From Solwaraspora sp. WMMD406 (GTDB lineage: Bacteria; Actinomycetota; Actinomycetes; Mycobacteriales; Micromonosporaceae), in NCBI RefSeq assembly GCF_029626025.1, contig NZ_JARUBF010000001.1, positions 310,001 through 374,000 of the forward strand: 64,000 nucleotides of DNA, given 5' to 3'. The notes beneath the pieces are model-generated. The model ran no database searches and was not told the DNA's origin. It saw only the letters and a program-made list of their open reading frames with translations. Shown here one piece after another: positions 1-64,000 of the stretch (position 1 is the first letter of the stretch; each line of letters starts with the position of its first letter). A program made the translations under genes and the position numbers.

Positions 1-2
1 GG

Positions 3-2519
3 GCGACCGGTTCGGGTAAATCGGAGTTGCTGCGGACGCTGGTGTTGGCGCTCGCCGCCACCCACCCGTCGGAGACGTTGAACTTCGTCCTGATCGACTT
101 CAAGGGTGGCGCGACGTTCACCCGGCTCGACAAGTTGCCGCACACCAGCGCGGTGATCACGAACCTCTCCGACGAACTTCCGCTGGTCGACCGGATGACC
201 GACGCGATCAACGGCGAGCTGGTACGGCGGCAGGAGCTGCTGCGCGCGGCCGGCAACTACGCCTCGCAGCGCGACTACGAGAAGGCGCGGGCGGCGGGTG
301 CGCCGCTGGAGCCACTGCCCGCCCTGTTGATCATCTGTGACGAGTTCTCCGAACTGCTCACCGCCAAACCCGACTTCATCGACATGTTCGTCCAGATCGG
401 ACGGGTCGGCCGGTCACTCAGCGTCCATCTGCTGCTGGCCTCCCAGCGGCTGGAGGAGGGCCGGCTGCGTGGGCTGGACACCCACCTGTCGTACCGGATC
501 GGGTTGCGGACCTTCTCGGCGATGGAGAGCCGGGTCGTGCTCGGCGCCACCGACGCGTACGAACTGCCCCGCTCACCCGGGCACGGCTACCTGCGCTTCG
601 GCACCGAACCACTGGTCCGGTTCCGGGCCGCGTACGTCTCGGGAACGTACCGCAGCAAGACCGCCGAGGCGGTCGCCGCCGGCGACGGCGACGAACGGGT
701 GCAGGAGTACACCACCGGGTACGTCGCCGCGCGGCTGCCCCGGACCCCCACCCCGGTGGTCGAGGAGGAGTCCCCGGACGTGGTCGGCGAAAGCCTGCTG
801 GACATCCTGGTCGCCCGGCTCACCGGCCGGGGTCGACCGGCCCACCAGGTGTGGTTGCCGCCGCTGGGCGAGCCGATGACCCTCGACCAGTTGCTCTCCC
901 CGCTGGCCGCCGACCCGCAGCGCGGCGTCACCGCCGCCGACCCGGCCGTACAGGGCGCGCTGCGGGCGGCGGTCGGCATCGTCGACAAACCGTTCGAGCA
1001 GCGCCGGGACGTGCTGTGGCTGGACCTGGCCGGATCCGCCGGCCACACCATCGTCGTCGGCGGCCCGCAGAGCGGCCGGAGCACCCTGTTGCGGACGATG
1101 GTGGCGTCCCTGGCGCTCACCCACACCCCCCGTGAGATCCAGGTCTACTGCCTGGATCTGGGCAGCGGTGCGCTCGCCGCGCTGCGCGACCTGCCCCACG
1201 TCGGCGGCATCGCCACCCGGCTCGACACCGGGCAGGTCCGGCGCACCATCGCCGAACTGCAGCTGCTGATGACGCAGCGGGAGCGGCGGTTCGCCGAGCG
1301 GGGCATCGACTCGATGGCCACCTACCGGCGGGAACGCGGGCACGGCGGCCACACCGACGACCCGTTCGGCGACGTGTTCCTGGTGATCGACAACTGGGCG
1401 ACGATCCGGTCCGAGTTCGAGGACCTGGAGCCGGCGATCAACGACATCGCCAACCGGGGCCTGTCCTTCGGTGTCCACCTGGCGGTCACCGCCGCCCGCT
1501 GGATGGACCTGCGCCCGGCGATCCGGGACGTCTTCGGCTCCCGGTTGGAGCTGCGCCTGGCCGACGCCAGCGACTCCAACCTGGACCGGCGGGCGGCGAT
1601 GAACGTGCCGGAGAAGTCCCCCGGTCGGGGCATCACCCCGGACGGGACGCAGTTCCTGTCGGCGCTGCCCCGCGCCGACGGCGTCGCCGAGGTGGAAACC
1701 CTGGCCGACGGCACCCGCAAGCTGGTCGGCGACGTCGTCGCCGCCTGGCAGGGTCCCGGTGCCCCGCCGGTACGGCTGCTCCCGGCGATGGTGCCGTACG
1801 GTTCGCTGCCGGACACCGGCCGTCCCGGGCTGCCGATCGGGATCGCCGAGATCGACCTGCTGCCGGTGCACCTGGACTTCGCCACCGACCCGCACTTCAT
1901 CGTCTTCGGCGACGGCGAGTCCGGCAAGAGCACCTTCCTGCGGTCGCTGGCCCGGACGATCACCGACCGGTACGAGCTGACCGAGGCGCGGATCATCATC
2001 GTCGACTACCGCCGCAGCCTGCTCGGTGACGTCACCACACCGCACCTGATCGGCTACGGCTCCTCCGCCCAGCTCACCGAGACGATGGTGACCGAGGTGG
2101 TCGGGGTGCTGCGGGACCGGTTGCCGCCGGCCGACGTCACCCCGGACCAGCTGCGGGCCCGCAGCTGGTGGCGGGGCCCGGATCTGTACGTGCTGGTCGA
2201 CGACTACGACCTGGTGACCGGCGGGAGCAGTAACCCGTTGGGTCCGCTGCTGGAGTTCCTGCCCCAGGCCCGCGACATCGGCCTGCACCTGGTCGTCGCG
2301 CGCCGCTCGGGCGGGGCCAGCCGGGCACTGTACGAGCCGCTGCTGATGCGCCTGCGGGAGCTGAGCACACCGGGGATCGTGATGAGCGGCAACCGGGACG
2401 AAGGGGTGCTGCTCGGCACCGTACGGCCTGGTCCGCTGCCGCCGGGTCGGGGCTGGCTGGTGGCTCGGCGGGGCGGCACCCGGTTGGTGCAGTTGGTCCA
2501 CCTGCCACCTGCCACCTGA
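3..2519 (+). CDS. eccC: Type VII secretion ATPase EccC, 5' end missing
   Basis: FtsK/SpoIIIE-type motor ATPase of an ESX-like type VII secretion system, which binds and drives substrates at the membrane. The frame is open to the left edge, so the N-terminal membrane part lies outside the window. The visible 838 residues carry three ATPase modules. Module 1 starts with Walker A ATGSGKSE, then DFKGG near residue 35 and a Walker B ending ICDEF. Module 2 has GGPQSGRST near residue 352. Module 3 has GDGESGKST near residue 636, followed by the acidic run LVDDYD. Only the first keeps a canonical P-loop in its FtsK context; the second has Arg in place of the P-loop Lys, as degenerate EccC modules often do. 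WXG-like, mycosin and EccE genes follow on the same strand, which supports the assignment. Confidence 0.95.
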   Translation, partial: ATGSGKSELLRTLVLALAATHPSETLNFVLIDFKGGATFTRLDKLPHTSAVITNLSDELPLVDRMTDAINGELVRRQELLRAAGNYASQRDYEKARAAGAPLEPLPALLIICDEFSELLTAKPDFIDMFVQIGRVGRSLSVHLLLASQRLEEGRLRGLDTHLSYRIGLRTFSAMESRVVLGATDAYELPRSPGHGYLRFGTEPLVRFRAAYVSGTYRSKTAEAVAAGDGDERVQEYTTGYVAARLPRTPTPVVEEESPDVVGESLLDILVARLTGRGRPAHQVWLPPLGEPMTLDQLLSPLAADPQRGVTAADPAVQGALRAAVGIVDKPFEQRRDVLWLDLAGSAGHTIVVGGPQSGRSTLLRTMVASLALTHTPREIQVYCLDLGSGALAALRDLPHVGGIATRLDTGQVRRTIAELQLLMTQRERRFAERGIDSMATYRRERGHGGHTDDPFGDVFLVIDNWATIRSEFEDLEPAINDIANRGLSFGVHLAVTAARWMDLRPAIRDVFGSRLELRLADASDSNLDRRAAMNVPEKSPGRGITPDGTQFLSALPRADGVAEVETLADGTRKLVGDVVAAWQGPGAPPVRLLPAMVPYGSLPDTGRPGLPIGIAEIDLLPVHLDFATDPHFIVFGDGESGKSTFLRSLARTITDRYELTEARIIIVDYRRSLLGDVTTPHLIGYGSSAQLTETMVTEVVGVLRDRLPPADVTPDQLRARSWWRGPDLYVLVDDYDLVTGGSSNPLGPLLEFLPQARDIGLHLVVARRSGGASRALYEPLLMRLRELSTPGIVMSGNRDEGVLLGTVRPGPLPPGRGWLVARRGGTRLVQLVHLPPAT

Positions 2520-2673
2520 GCCGGTTTCCCCGTCCTGCCCGTACCGGCCGGTCGCCCGTGCGTCGTACGGACGGTTCTCAATGTTGCCGTCAGGGGTTAG
2601 TTTTGTCGTGCCGGCCCGGACGTGGGCGCTCGATGGTGGATGGGGTCGGGACCGAGGACGAACGGGGAGACCG

Positions 2674-3291
2674 ATGGGCGACGAGTGGCTCGTCGACGAA
2701 CAGATCGACGTCGATATTCAAAAGTTGCAGGACTTCGCCACCAGCATCCGGGAGGAGCTGGAAACCAACTTCGCTCCGAGCCTGGCCGCCGGCATCCGGC
2801 CGATGCTGACGGAGCCGATCCCCACCGATCCCACCTGGTCGGAGAGCCAGCTCTTCGTGTCCCGCCACGACGAGTCGCGGCAGGCGATCGGACAGCTGCT
2901 CGGCGACGTGGCGCGCGGCATGGCCGCGCTGAGCACGGCGGCCATGTCGATCTCCGCCGAATATCTCGCCGGCGACGCGTTCTCCCAAGCCACCAACCAG
3001 GACGTGTTGCGGGCGTTCAGCGGCATCGAGGGGCAGCAGACGCTCGACGACTACTGGCAGCAGGAGGACAGTGCCGAGAACGACCCGGCGAACGTGGTCC
3101 CGGCGGAGCTGACCGACCCGGAGCACTACTTCGGCGAGAACTCCTCGGGCACCTCCGGTCCTGACGGCGGAACCCCGGCGCTGTACCAGGAAACGGTGAT
3201 CGCCGAGGGCGAGACGGGTGAGTACGTCATCCCCGCCGATCAGGAGGACATGCACGACTCTCGGTTCGACACCCCGGACTACCAGGCTTGA
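2674..3291 (+). CDS. ESX-associated small helical protein (WXG100-like)
   Basis: A 205-residue, mostly helical acidic protein encoded between EccC and a proline-rich ESX protein. The ATG is preceded by a clear GGGGAGA ribosome site; an in-frame start 31 codons upstream would add an unlikely basic tail. Residues 1-110 look like the two-helix fold of WXG100/PE-type substrates: a TWSES turn, then a long Ala-rich helix. The tail (about 115-205) is acidic, disordered and rich in Gly, Asp and Glu. There is no classic W-x-G triplet, so membership is inferred from fold pattern and context. It is probably a secreted substrate or a partner of the downstream protein, with which it is presumably co-transcribed (27-nt gap). 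Confidence 0.6.
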   Translation: MGDEWLVDEQIDVDIQKLQDFATSIREELETNFAPSLAAGIRPMLTEPIPTDPTWSESQLFVSRHDESRQAIGQLLGDVARGMAALSTAAMSISAEYLAGDAFSQATNQDVLRAFSGIEGQQTLDDYWQQEDSAENDPANVVPAELTDPEHYFGENSSGTSGPDGGTPALYQETVIAEGETGEYVIPADQEDMHDSRFDTPDYQA

Positions 3292-3318
3292 CCACGGTTG
3301 ACGCAGTGAGGGACGACA

Positions 3319-5046
3319 ATGGGTGACGACTACTTCGGATACCGGTACGTGCCCCTGCCGATGTACGCCGGTGTCTCCGACGACTATCTGGAGATTGACC
3401 ACTCCGACCCCAACCGGGTCTACGATCCGACGTCGTACGACAACGTCGACATCGAAACGATGTGGCGGTGGGTGCAGAAGCAGAGCGACGAACGTGCCGG
3501 CTCCCTGGCCGACATGTGGCGCCGGGCGAGCACCCTGTTGCAGAGCACCCGGGACAATCTGCACCGGCACGCGAACGCGTTGGCCGCCGCGTGGACCTCA
3601 CCGGCTGGCGAGTTGTTCTTGCACAAGGTCGGCGCCGCGATCTACTCGCTGGATCAGTGGCGGGAGGCCGCGGACAACAACGCCCGTGGCCTGGACCTCA
3701 TCCGCGACAGGATCAAGTCAACTCAGGAAGAGTTCATCCCGCTCTACGAAAACTACCTCGCCGAGCAGCGCGCACAGGAAGCGAAGCGCAGCGCCGACGA
3801 AGGCATCCAGTTGGGCGACCTGTTCGGCATCAACAACGGCAAGACCATCGACGAGGTCAAAGAGGAATTCCACGAACGGGCCAAGAACCTGGTCAAGCCG
3901 TTGGGTGACATGTTCGTCGACACCTACCTGGACTACATCTCCCGAGGCACCACCTACCAGGGTCCGACCAACGCGGTCGTCACCTACCCGGGCGACGTGC
4001 CGACTCCGGTGCCGCCGCTGGCCGGACCGGGCGCGCCCCCCGGACTGCCGGGCGGCCTCGGCGGCGGTGCCGGGCCGGCACCCACCCGCCCGGACCTGAC
4101 CGGCTCCGAGCTGACCGGGCCGCCGCGCCCGCCCGGGTCACCGCCCCCGCTGCCCGACGGAGTGGGACTGGCCGGCGGCACCGTCGCCCCGCCGGCGCCG
4201 GGGCCGGCACCCGCCGCCCCGCAGGTGACCCCGCCGGCCGCGGCACCGCCCCCGAGCCCGGTGGTGCCGCCGGTGCCACCGCCGGCCGCTCGACCGGGCA
4301 CCCCGCTCACCCCGCAGGCCACCCGGCCGACCGCGCCCGGGACACGACCGGCCACCCGACCAGCGGCACCACCTCGACCGACCCTGCCCGGAGTCAGCGG
4401 ACCCGGCGGTGGAGCCGGTCCCGCCGCACCCGGCTCGGCGCGGCGAGGTACGCCGCCCGCCCGCCCGACTCTGCCCGGCACCAGCGGGGCACCGGGAACA
4501 CCAGGCCGGCCGGCCGCCCCCGGCTCCGGCCGAGCGGCCGGCCGGGGTGCCACACCCGGCGCGCCGCAACTGCCGGGCAGCACCGCCGGTCGACCCGCCC
4601 GTCCCGGCGGCCGGGTCGGGCGGAGTCCCGTCCCGCCGCCCAGCCTCGGCGGCTCGTCCGGCGCGGTCCCGCCCGGCGGTGCCGCCCGACCCGGTACCGG
4701 TGGCCGGCCGACCAGCCCGGGGCAACCGGGCCGTCCCGGCACCCCCGGCACCGGAACACCCACCCCGGGTGGTCGGGGCACCGGGCGGGCCAGTCTCCCC
4801 GGCCGGGGCGGGCCGGGAGCCCAACCACCCGGCCGGAGTGCCGGTCCGGCACCCGCTCTCGGCGGTCGGCGCGGCGAAACCCCTCGGACCCGGCCGACCC
4901 GGACCGGTGACACCGAGCCGGACACCTGGCGGTACGGCGACGGCGACGACGAGCTGTGGCAGACCGACCAGGCGCCCAAGGGCAGCATCGACACGCCGGA
5001 CGAACACCGGCCCAAGGATCAGGGACGGACGCTCGGCCAGAGCTGA
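3319..5046 (+). CDS. Large WXG/PPE-like type VII substrate with long Pro/Gly-rich tail
   Basis: A 575-residue protein. Residues 1-210 are helical and include WTSPAGELF, which resembles the WXG turn of ESX substrates, flanked by long charged helices. From about residue 225 to 530 the chain is almost wholly Pro, Gly, Ala, Arg and Thr, so it must be disordered. It ends with a short acidic segment. This head-plus-tail plan resembles PPE or EspB-like exported proteins. The ATG follows a GTGAGGGA ribosome site. The extreme composition makes long spurious reading frames on the other strand. Its place between the 205-residue helical protein and MycP suggests it is a main substrate or structural partner of this secretion system. 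Confidence 0.6.
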   Translation: MGDDYFGYRYVPLPMYAGVSDDYLEIDHSDPNRVYDPTSYDNVDIETMWRWVQKQSDERAGSLADMWRRASTLLQSTRDNLHRHANALAAAWTSPAGELFLHKVGAAIYSLDQWREAADNNARGLDLIRDRIKSTQEEFIPLYENYLAEQRAQEAKRSADEGIQLGDLFGINNGKTIDEVKEEFHERAKNLVKPLGDMFVDTYLDYISRGTTYQGPTNAVVTYPGDVPTPVPPLAGPGAPPGLPGGLGGGAGPAPTRPDLTGSELTGPPRPPGSPPPLPDGVGLAGGTVAPPAPGPAPAAPQVTPPAAAPPPSPVVPPVPPPAARPGTPLTPQATRPTAPGTRPATRPAAPPRPTLPGVSGPGGGAGPAAPGSARRGTPPARPTLPGTSGAPGTPGRPAAPGSGRAAGRGATPGAPQLPGSTAGRPARPGGRVGRSPVPPPSLGGSSGAVPPGGAARPGTGGRPTSPGQPGRPGTPGTGTPTPGGRGTGRASLPGRGGPGAQPPGRSAGPAPALGGRRGETPRTRPTRTGDTEPDTWRYGDGDDELWQTDQAPKGSIDTPDEHRPKDQGRTLGQS

Positions 5047-5235
5047 CGACACGGCACCCGGTCGCCCCGTCGCGGGTGTCCGGGTCCGTACCATGCGATG
5101 AGAGACACCCGGCGACGAGCGACCACCGTCGACGGTGGCGGTGCCGGTCGTCAACGGTGGCGGTGCCGATGGAGCCCTCGGCGGGCCGACCCGACCCCGG
5201 ACGCGGAGCCGGCGACGGACGGAAGGTGAGACTGG

Positions 5236-6474
5236 ATGCGTGGCCTGCGAGGCGCGGTGGCGCTGCTGTCGACACTCGCGGTCGGCCAGCTCGCCGCGAT
5301 CGCCGTGCTGCCCGCGTCGGCCCGGGCCGACGCGATCCGCGAGCAGGCCTGGCACCTGACCGCCCTCGAACTCGCCGAGCTTCACCAGCTCACCCAGGGT
5401 GAGGGCATCACGGTCGCGGTCGTCGACACCGGAGTCGACGCCAACCATCCCGACCTGGTCGGCAACGTCCTACCCGGTGTCGACCTGCACGACGACACCA
5501 CCCAGGGACAGGTCGACCGGCAGATCCACGGCACCGGCATGGCCTCCCTCATCGCCGGCCACGGTCACGGACCGGGCAACGGCGACGGTGTGCTCGGGAT
5601 CGCCCCCAAAGCCAGGATCCTGCCGATCACGGTCGTGCCGGAGCAGGGTCTGACCAGCTCCACGATGATCGCCGCCGGGATCAACTGGGCGGTCGACAAG
5701 GGCGCCGACGTCATCAACGTGTCCATGGCCACCGGAGGAGACCCGGATCTCGATGACGCGGTGGAACGCGCCTACCGCAGCGGGGTGGTGGTGGTCGCCT
5801 CGGTCGGTAACCGCGAGGACGTCCTGATCGCCGACCCGGCCCGCCATCCGGCGGTGATGGCGGTGACCGGCAGCGACCGGGCGGGCGGACTCGGCCCGGA
5901 GTCGATCCCGGCCGACGAAATCGCCCTGGCCGCGCCCTCGGTCGACCTGACGGCGGCCGCCCCGGGCGGCGGGTACGTCACGGTGACCAGCACCAGTGGT
6001 GCCACGGCGATCGTGTCGGGGGCGGTGGCGCTGGTCCGGGCCAGGTTCCCCGACCTGTCCCCGTACGACGTGTTCAAGCGGGTGTTGGAGACGACCACCG
6101 ACGCCGGACCGCCCGGCCGGGACCCCGACTTCGGATGGGGGGTGCTCGATCTGCGCCGGGCACTGACCGGGGAGCCGGACGGCCGCGCCGACGCCGCTGC
6201 CTCGCCGACCCCGACCGACAACGAGACCGCGTACGCCTGGGATCCGGGGACCGAGGACGAAAGGTGGTACTCGCTGGTCGTCCTGGTCGGGTTGCTGCTG
6301 GTGCTCGCCGTACCGGTGACCGGGGCCGTGCTGCTGCTGCGGTGGCGGCGACGACGCCGACGCGGCCGTTCCGACCAGCGGCCGGGTCCGGGAGGGGCGG
6401 CCGCGCCGACGCCGGCCGGATCCGCCCCGGGTAGGCCGGCGGACGACCGGGCATGGCGACGGCCGGCACCATGA
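5236..6474 (+). CDS. mycP: Mycosin, membrane-anchored S8 serine protease of the type VII system
   Basis: A subtilisin-family protease of the mycosin type, which stabilises ESX secretion complexes and trims substrates on the outer face of the membrane. It has an N-terminal signal peptide (residues about 1-32), Asp in VVDTGVD near residue 63, His in HGTGMASLIAG near residue 98, the Asn-region SVGN, and the Ser in STSGATA near residue 254. A single C-terminal transmembrane helix (about 342-365) is followed by an Arg-rich cytosolic end. The usual G-T-S-x-A around the nucleophile reads S-T-S-G-A here, so the Ser is kept but its Gly neighbour is changed. The last four bases overlap the next gene, implying coupled translation. 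Confidence 0.93.
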   Translation: MRGLRGAVALLSTLAVGQLAAIAVLPASARADAIREQAWHLTALELAELHQLTQGEGITVAVVDTGVDANHPDLVGNVLPGVDLHDDTTQGQVDRQIHGTGMASLIAGHGHGPGNGDGVLGIAPKARILPITVVPEQGLTSSTMIAAGINWAVDKGADVINVSMATGGDPDLDDAVERAYRSGVVVVASVGNREDVLIADPARHPAVMAVTGSDRAGGLGPESIPADEIALAAPSVDLTAAAPGGGYVTVTSTSGATAIVSGAVALVRARFPDLSPYDVFKRVLETTTDAGPPGRDPDFGWGVLDLRRALTGEPDGRADAAASPTPTDNETAYAWDPGTEDERWYSLVVLVGLLLVLAVPVTGAVLLLRWRRRRRRGRSDQRPGPGGAAAPTPAGSAPGRPADDRAWRRPAP

Positions 6475-6935
6475 GCGGGCCCACCGCCGACCCGCCGCCG
6501 GCCGGGGAGCCGGCGCGGCCAGGCCGGCGTCCACTCGCCGTCGTCTTCGCCGTACTGCTGATGGTGCCGGCGGCGGTGGTGTGGCTGATCGCCGGGGTGG
6601 GGTTCGTCGTCGCCACCGCCCGCAGCGAAGGCTCCTTCAAATGGCTCCTGTGGATCGTCGGGTTGGGGATCCTCGGCATCTGCCTGCTGGTGGTGGCGAT
6701 GACCCTGGCGGGGATGTGGCTCGCCTGGGCCGGTGACTCCAACGTGTTGCGGGTACCGGCCGGTTTCACCGTGGGGTTGTTCGTCGTCGTCCTGGTCACC
6801 CTGCTGGCGCAGGGGCGGCTCGACTACCAACCGACGATGACGACCCCGCTGGTGATCGGCACCCTCGCCGGGATCTCGCTGGTGCTGCTGCACACCCCGG
6901 CGGCCCGACGCTGGTTGGCCGCGCCATCGACCTGA
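6471..6935 (+). CDS. Small four-helix membrane protein coupled to mycP
   Basis: A 154-residue protein with a short Pro-rich cytosolic N-terminus and four hydrophobic stretches, each about 20 residues, that can span the membrane. The ATG at 6471 overlaps the mycP stop (ATGA), so translational coupling favours it over the in-frame ATG 18 bases upstream. I do not recognise a family. It is the last plus-strand gene before the inserted minus-strand block. Its coupling to the mycosin makes an accessory membrane role in the secretion machinery the simplest idea, but this rests on position alone. Confidence 0.65.
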   Translation: MSGPTADPPPAGEPARPGRRPLAVVFAVLLMVPAAVVWLIAGVGFVVATARSEGSFKWLLWIVGLGILGICLLVVAMTLAGMWLAWAGDSNVLRVPAGFTVGLFVVVLVTLLAQGRLDYQPTMTTPLVIGTLAGISLVLLHTPAARRWLAAPST

Positions 6936-6942
6936 CCGGTCG

Positions 6943-8289
6943 TCACGAGTCGGCCTGCGGCGGTGGCTCGGCACCTGGCGGGTCGGGCGGTAGCCAACGC
7001 CGTTCGGCGGCGTCGAACCGGGCGAGCGGCTCGTCCCCACCATCGCGGTCGATCTTGTGCAGGCCGGCACCGTCGGGCACCACGAACGATTCCATCCGCG
7101 GCGGCCCGTCCCACCAGCCCTGCTCGGTGGCGTCGGCGGGTGGCCAGCGCAGCACCACCGCCCAGTCGTCGTCGGCCCGGAACGGCGACCCGTCCCCGAG
7201 CAGGTCGAGTCGCTCGTAGAGCCGTCGCGGCGTCTCCCGCCCGGTCCCCCACCAGCGGTGCACCAGGCCAGCGACCCGGTCGTACCCCTGGTCGAGATAG
7301 GACCGGACGTAGCGGTGCGGGACCACCACCTGCAGCATCGGCGGCGCCGCCGGGTCCGGTCCGGCGGCGGCCGGCTCGCCGTCGGTGCCAGCGCCCGGCG
7401 CGCCCGGCGCGAGTGTCGTCTCCGGCGGCCCGTCGGCGAGCAGCCGCTGGCGCTCCTCGTCGACCGCCTCGGTCAACGCGGTCCGCAACCCGTCCAGCCA
7501 TCCGTGCAGCGCCTGAACGGACTCACCCGGGATGCTCGCGGCCAGCGGGGTTCCGGGGTTGAGCATCAGCTGCCAGCTCGGATCCGGCCACGCCCCCGCG
7601 AGCTGCACACTGCTGAGGACGACGAAGTCATGATCGCCGAGCACCTGCCGCAGCCGCTGCTCGGAGGTGAACACCGGCAGACTCGGCTCGCCGGCCGCGT
7701 CCGGCAGGCACCACCAGGGAAAATCCGGATCGGTGACGTCGCGCGAAGCGGAACCGTCCGGGGCCAGCGGGACCACCAGCTCCGAGCGCAGCAGCGCGGC
7801 TGTCAGCGCGTCCGGGTCCTGCCCGTCGATCGCCGCGCGCAGTTCCTCCTCGCCGGGCACCGGGCCGGTCGCCGCGCCGACCGTCGGGCCGGTCGCCGCG
7901 AGCCGGGCCAGTTCCGCGCCGGAGACCCGGGCACCGATCGGCAGACCCGGATCGACCGCCAACCACCACTGTGGGTCTTGCCACCAGGAAGCGAGGTCGG
8001 TGATGCTGACCAGCCGGTATTCGACCCGCTGCCCCGGCAGACAGGCCGCGATCGCCTCCGGCGAGGTGAACGCCAGCACATGGGTCTCGCCGTCGAGCCG
8101 CGCGGTAGGCCAGGCCGCCGGAGACACCCCGCCGTCGGTCTCCGGTGGCGGCACCGGGAGCAGCAGCGGACCCGAGGCCAGGGCGGTGAGGTACGCCTGC
8201 CGGTCGTCGCCGCAGGCCAGCATCGCCCGCTCCGGGTCGGTGACCGGCTGCCAGTGATCGGTCACCCGGATGCCGTCCTGGCCGGTCAC
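6943..8289 (-). CDS. SseB-domain protein, two copies of the domain
   Basis: A 448-residue soluble protein. Two segments (about 15-150 and 175-300) follow the SseB N-terminal domain pattern: a short LLVP-type strand, a conserved Phe/Thr-S run such as VLAFTSPEA or LPVFTSEQR, and then a W-x-L-x-L/V-N/D-P-G-x-P strand, seen twice as WWLAVDPGLPIG and WQLMLNPGTPLA. A third region carries the basic C-terminal part. The domain is named for a Salmonella type III protein but is widespread in actinobacteria, where its job is unclear. The GTG start overlaps the stop of the SUKH-3 gene (GTGA), so it is the third cistron of a tight operon with a deaminase and an immunity-like protein. Confidence 0.8.
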   Translation of the reverse strand: MTGQDGIRVTDHWQPVTDPERAMLACGDDRQAYLTALASGPLLLPVPPPETDGGVSPAAWPTARLDGETHVLAFTSPEAIAACLPGQRVEYRLVSITDLASWWQDPQWWLAVDPGLPIGARVSGAELARLAATGPTVGAATGPVPGEEELRAAIDGQDPDALTAALLRSELVVPLAPDGSASRDVTDPDFPWWCLPDAAGEPSLPVFTSEQRLRQVLGDHDFVVLSSVQLAGAWPDPSWQLMLNPGTPLAASIPGESVQALHGWLDGLRTALTEAVDEERQRLLADGPPETTLAPGAPGAGTDGEPAAAGPDPAAPPMLQVVVPHRYVRSYLDQGYDRVAGLVHRWWGTGRETPRRLYERLDLLGDGSPFRADDDWAVVLRWPPADATEQGWWDGPPRMESFVVPDGAGLHKIDRDGGDEPLARFDAAERRWLPPDPPGAEPPPQADS

Positions 8290-8771
8290 CAGGTGCCGTC
8301 CGACGCGACACGGGCCGGCTGGACGCCGAGCACCAACGCGGTGATCGCCTGGTCCAGGTCGTCGCCGAAAAACCAGTCCCCGCCGTGGTCGAGAACGAAG
8401 ACCCGCCCGGTGGCGTCGATCGCCAGGATGCCGGTGTCCGCGCCCTCCACCCCCAGTGGACTCAGCGGTACGCCCACCGCGTCGGCCAGCCCGGCCAAGG
8501 TGGCCACCGAATGGACCGCCCGAAACGGATCGAAGTCGACATCGCCGGGGGCGATCTGCTCGCCCTCGCCGGCGGGCCGCAGCCGCAGGCCACCGAACTC
8601 GGCGTACGCCCGGATCGCGGCCGGTCCCACCAGGTGGTGGCGGCCGTCCGCGCCGACGTACGCGGCGATCCGCACCGCCCAGTCCCGGCCCCGCTCGTCG
8701 TCGCGGTAGCCCGGATGCCACCCGGCGGCGACCAGGGCCTCGACGACTACTGTCGGAAAACGGTCGGTCAT
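8286..8771 (-). CDS. SUKH-3 family immunity-like protein
   Basis: A 161-residue protein with the SUKH-3 pattern: an opening helix with AAGWHPGYR, a central YAEFGGL motif, and a late GILAIDATGRVFVLDHGG strand pair followed by a helix. SUKH proteins are known mainly as immunity partners that neutralise nuclease and deaminase toxins of contact-dependent and polymorphic toxin systems. The ATG overlaps the stop of the upstream deaminase by four bases (ATGA), and its own stop overlaps the SseB-domain gene. Toxin first and immunity second is the usual order, so binding and inhibition of the deaminase is the expected role. That pairing is inferred, not shown. Confidence 0.85.
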   Translation of the reverse strand: MTDRFPTVVVEALVAAGWHPGYRDDERGRDWAVRIAAYVGADGRHHLVGPAAIRAYAEFGGLRLRPAGEGEQIAPGDVDFDPFRAVHSVATLAGLADAVGVPLSPLGVEGADTGILAIDATGRVFVLDHGGDWFFGDDLDQAITALVLGVQPARVASDGTW

Positions 8772-9157
8772 TCCAGCACCTCGACTCCGAACCACTCCAG
8801 CAGAGCGGCACAGGACCGGCACGGCACCAGCGCGGTGCCGTGGACCGGGTCGCCGGGCTCCCGGATCCGGGTGAGGCGCACTCGTGCTCCCCACAGTGCC
8901 GCGCGGGCGGCGGTGGGAGTGAGTGCGGCCGCGCCCCCGTCGGACTCGGCCGCGTACAGCCGATCGGACAGCAGCACCGGTTCGGCGCACCATCCGGTGA
9001 ACCGCTCCCGCTGCCCGTTCGGCAGGTCGTCCAGGAACCGTGCCACCAGGGGATGCAACCGGGGCCGCTGATCGCCACGGACGGAGGTGTGGGTGTGGAC
9101 CGTCCCCCCGATCAGCAACGCGCCCGCCGCCAGCGGCAGCATCCTGGCCTCGGTCAC
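8768..9157 (-). CDS. YwqJ-type nucleic-acid deaminase domain protein (putative toxin)
   Basis: A 129-residue protein that fits the YwqJ branch of the cytidine-deaminase fold. The zinc site is visible as WCAEP (Cys and catalytic Glu) and PCRSCAALLEWFGVEV (the P-C-x-x-C pair) near the C-terminus. In this family the domain is normally the C-terminal warhead of a large exported toxin; here it stands alone with only about 45 residues before the CAE motif. The GTG start is preceded by a strong GGAGGGG ribosome site, so truncation by a mis-set start is unlikely. It is first in an operon with a SUKH-3 immunity-like gene, inside a type VII secretion locus, and could be its cargo. Confidence 0.8.
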   Translation of the reverse strand: MTEARMLPLAAGALLIGGTVHTHTSVRGDQRPRLHPLVARFLDDLPNGQRERFTGWCAEPVLLSDRLYAAESDGGAAALTPTAARAALWGARVRLTRIREPGDPVHGTALVPCRSCAALLEWFGVEVLE

Positions 9158-9208
9158 GCCCGCCCCCTCCAGGTCCGATGCCGACGGGGCAAGACTAGTC
9201 GGGCAGGC

Positions 9209-10654
9209 TCACACCGGTGGGCCGCTGCTGCACGTGACGTTGACGGTCTGGCTGTTTCGGGCACCACCGGCGTTTCCCGCGACCAGATGGATCGGATAGC
9301 TTTGACCGACGACGCACCCGAAGTACAGCGGGTTCGTCGACTCCGCCGGGAGGCCGGACACGAACCAGCCGGAGATGGTGACCGTACGCGAGACGGTCGC
9401 CGAACACCGGATCGAACTCGCGAACGATTCGCAGGAGATCGACGGCTGCTCGGGCGGGCTGGGGAACGGCGCGAGCCACGCCGTCCGCATGACGTTGGGC
9501 GAGCCAGGCCCTGGGTCGACGACCTGCCCCGTGGCGGCCCCTGCCATGACACCCGCCCGCACCTGGGCGGGGGTGGCGGTCCGATTGCTGGACAGATACA
9601 TCGCGGCGAGCGCCGCGATGTGCGGCGCGGCCATCGAGGTGCCGCTGAGCGCCATGGTCGCGGTGGTGCTCGTGTGCCAGGCGGAGCGTACGGACACGCC
9701 TTGCGAGAAGATGTCGAGGCAGCTGCCGTAGTTGGAGAAGAACGCGCGCTGACCGTTGCCGTGCGTCGCGCCGACGGTGATGGCGGCGGGAACCCGGGCG
9801 GGCGACTGCGCGCACGCGTCGATGGCGTCGTTGCCGGCGGCGACGACGTAGGTGATGCCACTCGCGATCGAGTTCTGCACCGCCTGGTCGATGGCGGGGC
9901 TGGCAGGGCCGCCCAGGCTCATGTTGGCGATCGCCGGGCCGCTGCGATGGGCGGTCACCCAGTCGACACCGGCCACGACGCTGGCCGTGGTGCCGAAACC
10001 GGCACAGTCCAGGACCTTCACCGCCACCAGTTGAGTCCGGGAGGCACTCCGCCGCTCGCTGAAGTCGCCGCCGACGATGCCCGCGACGTGTGTCCCGTGG
10101 CCGTCACAGTCGGTGTTCGCGCCGCCGATGGTGTTGGTGCCCCAGATCGGCGTGGGACCGCCCAGTGCGGAATGGGTGGTCAGGATGCCGGTGTCGAGGA
10201 CGTAGGTGGTCACCCCCAGACCCAACGGCGGCACCGGAAGACCGGGTCGGTTGGGGCCGGCCACCCCTCCCACAGCCGGCGTCAGCCGCTGCGGGCGGGG
10301 GCCCGAAGGACGGGAACGCCCTGAATCGACGCCACGGAAGCGTCGGTTCTGTTCCACGAACGCCACGTCCGGGTGCGCCGCGAGCTGGCGCGCCTGCCGC
10401 TCGTCCATCCTGGCGGCGAATCCGCGTACGGTGGATCGGAAGGTGTGGGAGATGGCGAGAGACGCCGAACGGGCCAGGTCGACCTTTCGCGAAGCTGACG
10501 GCTTGTAGACGACCAGGTAACTGTCGTCGATCGCGTCCGCCGCGCCGAGTCCGTGGATGGCACCGGTCAGCTCGGCCGCCGCGGGTCGCCCGACCGCGCC
10601 CACCAGACTGGCCGCGACGGCTCCCGCGAGGAGGACACTCAACGTACGTCTCAT
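9209..10654 (-). CDS. Secreted subtilisin-like protease (proteinase K group)
   Basis: A 481-residue exported S8 peptidase. It has a typical signal peptide (residues 1-28, ending RPAAA), an inhibitor-I9-like propeptide starting YLVVYKPSAS, and then the catalytic domain. Catalytic residues are visible: Asp in VLDTGI, His in DGHGTHVAG, the oxyanion Asn in VVAAGND, and Ser in LSGTSMAAPH. A Cys-containing beta-rich C-terminal extension of about 95 residues follows. The upstream GGAAA site and signal peptide fix the ATG; a longer in-frame start would bury the signal sequence. It lies just upstream of the deaminase operon on the same strand with a 51-nt gap, so read-through is possible. A generic extracellular protease is the conservative view. 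Confidence 0.9.
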   Translation of the reverse strand: MRRTLSVLLAGAVAASLVGAVGRPAAAELTGAIHGLGAADAIDDSYLVVYKPSASRKVDLARSASLAISHTFRSTVRGFAARMDERQARQLAAHPDVAFVEQNRRFRGVDSGRSRPSGPRPQRLTPAVGGVAGPNRPGLPVPPLGLGVTTYVLDTGILTTHSALGGPTPIWGTNTIGGANTDCDGHGTHVAGIVGGDFSERRSASRTQLVAVKVLDCAGFGTTASVVAGVDWVTAHRSGPAIANMSLGGPASPAIDQAVQNSIASGITYVVAAGNDAIDACAQSPARVPAAITVGATHGNGQRAFFSNYGSCLDIFSQGVSVRSAWHTSTTATMALSGTSMAAPHIAALAAMYLSSNRTATPAQVRAGVMAGAATGQVVDPGPGSPNVMRTAWLAPFPSPPEQPSISCESFASSIRCSATVSRTVTISGWFVSGLPAESTNPLYFGCVVGQSYPIHLVAGNAGGARNSQTVNVTCSSGPPV

Positions 10655-10898
10655 GCTGGATTTCCTTGTCGGTCGGTCCTGGACACGTTGATCGTTCCTG
10701 GACACGAAGACGCACGCGGATCCGGACGTCATCATCAGACGGGACCATACTGAACAGCGGCCCGGTACCGGTAGCGCCCCCGAGTCGGACACCCCAGCGC
10801 CGGCGTCGCGACGGCGTAGGCGTACGGGGATCCGCAGGCTGGTGACGCTGAGATATCGTCGGATTGTCCTGTCCCGCTGCCGTCCGAAGCCGGAGCCA

Positions 10899-12578
10899 AT
10901 GACGCGCACCCTCTCGGTCTCACCGCAGCAGCCCGGCGCCTATCCGTCGATCGGTGACGCCCTGGCGACCGCGCCGGACGACGCCGTGGTCTCCGTCGCC
11001 CCCGGCACCTACTACGAGGCCCTGTTCGTCAACGACCGCCGGGTGACGATCGTGGCCGCCCAGGGGCAGGGAACGGTCACCGTGGACGCCTCCGGTGGCG
11101 CCTATCCGACCGTCTCCTGCACCGGCGGCCGGGTCGAATTGCGGGATCTGGTGCTGCGCTCCGCGGACGCGCCGACCGTGTCGGTGGATCGGGGCCGCCT
11201 GACCATGACCGGCTGCGAGGTGAGCGCCGGGTTCGGTGCCGCGATCAACGTGGGCGGCCGGTCGGAGTTCACCCTCGACCGGTGCCGGGTCACCGCCGGC
11301 CGGTACGGCCTGGTGGTCGAGGACGCCGACGGCACGGTCGACGGATGCGAGTTCACCGATCTGGCCGAAGACGGGATGATCGTCCGGATCGGCGCGGCGC
11401 CGACCATCCGGTCCACGACGATCACCCGGTGCGGCAACCGGGGCGTCTACGTCTACCAGTACGGCAAGCCGACTCTGGAGACGTGCGACATCTCCCAGAC
11501 CGGCGGTGCCGGTGTGGCAGCCGCCCACCAGAGCGCCCCGGTGCTGCGACGCTGCCGGATCCGCGACACCCGTGGACCGGCGGTGTCGTTCGGGCGCGGC
11601 TGCCGGGGCAGCGTCGAGGAGTGCAGCACCGAGAACACCGCCGTACCGGCCATCGAGGTGGCCGAGGGCGCCGAGCCGACGATCGTCACCGGTACGGCCG
11701 GCAAGCGGGCCGTGTTCGGTACGGCGGCCGCCCAGGTCGGTGGCGAACAGGACACCGCCCGTGCCGAGGAGCTGCTGGCCGAACTGGACGCGATGGTCGG
11801 GTTGGAGTCCGTCAAGGACGAGGTCCGGGCGCTGATCGACGAGATCCAGGTCAACGAGTGGCGACGCAGCGCCGGGCTGCCGGTGAGCGCCGTCAGCCAC
11901 CATCTGATCTTCGCTGGCGCGCCGGGCACCGGTAAGACGACCGTCGCCCGGATCTACGGCGAGTTGCTGGCGGCGCTCGGCGCGTTGCCGGGCGGGCCGT
12001 TCCGGGAGGTGTCCCGGCGGGATCTGGTCGGCCAATATCTCGGCCACACGGCGGAAAAGACGGCGGCGGTCTTCGAGCAGTCCCGGGGCGGTGTGCTGTT
12101 CATCGACGAGGCGTACACGCTGTCGCGGTCGTTCGGCAGCGGCGGCGACTTCGGCCAGGAGGCGATCGACACCCTGGTCAAGTTGATGGAGGACCACCGG
12201 GACGAGATCGCGGTGATCGCCGCCGGCTACACCGGGGAGATGTTGACCTTTCTGGACGCCAACCCCGGTCTGGCGTCCCGGTTCGCCAAGACGGTCGAGT
12301 TCGGCAACTATTCGCCGCGGCAACTGGTGGTGATCGTCGAGCGGATGGCGGCCGGCGACGAATACCTGCTGGCCGACGGGGTGGCCGACGTCCTGCTCGA
12401 CCATTTCTCGCTGGTCGAGCGGGACCAGAACTTCGGCAACGCCCGCGAGGCGCGCAGGCTCTTCGAGGGGGTACGCAAGGCGCAGGCGCAGCGCCTGCGC
12501 CAGTCGGGCCGGCGGCCCAGCCTCGACGAGCTGCGTACGGTCGCGGTGGCCGATGTGCGCACGGCGGCCGGCCGATGA
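10899..12578 (+). CDS. Right-handed beta-helix / CbxX-type AAA+ ATPase fusion (EccA-like)
   Basis: A 559-residue fusion. Residues about 1-270 are a pectate-lyase-like parallel beta-helix, with repeated turns of roughly 22-24 residues such as VDGCEFTDL, LRRCRIRDT and VEECSTENT. Residues 285-559 are a CbxX/CfqX (SpoVK) AAA+ module. It has the lead GLESVKDEV, Walker A GAPGTGKTT, Walker B VLFIDEAYTL, sensor-region IAAGYTGEM and the arginine-finger region NPGLASRF. Type VII EccA proteins pair the same AAA+ module with a TPR domain; here a beta-helix replaces the TPR. The ATG with GGAG spacing is preferred over an upstream GTG. It opens the eccE cluster and diverges from the subtilisin gene. Confidence 0.85.
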   Translation: MTRTLSVSPQQPGAYPSIGDALATAPDDAVVSVAPGTYYEALFVNDRRVTIVAAQGQGTVTVDASGGAYPTVSCTGGRVELRDLVLRSADAPTVSVDRGRLTMTGCEVSAGFGAAINVGGRSEFTLDRCRVTAGRYGLVVEDADGTVDGCEFTDLAEDGMIVRIGAAPTIRSTTITRCGNRGVYVYQYGKPTLETCDISQTGGAGVAAAHQSAPVLRRCRIRDTRGPAVSFGRGCRGSVEECSTENTAVPAIEVAEGAEPTIVTGTAGKRAVFGTAAAQVGGEQDTARAEELLAELDAMVGLESVKDEVRALIDEIQVNEWRRSAGLPVSAVSHHLIFAGAPGTGKTTVARIYGELLAALGALPGGPFREVSRRDLVGQYLGHTAEKTAAVFEQSRGGVLFIDEAYTLSRSFGSGGDFGQEAIDTLVKLMEDHRDEIAVIAAGYTGEMLTFLDANPGLASRFAKTVEFGNYSPRQLVVIVERMAAGDEYLLADGVADVLLDHFSLVERDQNFGNAREARRLFEGVRKAQAQRLRQSGRRPSLDELRTVAVADVRTAAGR

Positions 12579-12601
12579 ACGCGGAGACCGGCAGATGAGC
12601 C

Positions 12602-14167
12602 ATGACCACTGAGCCTCAGCCGGGGACCGAACCGCACCGTCCGGCGGCCGAACCCTGGCAGCCGGGGCCGACGGCGCGGCCGGCCGCCGTTCCGGTGGCA
12701 CCGCCGCCCACTGTGAGCACGACCGGTCCCGCGTTGCGCGCCACGGCGCGGCCGGTCTCCGGGCCGCCTGGCTGGTCGGCCGGCCAACCCACCTCCGGTG
12801 CGGTGGCGGGATCGGGCGCCGCCACGGCCAGCGGCAGTTCGGTGGTGGCGCGGGCAGCCGTACCGCCGCCGCCCGGCACCGCCGGCCCGGGATCCGCCGC
12901 CGGATTCGGCGGTGGTCTCGCCGCCACCGCCGCTGCCACCGGGGCGACCGGGGCGACCGGGACAGCAGCGGCGGCCGGCCGGATCCGACCTCGGCGACCC
13001 CGGCCGCACACCGGTCCGTTCACCCTGGGACAACTGGTCTGCTGGCAACTGGCGGCCGCCACGATCCTGGCCGCCGCCGGGCGGGGCACGATGACGCTAC
13101 TGGTGACCGCGACGATCGCCGTCGCGGTGGTGGCACCGACGGTGATCCGGCTGCGCGGGCGATGGCTCTACCGGTGGATCGCGATCTGGCTGCGCTACCG
13201 GACACGGTCCCGACGGCTACCCGCCGGTGGCGGAAACCCGGCCGCCGACCTGCTGCGGTTCGTCGAGGACAGCGCCGAGTTGACCGACGTCGAGTTCGAC
13301 GGGCGGCCGGCGGCGGCGATCAGCCATCGCGGTGGGCTGTGCGCGGTGTTCGAGCTGGACCCGTCCGACGGTTCGGTGTTCGTCGGGTCGGCGCTGCACC
13401 TGCCGTCACCGGCGGCGCTGCTGCCGGCCGCCGACCCGGCGGCGCATCCGGTCACGGTGCAACTGCTGGTACAGGTGACACCGGCACCGTGGGCGAGCAC
13501 CGGGCGTGGGCTGGTGGAACGGTCGTACCGTGAGCTCACCGGCGGGGACGTTCCCACGCATCGACGCGCCTGGCTGGTGGTGCAGGCACCGCGTACGCCG
13601 GACGTGTACTCGGACGGGGCGTTGCGGCCGGTGCTGGCGTCGGCGCTGCGGCGGACCGGCCGGCAGTTGAAACAGGACCGGCTACCGGCCCGGACGCTGG
13701 GCCGCGACGAACTGCTCGCCGCGATCGGCTATCTCGCCCAGCTGCCGAGCGATCTTGCCGGTGCCAACCTGTACGGCACGGCCAGCAACCGTACGGCCGC
13801 TCAGGAGACCTGGCAGACCTGGTGGAGCGGCGAGACGCCCCAGGTGTGCCGGCGGTTGACCCGCTGGCCCGAGCTGCCGTGGCACCTCGACGACGTACTC
13901 CGGCAGCTGCCGATGGTCGCCACGGTGGTGTCGATCGCGGTGGCCAGGGAGTCGACCGGCCGGCCGACCACCGTCGCCGACGACGACGCGGAGATCATGG
14001 TCACCGCGGCCGTCCGGCTCAGCGCGCCGGACCTGGCGACGCTGGCGGCGGGCGACCGGGCGCTGACCGACACGATACGCGAACGTGGCGGGTCGGCGGA
14101 ACGGATCGACGGGGAGCACAAGTACGGGCTCGCCCTCACGCTTCCCCTCGGGGGGTTTCCACGGTGA
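12602..14167 (+). CDS. eccE: Type VII secretion protein EccE
   Basis: A 521-residue membrane component of the ESX core complex. The first 130 residues are a disordered Pro/Ala/Gly-rich extension. Two adjacent transmembrane helices (about 140-180) are followed by a soluble domain of about 320 residues with the EccE pattern, including the YRxRxRRLP stretch just after the membrane and the late WPELPWHLDDVLRQL and TVVSIAVAR segments. EccE clamps the periphery of the secretion pore and contacts the mycosin. The ATG lies 23 nt after the AAA+ gene, and the stop overlaps the next start (GTGA), giving a three-gene translationally linked unit. Confidence 0.85.
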   Translation: MTTEPQPGTEPHRPAAEPWQPGPTARPAAVPVAPPPTVSTTGPALRATARPVSGPPGWSAGQPTSGAVAGSGAATASGSSVVARAAVPPPPGTAGPGSAAGFGGGLAATAAATGATGATGTAAAAGRIRPRRPRPHTGPFTLGQLVCWQLAAATILAAAGRGTMTLLVTATIAVAVVAPTVIRLRGRWLYRWIAIWLRYRTRSRRLPAGGGNPAADLLRFVEDSAELTDVEFDGRPAAAISHRGGLCAVFELDPSDGSVFVGSALHLPSPAALLPAADPAAHPVTVQLLVQVTPAPWASTGRGLVERSYRELTGGDVPTHRRAWLVVQAPRTPDVYSDGALRPVLASALRRTGRQLKQDRLPARTLGRDELLAAIGYLAQLPSDLAGANLYGTASNRTAAQETWQTWWSGETPQVCRRLTRWPELPWHLDDVLRQLPMVATVVSIAVARESTGRPTTVADDDAEIMVTAAVRLSAPDLATLAAGDRALTDTIRERGGSAERIDGEHKYGLALTLPLGGFPR

Positions 14168-14853
14168 CCGGCCCACTGTCCATGGTGGCGCGACCCGGGC
14201 TGCACGCCGGCGCTCCGGCGGCGGTCGGTGCGGTACGGCTACAGGCCGGCGGCGATGGTCTGGTGATGGGCCGCAACCGGCAGGGCGACCTGGTCGCCGT
14301 ACGGTTGTTCCGCCCGGAGCCGACCAGGTTGCTGCTGTTCGGCGGGCTGCGCTGCGCGCAGCTACTGGCGCTGCGGGCGCTGGCGCTCGGCGCGCATCTG
14401 TTCGTCCAGAGCGCTCGTGAACCGGACTGGCACGGGTTTCTGCACCAGTGCGGCCTGGGTCGGAAGTCGGCGTCGTTCCTGCCGCCGGGGACGCAGCCGC
14501 CGGTGCCACGGTCACCGGCGCATCCGCAGTTGCTCCTGGTGGACACCGGTCCGTCGATGGGTCCGGCGCCGGACGGCGGGGTGCCGTGGCGGGCGACGCT
14601 GCGGGTCCGTAACGACCTGGGCAGTTGGGATCTCGATCCGCTGGTCCGCAGCGACCTGGTGATCTTTCAACGGTTGTCCGAGGCGGAGGCCACACTGGCC
14701 GCCACCACGTTGGGTTTCACCGAGGCGCAGAGTTGGCTGTCCCGGATCCACCCGGAGATGGTGGGGCTGGTCAGTCAGGGCAGGCTGCAGTGGGTGCTGC
14801 TGCAGCCGACCTCGATGGAGACCGCGCTGTTCGGCCCGGTCAGCCGGGCCTGA
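14164..14853 (+). CDS. Uncharacterised protein coupled to eccE
   Basis: A 229-residue soluble protein without signal peptide or membrane helices. The GTG start shares bases with the eccE stop codon (GTGA), which strongly fixes the start and ties its translation to eccE. The sequence alternates hydrophobic strands and short helices (VRLQAGGDGLVMG, LLLFGG, ALGAHLFVQS) and reads like a mixed alpha/beta cytosolic domain, somewhat similar in feel to the soluble parts of EccE-type proteins. I do not recognise a family. The coupling argues for a stoichiometric partner of EccE in the secretion machine. Confidence 0.75.
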   Translation: MTGPLSMVARPGLHAGAPAAVGAVRLQAGGDGLVMGRNRQGDLVAVRLFRPEPTRLLLFGGLRCAQLLALRALALGAHLFVQSAREPDWHGFLHQCGLGRKSASFLPPGTQPPVPRSPAHPQLLLVDTGPSMGPAPDGGVPWRATLRVRNDLGSWDLDPLVRSDLVIFQRLSEAEATLAATTLGFTEAQSWLSRIHPEMVGLVSQGRLQWVLLQPTSMETALFGPVSRA

Positions 14854-14899
14854 CGACCCGGCGGCCCGGTCGGTCGGGCCTGACACCCCGACCGGCTGG

Positions 14900-16441
14900 T
14901 CAGCCGGACCGTAGTTCCGCCAGGTCGGTGGTGCCGCGCAGGAACAGCAGGCCGAATCCGGCGGTCGCGAGAGCGGCCAGCAGACCCACTCCGCCGAGTA
15001 CGGCCAGATCGGCGAACGGGATCGGCACGCCGAGAGTCACCCCAGGTGTTTCGAGGATCCGGCCGTACTGCTCCCAGTCGGCTGCCGTCCGGCAGGCGTC
15101 CGCCGGTTCGCAGTAGCCCAGGCTGCGGGCGCCGGATGAGACCTCGGTGCCGAGGCCCCGGGCCATCGTCACCCCGGAAGCGAGCGCGAGCAGGCTCGCC
15201 GGGACCAGCGGGGCGAGGGCTTGGATCAGGATCGAGCGGGCCAGCACAGATCTCGGCACCCCGGTGGCGACCAGCGCGGCGTGCGCCCGGCGACGACTGA
15301 CCACGCTCTCGGCGACCGCGACGGCGAGCCCACCGGCGGCGACGATCAGCCCGAGCAGCACCGCCAGCTGGACCAGGGTGACCGCGTTGAGATAGAAGTC
15401 GTACTCGGTCGGATAGTAGGGCTGGCCCGCCTGTTCGGCGAGTTGCCGGTCGGCCTGTTCCCAGGCGTCGAACTCGGTCGTCATGTAGGCGCCGTAGCCG
15501 GCCGTACCGGCCCCGAACAGGATGCAGACCAGCAGCCCGGCGAAGGTACGCGCACCGTGCCACGGGTCGGTGAGCAGCCGCCGGGCGGCCAGCAGGGTGG
15601 CGGGTCCTCGGCCGGCCCGCAGCAGTAGCCGTCCGGTGGCGTACGAGATCCAGCCGGTGCCGCCGGCGACTCCGATCGCGGTCGCCAGTGCTCCGGTGAA
15701 GGCGAGCACCGCGACGACCCAGAGCGGGATGCCCAGCTGCTGCCGGTGAATCCACTCGACGAGCGGCCGGATCAGGAAGCTGACCACCACGCCGCCGACG
15801 ATCAGCAGGCCGGGCCAGATGCCGGGTCGGCGTTCCCGTACCCGCCGGTGCACACCGTACGGCGAGATGGTGACCTGCCGCAGCATCGCGGCGGCGACGA
15901 CGGTGGCGAGCAGCGGGATGCCGGCGACGATGGCGAGCAGTGCCCAGACCGGGGGCAGCACGTCGGTGGGCAGCGGCAGCAGGCCGTTGGCGTCGGGCCG
16001 GTGCAGCAGTTCGCGCCCGATCAGGTATGCGGCGAGTCCGACCAGCGCGCCGATGCCGGCGGCCAGTCCGGTCTCGGTGGCGGCGATCGCCCGTACCTGG
16101 CCGGGGGTGCCGCCGGCCAGCCGGATGGCGGCCAGTCGGCTGTTGCGGGCCGGCGCACCGAGCCGGGCGCACTGTCCGGCCAGGGCGAGCACCGGGATCG
16201 CGAGCAGCAGCAGGGTGGCGGCCACTCCGGGGCGTAGGCCGGCTTCGGCGAGCAGCGCGGGCCCGTACTGCGGGGATCGGTTGTTGCGCTGGTCGACGAC
16301 GGTGGGTACGGCGATGACGGTGGCGGCGGCGAGGAAGGCGAGCGTCGCCAGGGCCGCCGCGAATCCGGTCAGTGCGATCCGGGCGGTGTCGGTGCGGGTG
16401 CCGGCGCGGGCCAGCCGCAGCAGGGTGGCCGGGCGGATCAC
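14900..16441 (-). CDS. FtsX-like ABC transporter permease
   Basis: A 513-residue integral membrane protein with about eight to ten hydrophobic helices in two FtsX-like blocks. The first helix follows a short basic N-terminus. A typical LGAPARNSRLAAIRLAGGTPGQVR cytosolic-loop pattern lies near residue 95 (a coupling helix to the ATPase), and a second copy, RRRAHAALVATGVPRSVL, lies near residue 385. Such permeases work with MacB/LolD-type ATPases to export peptides or antibiotics or to move lipoproteins. The GTG start shares bases with the stop of the upstream ATPase (GTGA), so the two are made together under PadR control. The substrate is unknown. Confidence 0.88.
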   Translation of the reverse strand: MIRPATLLRLARAGTRTDTARIALTGFAAALATLAFLAAATVIAVPTVVDQRNNRSPQYGPALLAEAGLRPGVAATLLLLAIPVLALAGQCARLGAPARNSRLAAIRLAGGTPGQVRAIAATETGLAAGIGALVGLAAYLIGRELLHRPDANGLLPLPTDVLPPVWALLAIVAGIPLLATVVAAAMLRQVTISPYGVHRRVRERRPGIWPGLLIVGGVVVSFLIRPLVEWIHRQQLGIPLWVVAVLAFTGALATAIGVAGGTGWISYATGRLLLRAGRGPATLLAARRLLTDPWHGARTFAGLLVCILFGAGTAGYGAYMTTEFDAWEQADRQLAEQAGQPYYPTEYDFYLNAVTLVQLAVLLGLIVAAGGLAVAVAESVVSRRRAHAALVATGVPRSVLARSILIQALAPLVPASLLALASGVTMARGLGTEVSSGARSLGYCEPADACRTAADWEQYGRILETPGVTLGVPIPFADLAVLGGVGLLAALATAGFGLLFLRGTTDLAELRSG

Positions 16442-17142
16442 GAGCCGGCGACCAGGGTGACGGCCCGGCCGAGCCCGGCCGGGTCGATCTCGCCGTCGCG
16501 CAGGGTGATTTCCCGGTCGGCGTAACCGGCGACCCGGGCCTCGTGGGTGACCAGGACGACGGTCGTACGCTGCTCGCGGGCGAGCCGGACCAGTTGGGTG
16601 AGCACCTGTTCACCGGCGAGGGAGTCGAGTGCTCCGGTCGGTTCGTCGGCGAACAGCACCCGTGGTTCGGTGACCATGGCGCGGGCCATGGCGCAGCGCT
16701 GCTGCTGTCCGCCGGACATCGCCCCCGGTACGGTGTCGACCAGTTCGGCGACGCCGAGCCGGTCGAGCCAGGTGAGCGCCGCGGTCCGCGCCGCTCGCCG
16801 CCCCGTGCCGGCGAGGAGCAGCGGAAGCGCGACGTTCTCCCCGGCGGTCAGCTCGGGGACGAGTTGGCCGAACTGGAACAGCACCCCGAATTCGGTCCGC
16901 CGCAGCACCGCGCGCGCCGACTCCGACAGCAGGTCGACGCGCTGGTCGCGGTAGAGCACTTCGCCGGCGTCGGGGCGCAGGATGCCGGCGAGGCAGTGCA
17001 GCAGGGTGGACTTTCCGCAGCCGCTGGGTCCGGTGACCGCGACGATCTCGCCTTCGGCGACGTCGAGGGTGACGCCGCGCAGGGCGGGGGTGGATCCGTA
17101 GGAGCGGACGATGCCCCGGCCCTGGAGCAGTGGTGTGTTCAC
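16438..17142 (-). CDS. ABC transporter ATP-binding protein (LolD/MacB type)
   Basis: A 234-residue nucleotide-binding subunit of an exporter. Every ABC motif is visible: Walker A GPSGCGKST near residue 38, the Q-loop in FQFGQLVPEL, signature MSGGQQQR, Walker B VLFADEPTGALDS, and the switch His in VLVTHEARVA. The FADEPTGALDS form is characteristic of the LolD/MacB family that pairs with FtsX-like permeases. The GTG start overlaps the stop of the PadR gene and its own stop overlaps the permease start. All three genes therefore form one translationally coupled operon. Confidence 0.93.
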   Translation of the reverse strand: MNTPLLQGRGIVRSYGSTPALRGVTLDVAEGEIVAVTGPSGCGKSTLLHCLAGILRPDAGEVLYRDQRVDLLSESARAVLRRTEFGVLFQFGQLVPELTAGENVALPLLLAGTGRRAARTAALTWLDRLGVAELVDTVPGAMSGGQQQRCAMARAMVTEPRVLFADEPTGALDSLAGEQVLTQLVRLAREQRTTVVLVTHEARVAGYADREITLRDGEIDPAGLGRAVTLVAGS

Positions 17143-17675
17143 TGGTGTGCCTCCCGGTGCAGGTCGGCGACGCGGCCCACGGTGGTGTCCAGCCACCGCA
17201 GGTCGGCGTCGAGGTGGTTGATGGCGTAGTCGGCGGCGACGACCTCGCCGAGGGTGGCGTCGGGGGCGGTCTTGGCGCGGGTGAGTTCGCGCAGTCGTTC
17301 GGTGTGTGCCTGTCGTTGGGCGGTCAGGTAGCGGCGGGCCCGGTCGGCGTCGGCGGCGAGCAGCGCCACGGTCACCTTGGCCAGCAGGGTGCTGGTGACG
17401 TGCGGGGCCGGTGGTTCGACGGCGTCGAGCCACTGGTCGAGTGCGGCGCGGCCGGCGTCGGTGAGGGCGTACGAGGTGCGGTCCGGCCCGCCGGCGCGGT
17501 CGCGTTGCGCCTCGGTGACGAGGCCGTCGCGCTGGAGTCGGCCGAGGGTGGCGTAGACCTGGCCGAAGGCCAGCGGTTTGGCGCCGGGTAGTCGCTGGTC
17601 GTGGTCGCGTTTCAGCTCGTACCCGTGTCGGGCGCCCTGGGACAGCAGTCCGAGCAGGACGTGGGTGGTGGACAC
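17139..17675 (-). CDS. PadR-family transcriptional regulator
   Basis: A 178-residue PadR repressor: an N-terminal winged helix (THVLLGLLSQGARHGYELK, then GQVYATLGRLQRDGLV and a wing with RTSYALTDAG) and a C-terminal Vir-like helical dimerisation domain. PadR proteins are ligand-released repressors that commonly sit in front of drug exporters. The GTG start lies just downstream of a perfect 8-bp inverted repeat at 17683-17703, the expected self-operator. Its stop overlaps the ABC ATPase start, so the regulator and exporter are expressed as one unit. Confidence 0.92.
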   Translation of the reverse strand: MSTTHVLLGLLSQGARHGYELKRDHDQRLPGAKPLAFGQVYATLGRLQRDGLVTEAQRDRAGGPDRTSYALTDAGRAALDQWLDAVEPPAPHVTSTLLAKVTVALLAADADRARRYLTAQRQAHTERLRELTRAKTAPDATLGEVVAADYAINHLDADLRWLDTTVGRVADLHREAHQ

Positions 17676-17682
17676 CTGGCAA

Positions 17683-17703
17683 ACTATTCACCCAATGAAT
17701 AGT
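17683..17703. promoter_or_regulatory. Inverted-repeat operator for the PadR/ABC operon
   Basis: ACTATTCA and TGAATAGT are perfect complements separated by CCCAA. The AT-rich 21-bp site stands out in very GC-rich surroundings and ends 8 bases upstream of the padR-like GTG start. Size and placement match autoregulatory PadR operators. Binding is inferred. Confidence 0.65.
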
Positions 17704-17753
17704 CAAGTCAAGTCACCCGGCAAGGGCTCGCCACAGGAGACAGGTACAACCTC

Positions 17754-17765
17754 GGTGTATACACC
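17754..17765. promoter_or_regulatory. Perfect 12-bp palindrome GGTGTATACACC in a promoter spacer
   Basis: GGTGTATACACC is self-complementary over all 12 bases. It lies just upstream of TAGAGT (17771-17776), a fair -10 box whose predicted start point falls at the ATG of a 29-codon ORF. A repressor site in the promoter spacer is likely. It differs from the nearby PadR-type repeat, so another regulator is probably involved. Confidence 0.45.
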
Positions 17766-17783
17766 TGGGGTAGAGTGGCCGGC

Positions 17784-17873
17784 ATGTCGCTCGGTCAGAC
17801 AGTCCTGGTCACGGCCGCGAGTCTGCCCGCGCTGTGGCGGCTGATGCGCGCCGACGGACTACGCACCGAGTGA
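17784..17873 (+). CDS. Possible leaderless 29-residue ORF
   Basis: A short ORF starting ATG and ending TGA, translating to 29 residues with a mildly hydrophobic middle (TVLVTAASLPALW) and an Arg-rich end. A TAGAGT -10 box ends 7 bases before the ATG, as expected for a leaderless transcript, and a perfect palindrome lies in the promoter spacer. There is no known family. The next gene on the other strand ends 10 nt after it. The ORF may be real or may simply mark a regulated promoter; size gives little statistical support. Confidence 0.3.
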   Translation: MSLGQTVLVTAASLPALWRLMRADGLRTE

Positions 17874-17883
17874 GCATTCTCGG

Positions 17884-19173
17884 TCAGACGCCGGAGGGAA
17901 AGGTCTCCAGTTCGCGCAGGTCGACGTGCGGGGTGCGCAGTGGCCGTACCCCGCGACTGCGGGCGCACCACACGAACGCGTCGTACCGGTCGGCGAGCAC
18001 GGTCGGCACGTAGTTGCCCCACCGCTCCCGCTGCGGCTGGTAGACCACCCCGATCGCCCGGTGGTCGAGCTCGTCGGTGAGCAGCTGCGCCCGGCTGTCG
18101 GGCGGGAACACGAACAAGGCCTGCGGCGGGACGGCCGCCGCCGCCAGTTCGGCCTCCAGGGAGCCGGGCCGGGCCGGCGGTACGGGCATCAGCCGCATCG
18201 GCGCTCCCCAGTGTCCGCCGGCCACCACGGTGCCCTGGTAGGTGCCGAAGCCGACCAGCACCACCTGCTCCGGCCCGTACCGCTCGCGGGCCAACTGGCC
18301 GATGTTGACCTCACCGAGGTCGACCATGTCGGTGGCCCGGGCGTCACCGACGTGGGTGTTGTGCGCCCAGACCACCGCCTTGGCGGCCGGACCGTAGTGG
18401 GTGAGGAGCCGGTCGAGGGTGTCGTCCATGTGCCGGTCGCGGACGTTCCAGGAGAGCCGGCCGCCCGCCGTCAGCGCCCGGTAGTAGCGTTCGGCACCCG
18501 CGACGACCTCGGCGTTCTGCCAGGCGGCGAAGCTGCCGGCCCCGTCGGCGGCGGCCTGCCGACGCAGCCGGACCAGCAGGTCGACCACCTCGGCCTCGCA
18601 GCCGGCCGGGACCAGCCGCAGCGCCGACGCGTAGTCCTGCGGGTCGGTTCCGTACGGTTCGAAGCAGCGGTACGCGGCCAACGCGGCCGGCACCTGGTCC
18701 GGGCGGTGTTCGCGCAGGAAGACCAGGATCTCCCGCAGCGACTCCCACAGGGAGTAGACGTCCAGGCCGTGGAAGCCGACCCGGGCGGACTCGCCGACCG
18801 AGTCGTTGTGCCGGCGCAGCCAGCGGCAGAAGTCGACCACCTCGTCGTTGGCCCACATCCAGGTCGGCCACCGCTCGAAGGTGTGCAGCGCCTCGCCGGG
18901 GTCGGACGGGGCGTCGGAGCGGCCCCGTACGCTGCGGTCCACCCGGTCGCAGTCGGGCCAGTCGCCCTCGACCGCGACCAGCGAGAAGCCGCGTTCGACG
19001 ATCAGCCGACGGGTGATCGCCGCCCGCCACGCGTAGAACTCGTGCGTGCCGTGGCTGGCCTCGCCGAGCATCACCACCCGGGCGTCACCGACCCGGTCGA
19101 TCAGTGGGTCGAGGTCGTCGGGACTGGTCAGCGGGGTCGCCAGGTCGGCGACGTCAGCGGCGTAGCGGGCCAC
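17884..19173 (-). CDS. Erythromycin-esterase-like protein
   Basis: A 429-residue protein of the erythromycin esterase (EreA/B, succinoglycan-type) hydrolase family. Conserved blocks are present in order: GEASHGTHEFY near residue 37 (catalytic-site His and Glu), AVEGDWPDC near 67, WPTWMWAN near 100, GFHGLDVYSL near 133, and VWAHNTHVGDAR near 270. Length matches the family. True macrolide esterases are a minority; most members have unknown substrates. It lies 48 nt after the FGGY kinase on the same strand and could be the last gene of the catabolic operon, though its weak ribosome site makes independent expression possible. Confidence 0.88.
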   Translation of the reverse strand: MARYAADVADLATPLTSPDDLDPLIDRVGDARVVMLGEASHGTHEFYAWRAAITRRLIVERGFSLVAVEGDWPDCDRVDRSVRGRSDAPSDPGEALHTFERWPTWMWANDEVVDFCRWLRRHNDSVGESARVGFHGLDVYSLWESLREILVFLREHRPDQVPAALAAYRCFEPYGTDPQDYASALRLVPAGCEAEVVDLLVRLRRQAAADGAGSFAAWQNAEVVAGAERYYRALTAGGRLSWNVRDRHMDDTLDRLLTHYGPAAKAVVWAHNTHVGDARATDMVDLGEVNIGQLARERYGPEQVVLVGFGTYQGTVVAGGHWGAPMRLMPVPPARPGSLEAELAAAAVPPQALFVFPPDSRAQLLTDELDHRAIGVVYQPQRERWGNYVPTVLADRYDAFVWCARSRGVRPLRTPHVDLRELETFPSGV

Positions 19174-19221
19174 CGGGCCGGCGTACCCGCCGACCGAGAT
19201 ACGAAACGCCGACCGGTGCGG

Positions 19222-20751
19222 TCACCGCGCGGCGGGGCCAGGGGTGCCAGCGGGGTCAGCGGACGCCAGGTCGGCGAGCCGGTGCGTGATCGGCCGGGTA
19301 GCCGGATACAGCTCCCGGTACGCCCAGTAGTACTGCTGGTAGCGGGCCACGGTACCGGGGTCGGGGTGAACCTCGCCGGCCCATCTGGTCCAGTCGTCGG
19401 CAGCGGTGGTCAGTCCGACGCCGACTCCGGCCAGGAACGCGTCGCCGTAGCTCGCGCCGATGGTCTGCCGAGGGATCGACTGGGTGCGTCCGGTGACGTC
19501 GGAGACGATCTGTGTCCACAGGCTGCGGGCACCACCTCCGACGGCGATCACCCGCCGCGCGGGCTCGGTCGCCTCGGCCATCGTCGCCAGGTTGTGTCGG
19601 ACGCCGTACGCGGTGGCTTCCAGCAGCGCCCGGTACAGATGGCCGCGACCGTGGTCGAGAGTCAGTCCGGCGATCACTCCCCGCGCCCGGTCGTCGAAGA
19701 TCGGCGTCCGTTCACCGGCGAAGTACGGCAGGACGAGGAGCCCGTCCGAGCCGGCCGGCACCGCTGCGGCCTGCGCGGTGAGCTGCGCGTACTCCGGTCC
19801 ACCGGTCAGGTCCCGCAACCACTCGACGGCCGCGCCGGAGGTGGCCATGCCGGCGGCCAGGCAGTGACTGCCCGGCAGTACGCCGGTGGTGGCCCACAGA
19901 CCCGAATGGCGGACCGGCCGGTCGACGACCCGGATCAGGAACATCGTGGTGCCGTACATCAGCATCAGGTCCCCGGGTCGGGTGGCACCGACGCTGACCG
20001 CTTCGGCCCAGGCGTCGATGGTGCCGGCCGTCACCGGGGTGCCGGCCGGCAGCCCCGTTTCCGCCGCCGCCGCGTCACTGACCCGGCCGACCACGTCGGT
20101 GGGCCAGGACAGCCGGGGCAGGCGCAGTCCGGGGGCGATCTCGTCGGCCAGGTCGGTGGCCCAGCCGCCGCGATCGATGTCGTAGAGCGGATCGCACTGA
20201 CTGGCCGAGTGGTGGTCGAGGACGTATTCGCCGGTGAGTCGGTGCACCAGCAACGAGCTGGCCATCATGAATCGCTGGGTCCGCTGCCAGACCTGCGGTT
20301 CGTGTCGGCGTAGCCACAGCAGCTTGGGGCCGATCGCCTGGCTGGTCAGCGGGCTGCCGCCGCGCGCCAGCAGGACTTCCGGCCCGTACGCCTGGTTGAG
20401 TTCGGCGATTTCGGCGGTGGCCCGGGTGTCGACGCCGTAGAGGATGGCCGGCCGTAGTGGGTCGCCGGCTGCGGTTGTGGGTAGCAGGCACGGGCCGATG
20501 CCGCTGACCGCCACGCCGGCGACCGCGCCCGACGGGGCACCGGCCAGCAGTTCCCGGGTGACCGAGACGAACTCGTCCCACCAGATTCGGTCCGGGTCGT
20601 GTTCGACCCAGCCAGGTCTGGGCCGGGACACCCCGTGGGGTCGGACGGCGGTCTGTAGCACTTTCCCGTCCGGGGTGGTCAGCGCGCCCTTTGTGGACGA
20701 CGTCCCGACGTCCACCCCGAGCAGGTACGGGCCGGCGGGGTCAGCGGCCAT
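19222..20751 (-). CDS. FGGY-family carbohydrate kinase (xylulokinase-like)
   Basis: A 509-residue sugar kinase of the ASKHA fold. The N-terminal phosphate-binding loop GVDVGTSSTKGAL, the central TAGTIDAWAEA sugar-site region and the C-terminal adenosine motif GGGARSLWTQIVSD are all present, and length is standard. FGGY enzymes phosphorylate pentuloses, polyols or related sugars; the sequence resembles xylulokinase but substrate cannot be read from it. The start overlaps the end of the PPC-domain gene by 11 nt. In an operon with a sugar ABC importer, it should phosphorylate the imported compound. Confidence 0.92.
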   Translation of the reverse strand: MAADPAGPYLLGVDVGTSSTKGALTTPDGKVLQTAVRPHGVSRPRPGWVEHDPDRIWWDEFVSVTRELLAGAPSGAVAGVAVSGIGPCLLPTTAAGDPLRPAILYGVDTRATAEIAELNQAYGPEVLLARGGSPLTSQAIGPKLLWLRRHEPQVWQRTQRFMMASSLLVHRLTGEYVLDHHSASQCDPLYDIDRGGWATDLADEIAPGLRLPRLSWPTDVVGRVSDAAAAETGLPAGTPVTAGTIDAWAEAVSVGATRPGDLMLMYGTTMFLIRVVDRPVRHSGLWATTGVLPGSHCLAAGMATSGAAVEWLRDLTGGPEYAQLTAQAAAVPAGSDGLLVLPYFAGERTPIFDDRARGVIAGLTLDHGRGHLYRALLEATAYGVRHNLATMAEATEPARRVIAVGGGARSLWTQIVSDVTGRTQSIPRQTIGASYGDAFLAGVGVGLTTAADDWTRWAGEVHPDPGTVARYQQYYWAYRELYPATRPITHRLADLASADPAGTPGPAAR

Positions 20752-21337
20752 CGGCAGGTCCGGCGTCGCTGTGCCGCGCGTCGCGCGGGTGCGCGTCGCG
20801 CGGGTGCGCGTCGCAGCCGTGCAGCTGGATCTGCGGCAATCCGGTGACGTCCTCGTCGTGCTCGCGGTCGATCCGGATGTCGGCGAGTTCCTGCAGGAAG
20901 ACCTCGCCCTGGCTCCAGATGGTGGCGCGGAAGACGTGCCCGCCGCGGACGTTGCCGCCGGCCTCGGAGAACAGCGCGTGGCAGTGGGCCCAGAGTTCGC
21001 CGTCGAGCCGGCACACGTTGCCCTGCACCGAGAGGATCTCCATCGGGCGTTGCAGCACCACGGTGTCGATCTCGTCGGCGAATTCGTGCTCCTGGCGGAT
21101 CGGCAGGGTGGTGATGTCCCGGGGGTTACGCAGATAGACCTCGCTTATCGTGCCGATGACCGACAGGATCACGGCCGTCTCCACGCCGTGGTCCCGGCAG
21201 GCTTGCTCGATCGCGTCGGTGAGCTGGGTACCGGGCGCGAGGCTGACCGCGATCACCCGACCGTTGTGTCCGGCTCGACTGGTCATCTCCGGGTTGTCGA
21301 CAACCTTGCTGGTGCCGGCGGTGACGGTACTGGTCAT
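20741..21337 (-). CDS. PPC (DUF296) domain protein
   Basis: A 198-residue protein whose first 150 residues form a PPC/DUF296 domain: RVIAVSLAPGTQL, a VILSVIGTISEVYLRNP strand, and the metal-site signature HCHALFSEAGGNVRGGH. In plants the domain is part of AT-hook proteins; in bacteria it stands alone and its function is unknown, although it often sits in sugar or lactone catabolic operons. A GGAGGAA site fixes the ATG over an upstream alternative. The C-terminus has a short Asp-Ala-His-Pro-Arg repeat encoded by a 15-bp tandem repeat, and overlaps the kinase start. It could bind a substrate or a metal. Confidence 0.85.
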   Translation of the reverse strand: MTSTVTAGTSKVVDNPEMTSRAGHNGRVIAVSLAPGTQLTDAIEQACRDHGVETAVILSVIGTISEVYLRNPRDITTLPIRQEHEFADEIDTVVLQRPMEILSVQGNVCRLDGELWAHCHALFSEAGGNVRGGHVFRATIWSQGEVFLQELADIRIDREHDEDVTGLPQIQLHGCDAHPRDAHPRDARHSDAGPADGR

Positions 21338-21365
21338 GATCGGTTCCTCCACAGTGGTTGTCGGG

Positions 21366-22277
21366 TCACTTGACGCTGCCCATGGTCATTCCGGTGACGA
21401 TGTGGCGCTGCGCGAAGAGGGTCAGGATCAGGACGGGGATCATGATGATGGTGGCGTACGCCATCATCGGCCCCCAGTCCAGCGACGCCTCGTGCACGAA
21501 GTTGAAGACGGCGACCGGCAGCGTGCGGCTGTCTCCGTCGGAGAGCACCAGGGCCATCTTGAAGTCGTTCCAGGAGAAGATGAAGGCGAGGATGCCGGCG
21601 GTGAGCATGCCCGGCCGGGTCAGTGGCAGGGCGATCCGCCAGAAGGTCTCCAGCCGGCCGCAGCCGTCGACCTCGGCGGCGTCGTAGATCTCGGCGGGCA
21701 GACCCGCGAAGAAGTTGACCATGATGAAGACGGTCAGCGGGAACGTGATGATGACGTGGGAGAGGATCAACGCCGGATAGCTGCCGACCATCCGCAACGC
21801 GGTGAACGCGACAAAGAACGGCACCAGGTACGCCACCCCGGGCAGCAGCCGGGCGGTCAGCAGCGACAACGACAGTCGGCTCTGCCGGTAGCGAGCGATG
21901 CTGTACGCGGCGGGCAGCCCGATCGCCAGGCCGAACAGGCTCGACGCGGTGGCGACCAGCAGGCTGTTCATCATGTATCGGGTGAACGGGGTCTGCTCCA
22001 GCGCGCTGCGGTAGTTGTCCAGGGTCGGCGAGAAGCTCACCCACTGCGGCGGGATCGTGTAGATGTCGACCTGTTGTTTGAAGGACGAGGTGACCATCCA
22101 GAAGAACACGAACGCCGCCGGTGCCAGCGCGACGACCAGCGTCGCCCAGAAGGCGAGCCGTCGCAGGATCCTCCCGACGTCACGCGCACTGCCTCGGCCG
22201 ACGCCGCGCGCCCTGCCTCGGCCGGCGTCACGTCGGGGAATTCGACCGACGCGGCGCGGCACGGTGGTCATGCTCAT
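21366..22277 (-). CDS. Sugar ABC transporter permease (MalG/UgpE type)
   Basis: A 303-residue inner-membrane permease with six predicted helices. The cytosolic EAA loop reads EVDGCGRLETFWRIALPL near residue 208, the docking site for a MalK-type ATPase. It has an unusually Arg-rich cytosolic N-terminus of about 35 residues. No ATPase gene is present in the operon, so a shared MsiK/MalK-like ATPase elsewhere in the genome is expected, as is usual in actinomycetes. It lies directly downstream of the partner permease with a 7-nt gap. Confidence 0.93.
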   Translation of the reverse strand: MSMTTVPRRVGRIPRRDAGRGRARGVGRGSARDVGRILRRLAFWATLVVALAPAAFVFFWMVTSSFKQQVDIYTIPPQWVSFSPTLDNYRSALEQTPFTRYMMNSLLVATASSLFGLAIGLPAAYSIARYRQSRLSLSLLTARLLPGVAYLVPFFVAFTALRMVGSYPALILSHVIITFPLTVFIMVNFFAGLPAEIYDAAEVDGCGRLETFWRIALPLTRPGMLTAGILAFIFSWNDFKMALVLSDGDSRTLPVAVFNFVHEASLDWGPMMAYATIIMIPVLILTLFAQRHIVTGMTMGSVK

Positions 22278-22284
22278 GGCCGGC

Positions 22285-23301
22285 TCATTTCTCCTCGGTA
22301 CGGGCACGGACGTAGGTGAAGGCGATCGCGACGCCGAAGACCAGCAGGGTCAGGAAGACCAGCAGTGCCGATCCGTAGCCGAAGTGCAGGTAAGACAGGC
22401 CTTGCTTGAACGCGTACAGGTTGAGGGTTTCTGATGCCTGTCCGGGTCCCCCGTCGGTGATCACCTTGATGATGTCGAAGGTCTTGATCGCGTCGATGAG
22501 CCGGAAGAGCACCGCGACCAGGATCACCGGCCGCAACAGCGGCAGGGTGACGCTGAAGAAGGTCCGGATCGGTCCCGCTCCGTCGACCTTGGCGGCCTCG
22601 AACGGTTCCTGCGGTAGCGCGGCCAGCCCGGCCAGCACGATCAGCATGACCAGCGGCGTCCACATCCAGGTATCCACGATGGCCAGTGCCGGGATGACCA
22701 GGTTGGCGTCGGAGGTCCACAGCAGGGTCGGTCCGCCGAAGCTCTGCACCAGGTAGTTGAAGACCCCGATGGTCGGGTCGTACATCATCTTCCAGACCAG
22801 GGCGACCGCGGCCGGCGTGGCGATCATCGGGAACATGAAGAACGTGCGGGCGATCCCTCGCCCCGGGAACCGGCGGTGGAACAGCAGCGCCGCGCCGACC
22901 CCGATCACGACCTGCAGGCCGACGGAGAGGATCACGAAGTACGCCGTACGCCACAGGCTGCCCCAGAACTGTCTGGCGGTGAGCGCCTCGGTGAAGTTGT
23001 CCAGGCCGATCCACTCCGGTGGACGCAGTCCACCCGACCACTGGTGAAAACTCAGGTAGATCGTGTAGACGATCGGGAAGGCGAGCATCGCGACCACGAC
23101 GACGACTGCCGGTGCCGGCAGGATGTACCGGTCGTACCGGTCCATCCAGTCGAGCAGCGGCCGGCGTCGCGGTGGCATCGATCCGGATCCAGCCGGCGGG
23201 GTCTGCGGGGCCGGTGGGGTCGGCGGGGCCGGTGGGGTCGGCGGGGCCGGTGGGGTCGGTGGGGTCGGTGGCGCCGGTGGTGTTTCGGTGAGCTGGGACA
23301 T
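22285..23301 (-). CDS. Sugar ABC transporter permease (MalF/UgpA type)
   Basis: A 338-residue permease with six membrane helices and the EAA loop KVDGAGPIRTFFSVTLPLL near residue 230. Its cytosolic N-terminus is a tandem Pro/Thr repeat (APPTPP units) from an 18-bp DNA repeat at about 23206-23280, an unusual feature likely to vary in length between strains. An ATG with GGAGAGGA spacing is used; a GTG one codon upstream is also possible. It works with the binding lipoprotein and the second permease as an importer. Confidence 0.93.
   Translation of the reverse strand: MSQLTETPPAPPTPPTPPAPPTPPAPPTPPAPQTPPAGSGSMPPRRRPLLDWMDRYDRYILPAPAVVVVVAMLAFPIVYTIYLSFHQWSGGLRPPEWIGLDNFTEALTARQFWGSLWRTAYFVILSVGLQVVIGVGAALLFHRRFPGRGIARTFFMFPMIATPAAVALVWKMMYDPTIGVFNYLVQSFGGPTLLWTSDANLVIPALAIVDTWMWTPLVMLIVLAGLAALPQEPFEAAKVDGAGPIRTFFSVTLPLLRPVILVAVLFRLIDAIKTFDIIKVITDGGPGQASETLNLYAFKQGLSYLHFGYGSALLVFLTLLVFGVAIAFTYVRARTEEK
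23206..23280. repeat. 18-bp tandem repeat encoding a Pro/Thr-rich permease N-terminus
   Basis: About four imperfect copies of an 18-bp unit built on CCGGTGGGGTCGGCGGGG, in phase with the reading frame. It encodes APPTPP-type repeats in a cytosolic tail. Slippage would change length without changing frame. Confidence 0.75.
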
Positions 23302-23393
23302 CACAGGGTCCTCTCCCGCGCGGGGGCCGGTGACCGGGGTCGGGTGTCCGGACGGGACGCCGTCCCACCCCGGTCACCGGCCGCGCGAGTCAG

Positions 23394-24743
23394 CTATCGC
23401 ATGGCGTCCAGGAGTCCCTGGAGCTGTTCGTTCTGCTGGTCGGCGACCTGTCGCAGCTGGTCACCGGTCTGGCCTTCGAGGGCCCGGTGAGCCACCAGCC
23501 CGGCGATCTCCCGTGCCTCGACGCCGGGGGTGACCGGCGGGTTCATCTGTGCCCGCGCGTTCTCGGTGCTGTCCAGCACGACCTCGCTGAACTCCGGTGT
23601 CGGGTCGCCGGCGGCGAACTCGGGCGACTCCCAGGCCGACGCCCGCGGGCTCGGCCAGCCGGTCAGCTTCAGATCCAGGTTCATCTGCTTGCTGGTGGCC
23701 CACTGGATGAAGTACCAGGCGGCGTCGCGCTGCTCGGAGAACGGGTTGATCGCGTATCCCCAGCCGCCGATGAACGGTGCCGGGTCGCAGTCGGCGCGCG
23801 GCACCGTGGTGTATCCGACGTTGCCGGCGACCCGCGAGCGGCTCGGGTCCTCCAATTCGCTGACGAACAGGTTGACGTCGAGGAAGGCGAAGACGTTGCC
23901 CTGCGCGAACTGCTGCGACGGCACCGGCCAGTCGAATCCGGCGATGCCGGGCGGGCCGTAGTTGTAGCCGAGCTGCCCGTACACCTCGTACGCTTCGAGC
24001 GCTTCGGGCGAGTTGATCACTGCCTGGCCGTCGTCGCCGACCCACTGACCGCAATGCGCGTAGAGGAACGACGAGAACGGCGTGGTGGTCTGGTACGGGA
24101 TGCCGCGTAGCGCGAAGCCGTACAGCCGGTTGTCCGGATCGTGAACGGCCTGCGCCGCCGCCGCCCATTCCTCGAACGTGGTCGGCACCGGCAGACCAGC
24201 CTGTTCCAGCAGGTCCTTACGGTAGTAGACCAGGTCGGTCTGCATCTCCCACAGAACGGTGACGGTCTGGTCGTCGACCTTCATCGCTTCCCGGACACCG
24301 GTCCGGAAGTCCTCGAAGTCGTATTCGGGGTCGGTGACGCCCGGGTTGTCGATGTACGGGCCGAGGTCGGTGTACCAGCCGTTGCTGGCGAACTGGAGCC
24401 CGTCGACCTCCGGGAAGGTGGCCATCACGTCGAAGTCGCTGGCCCGAGAGGTGAGCCGGACTGGCAGGTTCTGCCGGTAGCTGGTCACGTCGGCGGACTC
24501 GATGTCCACGGTGATTCCGGTCAGCTCGGTGAACTCGTCGAGGTTGTCGCGCAACGCCTCCACCTGTCCGGTGTCGGCGAGGTAGACCTTGAGGGAGGTC
24601 CCGTCGTACCGCTTCCAGTCGAAGGTGTCGCCGTCGAATTCGGGGCCGTCGCCGCCGCCGGTGGAACCACAGGCGGTGACGGCGAGCATGGCGGTCAGGC
24701 CGATCGCAAGCGCCCGTACGGCCGGACGCGCGGTGAGCAACAT
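23394..24743 (-). CDS. Extracellular sugar-binding lipoprotein
   Basis: A 449-residue solute-binding protein of ABC family 1. The signal peptide ends in lipobox LAVTACG, placing Cys near residue 25 as the lipid-modified N-terminus. The two-lobed fold is indicated by the YRKDLLEQAGLPVPTTFEEW hinge block near residue 175 and WYFIQWATSKQ near 345. It delivers ligand to the two downstream permeases. The gene follows the first cyclase-family gene by 12 nt in the same operon. The ligand is not deducible; the enzymes around it suggest a modified sugar or sugar acid. Confidence 0.93.
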   Translation of the reverse strand: MLLTARPAVRALAIGLTAMLAVTACGSTGGGDGPEFDGDTFDWKRYDGTSLKVYLADTGQVEALRDNLDEFTELTGITVDIESADVTSYRQNLPVRLTSRASDFDVMATFPEVDGLQFASNGWYTDLGPYIDNPGVTDPEYDFEDFRTGVREAMKVDDQTVTVLWEMQTDLVYYRKDLLEQAGLPVPTTFEEWAAAAQAVHDPDNRLYGFALRGIPYQTTTPFSSFLYAHCGQWVGDDGQAVINSPEALEAYEVYGQLGYNYGPPGIAGFDWPVPSQQFAQGNVFAFLDVNLFVSELEDPSRSRVAGNVGYTTVPRADCDPAPFIGGWGYAINPFSEQRDAAWYFIQWATSKQMNLDLKLTGWPSPRASAWESPEFAAGDPTPEFSEVVLDSTENARAQMNPPVTPGVEAREIAGLVAHRALEGQTGDQLRQVADQQNEQLQGLLDAMR

Positions 24744-24755
24744 GTCTGATGTCTC

Positions 24756-25604
24756 CTAACGCGGGAATGTTCTCGCGGGTGCGCCGTCGTCGCGTTCCTG
24801 CACGATTTCCTGCGCGACGACGGTGCAGGGCACCTCGCCCACCCCGTGGACGTTGAGGGGGGCGATGGTGAGCCGAACCCGGTCGGCCGGTAGGCCGCCG
24901 CATCCGACCAGGCCGACCACGGTCCAGATCCGCGAAGTAAGGGCCAGCGTGGCCGCCCAGTCGCGGCGGACCCGGTCCGGCCGGTAGTGCTCCAGGTAGG
25001 TTCGGGCGGCGTCGGAGGGAAATGGTGGACGCAACCACGGGACGAGATCGGTCCACTCGGATCGGGCGTGCGCCCCGCCCGGGGAATCGAGATAGGCGCA
25101 ATCGGTCAACAGCACATCGCTGTCGAGCTCGGCGAGCAGGTCGGCCAGGGTTTCGGCGGCCGGCTCGGTCAGGTGTGGGGTGTCCAGGTAGTAGTGCGGA
25201 TCGTCGCGCCAGCGGTCGGTGTCGCCCCAGCCGGTGACCAGCAGGACGGCGTCTCCCTTCGCCGGGGTGGCGGCAGCGAAGGCGGCGCGCAGCAGGTCCG
25301 GGTCGATGGCGCCGACCGAACCGGACGGCTCGCGCGGTCCGACCCGTACGACGCTGGCGTCGCGGTTGACCATCCGATCGGGGGCGAGTCGCTCGGTGGT
25401 CGCTCCGCCCGGCGTACCGAGGCCGGGTCCGAGCAGGCGGGTCGCGGATCCGCTGCCCATGGTGATGTGGAACAGGTTCGCGCCGTTGGCCGTGAGCGTC
25501 ACGATGTCCTCGGTGCGGTAAGGCGCTTCCCACGGAAGCAGGGCACCGGCCGGCGTATCGGAGGTGATCGGCCTGGTCAGGTTGATGGTGGTGGGGTGGC
25601 TCAC
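24756..25604 (-). CDS. Cyclase-family protein, motif-degenerate (copy 1)
   Basis: A 282-residue member of the cyclase/kynurenine-formamidase superfamily. The late family blocks are clear (DAVLLVTGWGDTDRW, VLLTDCAYLDSPGG, VPCTVVAQE). The family's metal-binding signature H-x-G-T-H-x-D-x-P-x-H is not: its place is taken by MGSGSATRLLGPG. The GTG shares bases with the stop of copy 2 (GTGA). The two proteins are distant paralogs and are probably made in equal amounts, perhaps forming a heteromer. Whether this copy is catalytic is open. Confidence 0.8.
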   Translation of the reverse strand: MSHPTTINLTRPITSDTPAGALLPWEAPYRTEDIVTLTANGANLFHITMGSGSATRLLGPGLGTPGGATTERLAPDRMVNRDASVVRVGPREPSGSVGAIDPDLLRAAFAAATPAKGDAVLLVTGWGDTDRWRDDPHYYLDTPHLTEPAAETLADLLAELDSDVLLTDCAYLDSPGGAHARSEWTDLVPWLRPPFPSDAARTYLEHYRPDRVRRDWAATLALTSRIWTVVGLVGCGGLPADRVRLTIAPLNVHGVGEVPCTVVAQEIVQERDDGAPARTFPR

Positions 25605-26416
25605 CGGATCTCCTCCACGGTGTCGTCGGTCGCCCACACGGTGCAGGGGGCACCGTGCGCGCCGGCCAGAAACAGCGGCAGTACGGTGACCGTGATCCGT
25701 TTGCCACGCAGTGCTCCGCAGTTCGCCAACGCGGCCACCGGTGAGGTGGCGGCGTGCAGCACCACTGACGAGGCCCAGTCCGGGGCACCTCCACCGGCTC
25801 CCCGTTGCGGCGTGTAGTGACGCAGGTAGATCCGGGCCTGCTGGGAGGGGAACGGCGGCCGGTCCCACGGCTGGCGCGACGACCACTCGGGATACATGTA
25901 CGCCTCGCCGAGGTTGCCGATGTAGGCGCAGTCGGTCAGCATCAGGTCGCTGTTCTTCTCCTTGAGCAGGGTGGCGAGGCGTTCCGCGCCGGCCAGTGAG
26001 AAGTGCGGCGAGGTGCTGGCGTACTCGTCGCCGAGCGTGCGGTAACGCTGGTCGTCCCCCCAGCCGGTACGGAGCAGCACGGCGTCGCCGTCGCGGTAGT
26101 CGGGGTCGTCGGCGAGTCGGTCGATGTCAGCGGCGTCGATCTCCGCGCCAGCCTCCTTGGGTACGTCGAAGACGACGGTGGGCCGGTTGACCAGTGGGCC
26201 GTAGTCGAGTTCGTCGACGCGGGGCGCGGTGTCGTCGTAGCAGGCACCGAGCATCAGCCGGGTGCCGGCCTCGCTGTGGAAGCTCATCTGATGCACGCTC
26301 ACGCCGTGCCGTCGGTGGGTCAGGGTGGGGGTCAGTTGAAACGGTGAGTCCCAGGCCCAGACGTTTCCGACCGGCATGAACGGATACAGCGGCAGGGTGA
26401 GGTTGACGACCGTCAT
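25601..26416 (-). CDS. Cyclase-family protein, motif-degenerate (copy 2)
   Basis: A 271-residue paralog of the next gene in the cyclase superfamily (kynurenine formamidase, isatin hydrolase and relatives). Family blocks include DAVLLRTGWGDDQRY, LMLTDCAYIGNLGEAY and the C-terminal GAPCTVWA. At the position of the H-x-G-T-H-x-D signature the sequence reads FHSEAGTRLMLGACYDD: the GT is kept, but the second His is Arg and the Asp is gone. Both operon copies share this GTR/ATR form, so it is a subfamily trait. The ATG overlaps the GntR stop (ATGA). Confidence 0.82.
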   Translation of the reverse strand: MTVVNLTLPLYPFMPVGNVWAWDSPFQLTPTLTHRRHGVSVHQMSFHSEAGTRLMLGACYDDTAPRVDELDYGPLVNRPTVVFDVPKEAGAEIDAADIDRLADDPDYRDGDAVLLRTGWGDDQRYRTLGDEYASTSPHFSLAGAERLATLLKEKNSDLMLTDCAYIGNLGEAYMYPEWSSRQPWDRPPFPSQQARIYLRHYTPQRGAGGGAPDWASSVVLHAATSPVAALANCGALRGKRITVTVLPLFLAGAHGAPCTVWATDDTVEEIR

Positions 26417-27240
26417 CGGTCACTCCTTCGAGGGGCGGGGACGTCGTCGGCACCGGATGAGGCGGCACCGGATGAGGCGGCGCCGGTTGACGCGGTACCG
26501 CTCGACGCGACGCCCTCGGTGTCCGGGAAGCAGAGCCGGGGCTGAGCCGCGGCCCATTGCCGACGCTGGTCGGCGAGCACCCCGCCGACCAGGTAGACGT
26601 GCTCGATCACCTGCTCGGAGATGGCGCGGGCGTCGCCGCCGCGCACGACGTCGAGAAGCACTCGGTGGGTGTCGGCGATGTCCTGGGTGCCGAGGGAGGG
26701 ACCGACCATGTTGAGCCAGAGTCGGAAGAGGACGTGCTGTTCGTCCCAGAGCTTGCGCACCCGGGGGAGTTCGCAGACCAGGCACAGGGTGCGGTGGAAC
26801 GCGTAGTCGAGCTGGGCGATCCGCCGGGTGTCGCCGGCCAGACTCGCCTCGTGCATCTCGGCGATGATCTGGTCGAGTTCCGCGAGGTGCTCGTCGCGTA
26901 GCAGCGGTGCGGCCTGTTGGTAGGCCAGTGTTTCCAGCACTGCCCGGATCATGTGCAGTTCCTGCACGTCGGATTCGGTCAGTTGGACGACCCGGGTGGT
27001 TCGGGTGGACTCCTCGACCAGCAGCCCGTCGCGTTTGAGCAGCCAGATCGCTTCGCGCAGCGGTGCCCGGCTGACGCCCAGTTGGCGAGAGAGAGACTCT
27101 TCCACGATCCGGGTGCCGGGGCTGAGCGTGCCGTCGAGGATGGCGGTGCGCAGGACGTCGTAGGTCGACTCGCTGAGTACGACCTTCTGCGGTACTCGAA
27201 GCTGGGTGGTCATGGTGCCTGCTTCGACGTTGCCGGTCAT
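26413..27240 (-). CDS. GntR-family regulator, FadR/FCD subgroup
   Basis: A 275-residue regulator at the head of the catabolic operon. Residues about 20-85 form the winged helix (YDVLRTAILDGTLSPG, then LSRQLGVSRAPLREAIWLL). The FCD ligand domain follows, with metal-ligand-type residues in DYAFHRTL and a later DTHRVLLDVV. It should repress or activate the operon in response to the substrate or an intermediate. A GAAGGG site supports the ATG at 27240. The C-terminal 25 residues are an Ala/Ser/Gly repeat from a 15-bp tandem repeat (about 26450-26490) and are probably dispensable. Confidence 0.92.
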   Translation of the reverse strand: MTGNVEAGTMTTQLRVPQKVVLSESTYDVLRTAILDGTLSPGTRIVEESLSRQLGVSRAPLREAIWLLKRDGLLVEESTRTTRVVQLTESDVQELHMIRAVLETLAYQQAAPLLRDEHLAELDQIIAEMHEASLAGDTRRIAQLDYAFHRTLCLVCELPRVRKLWDEQHVLFRLWLNMVGPSLGTQDIADTHRVLLDVVRGGDARAISEQVIEHVYLVGGVLADQRRQWAAAQPRLCFPDTEGVASSGTASTGAASSGAASSGADDVPAPRRSDR

Positions 27241-27481
27241 CAGGTGCCCTTCTCGATGTGCCCCGTGCTGCGGTGATCCAGCGGCGGGTTGGTCGGTGCA
27301 ACAACGCTCCCACCAGGGCTTTTACGTTATCGTCGACGGTGTACGGTAGACGGAAACGTAGCCGTAACAATCGGGGATTGTCAAGAGTCAGCAGCTCAGG
27401 ACGGCGATAACGGTCGCGTAACGCCGCCGTGCCGGTTTCCTGATCGGTACGACTGGCCGTCGCGGACTAGGCTGACTGAGC
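27241..27481. promoter_or_regulatory. Divergent intergenic region upstream of the GntR operon
   Basis: A 241-bp gap between the GntR operon (minus) and the EcsC-like gene (plus). It contains an unusually AT-rich patch around 27320-27375 with TTTTACGTTATCG and a GTCGAC palindrome, the likely core promoter and operator area. I could not define a clear operator half-site pair. Confidence 0.4.
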
Positions 27482-28750
27482 ATGGAGGAGCAGTCGCCGG
27501 ACGCCCAGCCCGCAGGCGCGGACGCCCAGCCCGCAGGCGCGGACGCCCCGCCGAAGGGCCGGCGCGCCCCACGTGCCCGCACGCCCAAGCCCGACTTCAC
27601 GCCGCCGGTGGTCGATCCGGCGGAGCAGTCGACCGCCGGCGACAAACCGGACTCCGGCGCGCGACCGCCGTCCCGGCCGGCGCGTCCCCGCCGGGCTCCC
27701 GCGACGATCGCTCCGGTCCTGTTCCAGCCACCGACCGCACCGCCGCTGGCGACTCCCCCGGCTGCGCAGCCGCTGGCGACTCCCCCGGCTGCGCAGCCGC
27801 CAGCGCCGGAGTCCGTACCGGAGAAGGCCCCGGCCAGAAAGACGACAGCCAAGAAGAGCCCGGTCAAGAAGGCCCCGGTCAAGAAGGCCCCGGCCAAGAA
27901 GGCGGCACCGAAGAAAGCGGTACCCAGGAAGACCGCGGCCAAGAAGCCGGAACCCGAGGCTGCGGCCACGACGGCCCCACCCGCCGCCAACGAATCGACA
28001 GAGGCACCGCTCGTCAGCCAGCCGCCGCAACCGATCAGCGAGCCGACGCCGTCCGCGAGTGAGCCGCCGATCGCACCGGCCAGCGTCCCGCACCGGACCT
28101 TCGTACGGCTGATGGCCCGCCCCGACCACGCCCCGGAACTGCTGGCGCTCGCCGCCGTCGACGCGATCGGCCCGGCGGCCAAGGAGTGGGCGGCCAGGTT
28201 GCGACACGAGTATCCGGCCGCGACCGATGACGCGCTGGCGCGCTTGGCGGTCCGCCGGTTCGTCCGGCTCGGTGGCCTCGGGGCGGCGGCGGCCACCGGT
28301 GCCGGTCTGCTCGCCCCGGTGGTTGAACTGGCCGCTGTCGGCTGGACCGAGGCCGCCCTGGTGTTGCACGTAGCGGCGGCCTACCAGATGGATCCGACCG
28401 AGCCCGAGCGGGCGGTGGAGTTGCTGGTCCTGGCCCTGATCCACCCGGACGACGAGTCGGCTCGGGCAGCGGTGGACCGAGCCAGCCGCACCGTACCCGA
28501 CTCGGCGGATCTCGCCGTACGGCTGGTCGACGCCGCGCAGCGGATCGTGCAGACGGTGGCCGGTCCGGCCGGGCTGTCCGGCGGGTGGGCGCTGGTGCGC
28601 GCCGCCGCCCGGCTGCTGCCCGGGGCGCGGGTGTTGGCCGCTTCGGCCGGTGACATGATGCTGCTGGAACGGCTGGCCGCGCGGGCCACCGCCCACTACC
28701 GGCAGGCGGGTACGGCGACCAGCACGCCGGCGGCGGTCACAGCCAGTTGA
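27482..28750 (+). CDS. Lys/Ala/Pro-rich histone H1-like N-terminus with EcsC-like C-terminal domain
   Basis: A 422-residue two-part protein. Residues 1-200 are disordered and rich in Pro, Ala and Lys; about residues 118-158 are a run of K-K-A-P/P-V-K-K repeats like histone H1 or HupS-type tails, suited to DNA or other polyanion binding. Residues 210-410 resemble EcsC-family proteins, with a glycine-rich hydrophobic segment (GGLGAAAATGAGLL) and long amphipathic helices. EcsC-type proteins are peripheral membrane proteins of unknown biochemical role. The combination suggests a membrane-near nucleic-acid binder but function is unknown. The 3' end overlaps the convergent CPBP gene by 14 nt. Confidence 0.7.
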   Translation: MEEQSPDAQPAGADAQPAGADAPPKGRRAPRARTPKPDFTPPVVDPAEQSTAGDKPDSGARPPSRPARPRRAPATIAPVLFQPPTAPPLATPPAAQPLATPPAAQPPAPESVPEKAPARKTTAKKSPVKKAPVKKAPAKKAAPKKAVPRKTAAKKPEPEAAATTAPPAANESTEAPLVSQPPQPISEPTPSASEPPIAPASVPHRTFVRLMARPDHAPELLALAAVDAIGPAAKEWAARLRHEYPAATDDALARLAVRRFVRLGGLGAAAATGAGLLAPVVELAAVGWTEAALVLHVAAAYQMDPTEPERAVELLVLALIHPDDESARAAVDRASRTVPDSADLAVRLVDAAQRIVQTVAGPAGLSGGWALVRAAARLLPGARVLAASAGDMMLLERLAARATAHYRQAGTATSTPAAVTAS

Positions 28751-29561
28751 ACCATTCCCGGGGCAGCAGCGCGTAGCCGACGAAGGCCACCACGTCGAGC
28801 AGGGTGTGCGCGATGATCAACGGCATCACCCGGCGGGTACGCAGGAAGAACAGCGACAGCACCACGCCCATGACCACGTTGCCGACGAACGCGCCAAGGC
28901 CCTGGTAGAGGTGGTAGGTGCCGCGAAGCAGGCAGCTGGTCGCGATCACGGCGCCGATCCGCCAGCCGAGTTGGCGCAGCCGGGTCATCAGATAGCCGAC
29001 GATGATCACTTCTTCCAGGATGGCGTTCTGGGCGGCGGCGAGGATCAGCACCGGGACGGTCCACCACAGGTCCGGTAGGGCGGCCGGCACCAGGCTGGCG
29101 TTGACCCCGAGCGCCGCCGCCGCCCAGAACAGGCCGATCCCCGGCAGTCCGATCCCGGCGGCCAGGGCGGCTCCCCAGGCGACGTCCCACCATGGTCGCC
29201 GGGTGTCGAGGCCGAGTCGCGCCCGGGCGTCGCCGGAGTCGCGGTTGAGCAGGTGGATCGCCAACAGCACCGGCACCAGGGCGAAGAAGATGCCGAGCAG
29301 CTGGTAGGTCAGGTCCAGCCAGGGACGTGCCGACACCGAGGCGTTCATGGTGGCGGTCTGCTGCGACAGCGGCCGGTCGGCGGTGAGTCGGGCGGTGATG
29401 GTGACCAGGGCGTAGATCGCGGACTGGCCCAGCGAGACGCCGAGGACCAGCAGGATCTCCGTACGCAGGACGCGCGGCGCGGGCAGCGGTGCCGCAGGCG
29501 TCGGCGGCGGCGCTGGCGGGGTGCCGGCGGGCGGTGCTGCCCCGGCGAGATCGACCGTCAC
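28737..29561 (-). CDS. CPBP-family intramembrane protease-like protein
   Basis: A 274-residue polytopic membrane protein of the CPBP (CAAX protease and bacteriocin-processing) family, with about seven helices. The first motif reads NAILEEVIIVGYLMTRL near residue 170: the Glu pair is present but the usual Arg of E-E-x-x-x-R is Val. The later His-bearing helices are present (RGTYHLYQG and IAHTLLDVV). It may be active with an altered motif or a non-proteolytic member. The GTG start gives a Pro/Ala-rich cytosolic N-terminus; an upstream in-frame start would add an unlikely Cys-rich segment. Confidence 0.8.
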   Translation of the reverse strand: MTVDLAGAAPPAGTPPAPPPTPAAPLPAPRVLRTEILLVLGVSLGQSAIYALVTITARLTADRPLSQQTATMNASVSARPWLDLTYQLLGIFFALVPVLLAIHLLNRDSGDARARLGLDTRRPWWDVAWGAALAAGIGLPGIGLFWAAAALGVNASLVPAALPDLWWTVPVLILAAAQNAILEEVIIVGYLMTRLRQLGWRIGAVIATSCLLRGTYHLYQGLGAFVGNVVMGVVLSLFFLRTRRVMPLIIAHTLLDVVAFVGYALLPREWFNWL

Positions 29562-29694
29562 CGGATCACTCTGCCTCAGTCGGGGAGGGAGCAGCAATAT
29601 CGCACAAATTGTGCGCCGGACCAACACGAAGAGTGTTGATCCTTGAGCACAGCGGTACGGACCCGGTGACGACTCGTTGACCAGAAGGACGCAG

Positions 29695-30810
29695 ATGAGC
29701 AACCTCTCGCAACTACTGAAGGAGAGCTGGGTCCTGGTCGAGGAGCGTCACGACGACGTGGCCGCCCACTTCTACGCGCGGATGTTCCTCACCGACCCGG
29801 GGTTGCGTCAGCTGTTTCCCGTTCATCTGGACACCCAACGCCGCTGCCTGGTCGAAGCGCTCGTCACCGCGGCGGCGTCCATCGACGACCCGGAGCGGTT
29901 CACCGAGTACGTCCAGGGGCTGGGCCGGGCCCACCGCAAGTTCCACGTCCAACCGTCGCAGTTCGCCGCGTTCCATGGTGCCTTGCTGGAGGCGCTGCGC
30001 ACCGTGGGGGGTGACCGGTGGACCATCGAGTACGACCAAGCCTGGGCCGACGCTCTGGGCCTGCTGACCAGCAACATGATCACCGGCCTCGAACAGGATG
30101 CCGACCCGGCGTTCTGGCACGCCGAGGTGCTCGCGCACGAACGCCGCGGTGCCGACATCGCCGTGTTGACCTGCCAGCCGCTGCAGCATCCGCTGCGATA
30201 CCAGGCCGGCCAGTACGTCAGCGTCGAGGTGCCGCGCTACCAGCCGCGCCTGTGGCGGACGTACTCGATCGCCAACGCGCCCCGCCCGGACGACACGGTG
30301 GAGTTCCACGTCCGCGCGGTCGGTGCCGGCTGGGTGTCCAGCGCCCTGGTGCGCCGGGTACGGCCGGGTGATCTGCTCCGAATCGCGGCGCCGATGGGCA
30401 CGATGGTGCTGGATCGCGAGTCGCCGAGGGACATCGTCTGTCTCGCCGGCGGGGTGGGTTTCGCCCCGATCAAGGCGCTGGTCGACGAGTTGACCCGGTT
30501 CAACCGAAGCCGGTGGGTGCACGTCTATCTCGGCGCGCGGCACCGCGACGAGTTGTACGACCTCGACGAGTTGCTACGGCTGGCCGCCACCTATCCGTGG
30601 CTCAACGTCGTACCATGCTGCACCGACGATCCGAGCTGGACCGGCGAACACGGCGAGGTGTCGGAGGTGCTTGCCCGCTACGGGCCTTGGCACGAGCACG
30701 ACTTCTTCGTCTCCGGTTCGGCGCCGATGGTGCGGGCGAGCCTGCGGACGCTCGCCGAGCTGGAGATCCCGGCCGACCGGATCCGCTACGACAGCTTCGG
30801 CGACATCTGA
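29695..30810 (+). CDS. Flavohaemoprotein (globin-FAD/NAD reductase)
   Basis: A 371-residue two-domain protein. Residues 1-140 are a globin: B10 Tyr in HFYARMF, CD1 Phe in QLFPVH, E7 Gln in DTQRR and proximal His in RKFHVQP. Residues 145-371 are a ferredoxin-reductase-type module with RTYSIANAP (FAD), GGVGFAPIKAL (NAD ribose) and a C-terminal ending DSFGDI. Flavohaemoproteins convert nitric oxide to nitrate using NAD(P)H. The sequence is shorter at the C-terminus than classic Hmp and fits the actinobacterial two-domain group. An AGAAGGA site precedes the ATG. Its end overlaps the convergent deformylase gene by 25 nt. Confidence 0.88.
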   Translation: MSNLSQLLKESWVLVEERHDDVAAHFYARMFLTDPGLRQLFPVHLDTQRRCLVEALVTAAASIDDPERFTEYVQGLGRAHRKFHVQPSQFAAFHGALLEALRTVGGDRWTIEYDQAWADALGLLTSNMITGLEQDADPAFWHAEVLAHERRGADIAVLTCQPLQHPLRYQAGQYVSVEVPRYQPRLWRTYSIANAPRPDDTVEFHVRAVGAGWVSSALVRRVRPGDLLRIAAPMGTMVLDRESPRDIVCLAGGVGFAPIKALVDELTRFNRSRWVHVYLGARHRDELYDLDELLRLAATYPWLNVVPCCTDDPSWTGEHGEVSEVLARYGPWHEHDFFVSGSAPMVRASLRTLAELEIPADRIRYDSFGDI

Positions 30811-32366
30811 CCCGTTCGGCCGCTGCCCCGGTACTCCGTCACCGGGACCAGGCTGGAGCCGGGCGGCATCCGGTCCACGTACAGCCGGCCTTCAAGATGG
30901 TCGATCTCGTGGGCGACCAGTCGGGCCATCGCCCGGTCGAAAGAGGTGATCACCCGGCTGCCGTCGAATCGGGTGTGTTCGACGTCGATCCGCAGCGGCC
31001 GGGGCACCGCCCCTCGGACGTCCAGGAAGGACAGGCAGCCTTCGTACTGTTCGTCGGTCTCCACCGAGGTGTCCACGATCCGGGGGTTGAGCAGCACGAG
31101 GGGTTCGGCGTCCAGGTCCGGGGGTCGGATCAGCGCGGCGGCCCAGGGCAGACCGATCTGTGGGGCGGCCAGCGCTACTCCTTTGGTGAACGGGTGCGCG
31201 TCGTCGACGTGGGCCAGGACGGCGCGCAGTCGGTCGGCCGCGTCCCGCGCCACCGCCCCGTCCGCGGGCAGCTCGAACGGCTGGGCCGGCTGTCGGAGGA
31301 TCTCGGCACCGCGCTGCACGATGCCCAGTGCGCGCATCCGATCGCTGGCCGGCTCCGGCCCCGAGACGGGGGCGGATGCCGGCCCCGAGACGGGGGCGGA
31401 TGCCGATGGCGACGCCGACACGGACTCCGAGGGTGCGGCCCGGAACCGCCACTCCAGCCGGTAGCGGGCGTTGAGCAGCGGAGCCTCGGTGGACCATTCC
31501 AGCGTCGTCCGGCCGTCGCTCTGCTGCCGGCGCAGCGGGGTCCGTAGCGGGGCTTCCTCGGCCGACAGCGATGTCTCGACCCCCCAGACCTGCGGGTCGA
31601 GCCCGGCCGGGAAATCCAGCCGTACGGTGAGCTGCCGGGTCGGCAACCGGACCGCCCGTTGGAACCAGTGGCCCCATTTCTCCTGGCCGACCCGGTACGT
31701 GTATTCGATGGCGACCCGCTGTCCCGGATAGAGCGGGAAGCGTCCTTCGGCGTTCTCGAAGTGCAGCCAGACTTCCTTGAAGGCGTCCCGGTCGTGCTTG
31801 GTGTGCCACTGCATCGGCTCGCGCTGCTCCGGTACGCCGCAGTAGGCGTGCAGGTCGAGCTCGGGGAAGGTGAGGGGATGGTCGCGGTGGTGCAGGTTGG
31901 AGCGCTCCGGGTCGTCGGGGTAGCGGTCGACGGCGATCCGGACCAGGTAGCGGGTGACCGGTTCGGTGCCGGCGTTGTAGAGCGCGCGGCGGACGGTGCA
32001 GTGGTAGTAGCCGTCCTGGTAGCGCAGGGCGGCCACCTCCTGTTCGACGATCAGTCCGGTCCCCGGCGGCATCCACTGCTCCGGCACTGGTGGTTCGCGC
32101 AGTGCCGCGCCGGCCCGGCCGTGGCGGAGTTCGTCGTACTCCTGGAATCGCTGCCAGATCGCGCCGCCGGCGCCGAGTACGGCCTCGGCCCGTCGGGCGA
32201 AGTCTTCGGTCGGGCGGTGCCGGCGTCCTTCGACGTGACTGATGTACGACGGGTCGAAGCCCATCCGCGCGGCCAACTGCTTCTTGGTCATCGACCGCTC
32301 CGCCCGCCATTGGGCGAGCTCGGCCGCGAAGGTGTCGGCGGCGCGGTCGATGGGCGAGCTGGTCAT
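30786..32366 (-). CDS. XRE helix-turn-helix / peptide deformylase fusion
   Basis: A 526-residue fusion. Residues 10-75 are an XRE HTH: WRAERSMTKKQLAARMGF, DPSYISHVEGRRHRPTED. Residues 90-330 are a beta-rich middle domain found behind HTH domains in actinomycete regulators. A Ser/Pro linker with a GPASAPVSGPE-type repeat follows. Residues about 345-526 are a complete peptide deformylase with all three motifs: GVALAAPQIGL near 394, EGCLS near 440, and HEIDHLEG near 486, with the metal ligands Cys, His and His and the catalytic Glu. The enzyme removes formyl from nascent proteins; the DNA-binding part is unexplained. A GGAAGA site sets the ATG. A TnpB element end lies about 18 nt upstream. Confidence 0.88.
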   Translation of the reverse strand: MTSSPIDRAADTFAAELAQWRAERSMTKKQLAARMGFDPSYISHVEGRRHRPTEDFARRAEAVLGAGGAIWQRFQEYDELRHGRAGAALREPPVPEQWMPPGTGLIVEQEVAALRYQDGYYHCTVRRALYNAGTEPVTRYLVRIAVDRYPDDPERSNLHHRDHPLTFPELDLHAYCGVPEQREPMQWHTKHDRDAFKEVWLHFENAEGRFPLYPGQRVAIEYTYRVGQEKWGHWFQRAVRLPTRQLTVRLDFPAGLDPQVWGVETSLSAEEAPLRTPLRRQQSDGRTTLEWSTEAPLLNARYRLEWRFRAAPSESVSASPSASAPVSGPASAPVSGPEPASDRMRALGIVQRGAEILRQPAQPFELPADGAVARDAADRLRAVLAHVDDAHPFTKGVALAAPQIGLPWAAALIRPPDLDAEPLVLLNPRIVDTSVETDEQYEGCLSFLDVRGAVPRPLRIDVEHTRFDGSRVITSFDRAMARLVAHEIDHLEGRLYVDRMPPGSSLVPVTEYRGSGRTGQMSPKLS

Positions 32367-32439
32367 CGGATTCTTCCGTGGATACCCCGGCGTTGCGGCC
32401 GGGGAGGAAACGGAACCCCTGCGGAGCAGGACAGGGAAA

Positions 32440-32466
32440 GCCGATCCGCCGCCGAGGCGGATCGGC
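32440..32466. repeat. 11-bp perfect inverted repeat upstream of tnpB
   Basis: GCCGATCCGCC and GGCGGATCGGC flank a 5-base loop GCCGA. It lies between the left-end hairpin and the tnpB start. It could fold in the transposon single strand or act as a terminator shielding tnpB from outside transcription. Confidence 0.6.
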
Positions 32467-32521
32467 GTCCACTCACCCGCCACCCCCCTGGGCTCACGAC
32501 CGAATCGTTAGACTGTGGACT

Positions 32522-33736
32522 GTGTCCAGGACCGTGAAGCGGGCGTTCAAGTACCGCTTCCACCCCGCCCCCGGGCAGGCGGCCGAGCTCGCCCGGACGT
32601 TCGGTTGTGTCCGGCTGGTCTACAACAAGGCCCTGGCCGCCCGCGCCGAGGCGTGGACCCTGCGGCGGGAACGGGTCACCTACCGGGCGACGTCGGCGAT
32701 GCTGACCGCGTGGAAGAAGACCGACGAACTCGCCTTCCTCGGCGACGTCTCCTGCGTCCCTCTGCAGCAGGCGCTGCGGCACCTGCAGACCGCGTCCACC
32801 AACTTCTGGGCGAAACGGGCCCGGTATCCGACGTTCAAGTCGAGGAAGCGGTCGCGGCGGTCGGCGGAGTACACGACCAGCGCGTTCCGGTGGCGCGACG
32901 GCCGGCTGACCCTGGCGAAGATGACCGCACCGTTGGACATCGTGTGGTCGCGTCCGTTGCCGGAGGGTGCGGTGCCGTCGACGGTGACCGTGTCGCAGGA
33001 CCCGGCGGGCCGCTGGTACGTCTCCCTGCTCTGCGACGACCGGATCGAGCACGTGCCGGCGTCGGGTGCGGTCGGGGTCGACGCCGGCCTCGACAGCCTG
33101 TTCACCCTGTCCACCGGGGAGAAGATCGCCAACCCCCGGTATGAACGCCGCGACCACCAGCGGCTGGCCCGCGCCCAGCGCAACCTCGCCCGGAAAGCCC
33201 GAGGTTCGGCGAACCGGGCCAAAGCCCGGCTGGCGGTGGCCCGCGTGCATGCCCGGATCGCCGACCGCCGCCGCGACCACCCGCACAAGCTGACCACTCG
33301 GCTCGTTCGTGACACCCAAACGATCGTGATCGAGGATTTGACCGTCCGTAACATGGTCGCCAACCACAGTCTGGCCCGCGCGATCTCGGATGCGGGCTGG
33401 CGGCAGTTCCGAACCATGCTGGCAAACAAGACCGCCTGGTACGGCCGGGACCTGGTGGTCGTGGACCGCTGGTTCCCGTCGACCCGGCGGTGTTCGGCCT
33501 GCGGCGTACTGGCCGAACACCTGCCGTTGGCGGTCCGGTCGTGGACCTGCCGGTGCGGGCGGACCCACGACCGGGACGTCAACGCGGCCCGCAACCTTCT
33601 CGCGGAGGGGCTCTCCGTGATTGCCTGTGGAGGCGGTGTAAGACCTCACCGGGAGTCCTCCTCTCGGACGGGGCGGTCGTCGGTGAAGCAGGAACCCCCT
33701 GGGGCGACCCAGGGAATCCCCGTCCTTGAGCTTTAG
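32522..33736 (+). CDS. tnpB: TnpB RNA-guided nuclease (IS605 OrfB family)
   Basis: A 404-residue TnpB, the transposon-encoded ancestor of Cas12. It has the N-terminal RNA-binding block starting VSRTVKRAFKYRF, then the RuvC triad: Asp in VGVDAGLDS near residue 183, Glu in IVIEDLTV near 272, and Asp in HDRDVNAARNLL near 354. The zinc ribbon CSACG/CRCGRTHD lies just before the third. All catalytic residues are intact, so the nuclease is probably active. The GTG start matches the usual VSRTV opening; an upstream in-frame ATG would add a spurious Pro-rich tail. The stop codon lies inside the right-end hairpin, as expected when the 3' end also encodes the guide RNA. Confidence 0.92.
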   Translation: MSRTVKRAFKYRFHPAPGQAAELARTFGCVRLVYNKALAARAEAWTLRRERVTYRATSAMLTAWKKTDELAFLGDVSCVPLQQALRHLQTASTNFWAKRARYPTFKSRKRSRRSAEYTTSAFRWRDGRLTLAKMTAPLDIVWSRPLPEGAVPSTVTVSQDPAGRWYVSLLCDDRIEHVPASGAVGVDAGLDSLFTLSTGEKIANPRYERRDHQRLARAQRNLARKARGSANRAKARLAVARVHARIADRRRDHPHKLTTRLVRDTQTIVIEDLTVRNMVANHSLARAISDAGWRQFRTMLANKTAWYGRDLVVVDRWFPSTRRCSACGVLAEHLPLAVRSWTCRCGRTHDRDVNAARNLLAEGLSVIACGGGVRPHRESSSRTGRSSVKQEPPGATQGIPVLEL

Positions 33737-33765
33737 GGCGGGGAGGATTGTCACGGTGAGCGTCC
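33630..33765 (+). ncRNA. Probable omega (guide) RNA scaffold overlapping the tnpB 3' end
   Basis: TnpB partners with an RNA made from the end of its own gene and the right end of the element. Here the last 100 bases of tnpB plus the right-end hairpin contain several pairing segments (CCCCCTGGGG near 33698, CCCCGTCCT/AGGGCGGGG at 33718-33743). The bases after about 33750-33765 would be the guide taken from flanking DNA. Boundaries are estimates. Confidence 0.4.
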
Positions 33766-33968
33766 CCTCAGGCCGGAACATCAGTCTGCTTTCCGACTCG
33801 GACAGCGGGCTAGCAATGGCGCGTTGCCGACACAAATCTTGACAAGCCGTCAACGAGACTCCGCTCCAGCCCAGCCCGGCAGCCGACCCGGACCCACGCC
33901 GGTACGGATGATCAGGATTGCGGACTGTAACCGGTGTCACCCCTTCGGGGGGCGTTCACACCAAAGTC

Positions 33969-33988
33969 TGGTTAGGCTAGCCTTAGCG
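33969..33988. promoter_or_regulatory. Iron box (IdeR/DtxR-type operator)
   Basis: TTAGGCTAGCCTTAG contains the self-complementary core AGGCTAGCCT and matches the IdeR/DtxR consensus TTAGGTTAGGCTAACCTAA in its centre. It lies about 200 bases upstream of a FhuF-type ferric reductase gene and just upstream of a small coupled ORF, so iron repression of that unit is likely. Confidence 0.75.
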
Positions 33989-34030
33989 CGTTAGGGTGAT
34001 GCGACAGCGTAAGTCGGAAGGATCGTCACG

Positions 34031-34171
34031 GTGGCAGCGATGTGGCTGGCAGACAGCCCGCGAAGGGTTCCGGTCGCTCTCACCTGGGCGGACGCGTCGC
34101 CGAGCAGCCGACCGCGCACTGGTGCTGCCCCCCGCCCGACCACCCCCCACTCGTCTGGCTACTCACTGTGA
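34031..34171 (+). CDS. Possible 46-residue leader ORF coupled to the ferric reductase
   Basis: A GTG codon 7 bases after a GGAAGGA ribosome site opens a 46-residue frame whose TGA stop overlaps the GTG start of the FhuF-like gene (GTGA). The peptide begins VAAMWLADSP and is rich in Ser, Pro, Thr and Arg, with no recognisable domain. The good ribosome site, the stop/start overlap and the iron box upstream argue that it is translated. It may only serve to load ribosomes onto the reductase gene. Composition is plain enough that it could be chance. Confidence 0.4.
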   Translation: MAAMWLADSPRRVPVALTWADASPSSRPRTGAAPRPTTPHSSGYSL

Positions 34172-34962
34172 CCGCCGTCATCAGCCGCCGGGCGCATTCC
34201 CCCGCGCCACTGGCCCCAGTGACCGCTACTCTGCGTGCCATGTTCGGCACCGACGACCTGCCGGGTCTGCACCCGGGCCTGCTGGTGTCGAACGAGACGG
34301 GCTGGGTGCCGGCGACCACGCTCATCGACGGCGACCAGTTGCCCACCCTGCTCGCCTCGGCCGCCCGTCGGTGGCAGGCCAAGCGGCACGCCGCAGCCGC
34401 CCTGGCGTGGAAGGCGTACAGCTACTGGGTGGCGCTACCGGCCGCCCTGGGTTGGGCGGCGGCCCGGCGGGTCCCGCTGTTGCGGGCCAGCGACGTACTG
34501 CTGCGGATGGACGAGGCCGGGCCGCTGGTCGACATCGGCCTGCGCCCGAGCGTCACCGTCGCGGTGCTGCCCAACGACCCGCTCGCCGTGTCCGGGCTGC
34601 CCGAGGTCGTGGTCGTGCCGGACGACGCCGCGCTGCTGGGCCTGCTCCGCGCGTCCTTGCTGGATGAACACCTCAACCCGCTGCTGGACACAATCCACCG
34701 CCAGGTCAAGATCGGCCAGCGGACCTTGCTCGGATCGCTGGCGTCCGGCGTCGCGTACGCAATCCTGCAGGCCGCCGACACGCTTCCGGGAACTCCGGCC
34801 GAAACGATCGGGACGCTGCTCGACGCGCTCGACGTCGCCGATCTGATCGAGCTGGTGCCCGGCGCGGACGGCGAGCCGACCGTCCAGCGCAAGACCTGCT
34901 GCCTGGCGTTCACCCTGCCCGAACCGAAGATCTGCCCGGGTTGCTGCATCCGCCCCAACTGA
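34168..34962 (+). CDS. FhuF-like ferric-siderophore reductase
   Basis: A 264-residue protein with the FhuF C-terminal 2Fe-2S signature: CC in RKTCCLAF, then CPGCC 10 residues on, giving the unusual C-C-x10-C-x2-C ligand set. FhuF-type reductases release iron from imported ferric siderophores in the cytosol. The body has the family's long helices (WRWQAK-like region KRHAAAALAWKAYSYW). The GTG start overlaps a small upstream ORF and is preferred for that reason; longer in-frame starts would add a Pro/His-rich segment. An IdeR-type box lies about 185 bp upstream, consistent with iron-starvation induction. A strong hairpin terminator follows at 34993. Confidence 0.85.
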   Translation: MTAVISRRAHSPAPLAPVTATLRAMFGTDDLPGLHPGLLVSNETGWVPATTLIDGDQLPTLLASAARRWQAKRHAAAALAWKAYSYWVALPAALGWAAARRVPLLRASDVLLRMDEAGPLVDIGLRPSVTVAVLPNDPLAVSGLPEVVVVPDDAALLGLLRASLLDEHLNPLLDTIHRQVKIGQRTLLGSLASGVAYAILQAADTLPGTPAETIGTLLDALDVADLIELVPGADGEPTVQRKTCCLAFTLPEPKICPGCCIRPN

Positions 34963-34992
34963 CGTCCGCGCCAGCTGACGGCCGTGATCGGC

Positions 34993-35025
34993 TGAGCCCC
35001 CGCGAAGGTCGATCGCGGGGGCTCA
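34993..35025 (+). terminator. Hairpin terminator after the FhuF-like gene
   Basis: TGAGCCCCCGCGA and TCGCGGGGGCTCA form a perfect 13-bp stem around a 7-base loop, starting 30 bases after the stop codon. There is no U-tract, as usual in actinomycetes. It may also stop the convergent PEBP transcript. Confidence 0.8.
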
Positions 35026-35080
35026 GTCTCGTCACTGTCTCACCTTGCCCGGGTACGGTCAGCCTCAGCCGAGGATCCGA

Positions 35081-35632
35081 TCAGCCGAGGTTCTGGTACG
35101 TCGCGGTGAGGGTGGCCCGGGCCAGGGTGTGGAACGTCAGATTGAATCCGACGTACGCCGCCGACGCGTCCGGCCCGACGTCGAGCGTCTCCACGTCGAG
35201 GGCGTGTACGGCGAAAATATAGCGGTGCGGCCGGTCGCCGGCCGGCGGGGCGGATCCGTCGTACCGGGGGTTGCCGAAGTCGTTGCGGACGCTGAACGCC
35301 CCGGCGGCCACCTGCTCTGGTGCGCTGCCGGCACCCTGGGCCAGTTCGGTCACCGACGCCGGCAGGTTGACCAGCAGCCAGTGCCAGAATCCGCAGCCGG
35401 TCGGCGCGTCCGGGTCGTAGCAGGTGACGGTGAACCCTCGGGTCTCGGCCGGAAAGCCGGACCAGGACAGCTGCGGGGAGAGGTTCTCGCCGCCGGCGCC
35501 GGTGAAGATGTGCGTCTTGGCGATCGGCTCGCCGTCGGCGATGTCGGCGCTGGTCACGGTGAACGCGCCGACCGGCGGCAACAGGTCGTACGGGCTGGGT
35601 GCGACAGGACGGTCCAGGTTCATGCCTGGCAT
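35081..35632 (-). CDS. YbhB/YbcL family PEBP-like protein
   Basis: A 183-residue phosphatidylethanolamine-binding-protein homolog of the bacterial YbhB/YbcL type. The ligand-pocket motifs are CYDPDAPTGCGFWHW near residue 72 and the following LVNLPASV, then GNPRYDGSAPP and the HRYIFAVHALD strand. There is no signal peptide, so it is cytosolic. The biochemical role of bacterial members is unknown. Start choice is between this ATG and one three codons downstream; the longer form matches the common M-x-G-x-x-L-x-R-P opening of related proteins. Confidence 0.88.
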   Translation of the reverse strand: MPGMNLDRPVAPSPYDLLPPVGAFTVTSADIADGEPIAKTHIFTGAGGENLSPQLSWSGFPAETRGFTVTCYDPDAPTGCGFWHWLLVNLPASVTELAQGAGSAPEQVAAGAFSVRNDFGNPRYDGSAPPAGDRPHRYIFAVHALDVETLDVGPDASAAYVGFNLTFHTLARATLTATYQNLG

Positions 35633-35687
35633 CTTGCCGCACCCGGCACCGGTACGCAGCTCCGCACCGGTGCCGGGACGGTCGTCG

Positions 35688-37958
35688 TCAGAACCGGTCG
35701 GCGCCGGCGGTGACCAGTTCGGCGTCGCGTTCGGCGGCCAGCCGGTGGCGCAGCTGCTCGCCTTCGATGTCGACGTTGGGCAGGATCCGGAGCAGGAAGA
35801 CCGGCATCCACCAGGCGGCCTTGCCGAGCAGCGACATCACCGCCGGGACGATGGTCATCCGGACCACGAACGCGTCGATCAGTACGCCGATCGCCAGGGC
35901 GAAGCCCATGGACTTGATCACCGGGTCGTCGAGGAGCATGAACCCGCCGAAGACCGCGATCATGATCAGCGCGGCGGCGGTCACCACCCGGGCCCCGTGC
36001 CCCATGCCGTTGATCGTCGCCTGCACCGCCGTGTCACCGTGCACGAAGTCTTCGCGCATCCGGGACACCAGGAAGACCTCGTAGTCCATGGCGAGGCCGA
36101 ACAGGATGCCGATCAGCAGGATCGGCAGAAAGCTGACCAACGGTCCGGCGGTGTCCAACCCCACCAGGTTGGACAGCCAACCCCACTGGAAGACCGCGAC
36201 GGTGATGCCGAACGTCGCACCGACGGTGAGCAGGAAGCCGGCGGCGGCCTTGACCGGCACCAGGATCGACCGGAACACCAGCATCAGCAGCAGCACCGAC
36301 AGTCCGATCACCAGCAGCAGGTAGACCGGCATCGCGTCGGAGAGCTTGTCGGAGACGTCGATGCCGACGGCGGTGACGCCGGTCAGCGCGACTTCGGCCG
36401 GCTGCTCGACGGTGGGCAGCGCGTCGTCGTCCCGGGGCTGCATGCCGAGGTCCGCGATCTCGCCGCGGATCCGCTGCACCAGGTCTTCGGTTTCGGCGTC
36501 GGTCGGCCCGGTGGTGGGGATGACCGCCAGGATGGCGGTCTCGCCGTCCTGGCTGGTCTGCGGCGGGGCCACCGCGATCACGCCGTCGAGCCCCCGTACG
36601 GCGCCGGTGACCTGGCTGGCAGCGGCCTGGGTGGCGTCGGCCGATTCGCCGGAGACGACCATCAGCAGTCGGCCGTTGAAGCCGGGGCCGAATCCGTCGC
36701 TGATCAGGTCGGCGGCGGTCCGTTCGCTGGATCCGATCGGGGCGGCGCTGGTGTCGGGCAGCGAGAGCCGCATGTCGGCGGCCGGGATCGCGAGCGTGCC
36801 GAGTCCGACGAGTCCGACGAGGATGACCGGGATCCGCAGCCGCACCATCAGCCGGGCCCAGCGGAAGCCGAAGTTCTCGGTGTCGTCGTGGGCGGCCGGT
36901 GCGGTGCCGGACGCGGCGGTGCCGGACGCGGTGGCTGGCACGAGGGCCCGCTTGGCGCGCGGCAGTACCCGGCGTCCGGCGTACCCGAGCAGTGCCGGCT
37001 GCAGGGTGATGGCGACCAGGACGGCGACGCTGACCGTAGCGGCGGCGGCCAGACCCATCACGGTGAGGAACGGGATGCCGACGACGGAGAGCCCGGCGAG
37101 GGCGATGACGACGGTGGCGCCGGCGAAGACGACGGCGGATCCGGCGGTGCCCACCGCCCGGGCGGCGGCCTCTTCGGGGTCGAGGCCTTCCAGCATGTTC
37201 TGCCGGTGCCGGGAGGTGATGAACAGCGAATAGTCGATGCCGACGGCGAGGCCGAGCATCAGCGCCAGCACCGGGGCGGTCGAGGTCAGGCTGACGACGC
37301 TGCTGAGCGCGAAGAGCCCGGCCATGCCGGCGCCGACGCCGATCAGCGCGTTGAGCATCGTCATGCCGGCGGCGACCAGCGAGCCGAAGGTGACGATCAG
37401 GACGACCAGGGCGATGGCGACACCGATCGCCTCCTGGGAGCCGACGTGCGGTTCGGAGTTCATCACCTCACCGCCGGCGGCCACCTGGTATCCGGCGTCG
37501 CGGGCGGCGTCGCCGACCGCCTCGTACGCGGCTCGCTGTTCGTCGGTGACTTCGTCGACGGGTACGGCGAACTGGACGTTGACCAGCGCGTACCGGCCGT
37601 CCTGGGAGACCGATCCGGTCTGGAACGGGTTAAGCGCGCCGACCACGCCGGGCAGTTCGTTGGCTTCGGCCACGACGGACAGTACGGCGGCCTGGCCGTC
37701 GCCGGTGACCAGCTGTTCGCCTTCGGGGGCGGCGACCACGATGGTCCCGCCGGCACCGCTGGCTTCGGGGAACTGTTCCTGCAGCTGTTCGAGCGCCGCC
37801 TGGGATTCGGTGCCGGGGATGCTGAAGTTACTGGCGGTCGGGCCGCGGAAGGCGAGCGCGGCCGAGCCGAGCGCCACCAGGGCGATCAACCAGATCGCGA
37901 CGACCAGGTGTCGTTTGCGTACGGCGGTCCGGCCGAGCCGGTATAGCAAGGTGGCCAT
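35688..37958 (-). CDS. MMPL/RND-type transporter
   Basis: A 756-residue exporter of the MMPL family with about 12 helices in two halves, each with a large extracellular loop. The proton-relay motifs are present in both halves: GLAVGIDYSLF near residue 240 and GLAMDYEVFL near residue 630. Such proteins export lipids, siderophores or drugs using the proton gradient. The gene lies 75 nt downstream of a TetR regulator on the same strand with a palindromic operator in front, so a drug- or metabolite-inducible efflux pump is likely. Confidence 0.93.
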   Translation of the reverse strand: MATLLYRLGRTAVRKRHLVVAIWLIALVALGSAALAFRGPTASNFSIPGTESQAALEQLQEQFPEASGAGGTIVVAAPEGEQLVTGDGQAAVLSVVAEANELPGVVGALNPFQTGSVSQDGRYALVNVQFAVPVDEVTDEQRAAYEAVGDAARDAGYQVAAGGEVMNSEPHVGSQEAIGVAIALVVLIVTFGSLVAAGMTMLNALIGVGAGMAGLFALSSVVSLTSTAPVLALMLGLAVGIDYSLFITSRHRQNMLEGLDPEEAAARAVGTAGSAVVFAGATVVIALAGLSVVGIPFLTVMGLAAAATVSVAVLVAITLQPALLGYAGRRVLPRAKRALVPATASGTAASGTAPAAHDDTENFGFRWARLMVRLRIPVILVGLVGLGTLAIPAADMRLSLPDTSAAPIGSSERTAADLISDGFGPGFNGRLLMVVSGESADATQAAASQVTGAVRGLDGVIAVAPPQTSQDGETAILAVIPTTGPTDAETEDLVQRIRGEIADLGMQPRDDDALPTVEQPAEVALTGVTAVGIDVSDKLSDAMPVYLLLVIGLSVLLLMLVFRSILVPVKAAAGFLLTVGATFGITVAVFQWGWLSNLVGLDTAGPLVSFLPILLIGILFGLAMDYEVFLVSRMREDFVHGDTAVQATINGMGHGARVVTAAALIMIAVFGGFMLLDDPVIKSMGFALAIGVLIDAFVVRMTIVPAVMSLLGKAAWWMPVFLLRILPNVDIEGEQLRHRLAAERDAELVTAGADRF

Positions 37959-38033
37959 GCGGCATCCTCTGTCGTCGTGTCGGTCGTAACGGAACTGTGG
38001 GTGGGTTTCGGCCGGCGCTAAGCGTCGGTGGCG

Positions 38034-38615
38034 CTAGGCGTCGGTGGGGCCACTGCTCGGCTGGCCGAGGGTCCGGTCGATCACGTGGGCCAGCAGCGGA
38101 CGGAGTTGGTCGGCGTCGAGGTCGAGGTGTTTGGAGCTGGCGGCGGCGACGCCGGCCAGCACCACCAGGGCGGCGAACCGGTCGTCGAGGCGTCCGGACC
38201 GACCGCTGAGGGCGTCGAGCAGCCGGTCGATCTTCTGTTCCAGGTCGCAGAAAGCGGGTTGGTGCAGCATCTGCGGGATCTCGGCGTACAGCACCGCGAT
38301 CTGCCGCTGGTAGCGCAGGCACAGGTCGATGAAACCGTCGATCGCCGTACGGCGGGCGGTGTCGTCGTCGAGTCCGGCCAGTCGCTGGTCGAGTTGGGCA
38401 AGATCGGCGACTGCCGGGTTCATCAGGGCGGCGAGGAGCGCGTCCTTGCTGTCGAAGTGGTAGAGCAGGGATGCCTTGGCGCAGCCCACTTCGGCGGCGA
38501 TGTCCTGCAGGGAGGTGCCCCGGAAGCCGACCACCGCGAAGCGTTCGGCGGCCACGGCGAGGATCTGCTCGCGTAGCTCGGGTCGGCTTGCGCCGCCCCG
38601 CCCGGACTGCGTCAC
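38034..38615 (-). CDS. TetR-family regulator of the MMPL transporter
   Basis: A 193-residue TetR repressor. The HTH spans residues about 12-58: REQILAVAAERFAVVGFRG, then TSLQDIAAEVGCAKASLLYHF. The C-terminal helical domain is a ligand and dimer domain without specific clues. The GTG at 38615 has GGGGAGA at good distance; an in-frame GTG nine codons upstream is possible because the leader is built of repeated GAGGAA-GCGGTGACC units. A perfect 16-bp palindrome at 38727-38742 is the likely operator. Co-directional with the MMPL gene and probably co-transcribed. Confidence 0.9.
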   Translation of the reverse strand: MTQSGRGGASRPELREQILAVAAERFAVVGFRGTSLQDIAAEVGCAKASLLYHFDSKDALLAALMNPAVADLAQLDQRLAGLDDDTARRTAIDGFIDLCLRYQRQIAVLYAEIPQMLHQPAFCDLEQKIDRLLDALSGRSGRLDDRFAALVVLAGVAAASSKHLDLDADQLRPLLAHVIDRTLGQPSSGPTDA

Positions 38616-38629
38616 GGGTCTGTCTCCCC

Positions 38630-38690
38630 TTCCTCGGGTCACCGCTTCCTCAGGTCACTGCCTTCGGGTCACCGCTTCCTCGGGTCACCG
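38630..38690. repeat. Repeated ribosome-site/GTG units in the TetR leader
   Basis: Four imperfect direct repeats, read on the minus strand as GCGGTGACCCGAGGAA or close variants. Each contains a GTG and most contain a GAGGAA purine run. They lie between the palindromic operator and the TetR start. Confidence 0.6.
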
Positions 38691-38726
38691 TCGGAACCAA
38701 GGATGCCGTAGCCATCCCGGGAAACC

Positions 38727-38742
38727 CTGACCGATCGGTCAG
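38727..38742. promoter_or_regulatory. Perfect 16-bp palindromic operator (TetR type)
   Basis: CTGACCGATCGGTCAG is fully self-complementary and lies about 110 bp upstream of the TetR start. Its core ACCGATCGGT resembles many TetR-family autoregulatory sites. It probably controls the TetR-MMPL pair. Confidence 0.7.
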
Positions 38743-38871
38743 AACGTGAAGCAACTCACTTCCGACGAAACGACCCCACCACGATCCCGACCATTGGATC
38801 TCACCCGGCGAAGATGGAATCCCGACGGGAGCTCGATGAGAATTCGCTAAGAACCGGCCGTACGGCCCGGG

Positions 38872-39534
38872 TCATCGGCCGGGCAGCAGGACCGCGTGTT
38901 TCAGCTGGCTGGCCAGCCAGTCCCGGAAGGCGGTTTCGTCCCAGCCGCAGCGCAGCACCAGGCTGCCGTAGTGCGCCGGGTCGTTGTAGAACCAGACGAG
39001 ATCCACCGACCGGTCGATGTCCGCGCCGTACCGCAGCGGGCCGAGGTCGCGCAGTCGCCCGACCACGCCGGTGGCGCCGATCCGGCGGTTGCGCAGCAGC
39101 GTCTCCCAGACCTGCGCGACCTCTTCGGCGTCGTCGGCCGCCTGCCGTACGGTCTCGAAGATCCGCGCGGTCCGGCCGCCGATCAGCCGGCACACTTCCG
39201 CGTACGCGTCGAGGACGCCTTCGGCGGTGTCGGCGAGGCGCACCGGCTGGAACCAGGGCCGTTCGACGACCGGCACCGGTTCGTCGTCGCCGGCCAGCGC
39301 CTCGTCGAGGACCTGGCGCAGCAGCGCCGGTTTGGAGCCGAAGGCGGCGAAGACGGTGGGGCGGGCGACACCGGCCACGACGGCGACGTCGGCGAGCGAG
39401 GCGCCGGCGTAGCCGCGTTCGACGAAGAGGTCCCGGGCGGCGTTGACGATCGCCCGTCGGGTCCGCCGGGCGCTCTCCTCCCGTACCGCTGACCGGTATT
39501 TGCGGGTCGGCCTGCCCTCGTTGTCGGCTGCCAT
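38872..39534 (-). CDS. TetR-family regulator
   Basis: A 220-residue TetR protein. The HTH lies at about 22-68: RRAIVNAARDLFVERGYAG, then ASLADVAVVAGVARPTVFAAF. The C-terminal domain is TetR_C-like with a WFYNDPAHYGSLV segment. The GGAG run is only two bases before the ATG, too close for a ribosome site. TAGGGT on the minus strand (39544-39549) would give a transcript starting within about 3 nt of the ATG, so leaderless translation is likely. Twin AGAC-n3-GTCT sites lie upstream. No obvious target gene is adjacent, so the divergent lipoprotein gene is the best candidate. Confidence 0.88.
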   Translation of the reverse strand: MAADNEGRPTRKYRSAVREESARRTRRAIVNAARDLFVERGYAGASLADVAVVAGVARPTVFAAFGSKPALLRQVLDEALAGDDEPVPVVERPWFQPVRLADTAEGVLDAYAEVCRLIGGRTARIFETVRQAADDAEEVAQVWETLLRNRRIGATGVVGRLRDLGPLRYGADIDRSVDLVWFYNDPAHYGSLVLRCGWDETAFRDWLASQLKHAVLLPGR

Positions 39535-39563
39535 AGCTCCGACACCCTACCAAGATATTAACT

Positions 39564-39592
39564 AGACGTCGTCTCTGGACTAGACCACGTCT
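39564..39592. promoter_or_regulatory. Twin AGAC-n3-GTCT palindromes upstream of TetR
   Basis: AGACGTCGTCT (39564-39574) and AGACCACGTCT (39582-39592) are the same palindrome with different centres, 18 bp apart start to start (just under two helical turns). They lie in an AT-rich patch between the TetR gene and the divergent lipoprotein gene. Confidence 0.6.
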
Positions 39593-39684
39593 ATTGAATA
39601 TTCTCAGAAGCAACCCACCGGGATCGGGTTGCCGCCCGCGACCTCCGGTCGGGCACCTCCCCCGCTGCGACGAAAGGGCCAGCC

Positions 39685-40254
39685 ATGCCAGGACCACGGG
39701 TCGGCGCCGCACGCCGCACCTACCGAGTCGGGCCAGCACACCGACTCCTGTTCAGCCTCGCGACGGCGCTGCTGGTCGCGGCGGCCTCCGCCTGCTCGTC
39801 GGACGGCACGACGACCCAGCCGGCCGACCCCGGCGGCCAGCCGGCCGGAGCAGCGAGTCAGCCGGCGGACCAGCAGTCCGGCGGCGAGTCGACGCCGCCG
39901 GTCGACGCCTGCACGCTGCTCACCGCCGACGAGGTCACCCCGATCATCGGCGCGCACGACGGCGGCGGGCCCGGTGACGGCGTCGGCGAAAGCGTCTGCG
40001 TGTGGGAAAACCCGGACACCTATCACTCGGTGACGGTCAGCATCGGCGGTCCGGGCACGGCCGCCTCCGGCCAGCTGCCCGCCGAATCGGCGTACGGCGA
40101 GACGGAACCCGGCCCGGACGGCATCCGCTTCGCTCCCGGCGGCATCGCCGAGTTCATCGTCGGCGACCGGGCCAGCGAGGTCCAGGTCGTCGCTCCCGAC
40201 ACCGACCGGGACGTCACCGTCGAACTGATCGGCCTGATCAGAAGCCGGCTGTGA
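39685..40254 (+). CDS. DUF3558-like lipoprotein
   Basis: A 189-residue secreted lipoprotein. A basic N-terminus and hydrophobic helix lead to lipobox ASACSS (Cys near residue 37), followed by a Pro/Ser/Gly/Gln linker. The mature domain begins VDACTLLTADEVTPIIG, a pattern typical of the DUF3558/lipoprotein group, with one further Cys in ESVCVWEN that would pair with the first. Function is unknown; such proteins are cell-surface exposed. A GAAAGGG site supports the start. It diverges from the TetR gene and ends at a hairpin terminator. Confidence 0.8.
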   Translation: MPGPRVGAARRTYRVGPAHRLLFSLATALLVAAASACSSDGTTTQPADPGGQPAGAASQPADQQSGGESTPPVDACTLLTADEVTPIIGAHDGGGPGDGVGESVCVWENPDTYHSVTVSIGGPGTAASGQLPAESAYGETEPGPDGIRFAPGGIAEFIVGDRASEVQVVAPDTDRDVTVELIGLIRSRL

Positions 40255-40287
40255 CCCGGCGGCCGACCATCGGCCGCCACCGGGTCA
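40252..40287. terminator. Bidirectional hairpin between lipoprotein and G5-domain genes
   Basis: TGACCCGG-CGGCCGA and TCGGCCG-CCACCGGGTCA pair as a long stem with one bulged A and a 3-base loop CCA. It sits between two convergent genes, beginning in the lipoprotein stop codon. Confidence 0.75.
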
Positions 40288-40303
40288 CCACGTTCGACGG
40301 TCC

Positions 40304-41113
40304 CTACTCGCAGGCGACGCCGTCGCCGTCGCGGTCCAGGTCGTAGACGTCCTGTCCGATGACCCGCACCGGTCCTTGGACGTACGCCGGACCGTTGCCG
40401 CTGCCCCCGGCGCAGTCGACGTCGCTGGCGATTGGTACGCAGGCTCCGGTGTAGCTGGGGTGACACTGCTGGGCAACCTTGGTGCCGACCAGCACCACCT
40501 TGGTCACCGGCTGCTTGGTCACCTGCTCACTGATCAGCTTCTTCGCGGTCTGCACCCCGTTGGTGTAGGTCACCTGATATGTCAGCTTCTTGACCCCGGC
40601 GACGCCGTTGGTCTTGACCTTTGTGGTGCCCTTCGGGAGCGTGGCGTCGTTGACCCGCTTCTCCTGGAACGGGATCTGCTGGGTCTCGGTGACCGTCTTC
40701 GTCTCCACCTTCGGCTGGCGGACCGCTGGTGACGGTGGCGGGGCCGGCGACGGTGGCGCGGTAGTCGACGTCGGTGTCGGGGTGGGCGCGGCCGTCGTCG
40801 CGCTCGCCGACGGGGTCGGGCTCGGCGTGGCCGATGCCGATGCCGATGGCGTCGTGGTGCCGTCGGCCTGCGACGAGATGCTGCCGTCACCCGTACGCCC
40901 GGACAGGCCGGCGGCGTCGAGCGTGGCCGGCGTCGGCTCCGGATCCGGCGCGAAGGCACCGATCACCCCGAGTCCGCCGCAGCAGAACAGGACGAACGTC
41001 AGCAGCACGCCGCCGAGGATCGCCCCGGTTTTCTGCCCAGGGCTGAACCGATCACCGCCAGCCTTCGCACCGGCGTATGGCGGCTGACTGTTGTGGTACG
41101 GCGAATTGGTCAC
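40304..41113 (-). CDS. Membrane-anchored G5 / Excalibur-domain protein
   Basis: A 269-residue surface protein. A short cytosolic N-terminus and one membrane helix (residues 29-55) are followed by a Ser/Pro/Thr linker. A G5 domain comes next (about 135-215, with KTVTETQQIPFQEKRVND and GTTKVKTNGVAG). The C-terminal Excalibur calcium-binding motif ends DLDRDGDGVACE. G5 domains bind wall polymers and Excalibur repeats bind calcium, so a cell-wall role is likely. Starts at GTG. It may also begin a unit with a small upstream ORF of uncertain reality. Confidence 0.87.
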   Translation of the reverse strand: MTNSPYHNSQPPYAGAKAGGDRFSPGQKTGAILGGVLLTFVLFCCGGLGVIGAFAPDPEPTPATLDAAGLSGRTGDGSISSQADGTTTPSASASATPSPTPSASATTAAPTPTPTSTTAPPSPAPPPSPAVRQPKVETKTVTETQQIPFQEKRVNDATLPKGTTKVKTNGVAGVKKLTYQVTYTNGVQTAKKLISEQVTKQPVTKVVLVGTKVAQQCHPSYTGACVPIASDVDCAGGSGNGPAYVQGPVRVIGQDVYDLDRDGDGVACE

Positions 41114-41303
41114 CGGCGAAGTGTGCCGCCGGGCATCGACCTTGGGCAGTAGTCGAACAGTGGCAGTTCGGCACGACGGGGTCGGTCCGCAGCGGCCGAT
41201 CGTCCATATTCGCCACCCAATCCGGCTGGTCCAGCTCGGACGGTCGCATCATCCGTTCGGCCAGCGGCATCGGTCCTTCGTCAGCCGGACGATCGGCGTT
41301 CAT
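41052..41303 (-). CDS. Possible small protein overlapping the G5-domain gene start
   Basis: An 83-residue frame from an ATG at 41303. The first 50 codons have fairly high GC in third positions and a sensible polar composition (MNADRPADEGPMPL opening). The last third runs into the start of the G5 gene and loses that bias, and there is no strong ribosome site. It could be a genuine short gene, or a remnant. Nothing in the sequence matches a family I know. Otherwise the 41114-41451 gap holds only an apparent -10-like TATGCT near 41348 for the downstream gene. Confidence 0.25.
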   Translation of the reverse strand: MNADRPADEGPMPLAERMMRPSELDQPDWVANMDDRPLRTDPVVPNCHCSTTAQGRCPAAHFAGDQFAVPQQSAAIRRCEGWR

Positions 41304-41451
41304 CCACAGACCGGGTATTCCGGTCGGTGGATGTCGGATCGAGCCGCTATGCTGCGCTTCCCGGCGGGCGGTTCGGGCTTCTTCGGCCCGGCACGTCTCG
41401 CCGGCGTCCGCGCCAGACCGCTGGCGCAGCCACAACCATGGGGGTTCAACC

Positions 41452-42861
41452 TTGCGTGTCATTCGCAATGCCCTGCGCGCCGCCGGCTCCGCCGCCGTCG
41501 CGCTCACGCTCGTTCTCACCGCTCACCAGGCCCCGGCGCTCGCGGCACCGTCCGCCGAGGCCGTCGAGGCCGCAGCGGCGGGCTCCCTCGGCACCTACGA
41601 GCCGGTCGGGCCGGCTCGTCTGCTCGACACCCGGACCGGGCTGGGCGCACCAGCCGGCGCGGTCACCGACAACCAGGTGCTCAACCTGCAGGTCGGCGGG
41701 CGAGCCGGCGTACCCGCCACGGGTGTGTCGGCGGTCGTCCTGAACGTCACCGTCACCGGGCCGACGCTGCCCGGCCACCTGACCGTCTACCCGAGCGGTG
41801 CCGCCCAGCCGGCGACCTCCAACCTCAACTTCGTCGCCGGACGGACGATCGCCAACTCGGTGACCGTACCGGTCGGCGCCGGGGGTCAGGTAGCGATCCT
41901 GCACCGGGGCGGCAGCACCCACGTGATCGCCGACGTGACCGGCTACTACCTCGGCGTGGACGACGCCGCCGCCGGTAGCTACTACTTCGTGACCAGTCCC
42001 GACCGGATCCTGGACACCCGTGATCCGAGCTTCGGCGGCCCGCTACCCGGCCACTCCTGGGTGACCCTCTGGCTCAACTTCGATCCCGAGTTCAACGCGA
42101 AGATCCGGGCGTACGCCGTCAACGTCACCGCCGTACGGCCGGCGGCCAATGGGCACCTGACCACATGGAACGGCGTCGGCGACCCGCCGAACTCCTCGAC
42201 CCTCAACTTCGTGACGAACCGGACCGTGCCGAACATGGCCATCGTCCCGGTCGGTCCCTGCCCGCCCGAGTACGGGTGCGGCAACCAGCCGGCGATCGCC
42301 GTCTACAACGGTTCGGAACTCGGCACCCACGTCCTGATCGACATCTTCGGGGTGTACGCGGAAGAGGACTACGGGATGCGGTTCCAGCCAATCGATCCGA
42401 CCCGGATCGCCGACACCCGCGTCGGTCTCGGTGCCCCGGCTCCGCTCGGCCCGACGACCACGGCGACGATCACTGCCCCCGAATCGGTGACCACGAACGA
42501 CACGTACGCGCTGTCGATGAACGTCACGGCGGTCAAGCCGACCGCGAACACCCACGTCAGCGTCTGGCCGGACGAGGAGGGCCTGCCGCAGCCGACGGTC
42601 AGCACGCTCAACCCGTACGCGGGCGAGACGGTGCCCAACGCCGCCATCGCCGAGATCGGTGTGGAGAGTTTCGCGTTCAACGTCTACAACCACGCCGGCA
42701 CGATCAACCTGGTCGTCGACGTCGCCGGCCGGTTCGACTTCGTCGCGCCTCCGCTCGCCAGCGGGGACGTGGCTCGGGCCGGTGCCCAGCAGGCGGCCGG
42801 GCCGGTTGCGCCACGGGTCACCGTCGGCGGTCACCAGACGCACGCCGCCTCGGTCAACTGA
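41452..42861 (+). CDS. Secreted repeat protein (copy A)
   Basis: A 469-residue exported protein with a signal peptide (residues 1-32, ending APALAAP). It is built of three repeats of a beta-rich unit that starts PxRxxDTRxGLGAP (DTRTGLGAP, DTRDPSFGGP, DTRVGLGAP). Each continues with A-V-x-x-N-V-T-A/V and ends in a strand such as VIADVTGYY, LIDIFGVYA or VVDVAGRFD. This unit is common in actinobacterial secreted proteins and usually decorates enzymes; here it is the whole protein. The TTG start is chosen because it gives the signal peptide and matches copy B, which opens MRVTRAV. A paralog lies at 51486. Confidence 0.85.
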   Translation: MRVIRNALRAAGSAAVALTLVLTAHQAPALAAPSAEAVEAAAAGSLGTYEPVGPARLLDTRTGLGAPAGAVTDNQVLNLQVGGRAGVPATGVSAVVLNVTVTGPTLPGHLTVYPSGAAQPATSNLNFVAGRTIANSVTVPVGAGGQVAILHRGGSTHVIADVTGYYLGVDDAAAGSYYFVTSPDRILDTRDPSFGGPLPGHSWVTLWLNFDPEFNAKIRAYAVNVTAVRPAANGHLTTWNGVGDPPNSSTLNFVTNRTVPNMAIVPVGPCPPEYGCGNQPAIAVYNGSELGTHVLIDIFGVYAEEDYGMRFQPIDPTRIADTRVGLGAPAPLGPTTTATITAPESVTTNDTYALSMNVTAVKPTANTHVSVWPDEEGLPQPTVSTLNPYAGETVPNAAIAEIGVESFAFNVYNHAGTINLVVDVAGRFDFVAPPLASGDVARAGAQQAAGPVAPRVTVGGHQTHAASVN

Positions 42862-42917
42862 CGCTCCACCCAGCTCCACCCTGGCCGGTTGATCCGGTCG
42901 GCTTGAGGTGACTCCGG

Positions 42918-42955
42918 CGGGTCCGGTTCCGTGTGATGACGCGGGACCGGACCCG
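42918..42955. terminator. Bidirectional hairpin terminator
   Basis: CGGGTCCGGT and ACCGGACCCG are perfect complements separated by 18 bases that can pair partly. It sits between the convergent ends of the repeat protein and the small-gene operon. Confidence 0.65.
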
Positions 42956-42984
42956 TCGGCGTTTCCGGCAGTCAGCGCCGGGTT

Positions 42985-43248
42985 TCACGGTCGTTTGTCG
43001 CGTCGGGCCAGTCGGTAGAGCCCGCGCCGTTGGACGAATATCTCCCGCCGCTCGGCGGCGTCTCCGGAACTGTCGATCACATAGCCGATGACCCAAATCC
43101 AGCCGTGGTACGTCGGCTTGGGGTCCACCGAGATCACCCGGAACCGCAGCCGACGCTCACCGGCGAACTGCACGCTGGCCTCGCGGCCGACCACCAGGAC
43201 GTCGCCCGGCTTCGGCTCGGGCGTGTGGAGCAGCCGACTACCCACCAC
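42985..43248 (-). CDS. Small uncharacterised protein, last gene of the tiny-gene operon
   Basis: An 87-residue beta-rich protein (PEPKPGDVLVVG, RRLRFRVISVD, GWIWVIGYVID) with a basic C-terminus, no membrane helix and no Cys. It may start at either of two adjacent GTG codons that sit just before the stop of the upstream 45-residue gene, so the pair overlaps by about 10 nt. A further in-frame GTG 33 nt upstream would extend the overlap. No family is recognised. The compact strand pattern suggests an SH3-like or OB-like small domain. Confidence 0.55.
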   Translation of the reverse strand: MVGSRLLHTPEPKPGDVLVVGREASVQFAGERRLRFRVISVDPKPTYHGWIWVIGYVIDSSGDAAERREIFVQRRGLYRLARRDKRP

Positions 43249-43375
43249 GCCGATCCGCCAACGGGTACGTCGTCCGCCCACAGGACGGACACCATCTCGA
43301 CTTCACCTTGAACGACCACAACCCGGCGCAGAAGCCGAGCAACGCCGCCCCGAACAGTGCCCCGATGTTCCACAT
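43238..43375 (-). CDS. 45-residue membrane / zinc-knuckle micropeptide
   Basis: A 45-residue protein: one N-terminal membrane helix (IGALFGAALLGFCAGLW), then a basic stretch FKVKSRW and a lone C-P-S-C-G knuckle. A good AGAGGAAA ribosome site 8 nt before the ATG supports it. Very similar tiny proteins (membrane helix, then W-C-P-x-C-G) are common in actinomycete integrative conjugative elements, which is the best clue to the origin of this operon. Two Cys alone would need dimerisation to hold zinc. Confidence 0.65.
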   Translation of the reverse strand: MWNIGALFGAALLGFCAGLWSFKVKSRWCPSCGRTTYPLADRRGG

Positions 43376-43415
43376 CGATGTCTTTCCTCTCTGCAAGAAC
43401 GACGGATCCGGGCGG

Positions 43416-43658
43416 TCACGGATCGTCGAGCGACACCGGCTCACCGCCGTTGGCCTCCCACCGGGCCAGGATCTCGGCGAGAATCCGCCGCGCACCGGCC
43501 TCACCGTGCTCAGCCTTCAAGTCCTCGAAACTCCACCGCAGCGTCAGCACCATCTCGCCGGCCTCGTCGGTCGCGCACTCACGGGTGACGGCGTCGTCGT
43601 CGGCATCGCCGTCGGCGCTTGGCTCCGACTCTCCCGCGCTGTCGTCGGCCAAGATCAC
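43416..43658 (-). CDS. Small acidic protein of the tiny-gene operon
   Basis: An 80-residue, strongly acidic protein. Residues 1-35 are Asp/Glu/Ser/Ala-rich and disordered; residues 38-75 form a helix pair (LTLRWSFEDLKAEHG, ARRILAEILARW). The GTG start shares bases with the upstream stop (GTGA), so it is translationally coupled to the 79-residue gene. No family is recognised. An acidic arm next to an amphipathic helix resembles small anti-activator or partner proteins, but that is only a description. Confidence 0.6.
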   Translation of the reverse strand: MILADDSAGESEPSADGDADDDAVTRECATDEAGEMVLTLRWSFEDLKAEHGEAGARRILAEILARWEANGGEPVSLDDP

Positions 43659-43894
43659 AACCCCGCTGGTACGCGGTAGCCGAGCAGCTGCCCGTACGTC
43701 AGCAGCGGACGCAACGTCGGTACGAGTGTCGTCGGCTGCGACGACCAGCGATGCCCCCGGTTGCCATCCAACCGCCGATGCCGGGCCGCCGACCGTTCCT
43801 GGTCGAGCCGGGCCAGCCGCTTCGACGCCACCGACCGCCCGTCCCGCCACTCCCGCCACCGCACCACCAGCTCACGCACCATCTCGACGATCAC
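43655..43894 (-). CDS. Small basic protein, first gene of the tiny-gene operon
   Basis: A 79-residue basic protein. The N-terminus is a strongly charged helix (VRELVVRWREWRDGR, then RLARLDQERSAARHRR), followed by a short tail. AAAGGAG seven bases before the GTG at 43894 fixes the start. Opposite charge to the next, coupled protein suggests the two could pair. No family is recognised. The gene is divergent from an AlpA-like HTH protein at 44061. Confidence 0.6.
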   Translation of the reverse strand: MIVEMVRELVVRWREWRDGRSVASKRLARLDQERSAARHRRLDGNRGHRWSSQPTTLVPTLRPLLTYGQLLGYRVPAGL

Positions 43895-44060
43895 TGCTTC
43901 ACTCCTTTTCAAGATCGTTTTCGTGTACGCAATCGATCAAGCCCACGCGGCAGAACCGCGATGACGCCGCTTGTGTATCGCCTCGACAGCATCCATGACC
44001 GTCCACAGGCAACCTTGCAACTGTCAACGTTCACGGGGTGCCGTTGCCTACGTTCAGCTC

Positions 44061-44255
44061 GTGAGAGTCGTCGCGTTATCCGACGTCGCCGAGATGCTCG
44101 GTGGCGTATCGCGCACCCGCGCCACCGAGATCACCAACCGATCGAGCTTCCCTGCGCCGGTCGCGCTGGTCGCCTCCGGCCGGATGCGGATCTGGGACCG
44201 CGACGAGGTCGCCGAGTGGATCCGCACCCACCGCCCGACCCAGCAAGAAGACTGA
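44061..44255 (+). CDS. AlpA/excisionase-like helix-turn-helix protein
   Basis: A 64-residue protein of the MerR-like small HTH type used by AlpA activators and excisionases: VALSDVAEMLGGVSRTRATEITN (helices 1-2), then FPAPVALVASGRMRIWDRDEVAEWIRTHR, the wing and final helix. GTG start; TACGTT six bases before it could serve as the -10 of a leaderless transcript. AGGCAAC/GTTGCCT arms (44007-44013 and 44043-44049) flank the promoter. Such proteins control integration or excision of genomic islands and prophages. No integrase is in the window, so this may be a remnant. Confidence 0.75.
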   Translation: MRVVALSDVAEMLGGVSRTRATEITNRSSFPAPVALVASGRMRIWDRDEVAEWIRTHRPTQQED

Positions 44256-44307
44256 ATTGCACTATCCGCACCATGTGCACCGTCGTGGCCGCCTAGCACC
44301 GAACTAC

Positions 44308-44364
44308 TGAGCTGTACACCAGCCACCTATCGCGGCCCGATCAACGTGGCTGACGTACAGCTCA
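44308..44364. repeat. 19-bp inverted repeat in a gene-free gap
   Basis: TGAGCTGTACACCAGCCAC (44308-44326) and GTGGCTGACGTACAGCTCA (44346-44364) match at 17 of 19 positions and enclose a 19-base centre. It lies in the 44256-44584 gap after the AlpA-like gene. The 19-bp arms and 19-bp centre are unusually regular for a terminator. The rest of the gap shows lower GC than its surroundings and nothing else I can name. Confidence 0.7.
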
Positions 44365-44584
44365 GCAACGAGTTCATGTCCTCGATGCGATGGGACCAAC
44401 CGCCGATTCACGCTCCACCTCTCGCTGCCGCGACCGAGTATCACTCTGTCCTGACCAAATGCTCAACTATTGACTACGCGCAGTGAACGCATCCGGCGTA
44501 CGGCTTCTTTGATGGATCGGACGGCAATTGGTACGCGACGTACGACTTCGCTCGACGCCGGCAAATGCAATCGGCGAAGAATGC

Positions 44585-45835
44585 TCAGGAACCCGCACCG
44601 AGCAGGTCGGCCAGCGCCGCCAGCTCCTGGCTCACTGGCCGACGGCGGCGGGTCAGGATCGTGGTGACGATGTCCCGGGCGTACCGCTGGTGTCTCAACC
44701 AGGTCGGCGACTTCGCGCGGAGCCCGGACAGGATGCGCGTCGCTTCGACCAGGTCGCCGCGTTCGGCGTTGGCCCAGGCACGGTCGAGTTGGTGGCGATT
44801 ACGGTTATCCGACGTCGCCCGACCGCTGCCCGGCGGTACGCGCTCCGCCAACGCGAGCGCCGTGACGGGATCGCCGGCCACGACCGACATCTCGACTCGC
44901 TTCATCTCCACGGTCACCGGGCAGAAGGCACCCATGGTCACCGGCATGCGGATAGCCGCGTCGGCGGGAAGATGCTCGCCGATCCGGGCCGCTGCCGCGC
45001 TCGCGGCGTCGAGCATTTCTCCGGCGTCGTCGGCGCGACCATCGCGGATGGCGGCGGCCGACCCGCGCAGCATGAGCCAGCCCCAGACCGCGAGCCGGGT
45101 CGGGTCCGTACGGGAAAAGCGTGGCTCCACCGCGTCCGCCGTGGCGACAGCCAACCGCTCTGCCTCGTCGAACCGCCCCTGCCGGAGCAACAGCCAGCAC
45201 ATCGTGGTGACGACTGACGCGGCGACCAGTTCGTTGCCGGACTCGTCCGCGACGTCGAGCGCGAGACTCAGCGCAAGGTAGGCAAGGTCGAAACGCCGGA
45301 GCTGGATCAAGGTCGTCCCGGCGATCTGGTACGCCTGAGCGAGCTGCCCCGCGCTGGCGACCTGCTCATCGCCGCCACTCGCGTCGACAAGGCTGCGAGC
45401 TGCACTGATCAGCACCGGCAACCGGGCCAGCGCGCTGGCGTAATCGTCACCATGGTAGATCCGATCGATCTCGGCAATCGATGTCTGCAGCTCACGCACT
45501 GTCGGCGGATCTGCCGAGACTGCACTGACGGTCATCCCGCTCAAGCCACGGGCCGGAGTCAGCGCCCGTCGTAGCAGGCCAACCGCGATCTCGTCGTAAT
45601 CGGAGCCGACCCCGGCTGCCGTACCAGCGCCGGCAGGCCCGACTAGTACGGATGTCGGTACGGCAAGCGCAGCGGCGATTGCCCGCAAGGTCGACATCCG
45701 TGGTGACTCCGGCTTGTTCTGCTCCAGCTTCTGGATCGTCTCGACCGCAAGCCCGGCAGCCTCCGCCAACTGCTCCTGAGTGAGTCCCCTGAGTCGACGT
45801 AGCCGCCCTACGTTGTCGCCCACCGTCGAGCTCAT
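44585..45835 (-). CDS. XRE-family regulator with TPR-like domain
   Basis: A 416-residue regulator. Residues 5-65 form an XRE HTH (VGRLRRLRGLTQEQLAEAAGLAVETIQKLEQ). From about residue 110 onwards the chain is all-helical with tetratricopeptide-like pairs (AYQIAGTTLIQLRRFDLAYLALSLALDVA, LLLRQGRFDEAERLAVATADAV). This plan is common in actinomycete regulators that may sense peptides, as Rgg/PlcR-type TPR regulators do in Firmicutes. It is divergent from cutA, the micropeptide and the methyltransferase, with 139 bp between, and is the natural candidate to control them. Confidence 0.85.
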   Translation of the reverse strand: MSSTVGDNVGRLRRLRGLTQEQLAEAAGLAVETIQKLEQNKPESPRMSTLRAIAAALAVPTSVLVGPAGAGTAAGVGSDYDEIAVGLLRRALTPARGLSGMTVSAVSADPPTVRELQTSIAEIDRIYHGDDYASALARLPVLISAARSLVDASGGDEQVASAGQLAQAYQIAGTTLIQLRRFDLAYLALSLALDVADESGNELVAASVVTTMCWLLLRQGRFDEAERLAVATADAVEPRFSRTDPTRLAVWGWLMLRGSAAAIRDGRADDAGEMLDAASAAAARIGEHLPADAAIRMPVTMGAFCPVTVEMKRVEMSVVAGDPVTALALAERVPPGSGRATSDNRNRHQLDRAWANAERGDLVEATRILSGLRAKSPTWLRHQRYARDIVTTILTRRRRPVSQELAALADLLGAGS

Positions 45836-45974
45836 CGCGCCGCCTCCCGAAACCGCGCCCCCGGCCGTACGGAATCCGGCACCGCCGCAACGACCGCCGC
45901 TGCCAACCGTACCGTGGGGTATTGATCATCTGTCGCTCCTGATTCGGTACGTCGGGGGGCGATGACCTCAGGCA

Positions 45975-46307
45975 ATGAGCGACTATTTACAGGTGTCGAC
46001 CGCAGTCGAGACGCGCGATGCGGCAGTAGCCCTTGCCCGATCGGCAGTGGGTGCTCGCCTGGCCGCCAACGCGCAGGTGGTCGGTCCGGTGATCAGCGTC
46101 TTCTGGCACCTGGGCAGTCAAGGTGAGGGCGAAGAGTGGCAGGTGCTACTCAATACCACGGCAGCCCGCTACGAAGACCTGGAGCGCCACCTACTCGCAC
46201 ATCATCCCTGGCAGAATCCGCAAATCACGGCTACCGCAATCGTGGCAGGATCGGCAGCGTGTCTGGAGTGGCTTCGATCGTCGACAGGCGACGCCGCGCC
46301 GGGCTGA
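45975..46307 (+). CDS. cutA: CutA1-like protein
   Basis: A 110-residue protein matching CutA1 over its length: an opening VSTAVETRDAAVALARSAVGARLAANAQV, the central SVFWHLGSQGEGEEWQVLLNTTAARYEDLERHL, and the closing NPQITATAIVAGSAACLEWL. CutA1 forms very stable trimers and has been linked to divalent-metal tolerance, but its role is unsettled. The usual metal-binding Cys/His of the family are weakly kept. It is the first of three closely packed genes with a Gly/Lys micropeptide and a methyltransferase. Confidence 0.82.
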   Translation: MSDYLQVSTAVETRDAAVALARSAVGARLAANAQVVGPVISVFWHLGSQGEGEEWQVLLNTTAARYEDLERHLLAHHPWQNPQITATAIVAGSAACLEWLRSSTGDAAPG

Positions 46308-46310
46308 GCT

Positions 46311-46379
46311 GTGGTTCCCGGAGGCGGCGGCAAGCGCAGCGGTGGTAGCGGCGGCGCGGGCGGAGGCAAGAAGAAGTGA
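46311..46379 (+). CDS. 22-residue Gly/Lys-rich micropeptide between cutA and the methyltransferase
   Basis: A 22-codon ORF opens with GTG three bases after the cutA stop. Its TGA shares bases with the GTG start of the methyltransferase (GTGA). The peptide starts MVPGGGGKRS and ends GGGKKK, so it is over half glycine with a triple-Lys tail. Tight packing on both sides, in frame with neither neighbour, argues for real translation. It could be a substrate of the methyltransferase, a leaderless RiPP-like precursor, a signal for the TPR regulator, or only a translational coupler. No family is known to me. Confidence 0.5.
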   Translation: MVPGGGGKRSGGSGGAGGGKKK

Positions 46380-47500
46380 TCAAGCAGCAAACTCGCCTAC
46401 TCGACGAGTTGGCGGCCGCCGGGCGGCTTTCGGAAGCCTGGCGGCCCCACTTCGAACGGGTTCCGCGTCATGAGTTCGTACCCGAGATCGCTTGGTTCGG
46501 CTGGGACAACCGGGTGATCTCCCGCGCCGACGAGCCGGACGCATGGTTCGACGCCGCGTACGCAGATGGGCCGATCGTGACGCAGTTCGATGACGGGAAG
46601 GTGTTGCCCGGCAGCGTACCCGGGCTGTCGCCGTCAAGTTCCCTGTCTATGCCGAGGATCGTCGCGCGCATGCTGGACGCCGCGATGATCGTCGACGGCA
46701 TGCGCGTACTGGAGATCGGCACAGGTAGCGGCTGGAGCGCGGCCCTGCTCGCCGACCGGCTCGGCGACGCGAACGTGACAACCGTCGAGATCGACACGAC
46801 GATCTTGCGTGCGGCGCAGCAGGCGTTACGACAGGCGGGCTACGCACCGACCACGGTCGCGGCCGATGGCACCGGGGGTTACGCCGCTCACGCTCCCTAT
46901 GACCGCGTGCTCGCCACCTGTTCCGTGTACCGCGTCCCGCCCGCGTGGATCGCTCAAACGCGGCCGGGCGGGTACATCGTGACGCCGTGGCGTCTCGCGA
47001 TGCCGAGCGGCCTGCTCGTTCGCCTTCAGGTCGACGAGGACGGTGCGGCTTCGGGTTCGTTCGTCTGCCCGGCGTGGTTCATGGTGACGCGCAACCAGCG
47101 CCGGTCAACCGACCAGGTGCCGATGACCAGCCCGGCGCTTGACGGTCGTACCAGTCTCCGGCGCGGCGAGGTCTTCCAGAACGAGTCGGCTCAGTTCGCT
47201 GTCGCCGTGCTCGTGCCGAACTGCGACCAATGGACCGACAGTGACGACGCCGGTGTGACCGTACGGCTTGACGATGTCGCCTCGGGCTCGTGGGCGGCGG
47301 TCACCTACGGCGACGAATCCGGTGACGACTTCGCCGTCCGCCAAGGCGGTCCACGACGGCTCTGGGACGAGGTCGAGGCAGCCTACGCCTGGTGGCAGGA
47401 TGCCGGTCGGCCCGAGTACACCCGGTTCGGCTTGACAGTCGACGGCACGACACAGCGCCTCTGGATCGATGAGCCAGCAACCGTAGTCGCCAACGTGTGA
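46376..47500 (+). CDS. PCMT-like SAM methyltransferase (peptide-maturase type)
   Basis: A 374-residue protein with a class I methyltransferase core related to protein-L-isoaspartate O-methyltransferase. The PCMT pre-motif region SSSLSMPRIVARMLDAA comes before SAM motif I VLEIGTGSGWSAALLADRLG near residue 107, and motif II/III regions follow (VTTVEIDTTILRAA, YDRVLATCSVYRVP). An about 150-residue C-terminal extension follows. This long form resembles the methyltransferases that accompany ATP-grasp-modified and FxLD-type peptide clusters. No ATP-grasp or dehydratase gene is nearby. It is coupled to the Gly/Lys micropeptide. Confidence 0.82.
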   Translation: MIKQQTRLLDELAAAGRLSEAWRPHFERVPRHEFVPEIAWFGWDNRVISRADEPDAWFDAAYADGPIVTQFDDGKVLPGSVPGLSPSSSLSMPRIVARMLDAAMIVDGMRVLEIGTGSGWSAALLADRLGDANVTTVEIDTTILRAAQQALRQAGYAPTTVAADGTGGYAAHAPYDRVLATCSVYRVPPAWIAQTRPGGYIVTPWRLAMPSGLLVRLQVDEDGAASGSFVCPAWFMVTRNQRRSTDQVPMTSPALDGRTSLRRGEVFQNESAQFAVAVLVPNCDQWTDSDDAGVTVRLDDVASGSWAAVTYGDESGDDFAVRQGGPRRLWDEVEAAYAWWQDAGRPEYTRFGLTVDGTTQRLWIDEPATVVANV

Positions 47501-47560
47501 AGCCCAAAGACCGCTCATCACCGCCGCCGCTGGTGGTGCCGCCGAGGCGACGATGCAGCG

Positions 47561-50431
47561 TTATGCCAATGCCGGTACGGGCTCGCCAACCAACGTACGG
47601 AGCGCCTGATACGCCTCGTCCGCTGCTGGCAGGTTTTCGGCGTCGTGCTCATCGCCGGGAGACCGGCTGCAATAGGCGGCAAGAGCTACGACGATCGCTT
47701 CGGCACTTGCTGGATGCTGACGAGCAAGCGCAACCAGAGTACGCCCCACTTCGGCTCGCAACGATCGGTCTTCTTCCGCGAATAGCGGCACCAACCTGTC
47801 GATGGCGTCGTCCGTAGGCGGACCTTGCCGCAGTGCCCCCACCGCCCGCGCCCGCGCCCGCGGATCGACGCCAGGGTCCACCACGATCCCCACCGCCGCC
47901 TCCACCACCTCCGACGACCACAACCCGCCCGCCTGCAACGCCCCCGCCGCGCATGCACGCATCGGCACCCTGAAACCAGCATCTGCGAGGGCTGCCAGTG
48001 CCGTGGCGACGTACGGGGAATGTGGCCCGGGGGATGCCGTGACAGCGGCGAGTTCGACGAACGCTTTGGGCAGCGTCTCGGCGAGTGTGGAAGCCTGCTG
48101 ATCCAGGATTACGCGGAAACGGTCGCCGGCCTTGGTACCGGCGAGGCCGCGCAGTCGCTCGGACAAGACCTCGCGGTAGCCACGAAAACGGCATCGGCTG
48201 GTCTCGGGGGTCAGCCATTCGTCAATCGCGTGGTGTAGCACCGTGTCGATGGTCGCCGTCTGTAGCGGGGTGTCGTCGGCGAGGACGCGAAGCATGAACA
48301 GGAAGTCACGGCCCAGCAGGTCTTCGTACCGGCTCGGGGCGGCGGTCGCGGGCCAGATCGCCTCCGCCACGACGGTCTCGATCTGCTCGGTGTAGTCGGT
48401 GCCGATCAGTCCCAGCGCGAGCAGGATCGGCTCGTCGTAGCGGGGGTCGTGCAGCCGGCTGCGGATCGCTGCGATCCGCTCCTCGGCGGTGCCGCGAAAC
48501 GCCAAGGCGCGGCCGGCGTAGTACTCCTCGAACGTCAGGTGCGGAAACCCGTACCGGCCGGGTGCCCGCTCGATGAGCAGCCCGGTGTGCCGGTCGGCCT
48601 TGTCGACGAACTCGATGACCCCGACGCCGGCATCCGTACTCAGTGGATCGGCGGCCTCCACCACGGTCGGGTCCCACTCGACGCCGTGATGCTTAGCCCA
48701 CAGTGGACCCAGCACCGTCAGCAGTTCCAGCTGGCTGGCCGCACCCTCGGGCCGATGCTCGTGCATCCAGAAACCCAACTCGGTCAGCCAGCGGGTCAGC
48801 ATCCGCTCGTCCGGCAGGTCGGCCGCGGCGACGCCTTGCGCGGTGCGCCAGGTCCGGCCCAGCGCGTTGCACACCTCGATATAGGCCTCGACCCGCCGGT
48901 GCGGCAGCCGGCCGCTGGCCCGATGCACCAGCACCAACGCGGTCAGCAGCAGCGGGTTCGCCGCCAATCGCCGTACCCCCGGGTTGGTTGCCAACGCCTC
49001 GCGGATCGCTGCGGCTTCCTGCTGCCCGGCCTGGACGATCGCCGGGTCGCTCTTGTCCGGAGTCTCGGCCCGCTCCACCTCCCGGCAATACACCTCCAGG
49101 AACCTGTCGATCGTCTCCTGGTCCATGTCCTGCAACCGCACCGCCACGAACGGCTCCGGCAGCGGCGCGGCCGAATAGCCGGCGATCCGGCTGGTCACCA
49201 CGAACCGGTTGCCGTGCCGCGCGTACGCGGTGACGAACCGGGTCACCGCCTCCACCACACCCCGGCGCAGCTCGGCCGAGGCGATCTCGTCCAGGCCGTC
49301 GAGCAGGACCAGGCACCGGCCGGCGTCCAACTCCCGCCGCAACAGATCGGCAAGACCAGCGGTACGGCACTCCAACCGGTTGAGGTAGCCCGGCAGGAAC
49401 TCGCCGATGCCCTGCTCCGGGTAGCCCTGCCGGGCGTAGTCGCCGATCCGCAGATAGATCGGGAAACGCGCCGGTTTCCCCTGCACCGGATTGCCCGAGG
49501 CCAGCGCCAGTGCGTGCGTGAGCGCGAGGTGCTTCAGCAGGGTCGTCTTGCCGGTCCCCGGATCCCCCAGGACCAGCGACTGGGCGTTGGTGCGGACCGC
49601 GTCCAACACCGGTGCCGGCTGCGCGCGGTCTGGCTCGTCCGCGACGTCGAACCGGCGGCCGGCCTGCAGGTGCAACCGGTCCAGGGCCGCCTCGAACCCG
49701 GTGGCGTCGAGCCGCCCCGACTCGACCATCGCGGCCAGCTTGTCGCGTTCCTGCTCGAACCAGAGCCTGGCCCGATCGCCGGGGTGCTTTTCCGGCCGGG
49801 CACTCAATCCGACGAACACCTCGGCCAGCGGCAACTGCACTGTCGTATTGCGCACCACGCCCACGGTCCGCAGATAGCGGTGCTGGTCGGCCAGCCAGCG
49901 CAGGTAGGCGATCAGGTCGTCCTCGTCGGCCGCGCCGGCCCCCGCGTGCCTGGCCAGCTGGGTCGCCGCCCGCGCGGTGTCCGCGGCGTCCGTCCGCCCC
50001 AACACCTCCTGCAGTACGGCCTCCGCCCGCACCTCGACCGACAGCTCGTCCAGCAGTGTCGTGAACACCGGCCGCAGCAGGACGATTCGGTCGAGCCGCT
50101 CGTCCTCCGACGCCTGCGGTCCCAACGAGTCGACGGCCCGCCGCGCCAGTGCGGCGGCGGAGGCTGCCGTACCCGGGACCAGGACCTTCGCCAGCTCCTC
50201 CGCGCCCTCGTGCGTCCAGAAGCCCGCGTTGACATCGAAGTCGGCCAGCCGGCGGCCATGACGTTTCTCGACGGTCGCGAACGCCCGCGCCAACGCCCGC
50301 GCCAGGGCCTTCTGCTCCGGGTCACCGAAGATCCGCGCCCGCACCCCCTGCGTCGCGGAACCGGCCAGCTGCTTGGCCGCTGACGTAATGATCGACTCTG
50401 CCACCGGCACCAGCATCGACACAGGATCCAC
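47561..50431 (-). CDS. NACHT-domain STAND ATPase with HEAT-like C-terminus
   Basis: A 956-residue protein. Residues 1-270 are a helical N-terminal domain with a TVQLPLAEVFVGLS strand block. The NACHT NTPase follows: Walker A GDPGTGKTTLLKHL near 288, Walker B LVLLDGLDEIA near 376, and sensor-region VVTSRIAGYS. A winged/helical segment contains the conserved FPHLTFEEYYAGRAL. Residues about 720-956 form a HEAT-like array. Bacterial NACHT proteins of this plan are known antiphage sensors of the STAND class. There is no separate effector domain such as a nuclease or TIR at the N-terminus that I can name. A leaderless promoter drives it. Confidence 0.9.
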   Translation of the reverse strand: MDPVSMLVPVAESIITSAAKQLAGSATQGVRARIFGDPEQKALARALARAFATVEKRHGRRLADFDVNAGFWTHEGAEELAKVLVPGTAASAAALARRAVDSLGPQASEDERLDRIVLLRPVFTTLLDELSVEVRAEAVLQEVLGRTDAADTARAATQLARHAGAGAADEDDLIAYLRWLADQHRYLRTVGVVRNTTVQLPLAEVFVGLSARPEKHPGDRARLWFEQERDKLAAMVESGRLDATGFEAALDRLHLQAGRRFDVADEPDRAQPAPVLDAVRTNAQSLVLGDPGTGKTTLLKHLALTHALALASGNPVQGKPARFPIYLRIGDYARQGYPEQGIGEFLPGYLNRLECRTAGLADLLRRELDAGRCLVLLDGLDEIASAELRRGVVEAVTRFVTAYARHGNRFVVTSRIAGYSAAPLPEPFVAVRLQDMDQETIDRFLEVYCREVERAETPDKSDPAIVQAGQQEAAAIREALATNPGVRRLAANPLLLTALVLVHRASGRLPHRRVEAYIEVCNALGRTWRTAQGVAAADLPDERMLTRWLTELGFWMHEHRPEGAASQLELLTVLGPLWAKHHGVEWDPTVVEAADPLSTDAGVGVIEFVDKADRHTGLLIERAPGRYGFPHLTFEEYYAGRALAFRGTAEERIAAIRSRLHDPRYDEPILLALGLIGTDYTEQIETVVAEAIWPATAAPSRYEDLLGRDFLFMLRVLADDTPLQTATIDTVLHHAIDEWLTPETSRCRFRGYREVLSERLRGLAGTKAGDRFRVILDQQASTLAETLPKAFVELAAVTASPGPHSPYVATALAALADAGFRVPMRACAAGALQAGGLWSSEVVEAAVGIVVDPGVDPRARARAVGALRQGPPTDDAIDRLVPLFAEEDRSLRAEVGRTLVALARQHPASAEAIVVALAAYCSRSPGDEHDAENLPAADEAYQALRTLVGEPVPALA

Positions 50432-50439
50432 GACCGGCG

Positions 50440-50466
50440 AGTATAGGCAGCACCGTCCACTGTCAC
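50440..50466 (-). promoter_or_regulatory. Leaderless promoter of the NACHT gene
   Basis: Read on the minus strand, TATACT (50445-50440) is a near-consensus -10 whose start point falls at or next to the GTG at 50431. GTGACA (50466-50461) is a fair -35, 15 bases further up. No ribosome site precedes the GTG. Confidence 0.6.
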
Positions 50467-50568
50467 TATCGTGAGGCGTTCTCGTATTCGTTGCCTACCT
50501 GCGGCCAAGCTGACCGTTGACGCCCATTCCGGTGGCGGGTCGGCGCTGGGGTCGGCAGGATCATGGGC

Positions 50569-51315
50569 ATGAGCACCGAACCGGACCGGTACGCCGTCGG
50601 CTCACTGCGGGCCGTGGCGCTCGACGCCCCCGACATCGAGCGCCTGGCCACCTTCTACGAACAGCTCGCCGGCTGGCAACGCCTCCCCACCGACGACGAT
50701 GACGCCGACTGGATCACGCTCGTCACCGACGACGGCTGGCGGATCGGCCTGCAACAGGCACTCGACCACGTACCGCCGAACTGGCCCGGCCAGGACCGGC
50801 CGCAACAGGCCCACCTCGACTTCCAGGTGTCGGACATCGACGCGGCGGCCGAACGCGCCCGGCAGCTCGGTGCCAGACTGCTCCGCCGCAACGAACAGTG
50901 GCACACCCTCGCCGACCCGGCCGGCCACCCGTTCGACCTGTGCGTCAAAGCCGACGAGCCACGCACCCTCCTCGCGGGTGTCATGCTCGACTGCCCCGAC
51001 GCCAAGACGCTGAGCCACTTCTACGCCGAACTACTCGGCAAACCGGTCACCTACGAAGCCGACGGGATCGCCATGATCGGCGAAGAAGGCGGGCAGCCCG
51101 TCCTGTTCCAGCAAGTCGAGCAGTACGCCGCACCCCGCTGGCCGGATCCGGCGTACCCGCAGCAGCTGCACCTCGACGTCCTGGTCCAGGACGTCGACGC
51201 CGCCGAACGGGCCGCCCTCGACCTCGGCGCCACCCGGCTCGACGGCGCCGGCCCCGACTGGCGCGTCTACGCCGACCCCGCCGGCCACCCCTTCTGCCTG
51301 GTCTGGTCGGCCTGA
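50569..51315 (+). CDS. VOC-family (glyoxalase-fold) protein, two modules
   Basis: A 248-residue protein with two vicinal-oxygen-chelate modules (residues about 12-125 and 130-248). Each begins with a helix-strand unit (LDAPDIERLATFYEQLAGW, LDCPDAKTLSHFYAELLGK) and ends in a G-H-P-F strand (DPAGHPFDLCV, DPAGHPFCLVW). Metal-type His are present in AHLDFQV and LHLDVLV. VOC proteins include glyoxalases, dioxygenases and antibiotic-binding proteins; the substrate is unknown. AGGA spacing favours the ATG at 50569 over one two codons upstream. Confidence 0.85.
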   Translation: MSTEPDRYAVGSLRAVALDAPDIERLATFYEQLAGWQRLPTDDDDADWITLVTDDGWRIGLQQALDHVPPNWPGQDRPQQAHLDFQVSDIDAAAERARQLGARLLRRNEQWHTLADPAGHPFDLCVKADEPRTLLAGVMLDCPDAKTLSHFYAELLGKPVTYEADGIAMIGEEGGQPVLFQQVEQYAAPRWPDPAYPQQLHLDVLVQDVDAAERAALDLGATRLDGAGPDWRVYADPAGHPFCLVWSA

Positions 51316-51485
51316 ACCAGCGCGCGATCCGACCACGAGCTCTCCCAACGGGACACCCACGGCGACGCCGCGAAACGGCCAGGTCGCCAACAGTAAGGCC
51401 AGGTCACCGGCGGTACGGCCGGGAGCGGTCGCCGATATACTCCAGCCCACCGCTCGACACATCACCCCAGCTCGTGGGAGCCCAT

Positions 51486-53651
51486 ATGCGTGTCACCCGT
51501 GCCGTCACCGCCGGCACAGTCGCCCTTCTCGCCGCGACCTTCGCCCTGCATCCAGCCCAGGCCCAGGCCCAGAGCGCCGCACCGACCGCGCCGTACACCG
51601 CGTTGACGATCAACGGAGCGTTCGGAAATCACCCGCTCTCGACCGGCACCCGGGTGTACGACAGCGACAACGCCACCATCGAGATCAGCGGGTCCCCCAA
51701 CGGAATCGGCCTCAGCGTGTCGGCTGCCGACGGCAGCCTCTGGCACGCTCGGGTCCAGCCCCCTGTCGGCAGCGAGTTGATCGCCGGCACCCGCTACTTG
51801 ACCCATGATCTTCTTCCGAACACCACCCACGGCGTTTTCGACATCTCCGGTGAAGGTCGGGGTTGCAGCATGTCCGGCTGGTTCGACGTCAAGGAGTTCG
51901 TCCGCGACGCCGAGACAGGGCTCCCGAGCGCCGTCGCCATCACCTACCAGGTCACCTGCTCGAACAACACAGTCCCGATGCAGGGCGAGATACGGTTCAG
52001 CTCGACCGTGCCGTACGGGGCGACCGCGCTCGACGCCCGGTCGCTCGACTTCGGTCAGCGCTACGTCGGACTCGAACGGCAGATCCGTACGGTCACCGTG
52101 ACCTCGGCCGGTCCGCTTCCCGTCACCCTGGCCGACTTCGCGATCGAAGGGCCACAGCCGCCGCACTTCGAGATCGCGGCCACCACCTGCGACGGGGTCA
52201 GCCTCGACTACGGCGAAAGCTGCGAGATCGACGTCGAGATGAGCCGGAGAGCCCGTGGCCAGCTGTGGGCACGCCTGACGTTCGCCGAAGCCGGCGACCC
52301 GGACGCGCGCCGGGAGGTCGCCCTGTCCGGCATTGCCCTGGTCAATCCGGTCGGCACGTACCACCCGGTCGGCCCGCAACGGGTGCTCGACACTCGGACC
52401 GGGCTCGGCGCACCGAAGGCCGCTGTCACCGACCAAAAGGTCGTCGGACTGTCGGTGGGCGGGCGGGGCGGCGTAGCCGTCAGCGGGGTTTCCGCCGTCG
52501 TGCTCAACGTCACCGTGACCGGCCCGACCGCGGCCGGACACCTGACGCTCTACCCCTCAGATAGTGCCGCGCCGACCTCGTCCAACCTGAACTTCATCAA
52601 GGGGCGGACCATCGCGAACTCGGTGACCGTACCGGTCGGCCCGGACGGCAAAGTAGCGATCCTGCACCGGGGCGGCAGCACCCACATCATCGCCGACGTC
52701 GTCGGCTACTACGTCGGCACCGACATCAGGCCGGGCTGGAATGAGGTCGGCGACGAGTACTACATGACGACCAACGAACGGCTCCTGGACACCCGCGATG
52801 CCTACTTCGGCGGCCCGCTGCCCGGCGACTGGATCGTCTACATCCCCGTCGACTACGGAGACGATACGAACGACAGGATCTCGGCGGTCGCGGTCAACGT
52901 CACCGCCGTCAAGCCCGTCGGCAGCGGCCACCTGACCAGCTGGGACGGCGTCCAAGACCTGCCGACGGCGTCGACGCTCAACTTCACGCCCGGCCGGACC
53001 GTGCCGAACATGGCCATCGTGCCCCTCGGCACCTGCCCGGACGATCTCGGCTGCGCCGGAATGCCGTCGATCGCCATCCACAACGGATCCGCCGATCCCA
53101 CCCACATCCTGGTGGACATCTTCGGCCTCTACATGGACACGGATCTCGCCGACGGGACCCGGTTCCGGCCCGTCGACCCGACCCGGATCGTCGACACCCG
53201 TACCGCGCTCGGCGCGCCGACCGCCCTCGGGCCGACCACCACCGCCACCATCGCCACCCCGGCGTCCGTCATCACCGACGACACCGAAGCCGTGTCGATG
53301 AACATCACCGCGGTCCGACCGACCGCCAACACCCACGTCAGCGTCTGGCCCGCCTACTTCGGCACCGAGCCGCCGAACGTCAGCACCCTCAACCCCTACC
53401 AGGGCGAGACGGTCCCCAACGCCGCCATCACCGGCATCTTCAACGACGGCGACTTCAACATCTACAACCACGCCGGCGACACCCACGTGGTCGTCGACAT
53501 CGCCGGCACCTTCGAGTACCTCTACGACTACGCCGAATTCCTCCCCGGCCCGGCACGCGCGGCAGGTGCCACCGCCAGGTCCGACAGCGGAATCCGTACG
53601 CCGCCGCTGCGATTGAGGGCCACCGAGGCGTACGCCACCCCGGCCCGCTGA
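51486..53651 (+). CDS. Secreted repeat protein with choice-of-anchor domain (copy B)
   Basis: A 721-residue exported protein with a signal peptide (residues 1-28, ending PAQAQAQS). Residues 30-170 form a beta domain with two Cys. Residues 180-285 resemble a choice-of-anchor-D (Ig-like) domain with SLDFGQRYVG and CEIDVEMSRRARG. The C-terminal 430 residues are three DTRxGLGAP-type repeats (DTRTGLGAP, DTRDAYFGGP, DTRTALGAP) closely similar to copy A at 41452. The ATG follows GTGGGAG. It is probably cell-surface or matrix associated; function is unknown. A strong bidirectional hairpin follows. Confidence 0.87.
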   Translation: MRVTRAVTAGTVALLAATFALHPAQAQAQSAAPTAPYTALTINGAFGNHPLSTGTRVYDSDNATIEISGSPNGIGLSVSAADGSLWHARVQPPVGSELIAGTRYLTHDLLPNTTHGVFDISGEGRGCSMSGWFDVKEFVRDAETGLPSAVAITYQVTCSNNTVPMQGEIRFSSTVPYGATALDARSLDFGQRYVGLERQIRTVTVTSAGPLPVTLADFAIEGPQPPHFEIAATTCDGVSLDYGESCEIDVEMSRRARGQLWARLTFAEAGDPDARREVALSGIALVNPVGTYHPVGPQRVLDTRTGLGAPKAAVTDQKVVGLSVGGRGGVAVSGVSAVVLNVTVTGPTAAGHLTLYPSDSAAPTSSNLNFIKGRTIANSVTVPVGPDGKVAILHRGGSTHIIADVVGYYVGTDIRPGWNEVGDEYYMTTNERLLDTRDAYFGGPLPGDWIVYIPVDYGDDTNDRISAVAVNVTAVKPVGSGHLTSWDGVQDLPTASTLNFTPGRTVPNMAIVPLGTCPDDLGCAGMPSIAIHNGSADPTHILVDIFGLYMDTDLADGTRFRPVDPTRIVDTRTALGAPTALGPTTTATIATPASVITDDTEAVSMNITAVRPTANTHVSVWPAYFGTEPPNVSTLNPYQGETVPNAAITGIFNDGDFNIYNHAGDTHVVVDIAGTFEYLYDYAEFLPGPARAAGATARSDSGIRTPPLRLRATEAYATPAR

Positions 53652-53657
53652 CCGGGT

Positions 53658-53698
53658 CCCGCCGAGCGTGACCAGCCGAGCTGGTCACGCTCGGCGGG
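53658..53698. terminator. Bidirectional 18-bp hairpin terminator
   Basis: CCCGCCGAGCGTGACCAG and CTGGTCACGCTCGGCGGG form a perfect 18-bp stem around CCGAG, between the convergent copy-B repeat gene and the RCC1 gene. Strongest hairpin in the window. Confidence 0.88.
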
Positions 53699-53723
53699 CG
53701 GCCCGGGTGTGGACAGGTGCCGG

Positions 53724-55226
53724 CTACGATCGGACCGCTGATCGGGGCGCGATGACCAGCACCGGAGTGCTTTGGTGATACCCGTCGGGGCCGGTGCCGA
53801 GCTGCCCGTCCCCGTTGTACCCCCAGGCGATCACGGTGTAGTCGGGCTGCAGCGCCAAATTGAAGTGTGCACCTGCCTCCACGGCTCGGATCCGCGAGAG
53901 GTACGCCGTACAGGGATAGCTCTGCCCCACCGCACACACCCGACCGGGAGTTGCCCGGTTTTCGAGGATGCCGCCACCAAGATCACCCGAACGACCGTAG
54001 CCCCACGCCAGGACTCCACCATCGCGCAGCTGCGCGAGACTGTGAGAACTGCCGCCACTGATGCTTCGCACCCCGGTCAGGAACCGGGCGCACGGTGCGG
54101 CTTCACCCACCGCGCACACCCGTACCGGAGTGCTTCTATAACCACCGAAGGTGCCGATCCCGAGCGGCCCGGAGATGTTGCTTCCCCAGGCACCGACACT
54201 CCCGTCACCGAGTACCGCCAAGGTGTGGGAGCTACCCCCTGATACCGCCCTGACCCCGGGAAGAGGCCGGTCGCAGGGCGCGACCTGCCCCACCGCACAC
54301 ACCCGCACCGGCGTCAGTCGGTTTGTGGTCGTCCCGTCACCGAGCTGACCGGAATGGTTGGCACCCCAGGCGACGAGCCGCGCCTTGTCGACCACCGCCA
54401 GGCTGTGACTCAAGCCAGCCGAGACGGATCTGACCCCGGTCAGCAACCGGGTACACGGCGCGACCTGCCCCACCGCACACACCCGCACCGGAACAGAGCG
54501 ATCCACAGTGGTCCCGTCGCCGAGCGCACCGGAGTTGAGTCCCCAGGTCACCGCTGTGGTGTCGGCCAGTTGCGCGACGTTGTGATTGAAATGGGTCGCG
54601 ATGGATCTGACTCCGCGTAGGAACCGACTGCAGGGCGCGACCTGCCCCACCGCACACACCCGCACCGGCGTCAGTCGGTTTGTGGTGGTCCCGTCACCGA
54701 GCTGACCGTGGAAGTTGAAACCCCAGGCGACAACCGTACGGTCGCTGAGCACCGCAAGACTGTGGTAGTAGCCCGCCGCGACGGCAATCACGCCGGTGAG
54801 AAACCGGGTGCAGGGGGCGGTCTCGCCAACGGCACACACCAGCATCGGAGTCGGCGTGTGCGTGCCGCTCTCCCCGTTGCCGAGCTGACCCATCTCGTTG
54901 AAGCCCCAGGCGTAGACGGTGCCGTCCGTCCGCAGAGCGAGGCTATGCGAATTGCCGGCGGCGATCGCCCGCACCGGACCCAGCCCAGCCGGCGCCTGCC
55001 GTACCTCGTGACCGGGCGTCGGTGCGGCAGCGGCCCCCCGCCCAGCTGGTATGCCGTTGCCGTTGGCGTGACCGATCGAGCCGTCAGCGAACACCAGAAC
55101 CGTCGCCAGCAGCACCGCCGCTACAGCAATGGCAGGCCATCGCCGACACACCACGTTCGCGGCGAACCCAAGATCCGGGATCCGCCCCGGCGGGCAACCG
55201 TCCATCACGTCCTCCACAGCAGACAC
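53724..55226 (-). CDS. Secreted/membrane-anchored RCC1-repeat beta-propeller
   Basis: A 500-residue protein. A single hydrophobic helix near residues 30-47 follows a long N-terminus and would act as signal anchor. The rest is seven RCC1 repeats of about 55-60 residues, each with a S-H-S-L-A-x-L core, a V-x-A-W-G-x-N motif, G-Q-L-G-D-G-T-T-x-x-x, and an odd VCAVGQVAPC block with paired Cys. The near-identical DNA (for example about 54281, 54460 and 54638) implies recent repeat expansion. RCC1 propellers bind proteins, but bacterial secreted ones have no known role. Disulphides within each repeat would suit an extracellular place. Confidence 0.85.
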   Translation of the reverse strand: MSAVEDVMDGCPPGRIPDLGFAANVVCRRWPAIAVAAVLLATVLVFADGSIGHANGNGIPAGRGAAAAPTPGHEVRQAPAGLGPVRAIAAGNSHSLALRTDGTVYAWGFNEMGQLGNGESGTHTPTPMLVCAVGETAPCTRFLTGVIAVAAGYYHSLAVLSDRTVVAWGFNFHGQLGDGTTTNRLTPVRVCAVGQVAPCSRFLRGVRSIATHFNHNVAQLADTTAVTWGLNSGALGDGTTVDRSVPVRVCAVGQVAPCTRLLTGVRSVSAGLSHSLAVVDKARLVAWGANHSGQLGDGTTTNRLTPVRVCAVGQVAPCDRPLPGVRAVSGGSSHTLAVLGDGSVGAWGSNISGPLGIGTFGGYRSTPVRVCAVGEAAPCARFLTGVRSISGGSSHSLAQLRDGGVLAWGYGRSGDLGGGILENRATPGRVCAVGQSYPCTAYLSRIRAVEAGAHFNLALQPDYTVIAWGYNGDGQLGTGPDGYHQSTPVLVIAPRSAVRS

Positions 55227-55339
55227 CCGTACGCCAACGATCGGCGTTGATGGAACGGACTATAGGGCTTCACGTCCTGGCCGGATATCGGTCGGCGGGC
55301 GCAACTCGGTGGTGCCGTCACCGAGCTCGCGACGTGCAG

Positions 55340-55370
55340 CGGCGGGCTCGGCTGTGTGCCGAGCCCGCCG
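55340..55370 (-). terminator. Hairpin terminator downstream of the GH62 relic
   Basis: CGGCGGGCTCGGC and GCCGAGCCCGCCG form a perfect 13-bp stem with loop TGTGT, 30 bases beyond the relic's stop on the minus strand. The terminator has outlived the gene. Confidence 0.8.
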
Positions 55371-55401
55371 TGTCAGATGTCGGGTTCTTGTTGCCTGTTG
55401 G

Positions 55402-55816
55402 TCAGCGTTGCAGGGTGAGCAGGCCCGGCCGGTACGGCAGGAGGCCGTAGTCACCGCCGGAGTTGGGCGAGCGGCCCTGGTAGAGCATCTGCAGGTTGCA
55501 GGGGTCGATGGTCATGGTCTGGTCGGCGTTGGTGCGGATGAGTTCGCCGTGGCTGATGTCGTTGGTCCAGGTGGCGCCGCTGTTGGCCCGGCCGGCGAAG
55601 GGGTGGAATTCGCTGGTGGCGTTCGGGGTCCAGGTGCCGCCGAGGTTGGTGGCGGTGAAGGAGCGGAAGTAGCGGCCCTGGGAGCCGATGGCCTCGACGA
55701 TCATCAGGGCTGACGTTGCGGGCGGTCACCGCAGAGCCGTTCTGGGTCAGGTCCGTGCTCCACGACTGGGTCACCGTCTGCCCGACCCACGAACGACCAG
55801 GTGAGCGCCCGAACAC
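55402..55816 (-). pseudogene. Relic of a CBM2 / GH62 arabinofuranosidase gene
   Basis: The minus strand carries two pieces of one secreted enzyme in different frames. The 5' piece (about 55816-55710) reads [19 protein letters not shown], the end of a CBM2-type cellulose-binding module. The 3' piece (55704-55402) reads [20 protein letters not shown] through [14 protein letters not shown], the C-terminal 100 residues of a GH62 alpha-L-arabinofuranosidase including [14 protein letters not shown] and MLYQGRSP. The catalytic bulk (about 200 residues) is gone and the join changes frame. It is not functional. Its terminator survives at 55340. Confidence 0.8.
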
Positions 55817-55878
55817 CCCTGCCGGCTCGGAGGGCCGGCTCGGAGATGCGGTCTTAGACCGCAGGCTGGACCGCCGGC

Positions 55879-56526
55879 TCAGCCTGCGACGGGCAGCGCG
55901 CCGAGGGCCCGGCCGGCCTCCTGGGCGGCGCGCCGGGCTTCGACGTGCAGGCGCGCGGCCTGGTCGGTGAAGGCGTCGAGGGCCGGGTTGACGCCGACGA
56001 GGGTGAATTCACGCTCGACCACGGTCAGGTCGGCACCCCAGCAATCGGCGATGATTCGACGCAGGTACGGCGTGGAGTGGTCCCAGCCCTCTCGCGGGGT
56101 GCCGGCGCCGTACGCGCCACCGCGCACCGTGACCAGCACAACCGGCTTGCCGGCGAGAAACGGTTGTCCGGTCACCCGGGGGTCGGTCGACACCAGGTCG
56201 ACGTACGCCTTGAAGTGCTGGGACACGCCGTAGTTGTAGAGCGGTACGGCGAACAGGATCGCATCGGCGGCGAGGAGTTCGTCCACCAGGGATACGGCGA
56301 GGGCGACGGCGTCGCGCTGTTCGGCGGTGCGCTCGTGGGTCGGGGTCGTGCCGGCGGTCACCGCCGCCGCCCAGGCGGTCGCCGGCAGGGCGTCGACGCC
56401 GACGTGGCGACGTTCGACCTGGTCGCCGGGGCGGGTGGCGAGCCATTCCTCCTCGACGATGTCGGCGATCTCGCGACTCGCGGAACCGTGCGTACGGATG
56501 CTGGCGTCCAGCCGGAACAGGGACAC
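55879..56526 (-). CDS. FMN-dependent NADH-azoreductase (AzoR-like)
   Basis: A 215-residue flavodoxin-fold NAD(P)H oxidoreductase. The phosphate loop near the N-terminus reads RLDASIRTHGSASR, PLYNYGVSQHFKAYVDLV is the FMN-side signature of AzoR/NQO2-type enzymes, and VTVRGGAYG is the late isoalloxazine-binding loop. Such enzymes reduce quinones and azo dyes and protect against electrophiles. AAGGAG five bases before the GTG at 56526 fixes the start. Three matching palindromic boxes lie between it and a divergent MarR gene, so quinone- or electrophile-responsive control is likely. Confidence 0.88.
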   Translation of the reverse strand: MSLFRLDASIRTHGSASREIADIVEEEWLATRPGDQVERRHVGVDALPATAWAAAVTAGTTPTHERTAEQRDAVALAVSLVDELLAADAILFAVPLYNYGVSQHFKAYVDLVSTDPRVTGQPFLAGKPVVLVTVRGGAYGAGTPREGWDHSTPYLRRIIADCWGADLTVVEREFTLVGVNPALDAFTDQAARLHVEARRAAQEAGRALGALPVAG

Positions 56527-56548
56527 AGCCACTCCTTGAGGCAGTAGG

Positions 56549-56627
56549 TTCAAGCTTGAAGTCTGAGCGTAGGGCAAGTCGCTTCAAGGTTGAACCCCTC
56601 TGAGAGATGGCTCACTTCAACAGTGAA
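56549..56627. promoter_or_regulatory. Three TTCAA-n2-TTGAA boxes (MarR-type operators)
   Basis: TTCAAGCTTGAA (56549-56560), TTCAAGGTTGAA (56583-56594) and TTCAACAGTGAA (56616-56627) are spaced 34 and 33 bp apart, about three helical turns. They fill the divergent gap between the azoreductase and MarR genes and are the clear candidate sites for that MarR protein. Confidence 0.75.
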
Positions 56628-56647
56628 GTGGGAAGTAGGCTTGCCGC

Positions 56648-57133
56648 ATGTCGGACGAACCCCGATGGCTGACCGACCGCGAACGCGACGCGTGGATGGC
56701 CCTGGCCAAGCTCATGTTCAACCTGCCCAGCGCGCTCGACGCCCAGCTCCTGCGGGACAACGACCTCACCCTGTTCGACTACTTCGCGCTAAGCGTCCTG
56801 TCCATGACGCCCGGCCGCACCCTACGCCTGAGTGAGCTGGCCGGACAGGTCGCCAGCTCGCTCTCCCGACTGTCGAACGTCGTCAAGCGCCTCGAACGAA
56901 GAGGCCTGCTACGCCGCGAGCCCGACCCCGAGAACTCCCGATACACCACCGCCGTACTCACCGACGCCGGATGGGACCTCGTGGTAGCCGCGGCCCCCGG
57001 ACACGTCGCGGCTGTCCGCCGATACGTCATCGACGGCCTCACCGAACACCAGATCGACGTGCTGCGCGAGGTCGCCTGCCAGGTCGCCCGCAACCTCGCC
57101 GACGACGCCGACGACGGTCTCCGCCGTCGATGA
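56648..57133 (+). CDS. MarR-family regulator
   Basis: A 161-residue MarR protein with the winged helix at about 45-110: FDYFALSVLSMTPGRTLRLSELAGQVASSLSRLSNVVKRLERRGLL, then the wing REPDPENSRYTTAVLTDAG. Dimer helices lie at both ends. It is a likely repressor of the divergent azoreductase gene and itself through the three TTCAA-n2-TTGAA boxes. No Cys is present, so direct thiol sensing is unlikely and a bound ligand more so. Confidence 0.92.
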   Translation: MSDEPRWLTDRERDAWMALAKLMFNLPSALDAQLLRDNDLTLFDYFALSVLSMTPGRTLRLSELAGQVASSLSRLSNVVKRLERRGLLRREPDPENSRYTTAVLTDAGWDLVVAAAPGHVAAVRRYVIDGLTEHQIDVLREVACQVARNLADDADDGLRRR

Positions 57134-57159
57134 AGGCGGGCCGGGTGATTGTCGGAGCG

Positions 57160-57246
57160 CGGAGGGCGTGGGATTCGAACCCACGAAGACATTGCTGCCT
57201 TACCGGTTTTCAAGACCGGCGCCATCGGCCACTAGGCGAGCCCTCC
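57160..57246 (-). tRNA. tRNA-Ser (UGA)
   Basis: Reading the minus strand, acceptor GGAGGGC pairs with GCCCTCC and is followed by discriminator G, as serine tRNAs need. The anticodon arm CCGGT-CTTGAAA-ACCGG gives anticodon TGA. A long variable arm and a T arm GTGGG-TTCGAAT-CCCAC follow. CCA is not encoded. The tRNA sits between MarR and a quinone oxidoreductase; it has no associated integrase here. Confidence 0.95.
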
Positions 57247-57376
57247 CGGCGCGGCGGAGCCCGAAACACGCGTTGGCCTCCGTGCCGCTGCGCCCTAGTG
57301 TGCCACGCTCCCAGAAACGCCGCCGAAGCGCTGGTTAACGCAGCGGTAGCCCAACCGACCCGGTAAGACTTATCCC

Positions 57377-58360
57377 ATGTACGCGATCACCGTGCCCCGA
57401 CCCGGTGGCCCTGACGCTCTGGTCTGGGCCGAAGTACCCGATCCGACCCCCGGTCCCGACGGCGTGATCATCGACGTCGCCGCCACCGCGGTCAACCGGG
57501 CGGACCTGCTCCAACGGCAGGGGCACTACCCACCCCCGCCCGGCGCGTCGCCGTACCTCGGGTTGGAATGCTCCGGAGTGATCAGCGCGGTCGGCGCGGA
57601 CGTCACCGGGCACCGGGTCGGCGACCAGGTGTGCGCGCTGCTCGCCGGTGGCGGATACGCCCAGCGCGTCGCCGTACCCGCCGGTCAACTGCTGCCGGTG
57701 CCGGCCGGGGTGGATCTGGTCGACGCGGCCGCCCTGCCCGAGGTCGCCTGTACGGTCTGGTCCAATGTGGTCAAGCTGGCCGGCCTGCGTGCTGGGGACG
57801 TGTTCCTGGTCCACGGCGGTGGCAGTGGAATCGGCACGTTCGCCATCCAGCTCGGCGCGGCGCTCGGTGCCACCGTGATCACCACCGCGCGGGCCGCCAA
57901 GCACGACCGGCTGCGCTCACTCGGCGCCCACCACACCATCGACTACCCCACCGAGGACTTCGTCGGCCGCTGCCGGGAACTACTCACCGACGGCCACGAC
58001 GGAGTCGACGTGATCCTGGACATCGTCGGTGCCGCCTACCTGGCCCGCAACGTCGATGTGCTGGCCACCGGCGGCCGGCTGGCGATCATCGGACTGCAGG
58101 GCGGCCGTACGGCCGAACTGGACCTCGGCGCGCTGCTCGCCAAACGCGCCACGATCTTCGCCACTGCCCTGCGGTCCCGACCCGTCGCCGAGAAGGCCGA
58201 GATCGTCCGGCGGGTGCACGACCAGGTGTGGCCGCTGATCGGTTCCGGGGCGGTACGGCCGATGATCGACCGCCGGTTGCCGCTGGCCGAGGCGGCGCAA
58301 GCACATCGGATCGTGGAAAGCAGTGACCACCTGGGCAAGGTGCTGTTGACCACCGGCTGA
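57377..58360 (+). CDS. NAD(P)H quinone oxidoreductase (PIG3-like MDR)
   Basis: A 327-residue zinc-less medium-chain dehydrogenase/reductase of the quinone-oxidoreductase PIG3 group. Its features are VNRADLLQRQGHYPPPPGAS (the characteristic early motif), GLECSGVISAVG, the NADPH loop VHGGGSGIGTFAIQ near residue 146, and the terminal SSDHLGKVLL. It reduces quinones and enones with NADPH. The zinc ligands of the alcohol-dehydrogenase branch are absent, as expected. The start follows a short AT-rich patch; no clear operon partner. Confidence 0.9.
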   Translation: MYAITVPRPGGPDALVWAEVPDPTPGPDGVIIDVAATAVNRADLLQRQGHYPPPPGASPYLGLECSGVISAVGADVTGHRVGDQVCALLAGGGYAQRVAVPAGQLLPVPAGVDLVDAAALPEVACTVWSNVVKLAGLRAGDVFLVHGGGSGIGTFAIQLGAALGATVITTARAAKHDRLRSLGAHHTIDYPTEDFVGRCRELLTDGHDGVDVILDIVGAAYLARNVDVLATGGRLAIIGLQGGRTAELDLGALLAKRATIFATALRSRPVAEKAEIVRRVHDQVWPLIGSGAVRPMIDRRLPLAEAAQAHRIVESSDHLGKVLLTTG

Positions 58361-58498
58361 TGGGGCGCGACCAGGCCGCGGTACGGGAATCAAGATCCCC
58401 GCCAGCCGGTGGATTCGCCGCCGCCGCAAGGAACACGAGGCCGCCGCAAGGAACACGAGTTCACCCCGGCAGCCACCATACCCGAGGTATCTCCACGA

Positions 58499-59107
58499 AG
58501 ACTCGATCGTGGAGGTCGCGCCCGCGCTGATCACCCCGTTCGAAAGCGACCGATCCGGGCCTGGACGCGCCGAAGGTCTGGACGCGAGGCGCGGTGCACG
58601 ACGGCAGCGGGGCACCCGTGCCGCGATCACAGCGGTACGGCGGTGTGGCCGGTGACCACGTGGTCGCCGTCGACCCGAGCACACTGTCGCGGTCGCCGAC
58701 GCGACCGAGACCGCCGGCGCGTGGCTCTACGGTGGTCACTGGATGACCCACTTCGGACAGTCTGTCACCGAGACCCTGCCGACCCTGTGGCCGACCGATC
58801 TGACCATCGACGGGATCCTCTGCCACCCGTTCGTCTTCGGCCGCCGCGATCCGGTCGCCACCGAGCTCGACCTGGCAGCCTCGCCGGCTATCCCCAACGG
58901 CCGGCGATCATCGACAAGCCCGTGCTGGTGGAGCGCCTGCTGGTGCCGACCCGGCCGTACACGGTCAACGCCGCCGCGACGCCACGGGCGGCGGAGGTGT
59001 GGGACCGGATCGCCAAGGCCGCCGGCCCGCCCGCGACGCCGGCCCCCGCGCGCGGCATCTTCGATCTCAAACAGCTCGCGAAGGCGCTCGACGACCTCGA
59101 CGTCTGA
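58499..59107 (+). pseudogene. Decayed family-61-like glycosyltransferase gene
   Basis: Coherent protein pieces occur in shifting frames: VWTRGAVHDGSGAPVPRSQR (about 58578), then YGGHWMTHFGQSVTETLPTL (about 58728), DLTIDGILCHPFVFG, and in another frame PAIIDKPVLVERLLVPTRPY through AKALDDLDV (58905-59107). The Y-G-G-H-x-x-H-F-x-x-x-x-T-E-T-L block is typical of GT61/DUF563 glycosyltransferases. At least three frame changes break the gene and most of the N-terminus is missing, so it is a relic. Confidence 0.7.
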
Positions 59108-59116
59108 CCCCGTCCG

Positions 59117-59169
59117 CCGGTGACCGCCTACCGGCACCAGCGGTATCGGTAAGCGTGGGCGGTCACCGG
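59117..59169. terminator. Bidirectional inverted repeat between the relic and soxR
   Basis: CCGGTGACCGCC (59117-59128) and GGCGGTCACCGG (59158-59169) pair perfectly across a 29-base centre with some internal pairing. It lies where two converging transcripts meet and overlaps the soxR stop. Confidence 0.55.
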
Positions 59170-59615
59170 CCGGCCGGTGGGTCGCCGAGCAGGATCCGAG
59201 GGCCGGGTCCGGCGCCGGCCAGCCGGTCACTGGAATTGCTGAGCCCACAACGTTGCAGCGACAGGCAGCCGCAGCCGATACAGTCGGTCAGTTCGTCCCG
59301 CAGTCGGGTCAGCATCGCGATCTTGTCGTCGAGCCGGGCCCGCCAGCGACGGGACAGCCGTGCCCAGTCGGCCCTGGTCGGGGTACGCGACTCCGGCAGC
59401 TCGGCCAGCGCGGCGCGGATCTCCTCCAACGGCACACCGACCTGCTGGGCGATCCGGATGAACGCGACTCGGCGCAACTCGCTGCGCTCGTACCGGCGCT
59501 GGTTCCCACCGGTACGGTCGGCTCGGATCAGCCCGAGTCGTTCGTAGTAGCGCAGCGCGGACGAGGCGACCCCGGATCTGGCCGACAGTTCGCCGATGGT
59601 GAGTGCTTCCCGCAT
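59163..59615 (-). CDS. soxR: Redox-sensing MerR-family regulator SoxR
   Basis: A 150-residue SoxR. The MerR HTH opens TIGELSARSGVASSALRYYERLGLI. The dimer helix follows, and then the 2Fe-2S cluster motif CIGCGCLSLQRC (C-x2-C-x-C-x5-C) near residue 120, all four Cys present. In actinomycetes SoxR responds to redox-active compounds, including self-made quinone and phenazine-type metabolites, and controls a few nearby genes. ATG with a GTG one codon upstream. It diverges from the split transketolase genes, whose promoter it probably senses. Confidence 0.93.
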   Translation of the reverse strand: MREALTIGELSARSGVASSALRYYERLGLIRADRTGGNQRRYERSELRRVAFIRIAQQVGVPLEEIRAALAELPESRTPTRADWARLSRRWRARLDDKIAMLTRLRDELTDCIGCGCLSLQRCGLSNSSDRLAGAGPGPRILLGDPPAGR

Positions 59616-59620
59616 CACAA

Positions 59621-59661
59621 GACCTTGAGTTGAAGTCAGCTTTAGGTTGCAGGCTAGTCTC
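59621..59661. promoter_or_regulatory. Divergent soxR / transketolase promoter region
   Basis: The 46-bp gap holds TTGAAG (59630-59635) and TAGTCT (59655-59660), a 19-bp spacer like other MerR/SoxR-controlled promoters. An imperfect palindrome, ACCTtgAG...CTttAGGT, spans it. The predicted start point is a few bases inside the first codons, so the true transketolase start could be slightly later than annotated. Confidence 0.4.
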
Positions 59662-60501
59662 ATGACCACGACGCTGGCCAACCAACCCGCCGCGACCGGC
59701 CGGTCGACGACCCCGACCAGACCATCGACGGCCATCACCGACCCGTCCCTGGTCGCGAGCCACGCGGCGCTGACGCCACTGCTGCGCCGGATCACCGGCG
59801 ACGAAAAGCACCAGCCCAGCTCACAATCCACCCTGGACGTACTTTGGGTGCTCTACGACCAGATCCTGCGGGTCCGGCCGGACCGACCCGACGCCGTCGA
59901 CCGGGACCGGTTCCTGCTGTCCAAGGGACACGGACCAGCAGCTTTCTACGCCGTACTGGCCGCCAAGGGATTCCTGCCCGTCGCCTGGCTCGACGACCTC
60001 GCCGGGCCGGACAGCCCGCTGGGCCACCACCCGGACCGACTGCTGGTGCCCGGCGTGGAGATCGGCTCCGGCTCCCTCGGGCACGGGCTCGGGCTCGGCG
60101 TCGGCACCCTGCTCGGCCTGCGCGCCCAAGGCCTGACGCCCGGTTCCGGTCAGCCGGTCGGTGCCCGCGTCTACGTTCTGGTCGGCGACGCCGAACTCGA
60201 CGAAGGCTCCAACCACGAAGCGATCGCGTACGCGGGCAGCCGCCAACTCGGTGACCTCACCGTCGTCGTGGTGGACAACGACTCCGCCACCCACGGCTGG
60301 CCCGGCGGCGTGGCCAGCCGGTTCACCGTCCACGGCTGGACGTCGACCACGGTCGAGGCCTGCCGACACACCGAACTCGCCGCCGCCCTACGGGCACACG
60401 ACGGCACCCACCCGCACGTGGTGGTCGCCCGAGTTCCCAGGAAACCTGCCGGACCGGAGACCGCCCGACACATCGCTGAACAGGGAAACGACCATGCGTG
60501 A
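59662..60501 (+). CDS. Transketolase, N-terminal (TPP-binding) subunit
   Basis: A 279-residue split-transketolase half. It has the pyrophosphate-side features: LLSKGHGPAAFYAVLAAKG near residue 88, and the metal/TPP motif GDAELDEGSNHEA near 175, ending VVVDNDS about 28 residues later. The substrate-side GSGSLGHGLGLGVG is kept. Split transketolases occur in central carbon metabolism of archaea and some bacteria and in actinomycete natural-product routes. The stop overlaps the next gene by 8 nt, so the two halves are made together. Confidence 0.9.
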   Translation: MTTTLANQPAATGRSTTPTRPSTAITDPSLVASHAALTPLLRRITGDEKHQPSSQSTLDVLWVLYDQILRVRPDRPDAVDRDRFLLSKGHGPAAFYAVLAAKGFLPVAWLDDLAGPDSPLGHHPDRLLVPGVEIGSGSLGHGLGLGVGTLLGLRAQGLTPGSGQPVGARVYVLVGDAELDEGSNHEAIAYAGSRQLGDLTVVVVDNDSATHGWPGGVASRFTVHGWTSTTVEACRHTELAAALRAHDGTHPHVVVARVPRKPAGPETARHIAEQGNDHA

Positions 60502-61390
60502 AGCGTTCGTCGCCACCACCACCCGACTGCTCGACGAGGATCCGCGTACCGCGCTGGTGCTCGCCGACATCTCCGCCGAACTGTTCGCCCCGGCGGCTCG
60601 GCGCCACCCGGACCGGGTGCTCAACGTCGGCATCCGGGAACAGTTGATGATCGGCGTCGCCGGCGGGTTGGCGTTGACCGGGCTACGTCCGATCGCCCAC
60701 TCCTACGCGCCGTTCCTGATCGACCGGGCGTACGAGCAGATCAAGCTCGACCTCGACCATCAGGGCGTCGGCGCGGTCCTGGTCAGCGTCGGCGCGTCCT
60801 ACGACGCGTCGGCCGAGGGACGCACCCACATGTCCCCCGGTGACGTGGCGCTGATCGACACCGCAGGGCAGTGGACCGTGCACGTACCGGGGCATCCGGC
60901 CGAGGTGGAGCCGCTGCTGCGGGCCGCGACGGCCCACGACGACGCCGTGTACCTGCGGCTGAGTGCACGCGGCAACGCCGTCGCACCCGATGACGGGGTG
61001 TCGGGTCGACTGGTGACGGTGCGTCGGGGCAGCGGGGGAGCCCCGGTCGTCGTCGCCGTCGGCCCGACACTCGACCCGGTGCTGGGCGCGGTCGACGGGC
61101 TCGACGCGACAGTGGCGTACACGAACACGCCGCGACCGTTCGACGTGGCCGGGCTGCGCGACCTGACCGACCACGACGCGCCGACGGTCGTCCTGGTCGA
61201 GCCCTACCTCGCCGGTACGTCGAGCCATCTCGTCGCCGAGGCGCTGTCCGACCGGCCGCACCGGCTGCTGGCACTCGGCGTCGGGCGGACCGACCTGCAC
61301 CGGTACGGGACTCCGGCCGACCACGACCGGTGGCATGGTCTGGACCCGGCCGGCCTCCGCCGGTCGATCAGTCGGTTCGTGACCTCCTGA
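60494..61390 (+). CDS. Transketolase, C-terminal (pyrimidine-binding) subunit
   Basis: A 298-residue partner of the preceding gene. The Pyr domain opens MREAFVATTTRLLDEDPRTALVLADIS, with the catalytic Glu region VLNVGIREQLMIGVAGGLAL near residue 52, and a later HMSPGDVALI. The C-terminal domain ends in TDLHRYGTPADHDRWHGLD. The catalytic glutamate in G-I-R-E-Q is present, so the enzyme should be active. GGGAAA precedes the ATG, which lies inside the end of the upstream gene. Confidence 0.9.
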   Translation: MREAFVATTTRLLDEDPRTALVLADISAELFAPAARRHPDRVLNVGIREQLMIGVAGGLALTGLRPIAHSYAPFLIDRAYEQIKLDLDHQGVGAVLVSVGASYDASAEGRTHMSPGDVALIDTAGQWTVHVPGHPAEVEPLLRAATAHDDAVYLRLSARGNAVAPDDGVSGRLVTVRRGSGGAPVVVAVGPTLDPVLGAVDGLDATVAYTNTPRPFDVAGLRDLTDHDAPTVVLVEPYLAGTSSHLVAEALSDRPHRLLALGVGRTDLHRYGTPADHDRWHGLDPAGLRRSISRFVTS

Positions 61391-61416
61391 TCGCCGCGAC
61401 TGACTGCGGCGGTGGG

Positions 61417-62118
61417 TCAGGCGATGGGGCGCTCCTGGCGGCGGGTCCGCTCCCGACCCAGGATCCAGAGCGCCTCGACGCCGTCCTTCCAGGTGATCTT
61501 CTTGCCTTCCTCACGGCCCCGCGCCCGATAGGAGATCGGCACCTCGTACGGCCGGATCTTGCGCCGCAGCAGCTTGCCGGTCACCTCGGCTTCCATGCCG
61601 AAGCCCCGGGAGCGCACGTCCAGCGACCGGTACAGCGACAGTGGCAACAATTTGAAGCAGGTTTCCAGGTCGCCGATGTAGGAGTTGAACATCACGTTGG
61701 CGGCGGTGGTCACCGCCTTGTTGCCCATCACGTACCAGAAGCTGTAGGCGCTGTGACTACCGAAAGTACGGTTGCCGTAGACCACGGTGGCCCGACCATC
61801 GAGGACCGGATCGAGCAGCTTCGGGATGTCCTGCGGGTCGTACTCCAGGTCCGCGTCGAGGATGACCATGTAGTCGCCCTCGGCGGAATCGACGGCCGTA
61901 CGGATCGCCGCGCCCTTACCGGCGTTGCGTGGATGGGTGATCACGCGCAATCGGGCGTCGTCGACCCGGCTGAGGATCTCACCGGTGCCGTCCCGGCTGC
62001 CGTCGTCGACGACGAGGAGCTCGATCTCGCACGGGTAGTCTACGGCGAGAGCCTGCTTGAGGGCGTCTCCGACGCGTTCTTCCTCGTTGTAGACCGGCAT
62101 GAGGATCGAGAGCTTCAC
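61417..62118 (-). CDS. GT2-family glycosyltransferase (dolichol-phosphate-mannose-synthase-like)
   Basis: A 233-residue soluble GT-A fold enzyme. It begins KLSILMPVYNEEERVG; VVDDGSRDGT and the catalytic-site ILDADLEYDP (D-x-D) are clear, and a later GFGMEAEVTGKLLRRK block is typical of polyprenol-phosphate glycosyltransferases. It lacks membrane helices, like DPM1-type enzymes. It probably moves mannose or glucose onto polyprenyl phosphate for wall glycan or protein glycosylation. GGAGA six bases before the GTG sets the start; a longer in-frame start adds nine residues. Confidence 0.88.
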   Translation of the reverse strand: MKLSILMPVYNEEERVGDALKQALAVDYPCEIELLVVDDGSRDGTGEILSRVDDARLRVITHPRNAGKGAAIRTAVDSAEGDYMVILDADLEYDPQDIPKLLDPVLDGRATVVYGNRTFGSHSAYSFWYVMGNKAVTTAANVMFNSYIGDLETCFKLLPLSLYRSLDVRSRGFGMEAEVTGKLLRRKIRPYEVPISYRARGREEGKKITWKDGVEALWILGRERTRRQERPIA

Positions 62119-62325
62119 GGTGGTCTCCGTACGGCCTGACGACAATCGCCCTAGCGTAGCTTGAGCGCCTGGCTACCACGCGTCCGGCGACACTCCTGGA
62201 TCGGCTGCCCTGATCCGGGCGTGGATCGTGGCAGCCGGTCCAGCGGGCCACCTCCGCGTGGTGACGGGGTCCGGCCGCTTCGATCGGCAACCGCTATCCG
62301 CGAAGGTGGCGGTAAGGTCGCCAAC

Positions 62326-62502
62326 ATGGGCGAAAAGCACGACCTACCGGGACCCAGGAGGCGACGGCCACCGATCTGCCCCAAGTGTCTCGGTGCCGGC
62401 AAGGCGTTCACCTTTGCCCTGATCGGCGGACGGACCCGGGAAGTGTGGTTGAAGTGCTCGACCTGCTCCGGCTCGATCCAGTCGGCGGTCCCTGGGCCCT
62501 GA
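62326..62502 (+). CDS. Small zinc-ribbon protein
   Basis: A 58-residue basic protein with two C-x-x-C pairs: CPKCLGAG and CSTCSGS, about 23 residues apart. The C-x-x-C-x-G-x-G form resembles DnaJ-type zinc fingers. The ATG has AAGG upstream. It ends before a hairpin at 62540. Probably a real metal-binding small protein; an in-frame extension upstream is Arg/Gly-rich and unlikely. Function is unknown. Confidence 0.55.
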   Translation: MGEKHDLPGPRRRRPPICPKCLGAGKAFTFALIGGRTREVWLKCSTCSGSIQSAVPGP

Positions 62503-62539
62503 GCCCAGCTGTTCGGCTACCCAGGGCCTCGACGGTCGG

Positions 62540-62566
62540 GAGCCGCCGACCGGGATTCGGCGGCTC
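62540..62566. terminator. Hairpin between two convergent small genes
   Basis: GAGCCGCCGA and TCGGCGGCTC form a 10-bp stem around a 7-base loop. It overlaps the stop codon of the minus-strand gene. Confidence 0.65.
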
Positions 62567-63035
62567 AGGCGGCGGTGATGGCGGTGGTGGCGGTGGTGGT
62601 ACGGGCGTCCACCGGCTGGGCCAGGAACGCATAACTCAGTAGTGCTTCGACGTGTGCGGCGTGCTCCCGATCGCCGAGCTTGATCATGAATCGTTCCCGT
62701 ACGCCGTCGATCGCGGTCACCGCGAGTTCGACGATCGCGGACCTCGGGTCAGCGGTCCAGGTGACGTGGTCGAGGTGGCGGAGCTCGCTGTTGAGATGCA
62801 GCCGCAGCCGGCGCAGCAGCAGCGTCTCATGCGTCACGACGAGCCGCCGTTTGGTGAGTAACAGCAGGTAGTCACCCTGCATGTGTTGTTCGGGGCGCTG
62901 ACACCGGGCGACGAGGACGGTGCGTTCGTTGGGTGAGACACAACGCCGGAACACCGGCATGTGACGGCTGGTAGTCGAGATCGGCACGCTGGTTTCGGCC
63001 GCGGCGGGCAGAAACGTGCGTGAGAAGACGTCCAT
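62565..63035 (-). CDS. Uncharacterised protein with a PH-like beta domain
   Basis: A 156-residue protein. Residues 50-135 alternate short strands in a pattern like bacterial PH-type domains (GDYLLLLTKRRLVVTHETLLLRRLRLHLN, then IVELAVTAIDGVRERFMIKLGD), ending in a helix HAAHVEALLSYAFL. The last 15 residues are Thr/Ala-rich. No catalytic motif or membrane segment is present. The ATG is in a short AT-rich leader. Name and role unknown; similar short proteins are found widely in actinomycetes. Confidence 0.7.
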   Translation of the reverse strand: MDVFSRTFLPAAAETSVPISTTSRHMPVFRRCVSPNERTVLVARCQRPEQHMQGDYLLLLTKRRLVVTHETLLLRRLRLHLNSELRHLDHVTWTADPRSAIVELAVTAIDGVRERFMIKLGDREHAAHVEALLSYAFLAQPVDARTTTATTAITAA

Positions 63036-63130
63036 GTCGCGTTAACGACACGTCAACCTACGACGACTCGGCGTAGTGGCGAATTTTCAGCCACAGAAGT
63101 TCCACCACCTGTGACTGGACGCCACCCAGG

Positions 63131-64000
63131 CTAGAGGAGTTCCATGATCGTGGCGTTCGCCATCCCGCCACCCTCACACATCGTCTGCAGCCCGTACCGG
63201 ATGCCGTTGGCCCGCATGTGGTGCAGCATGGTCGTCATGATCCGGGCGCCACTGGCACCGAGCGGATGCCCGAGGGCGATCGCTCCGCCACGCGGGTTGA
63301 GCCGGCCCCGGTCGGCACCGGTCTCGGCGAGCCAGGCCAGCGGCACCGGTGCGAACGCCTCGTTGACCTCGTACACCCCGATGTCGGCCAGGTCGAGCCC
63401 GGCGCGGCGCAGCGCCTTGGCGGTGGCCGGTATCGGCGCGGTCAGCATCATCACCGGGTCGTCGCCGGTGACCACGGCGGTGTGCACCCGGGCCAACGGA
63501 CGCAGCCCGTGCGCCCGCGCCCACTCCGAGGTGGTCACCGCGAGCGCCGCCGCGCCGTCCGAGATCTGCGAGGCGGATCCGGCGGTGACCACGCCGTCGG
63601 CCCGGAACGGGGTCGCCAACTCGCCGAGTTTCGCCAGCGAGGTGTCGCGGCGGATCCCCTCGTCGACGCTGAACTTGTCGCCGCCCGACCCGACAGCGGC
63701 CGACCCGTCGCCGCCCGACCCGACAGCGCCGGGCACCGGGACCGGGGCGATCTCCGCGTCGAACTCGCCGGCGTCCTGGGCGGCCGCCGCCCGTTCGTGG
63801 CTGGACAGCGCGAACTCGTCCAACTCGGTACGGGACAACCCCCACCGCCGGGCGATCAACTCGGCCCCGACGCCCTGGTTGAACGGCACCGGCTCGTCCG
63901 CCGCGACGCCGTCGATCCCCCGGTACCGGTCGCGCACCTGGTCGCCGAACGGCCGACCGGTGCCGGTGCTGGCTCCCATCGGCACCCGGGTCATGGATTC
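63131..64000 (-). CDS. Thiolase (acetyl-CoA acetyltransferase), N-terminus outside the window
   Basis: The C-terminal 289 residues of a thiolase; the frame is open to the right edge. It shows SMTRVPMG just after the missing catalytic Cys region, NEAFAPVPLAWL (Asn-Glu-Ala-Phe of the active site), the catalytic His in GGAIALGHPLGASGAR, and the second Cys in MCEGGGMANATIMEL. It condenses or cleaves acyl-CoAs, probably in fatty-acid breakdown. A 22-bp direct repeat near 63680-63735 duplicates a GSGGDxS/A stretch in a surface loop. Confidence 0.92.
   Translation of the reverse strand, partial: ESMTRVPMGASTGTGRPFGDQVRDRYRGIDGVAADEPVPFNQGVGAELIARRWGLSRTELDEFALSSHERAAAAQDAGEFDAEIAPVPVPGAVGSGGDGSAAVGSGGDKFSVDEGIRRDTSLAKLGELATPFRADGVVTAGSASQISDGAAALAVTTSEWARAHGLRPLARVHTAVVTGDDPVMMLTAPIPATAKALRRAGLDLADIGVYEVNEAFAPVPLAWLAETGADRGRLNPRGGAIALGHPLGASGARIMTTMLHHMRANGIRYGLQTMCEGGGMANATIMELL

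Follow-up and report, generated by a model that had tools for sequence, protein, structure and literature searches.

A 22-codon open reading frame (ORF) directly upstream of a methyltransferase gene in Solwaraspora sp. WMMD406 is very probably the surviving 3′ end of a precursor gene of the imiditide/type I pamtide class; the gene has lost its front, and the enzyme is intact. The ORF lies in a 64,000-nt stretch of genomic DNA, here termed the window. As described in PMC10787088 and PMC13001092, imiditides, or type I pamtides, are a class of RiPPs in which a standalone PIMT-like enzyme is combined with a small, linear precursor rich in Gly, Pro, Asp and Lys; the enzyme methylates a single Asp to yield an aspartimide, which can then hydrolyse. 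The locus in the window is a degenerate member of this known class, a broken locus and not a working imiditide. We file it as such because the ORF contains no Asp, whereas a precursor of this class would have at least one, conserved near Pro or Gly, as does the precursor of a congener, G004. A remnant that has lost the front and all Asp residues cannot serve as a substrate of the known kind.

The ORF opens with GTG and encodes MVPGGGGKRSGGSGGAGGGKKK (22 residues, among them 11 Gly, 4 Lys and 1 Arg). It begins 3 nt beyond the TGA of cutA (46305–46307), and its own TGA (46377–46379) overlaps the GTG of the methyltransferase (46376–46378) in the sequence GTGA, which confirms the position, length and gene order given in the earlier note. 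No Shine–Dalgarno-like stretch was found before the GTG of the ORF with the patterns used. Within the 3′ part of the ORF, by contrast, a GGAGG can be read from the sequence 9 nt before the methyltransferase GTG. The features of the locus are collected in Table 1.

Table 1 Features of the remnant locus and its neighbours in the window
Feature	Coordinates	Strand	Basis or remark
XRE/TPR regulator; context	44585..45835	-	Adjoins cutA in G003, G005 and G006 too
cutA, 110-residue CutA; not part of the peptide system	45975..46307	+	Pfam CutA1, E 1.3e-20
Junction sequence from the cutA stop to the precursor remnant; source of the non-ancestral GTG	46308..46319	+	Congener cutA 3′ ends compared
22-codon ORF	46311..46379	+	3 junction codons followed, very probably, by the final 19 codons of a precursor gene of the imiditide/type I pamtide class
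Precursor tail kept, GGGGKRSGGSGGAGGGKKK, and stop	46320..46379	+	54/60 nt identical to G004; no Asp; blastn block from 46318
GGAGG inside the remnant, likely methyltransferase Shine–Dalgarno	46362..46366	+	Read from the sequence
Intact RiPP-type protein L-aspartyl O-methyltransferase (PAMT), 374 residues	46376..47500	+	TIGR04188, PCMT Pfam, tree
WXXXGXP motif of RiPP-associated PIMTs, WQDAGRP, residues 340–346	47393..47413	+	Motif from PMC13001092
NACHT NTPase; context	47561..50431	-	Missing from the G005 site
Glyoxalase-like gene, bounding the insertion site on the right; context	50563..51315	+	Congener comparison

Only two of the seven genus genomes carry the methyltransferase (E up to 1e-60), that of the window and G004, and the two enzymes are identical at 336 of 374 residues (90%). 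In G004, a full precursor of 46 residues, MGKHGQDSDGNKPGGYDPNKIVDPGKTGGGGKHSGGSGGSGGGKKK, is encoded directly upstream of the methyltransferase with the same GTGA overlap, and its GTG is preceded by a Shine–Dalgarno-like stretch. The window ORF aligns without gaps to the last 19 codons of this precursor, with 54 of 60 nt identical when the stop is counted and 2 of 19 residues changed. A comparison of the window with the G004 regions by blastn gave one block that runs across the gene pair (window 46318–47502, 91.5% nucleotide identity) and has abrupt edges, beside cutA at the left and just past the methyltransferase at the right; the tail has diverged at 6 of 60 nt, to about the same degree as the enzyme gene. 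Junction sequence without homology to G004 makes up the three opening codons of the window ORF, its GTG included. The sequence had been described as unlike known precursors, a view that does not survive the homology of its last 19 codons to the end of the imiditide/type I pamtide precursor of G004. As G+C-rich DNA yields many short open frames, the ORF could in principle be a chance open frame without history, but with 19 of its 22 codons aligning gaplessly to the end of a congener's precursor we regard this as exceedingly improbable: chance origin is refuted for the tail and holds for the three opening codons, the start codon included.

Among close relatives, the intact form is represented by G004 only, at a locus that is itself rearranged. 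With the gene in only two genus genomes, the short form might be the ancestral one and the front a gain in G004. However, precursors of many other loci have a front like that of the G004 peptide (MGKH..DG.K), including the precursor of L036 (MAKHDTTGDGHKKGIDPSRITKPKDDRGKHSGGDQGGKGGKK), the best other homologue by score among the matches listed (51%), and the match of the window breaks off abruptly beside cutA, both of which make an ancestral short form very unlikely. No precursor of the G004 type was found elsewhere in the genome of the window in a single search with the G004 peptide (E up to 10), which is sensitive to that type and not to other sequence types; it returned seven places, with the remnant as the sole close match (E 0.07, 86% identity). 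The place with the best E value (0.001, 36% identity, within a 548-residue open frame) was taken as low-complexity similarity. As a separate observation, the regions 669–6765 and 8126–9625 that adjoin the intact imiditide of G004 (L032, G004:C2) encode a TIGR03891 thiopeptide-type bacteriocin biosynthesis protein, a protein with an FxLD-methyltransferase domain over the cut-off and an ISKra4 transposase.

The cutA site was compared across the genus. Full cutA orthologues (85–94%) are present in four of the six other genus genomes (G003, G004, G005 and G006); G001 has a distant CutA only, and G002 a distant CutA and a partial match. All four orthologues stop at nearly the same place, without the tail. 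In G005, 244 nt separate cutA from the glyoxalase-like gene that comes next, and in G003 the gap past cutA holds a 187-nt stretch that matches the NACHT gene end at 69.5%. G006 has other genes past cutA (an ABC transporter-like pair, by eye), with no glyoxalase match within the stretch taken. In G004, cutA and the methyltransferase are on different contigs, the former separated from the regulator by an ISL3-type transposase and the latter beside a 56-nt fragment of the cutA 3′ end and the glyoxalase-like gene. On these sequence grounds, the tail is inserted, together with the methyltransferase and NACHT genes, between cutA and the glyoxalase-like gene. The coupling of the peptide to cutA, to which the earlier note had drawn attention, is incidental, because the congeners without the methyltransferase (G003, G005 and G006) have cutA at the same site. 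More generally, the interval downstream of cutA is variable across the genus (window 46308–50512 and L118–L121), with the methyltransferase and the NACHT gene occupying it in the window.

The tail and cutA share one frame across the cutA TGA, and another locus, L131, has the last precursor residues joined in frame to a Nudix ORF. Stop readthrough might thus extend CutA into the tail and make CutA a tagged substrate of the methyltransferase. Yet a shared frame has a one-in-three chance of arising, the four congeneric cutA orthologues end nearly alike without such a tail and, at L053, the gene upstream of the remnant (DUF397) is out of frame, leaving readthrough a highly improbable reading.

We propose that loss of the precursor front proceeded as follows. 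By analogy with characterised relatives, an intact system would produce a linear peptide of about 40 residues, often of the form M(G/A)KH..DG.K...(G/K tail), and the downstream PAMT would methylate one Asp, leading to aspartimide and then isoAsp. In the lineage of the window, a rearrangement or a deletion, the latter step being presumed, probably joined the end of cutA to the interior of the precursor gene. Such an event would have taken away the precursor start, the front half and all Asp residues, with the last 19 codons and the overlapping methyltransferase start as survivors. The likely remaining role of the remnant is to carry the ribosome-binding site and start overlap of the methyltransferase, which now lies downstream of cutA and would be transcribed from the cutA side.

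Alternatively, the 22-residue product might be a functional shortened peptide, in which the Gly/Lys tail recognised by the enzyme is kept for docking in free form, with a regulating or priming action on the methyltransferase. Such a role would fit the need for C-terminal precursor residues in characterised systems, where modification was spoiled when SpaA had its last 5 residues replaced or NmaA was shortened by its last 10 (PMC10787088 and PMC13001092), and only 2 of the 19 tail residues differ from G004. We nevertheless consider a docking peptide unlikely: the ORF has no Asp and no Shine–Dalgarno-like stretch before its GTG, its start codon is junction sequence, the need to keep the methyltransferase start also constrains its nucleotides and the tail has diverged like the enzyme gene. 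The remnant reading remains our preferred one. The earlier pointer to a RiPP, drawn from a peptide beside a PCMT-like enzyme, was sound, but the suggested new kind of peptide substrate is not borne out, as the ORF is the Asp-free tail of a known precursor class.

The methyltransferase itself gives a best NCBIfam match to TIGR04188 (349 bits, E 3e-104, nearly full length), under the cut-off of 380, and the G004 enzyme scores similarly (346 bits, also under the cut-off). The PCMT Pfam core of the window enzyme spans residues 87–207. The WXXXGXP motif near the C terminus, a mark of RiPP-associated PIMTs according to PMC13001092, is present in 48 of the 53 methyltransferases that we placed in a maximum-likelihood tree (midpoint root); no such motif occurs within the last 80 residues of the other five, of which one is shortened by an in-frame stop. 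In this tree, the window and G004 enzymes fall within a clade of 38 rows (support 98/96), which holds 28 peptide-associated rows, G004 included, and four Cys-type rows that form a clade of their own. Placed apart from it, with two unclear rows, are 13 ATP-grasp-associated rows, including L020, L040 and L042, whose ATP-grasp gene looks broken. The window enzyme has a GDESGDD stretch to set against the acidic loop DEDGD of NmaM, but an acidic C-terminal loop did not separate imiditides as a mark: the mean acidic excess is 0.6 in imiditide rows versus 1.5 in ATP-grasp rows.

We found no sign of relaxed selection or acceleration in the window enzyme, either in dN/dS (0.24 against G004) or in the branch counts. 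With L036 as outgroup, 11 changes fall to the window enzyme and 7 to that of G004, with 20 changes assigned to neither branch; when the outgroup is instead the majority letter across 27 peptide-associated rows, the counts are 4 and 8, with 26 assigned to neither. Elsewhere in the same genome, six other places resemble parts of the methyltransferase at 26–39% identity. A methyltransferase stretch was also matched with equal score at G000:C1 9870 and 7109750 (both on the plus strand), near both contig ends, where the best model was FxLD, under the cut-off for the piece scanned; the equal scores suggest that the contig is circular with overlapping termini or that one end is duplicated.

Comparisons to known systems place the locus with the imiditides/type I pamtides (NmaA–NmaM and SpaA–SpaM). 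Like theirs, the window enzyme is standalone and PIMT-like, with a C-terminal domain and WXXXGXP, and G004 has a Gly/Asp/Lys-rich, linear precursor immediately upstream with no maturase between; unlike them, the window retains only an Asp-free precursor tail, and the enzyme alone is intact. The type II pamtides/cysimiditides belong to the same larger enzyme clade and have the same two-gene layout, but neither the window ORF nor the G004 precursor contains Cys, and hence neither has the two CXXCXGXG motifs. The model that best matches the window enzyme among curated families, TIGR04188, is that of graspetide (ATP-grasp) methyltransferases; in contrast to a graspetide system, however, the score is below the cut-off, no TIGR04187 ATP-grasp maturase was found over its cut-off in the genome (best 24 bits versus 350) and the enzyme stands outside the ATP-grasp-associated clade. 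The FxLD lanthipeptide methyltransferases (TIGR04364) have a related PIMT-like domain, but the window enzyme reaches 127 bits versus a cut-off of 320, with a partial model alignment. An ATP-grasp or FxLD maturase is absent beside the ORF, in agreement with the earlier note, and no other RiPP maturase was found near the locus, where the nearest genes are cutA and the XRE, NACHT and glyoxalase-like genes. PADLOC returned nothing specific, the enzyme being a partial match to mad2 and the NACHT protein a weak match to mad8.

To place the locus among its relatives, we surveyed methyltransferase homologues more widely. The searches scored five candidates per genome, making the genome counts lower bounds: at least 11 of 354 genomes in the family search (E up to 1e-62) and at least 36 of 394 in the class search (E up to 1e-60). 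By eye, we classed 93 loci, namely the 53 tree rows and 40 of the 43 class-search places without a locus. There were 47 with a type I-like peptide, 11 of Cys type (two CXXC motifs in 10, one in L080), 14 in ATP-grasp context, 4 with a broken precursor (the window, L053, L056 and L131) and 17 with none or unclear. The 47 type I-like peptides, chosen by eye from listings without an Asp requirement, all contain Asp, and only that of G004 has none in its last 22 residues. Their mean length is 40, and their composition (G 20.6, P 16.0, D 11.4 and K 11.2%) can be compared with published values (G 17.3, P 16.8 and D 10.2%; PMC10787088). By a strict automatic test, which requires Asp, 41 of the 95 loci with a methyltransferase have such a peptide versus 1 of 207 control-set genes, and this single positive is the methyltransferase of G004 itself, a member of the control set by oversight. 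An ORF equivalent to that of the window, as sought upstream of homologous methyltransferases, thus does recur at 47 of the 93 loci, but as a full-length peptide with Asp and not as a short Gly/Lys one. At L145, L148, L150, L155 and L163, the methyltransferases are standalone and start in a similar way, and no peptide can be recognised ahead of them.

Besides the window, two loci have lost the precursor front and kept the tail. In L131 (G535), a 147-nt in-frame gap relative to L066 (G392) has removed the front, with the last residues left in frame behind the Nudix ORF. In L053 (G639), compared with L173 and L174, a DUF397 gene stands in place of the precursor front, and only NGGGKHERDDK is left. 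The precursor of L056 is frameshifted. Comparable damage is seen at graspetide-type loci, where, as judged from alignment ends against relatives, about 950 nt with most of the ATP-grasp gene are missing in L042/L050 (G209) and about 345 nt with part of that gene in L040/L048 (G254); in L020 (G018), a 52-codon open stretch of the ATP-grasp gene is left (by eye), and the methyltransferase gene and its start are intact. The methyltransferase is likewise intact in L053, L056, L131, L040 and L042, in the last two together with its start. Five loci (the window, L131, L053, L040 and L042) were tested in pairs, and their enzymes show ordinary purifying selection; pairwise dN/dS is 0.15–0.33 with a broken member versus 0.18–0.32 with intact upstream genes, and branch counts gave no clear sign of acceleration. 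In G392 itself (L066/L165), the Nudix-like ORF and the imiditide precursor share a stop-free frame, with an internal ATG and a Shine–Dalgarno-like stretch.

Such retention could mean that RiPP aspartyl methyltransferases outlive their own peptide through a peptide-independent use, for example by inactivating or repairing the related peptides of neighbours, as an orphan immunity gene. We put this forward as a doubtful proposal. It is based on three separate beheadings (the window, L131 and L053) and on two or more deletions in ATP-grasp genes (L040 and L042, with L020 as a possible third), all with intact enzymes. Among the genomes compared, L131 is broken in G535 only (intact in G392 and G774) and L053 in G639 only (intact in G787 and G797). 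Because each is confined to one genome with its nearest relatives intact, both beheadings look young, which speaks against an orphan use; the long-term retention of beheaded loci that would be expected was not found among the genomes compared. As all loci were found via the methyltransferase, the survey sees losses that spared the enzyme and not those that removed it too. Long-lived orphan enzymes are possible, and if a peptide-independent use is real, precursor loss with the enzyme start region kept would be a recurrent evolutionary step.

In the open-licence literature, beheaded precursors are not mentioned in the titles or abstract openings among the matches listed. The window and G004 provide a broken and an intact imiditide within one genus, and the loss of a precursor with the enzyme kept has occurred more than once in the imiditide/pamtide class of RiPPs. 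Beheaded loci may explain some of the 3653 PAMTs that the pamtide survey linked to no RiPP or modification system (PMC10787088, section 2.3). If orphan enzymes still act, they would bear on the biological role of aspartimide peptides.
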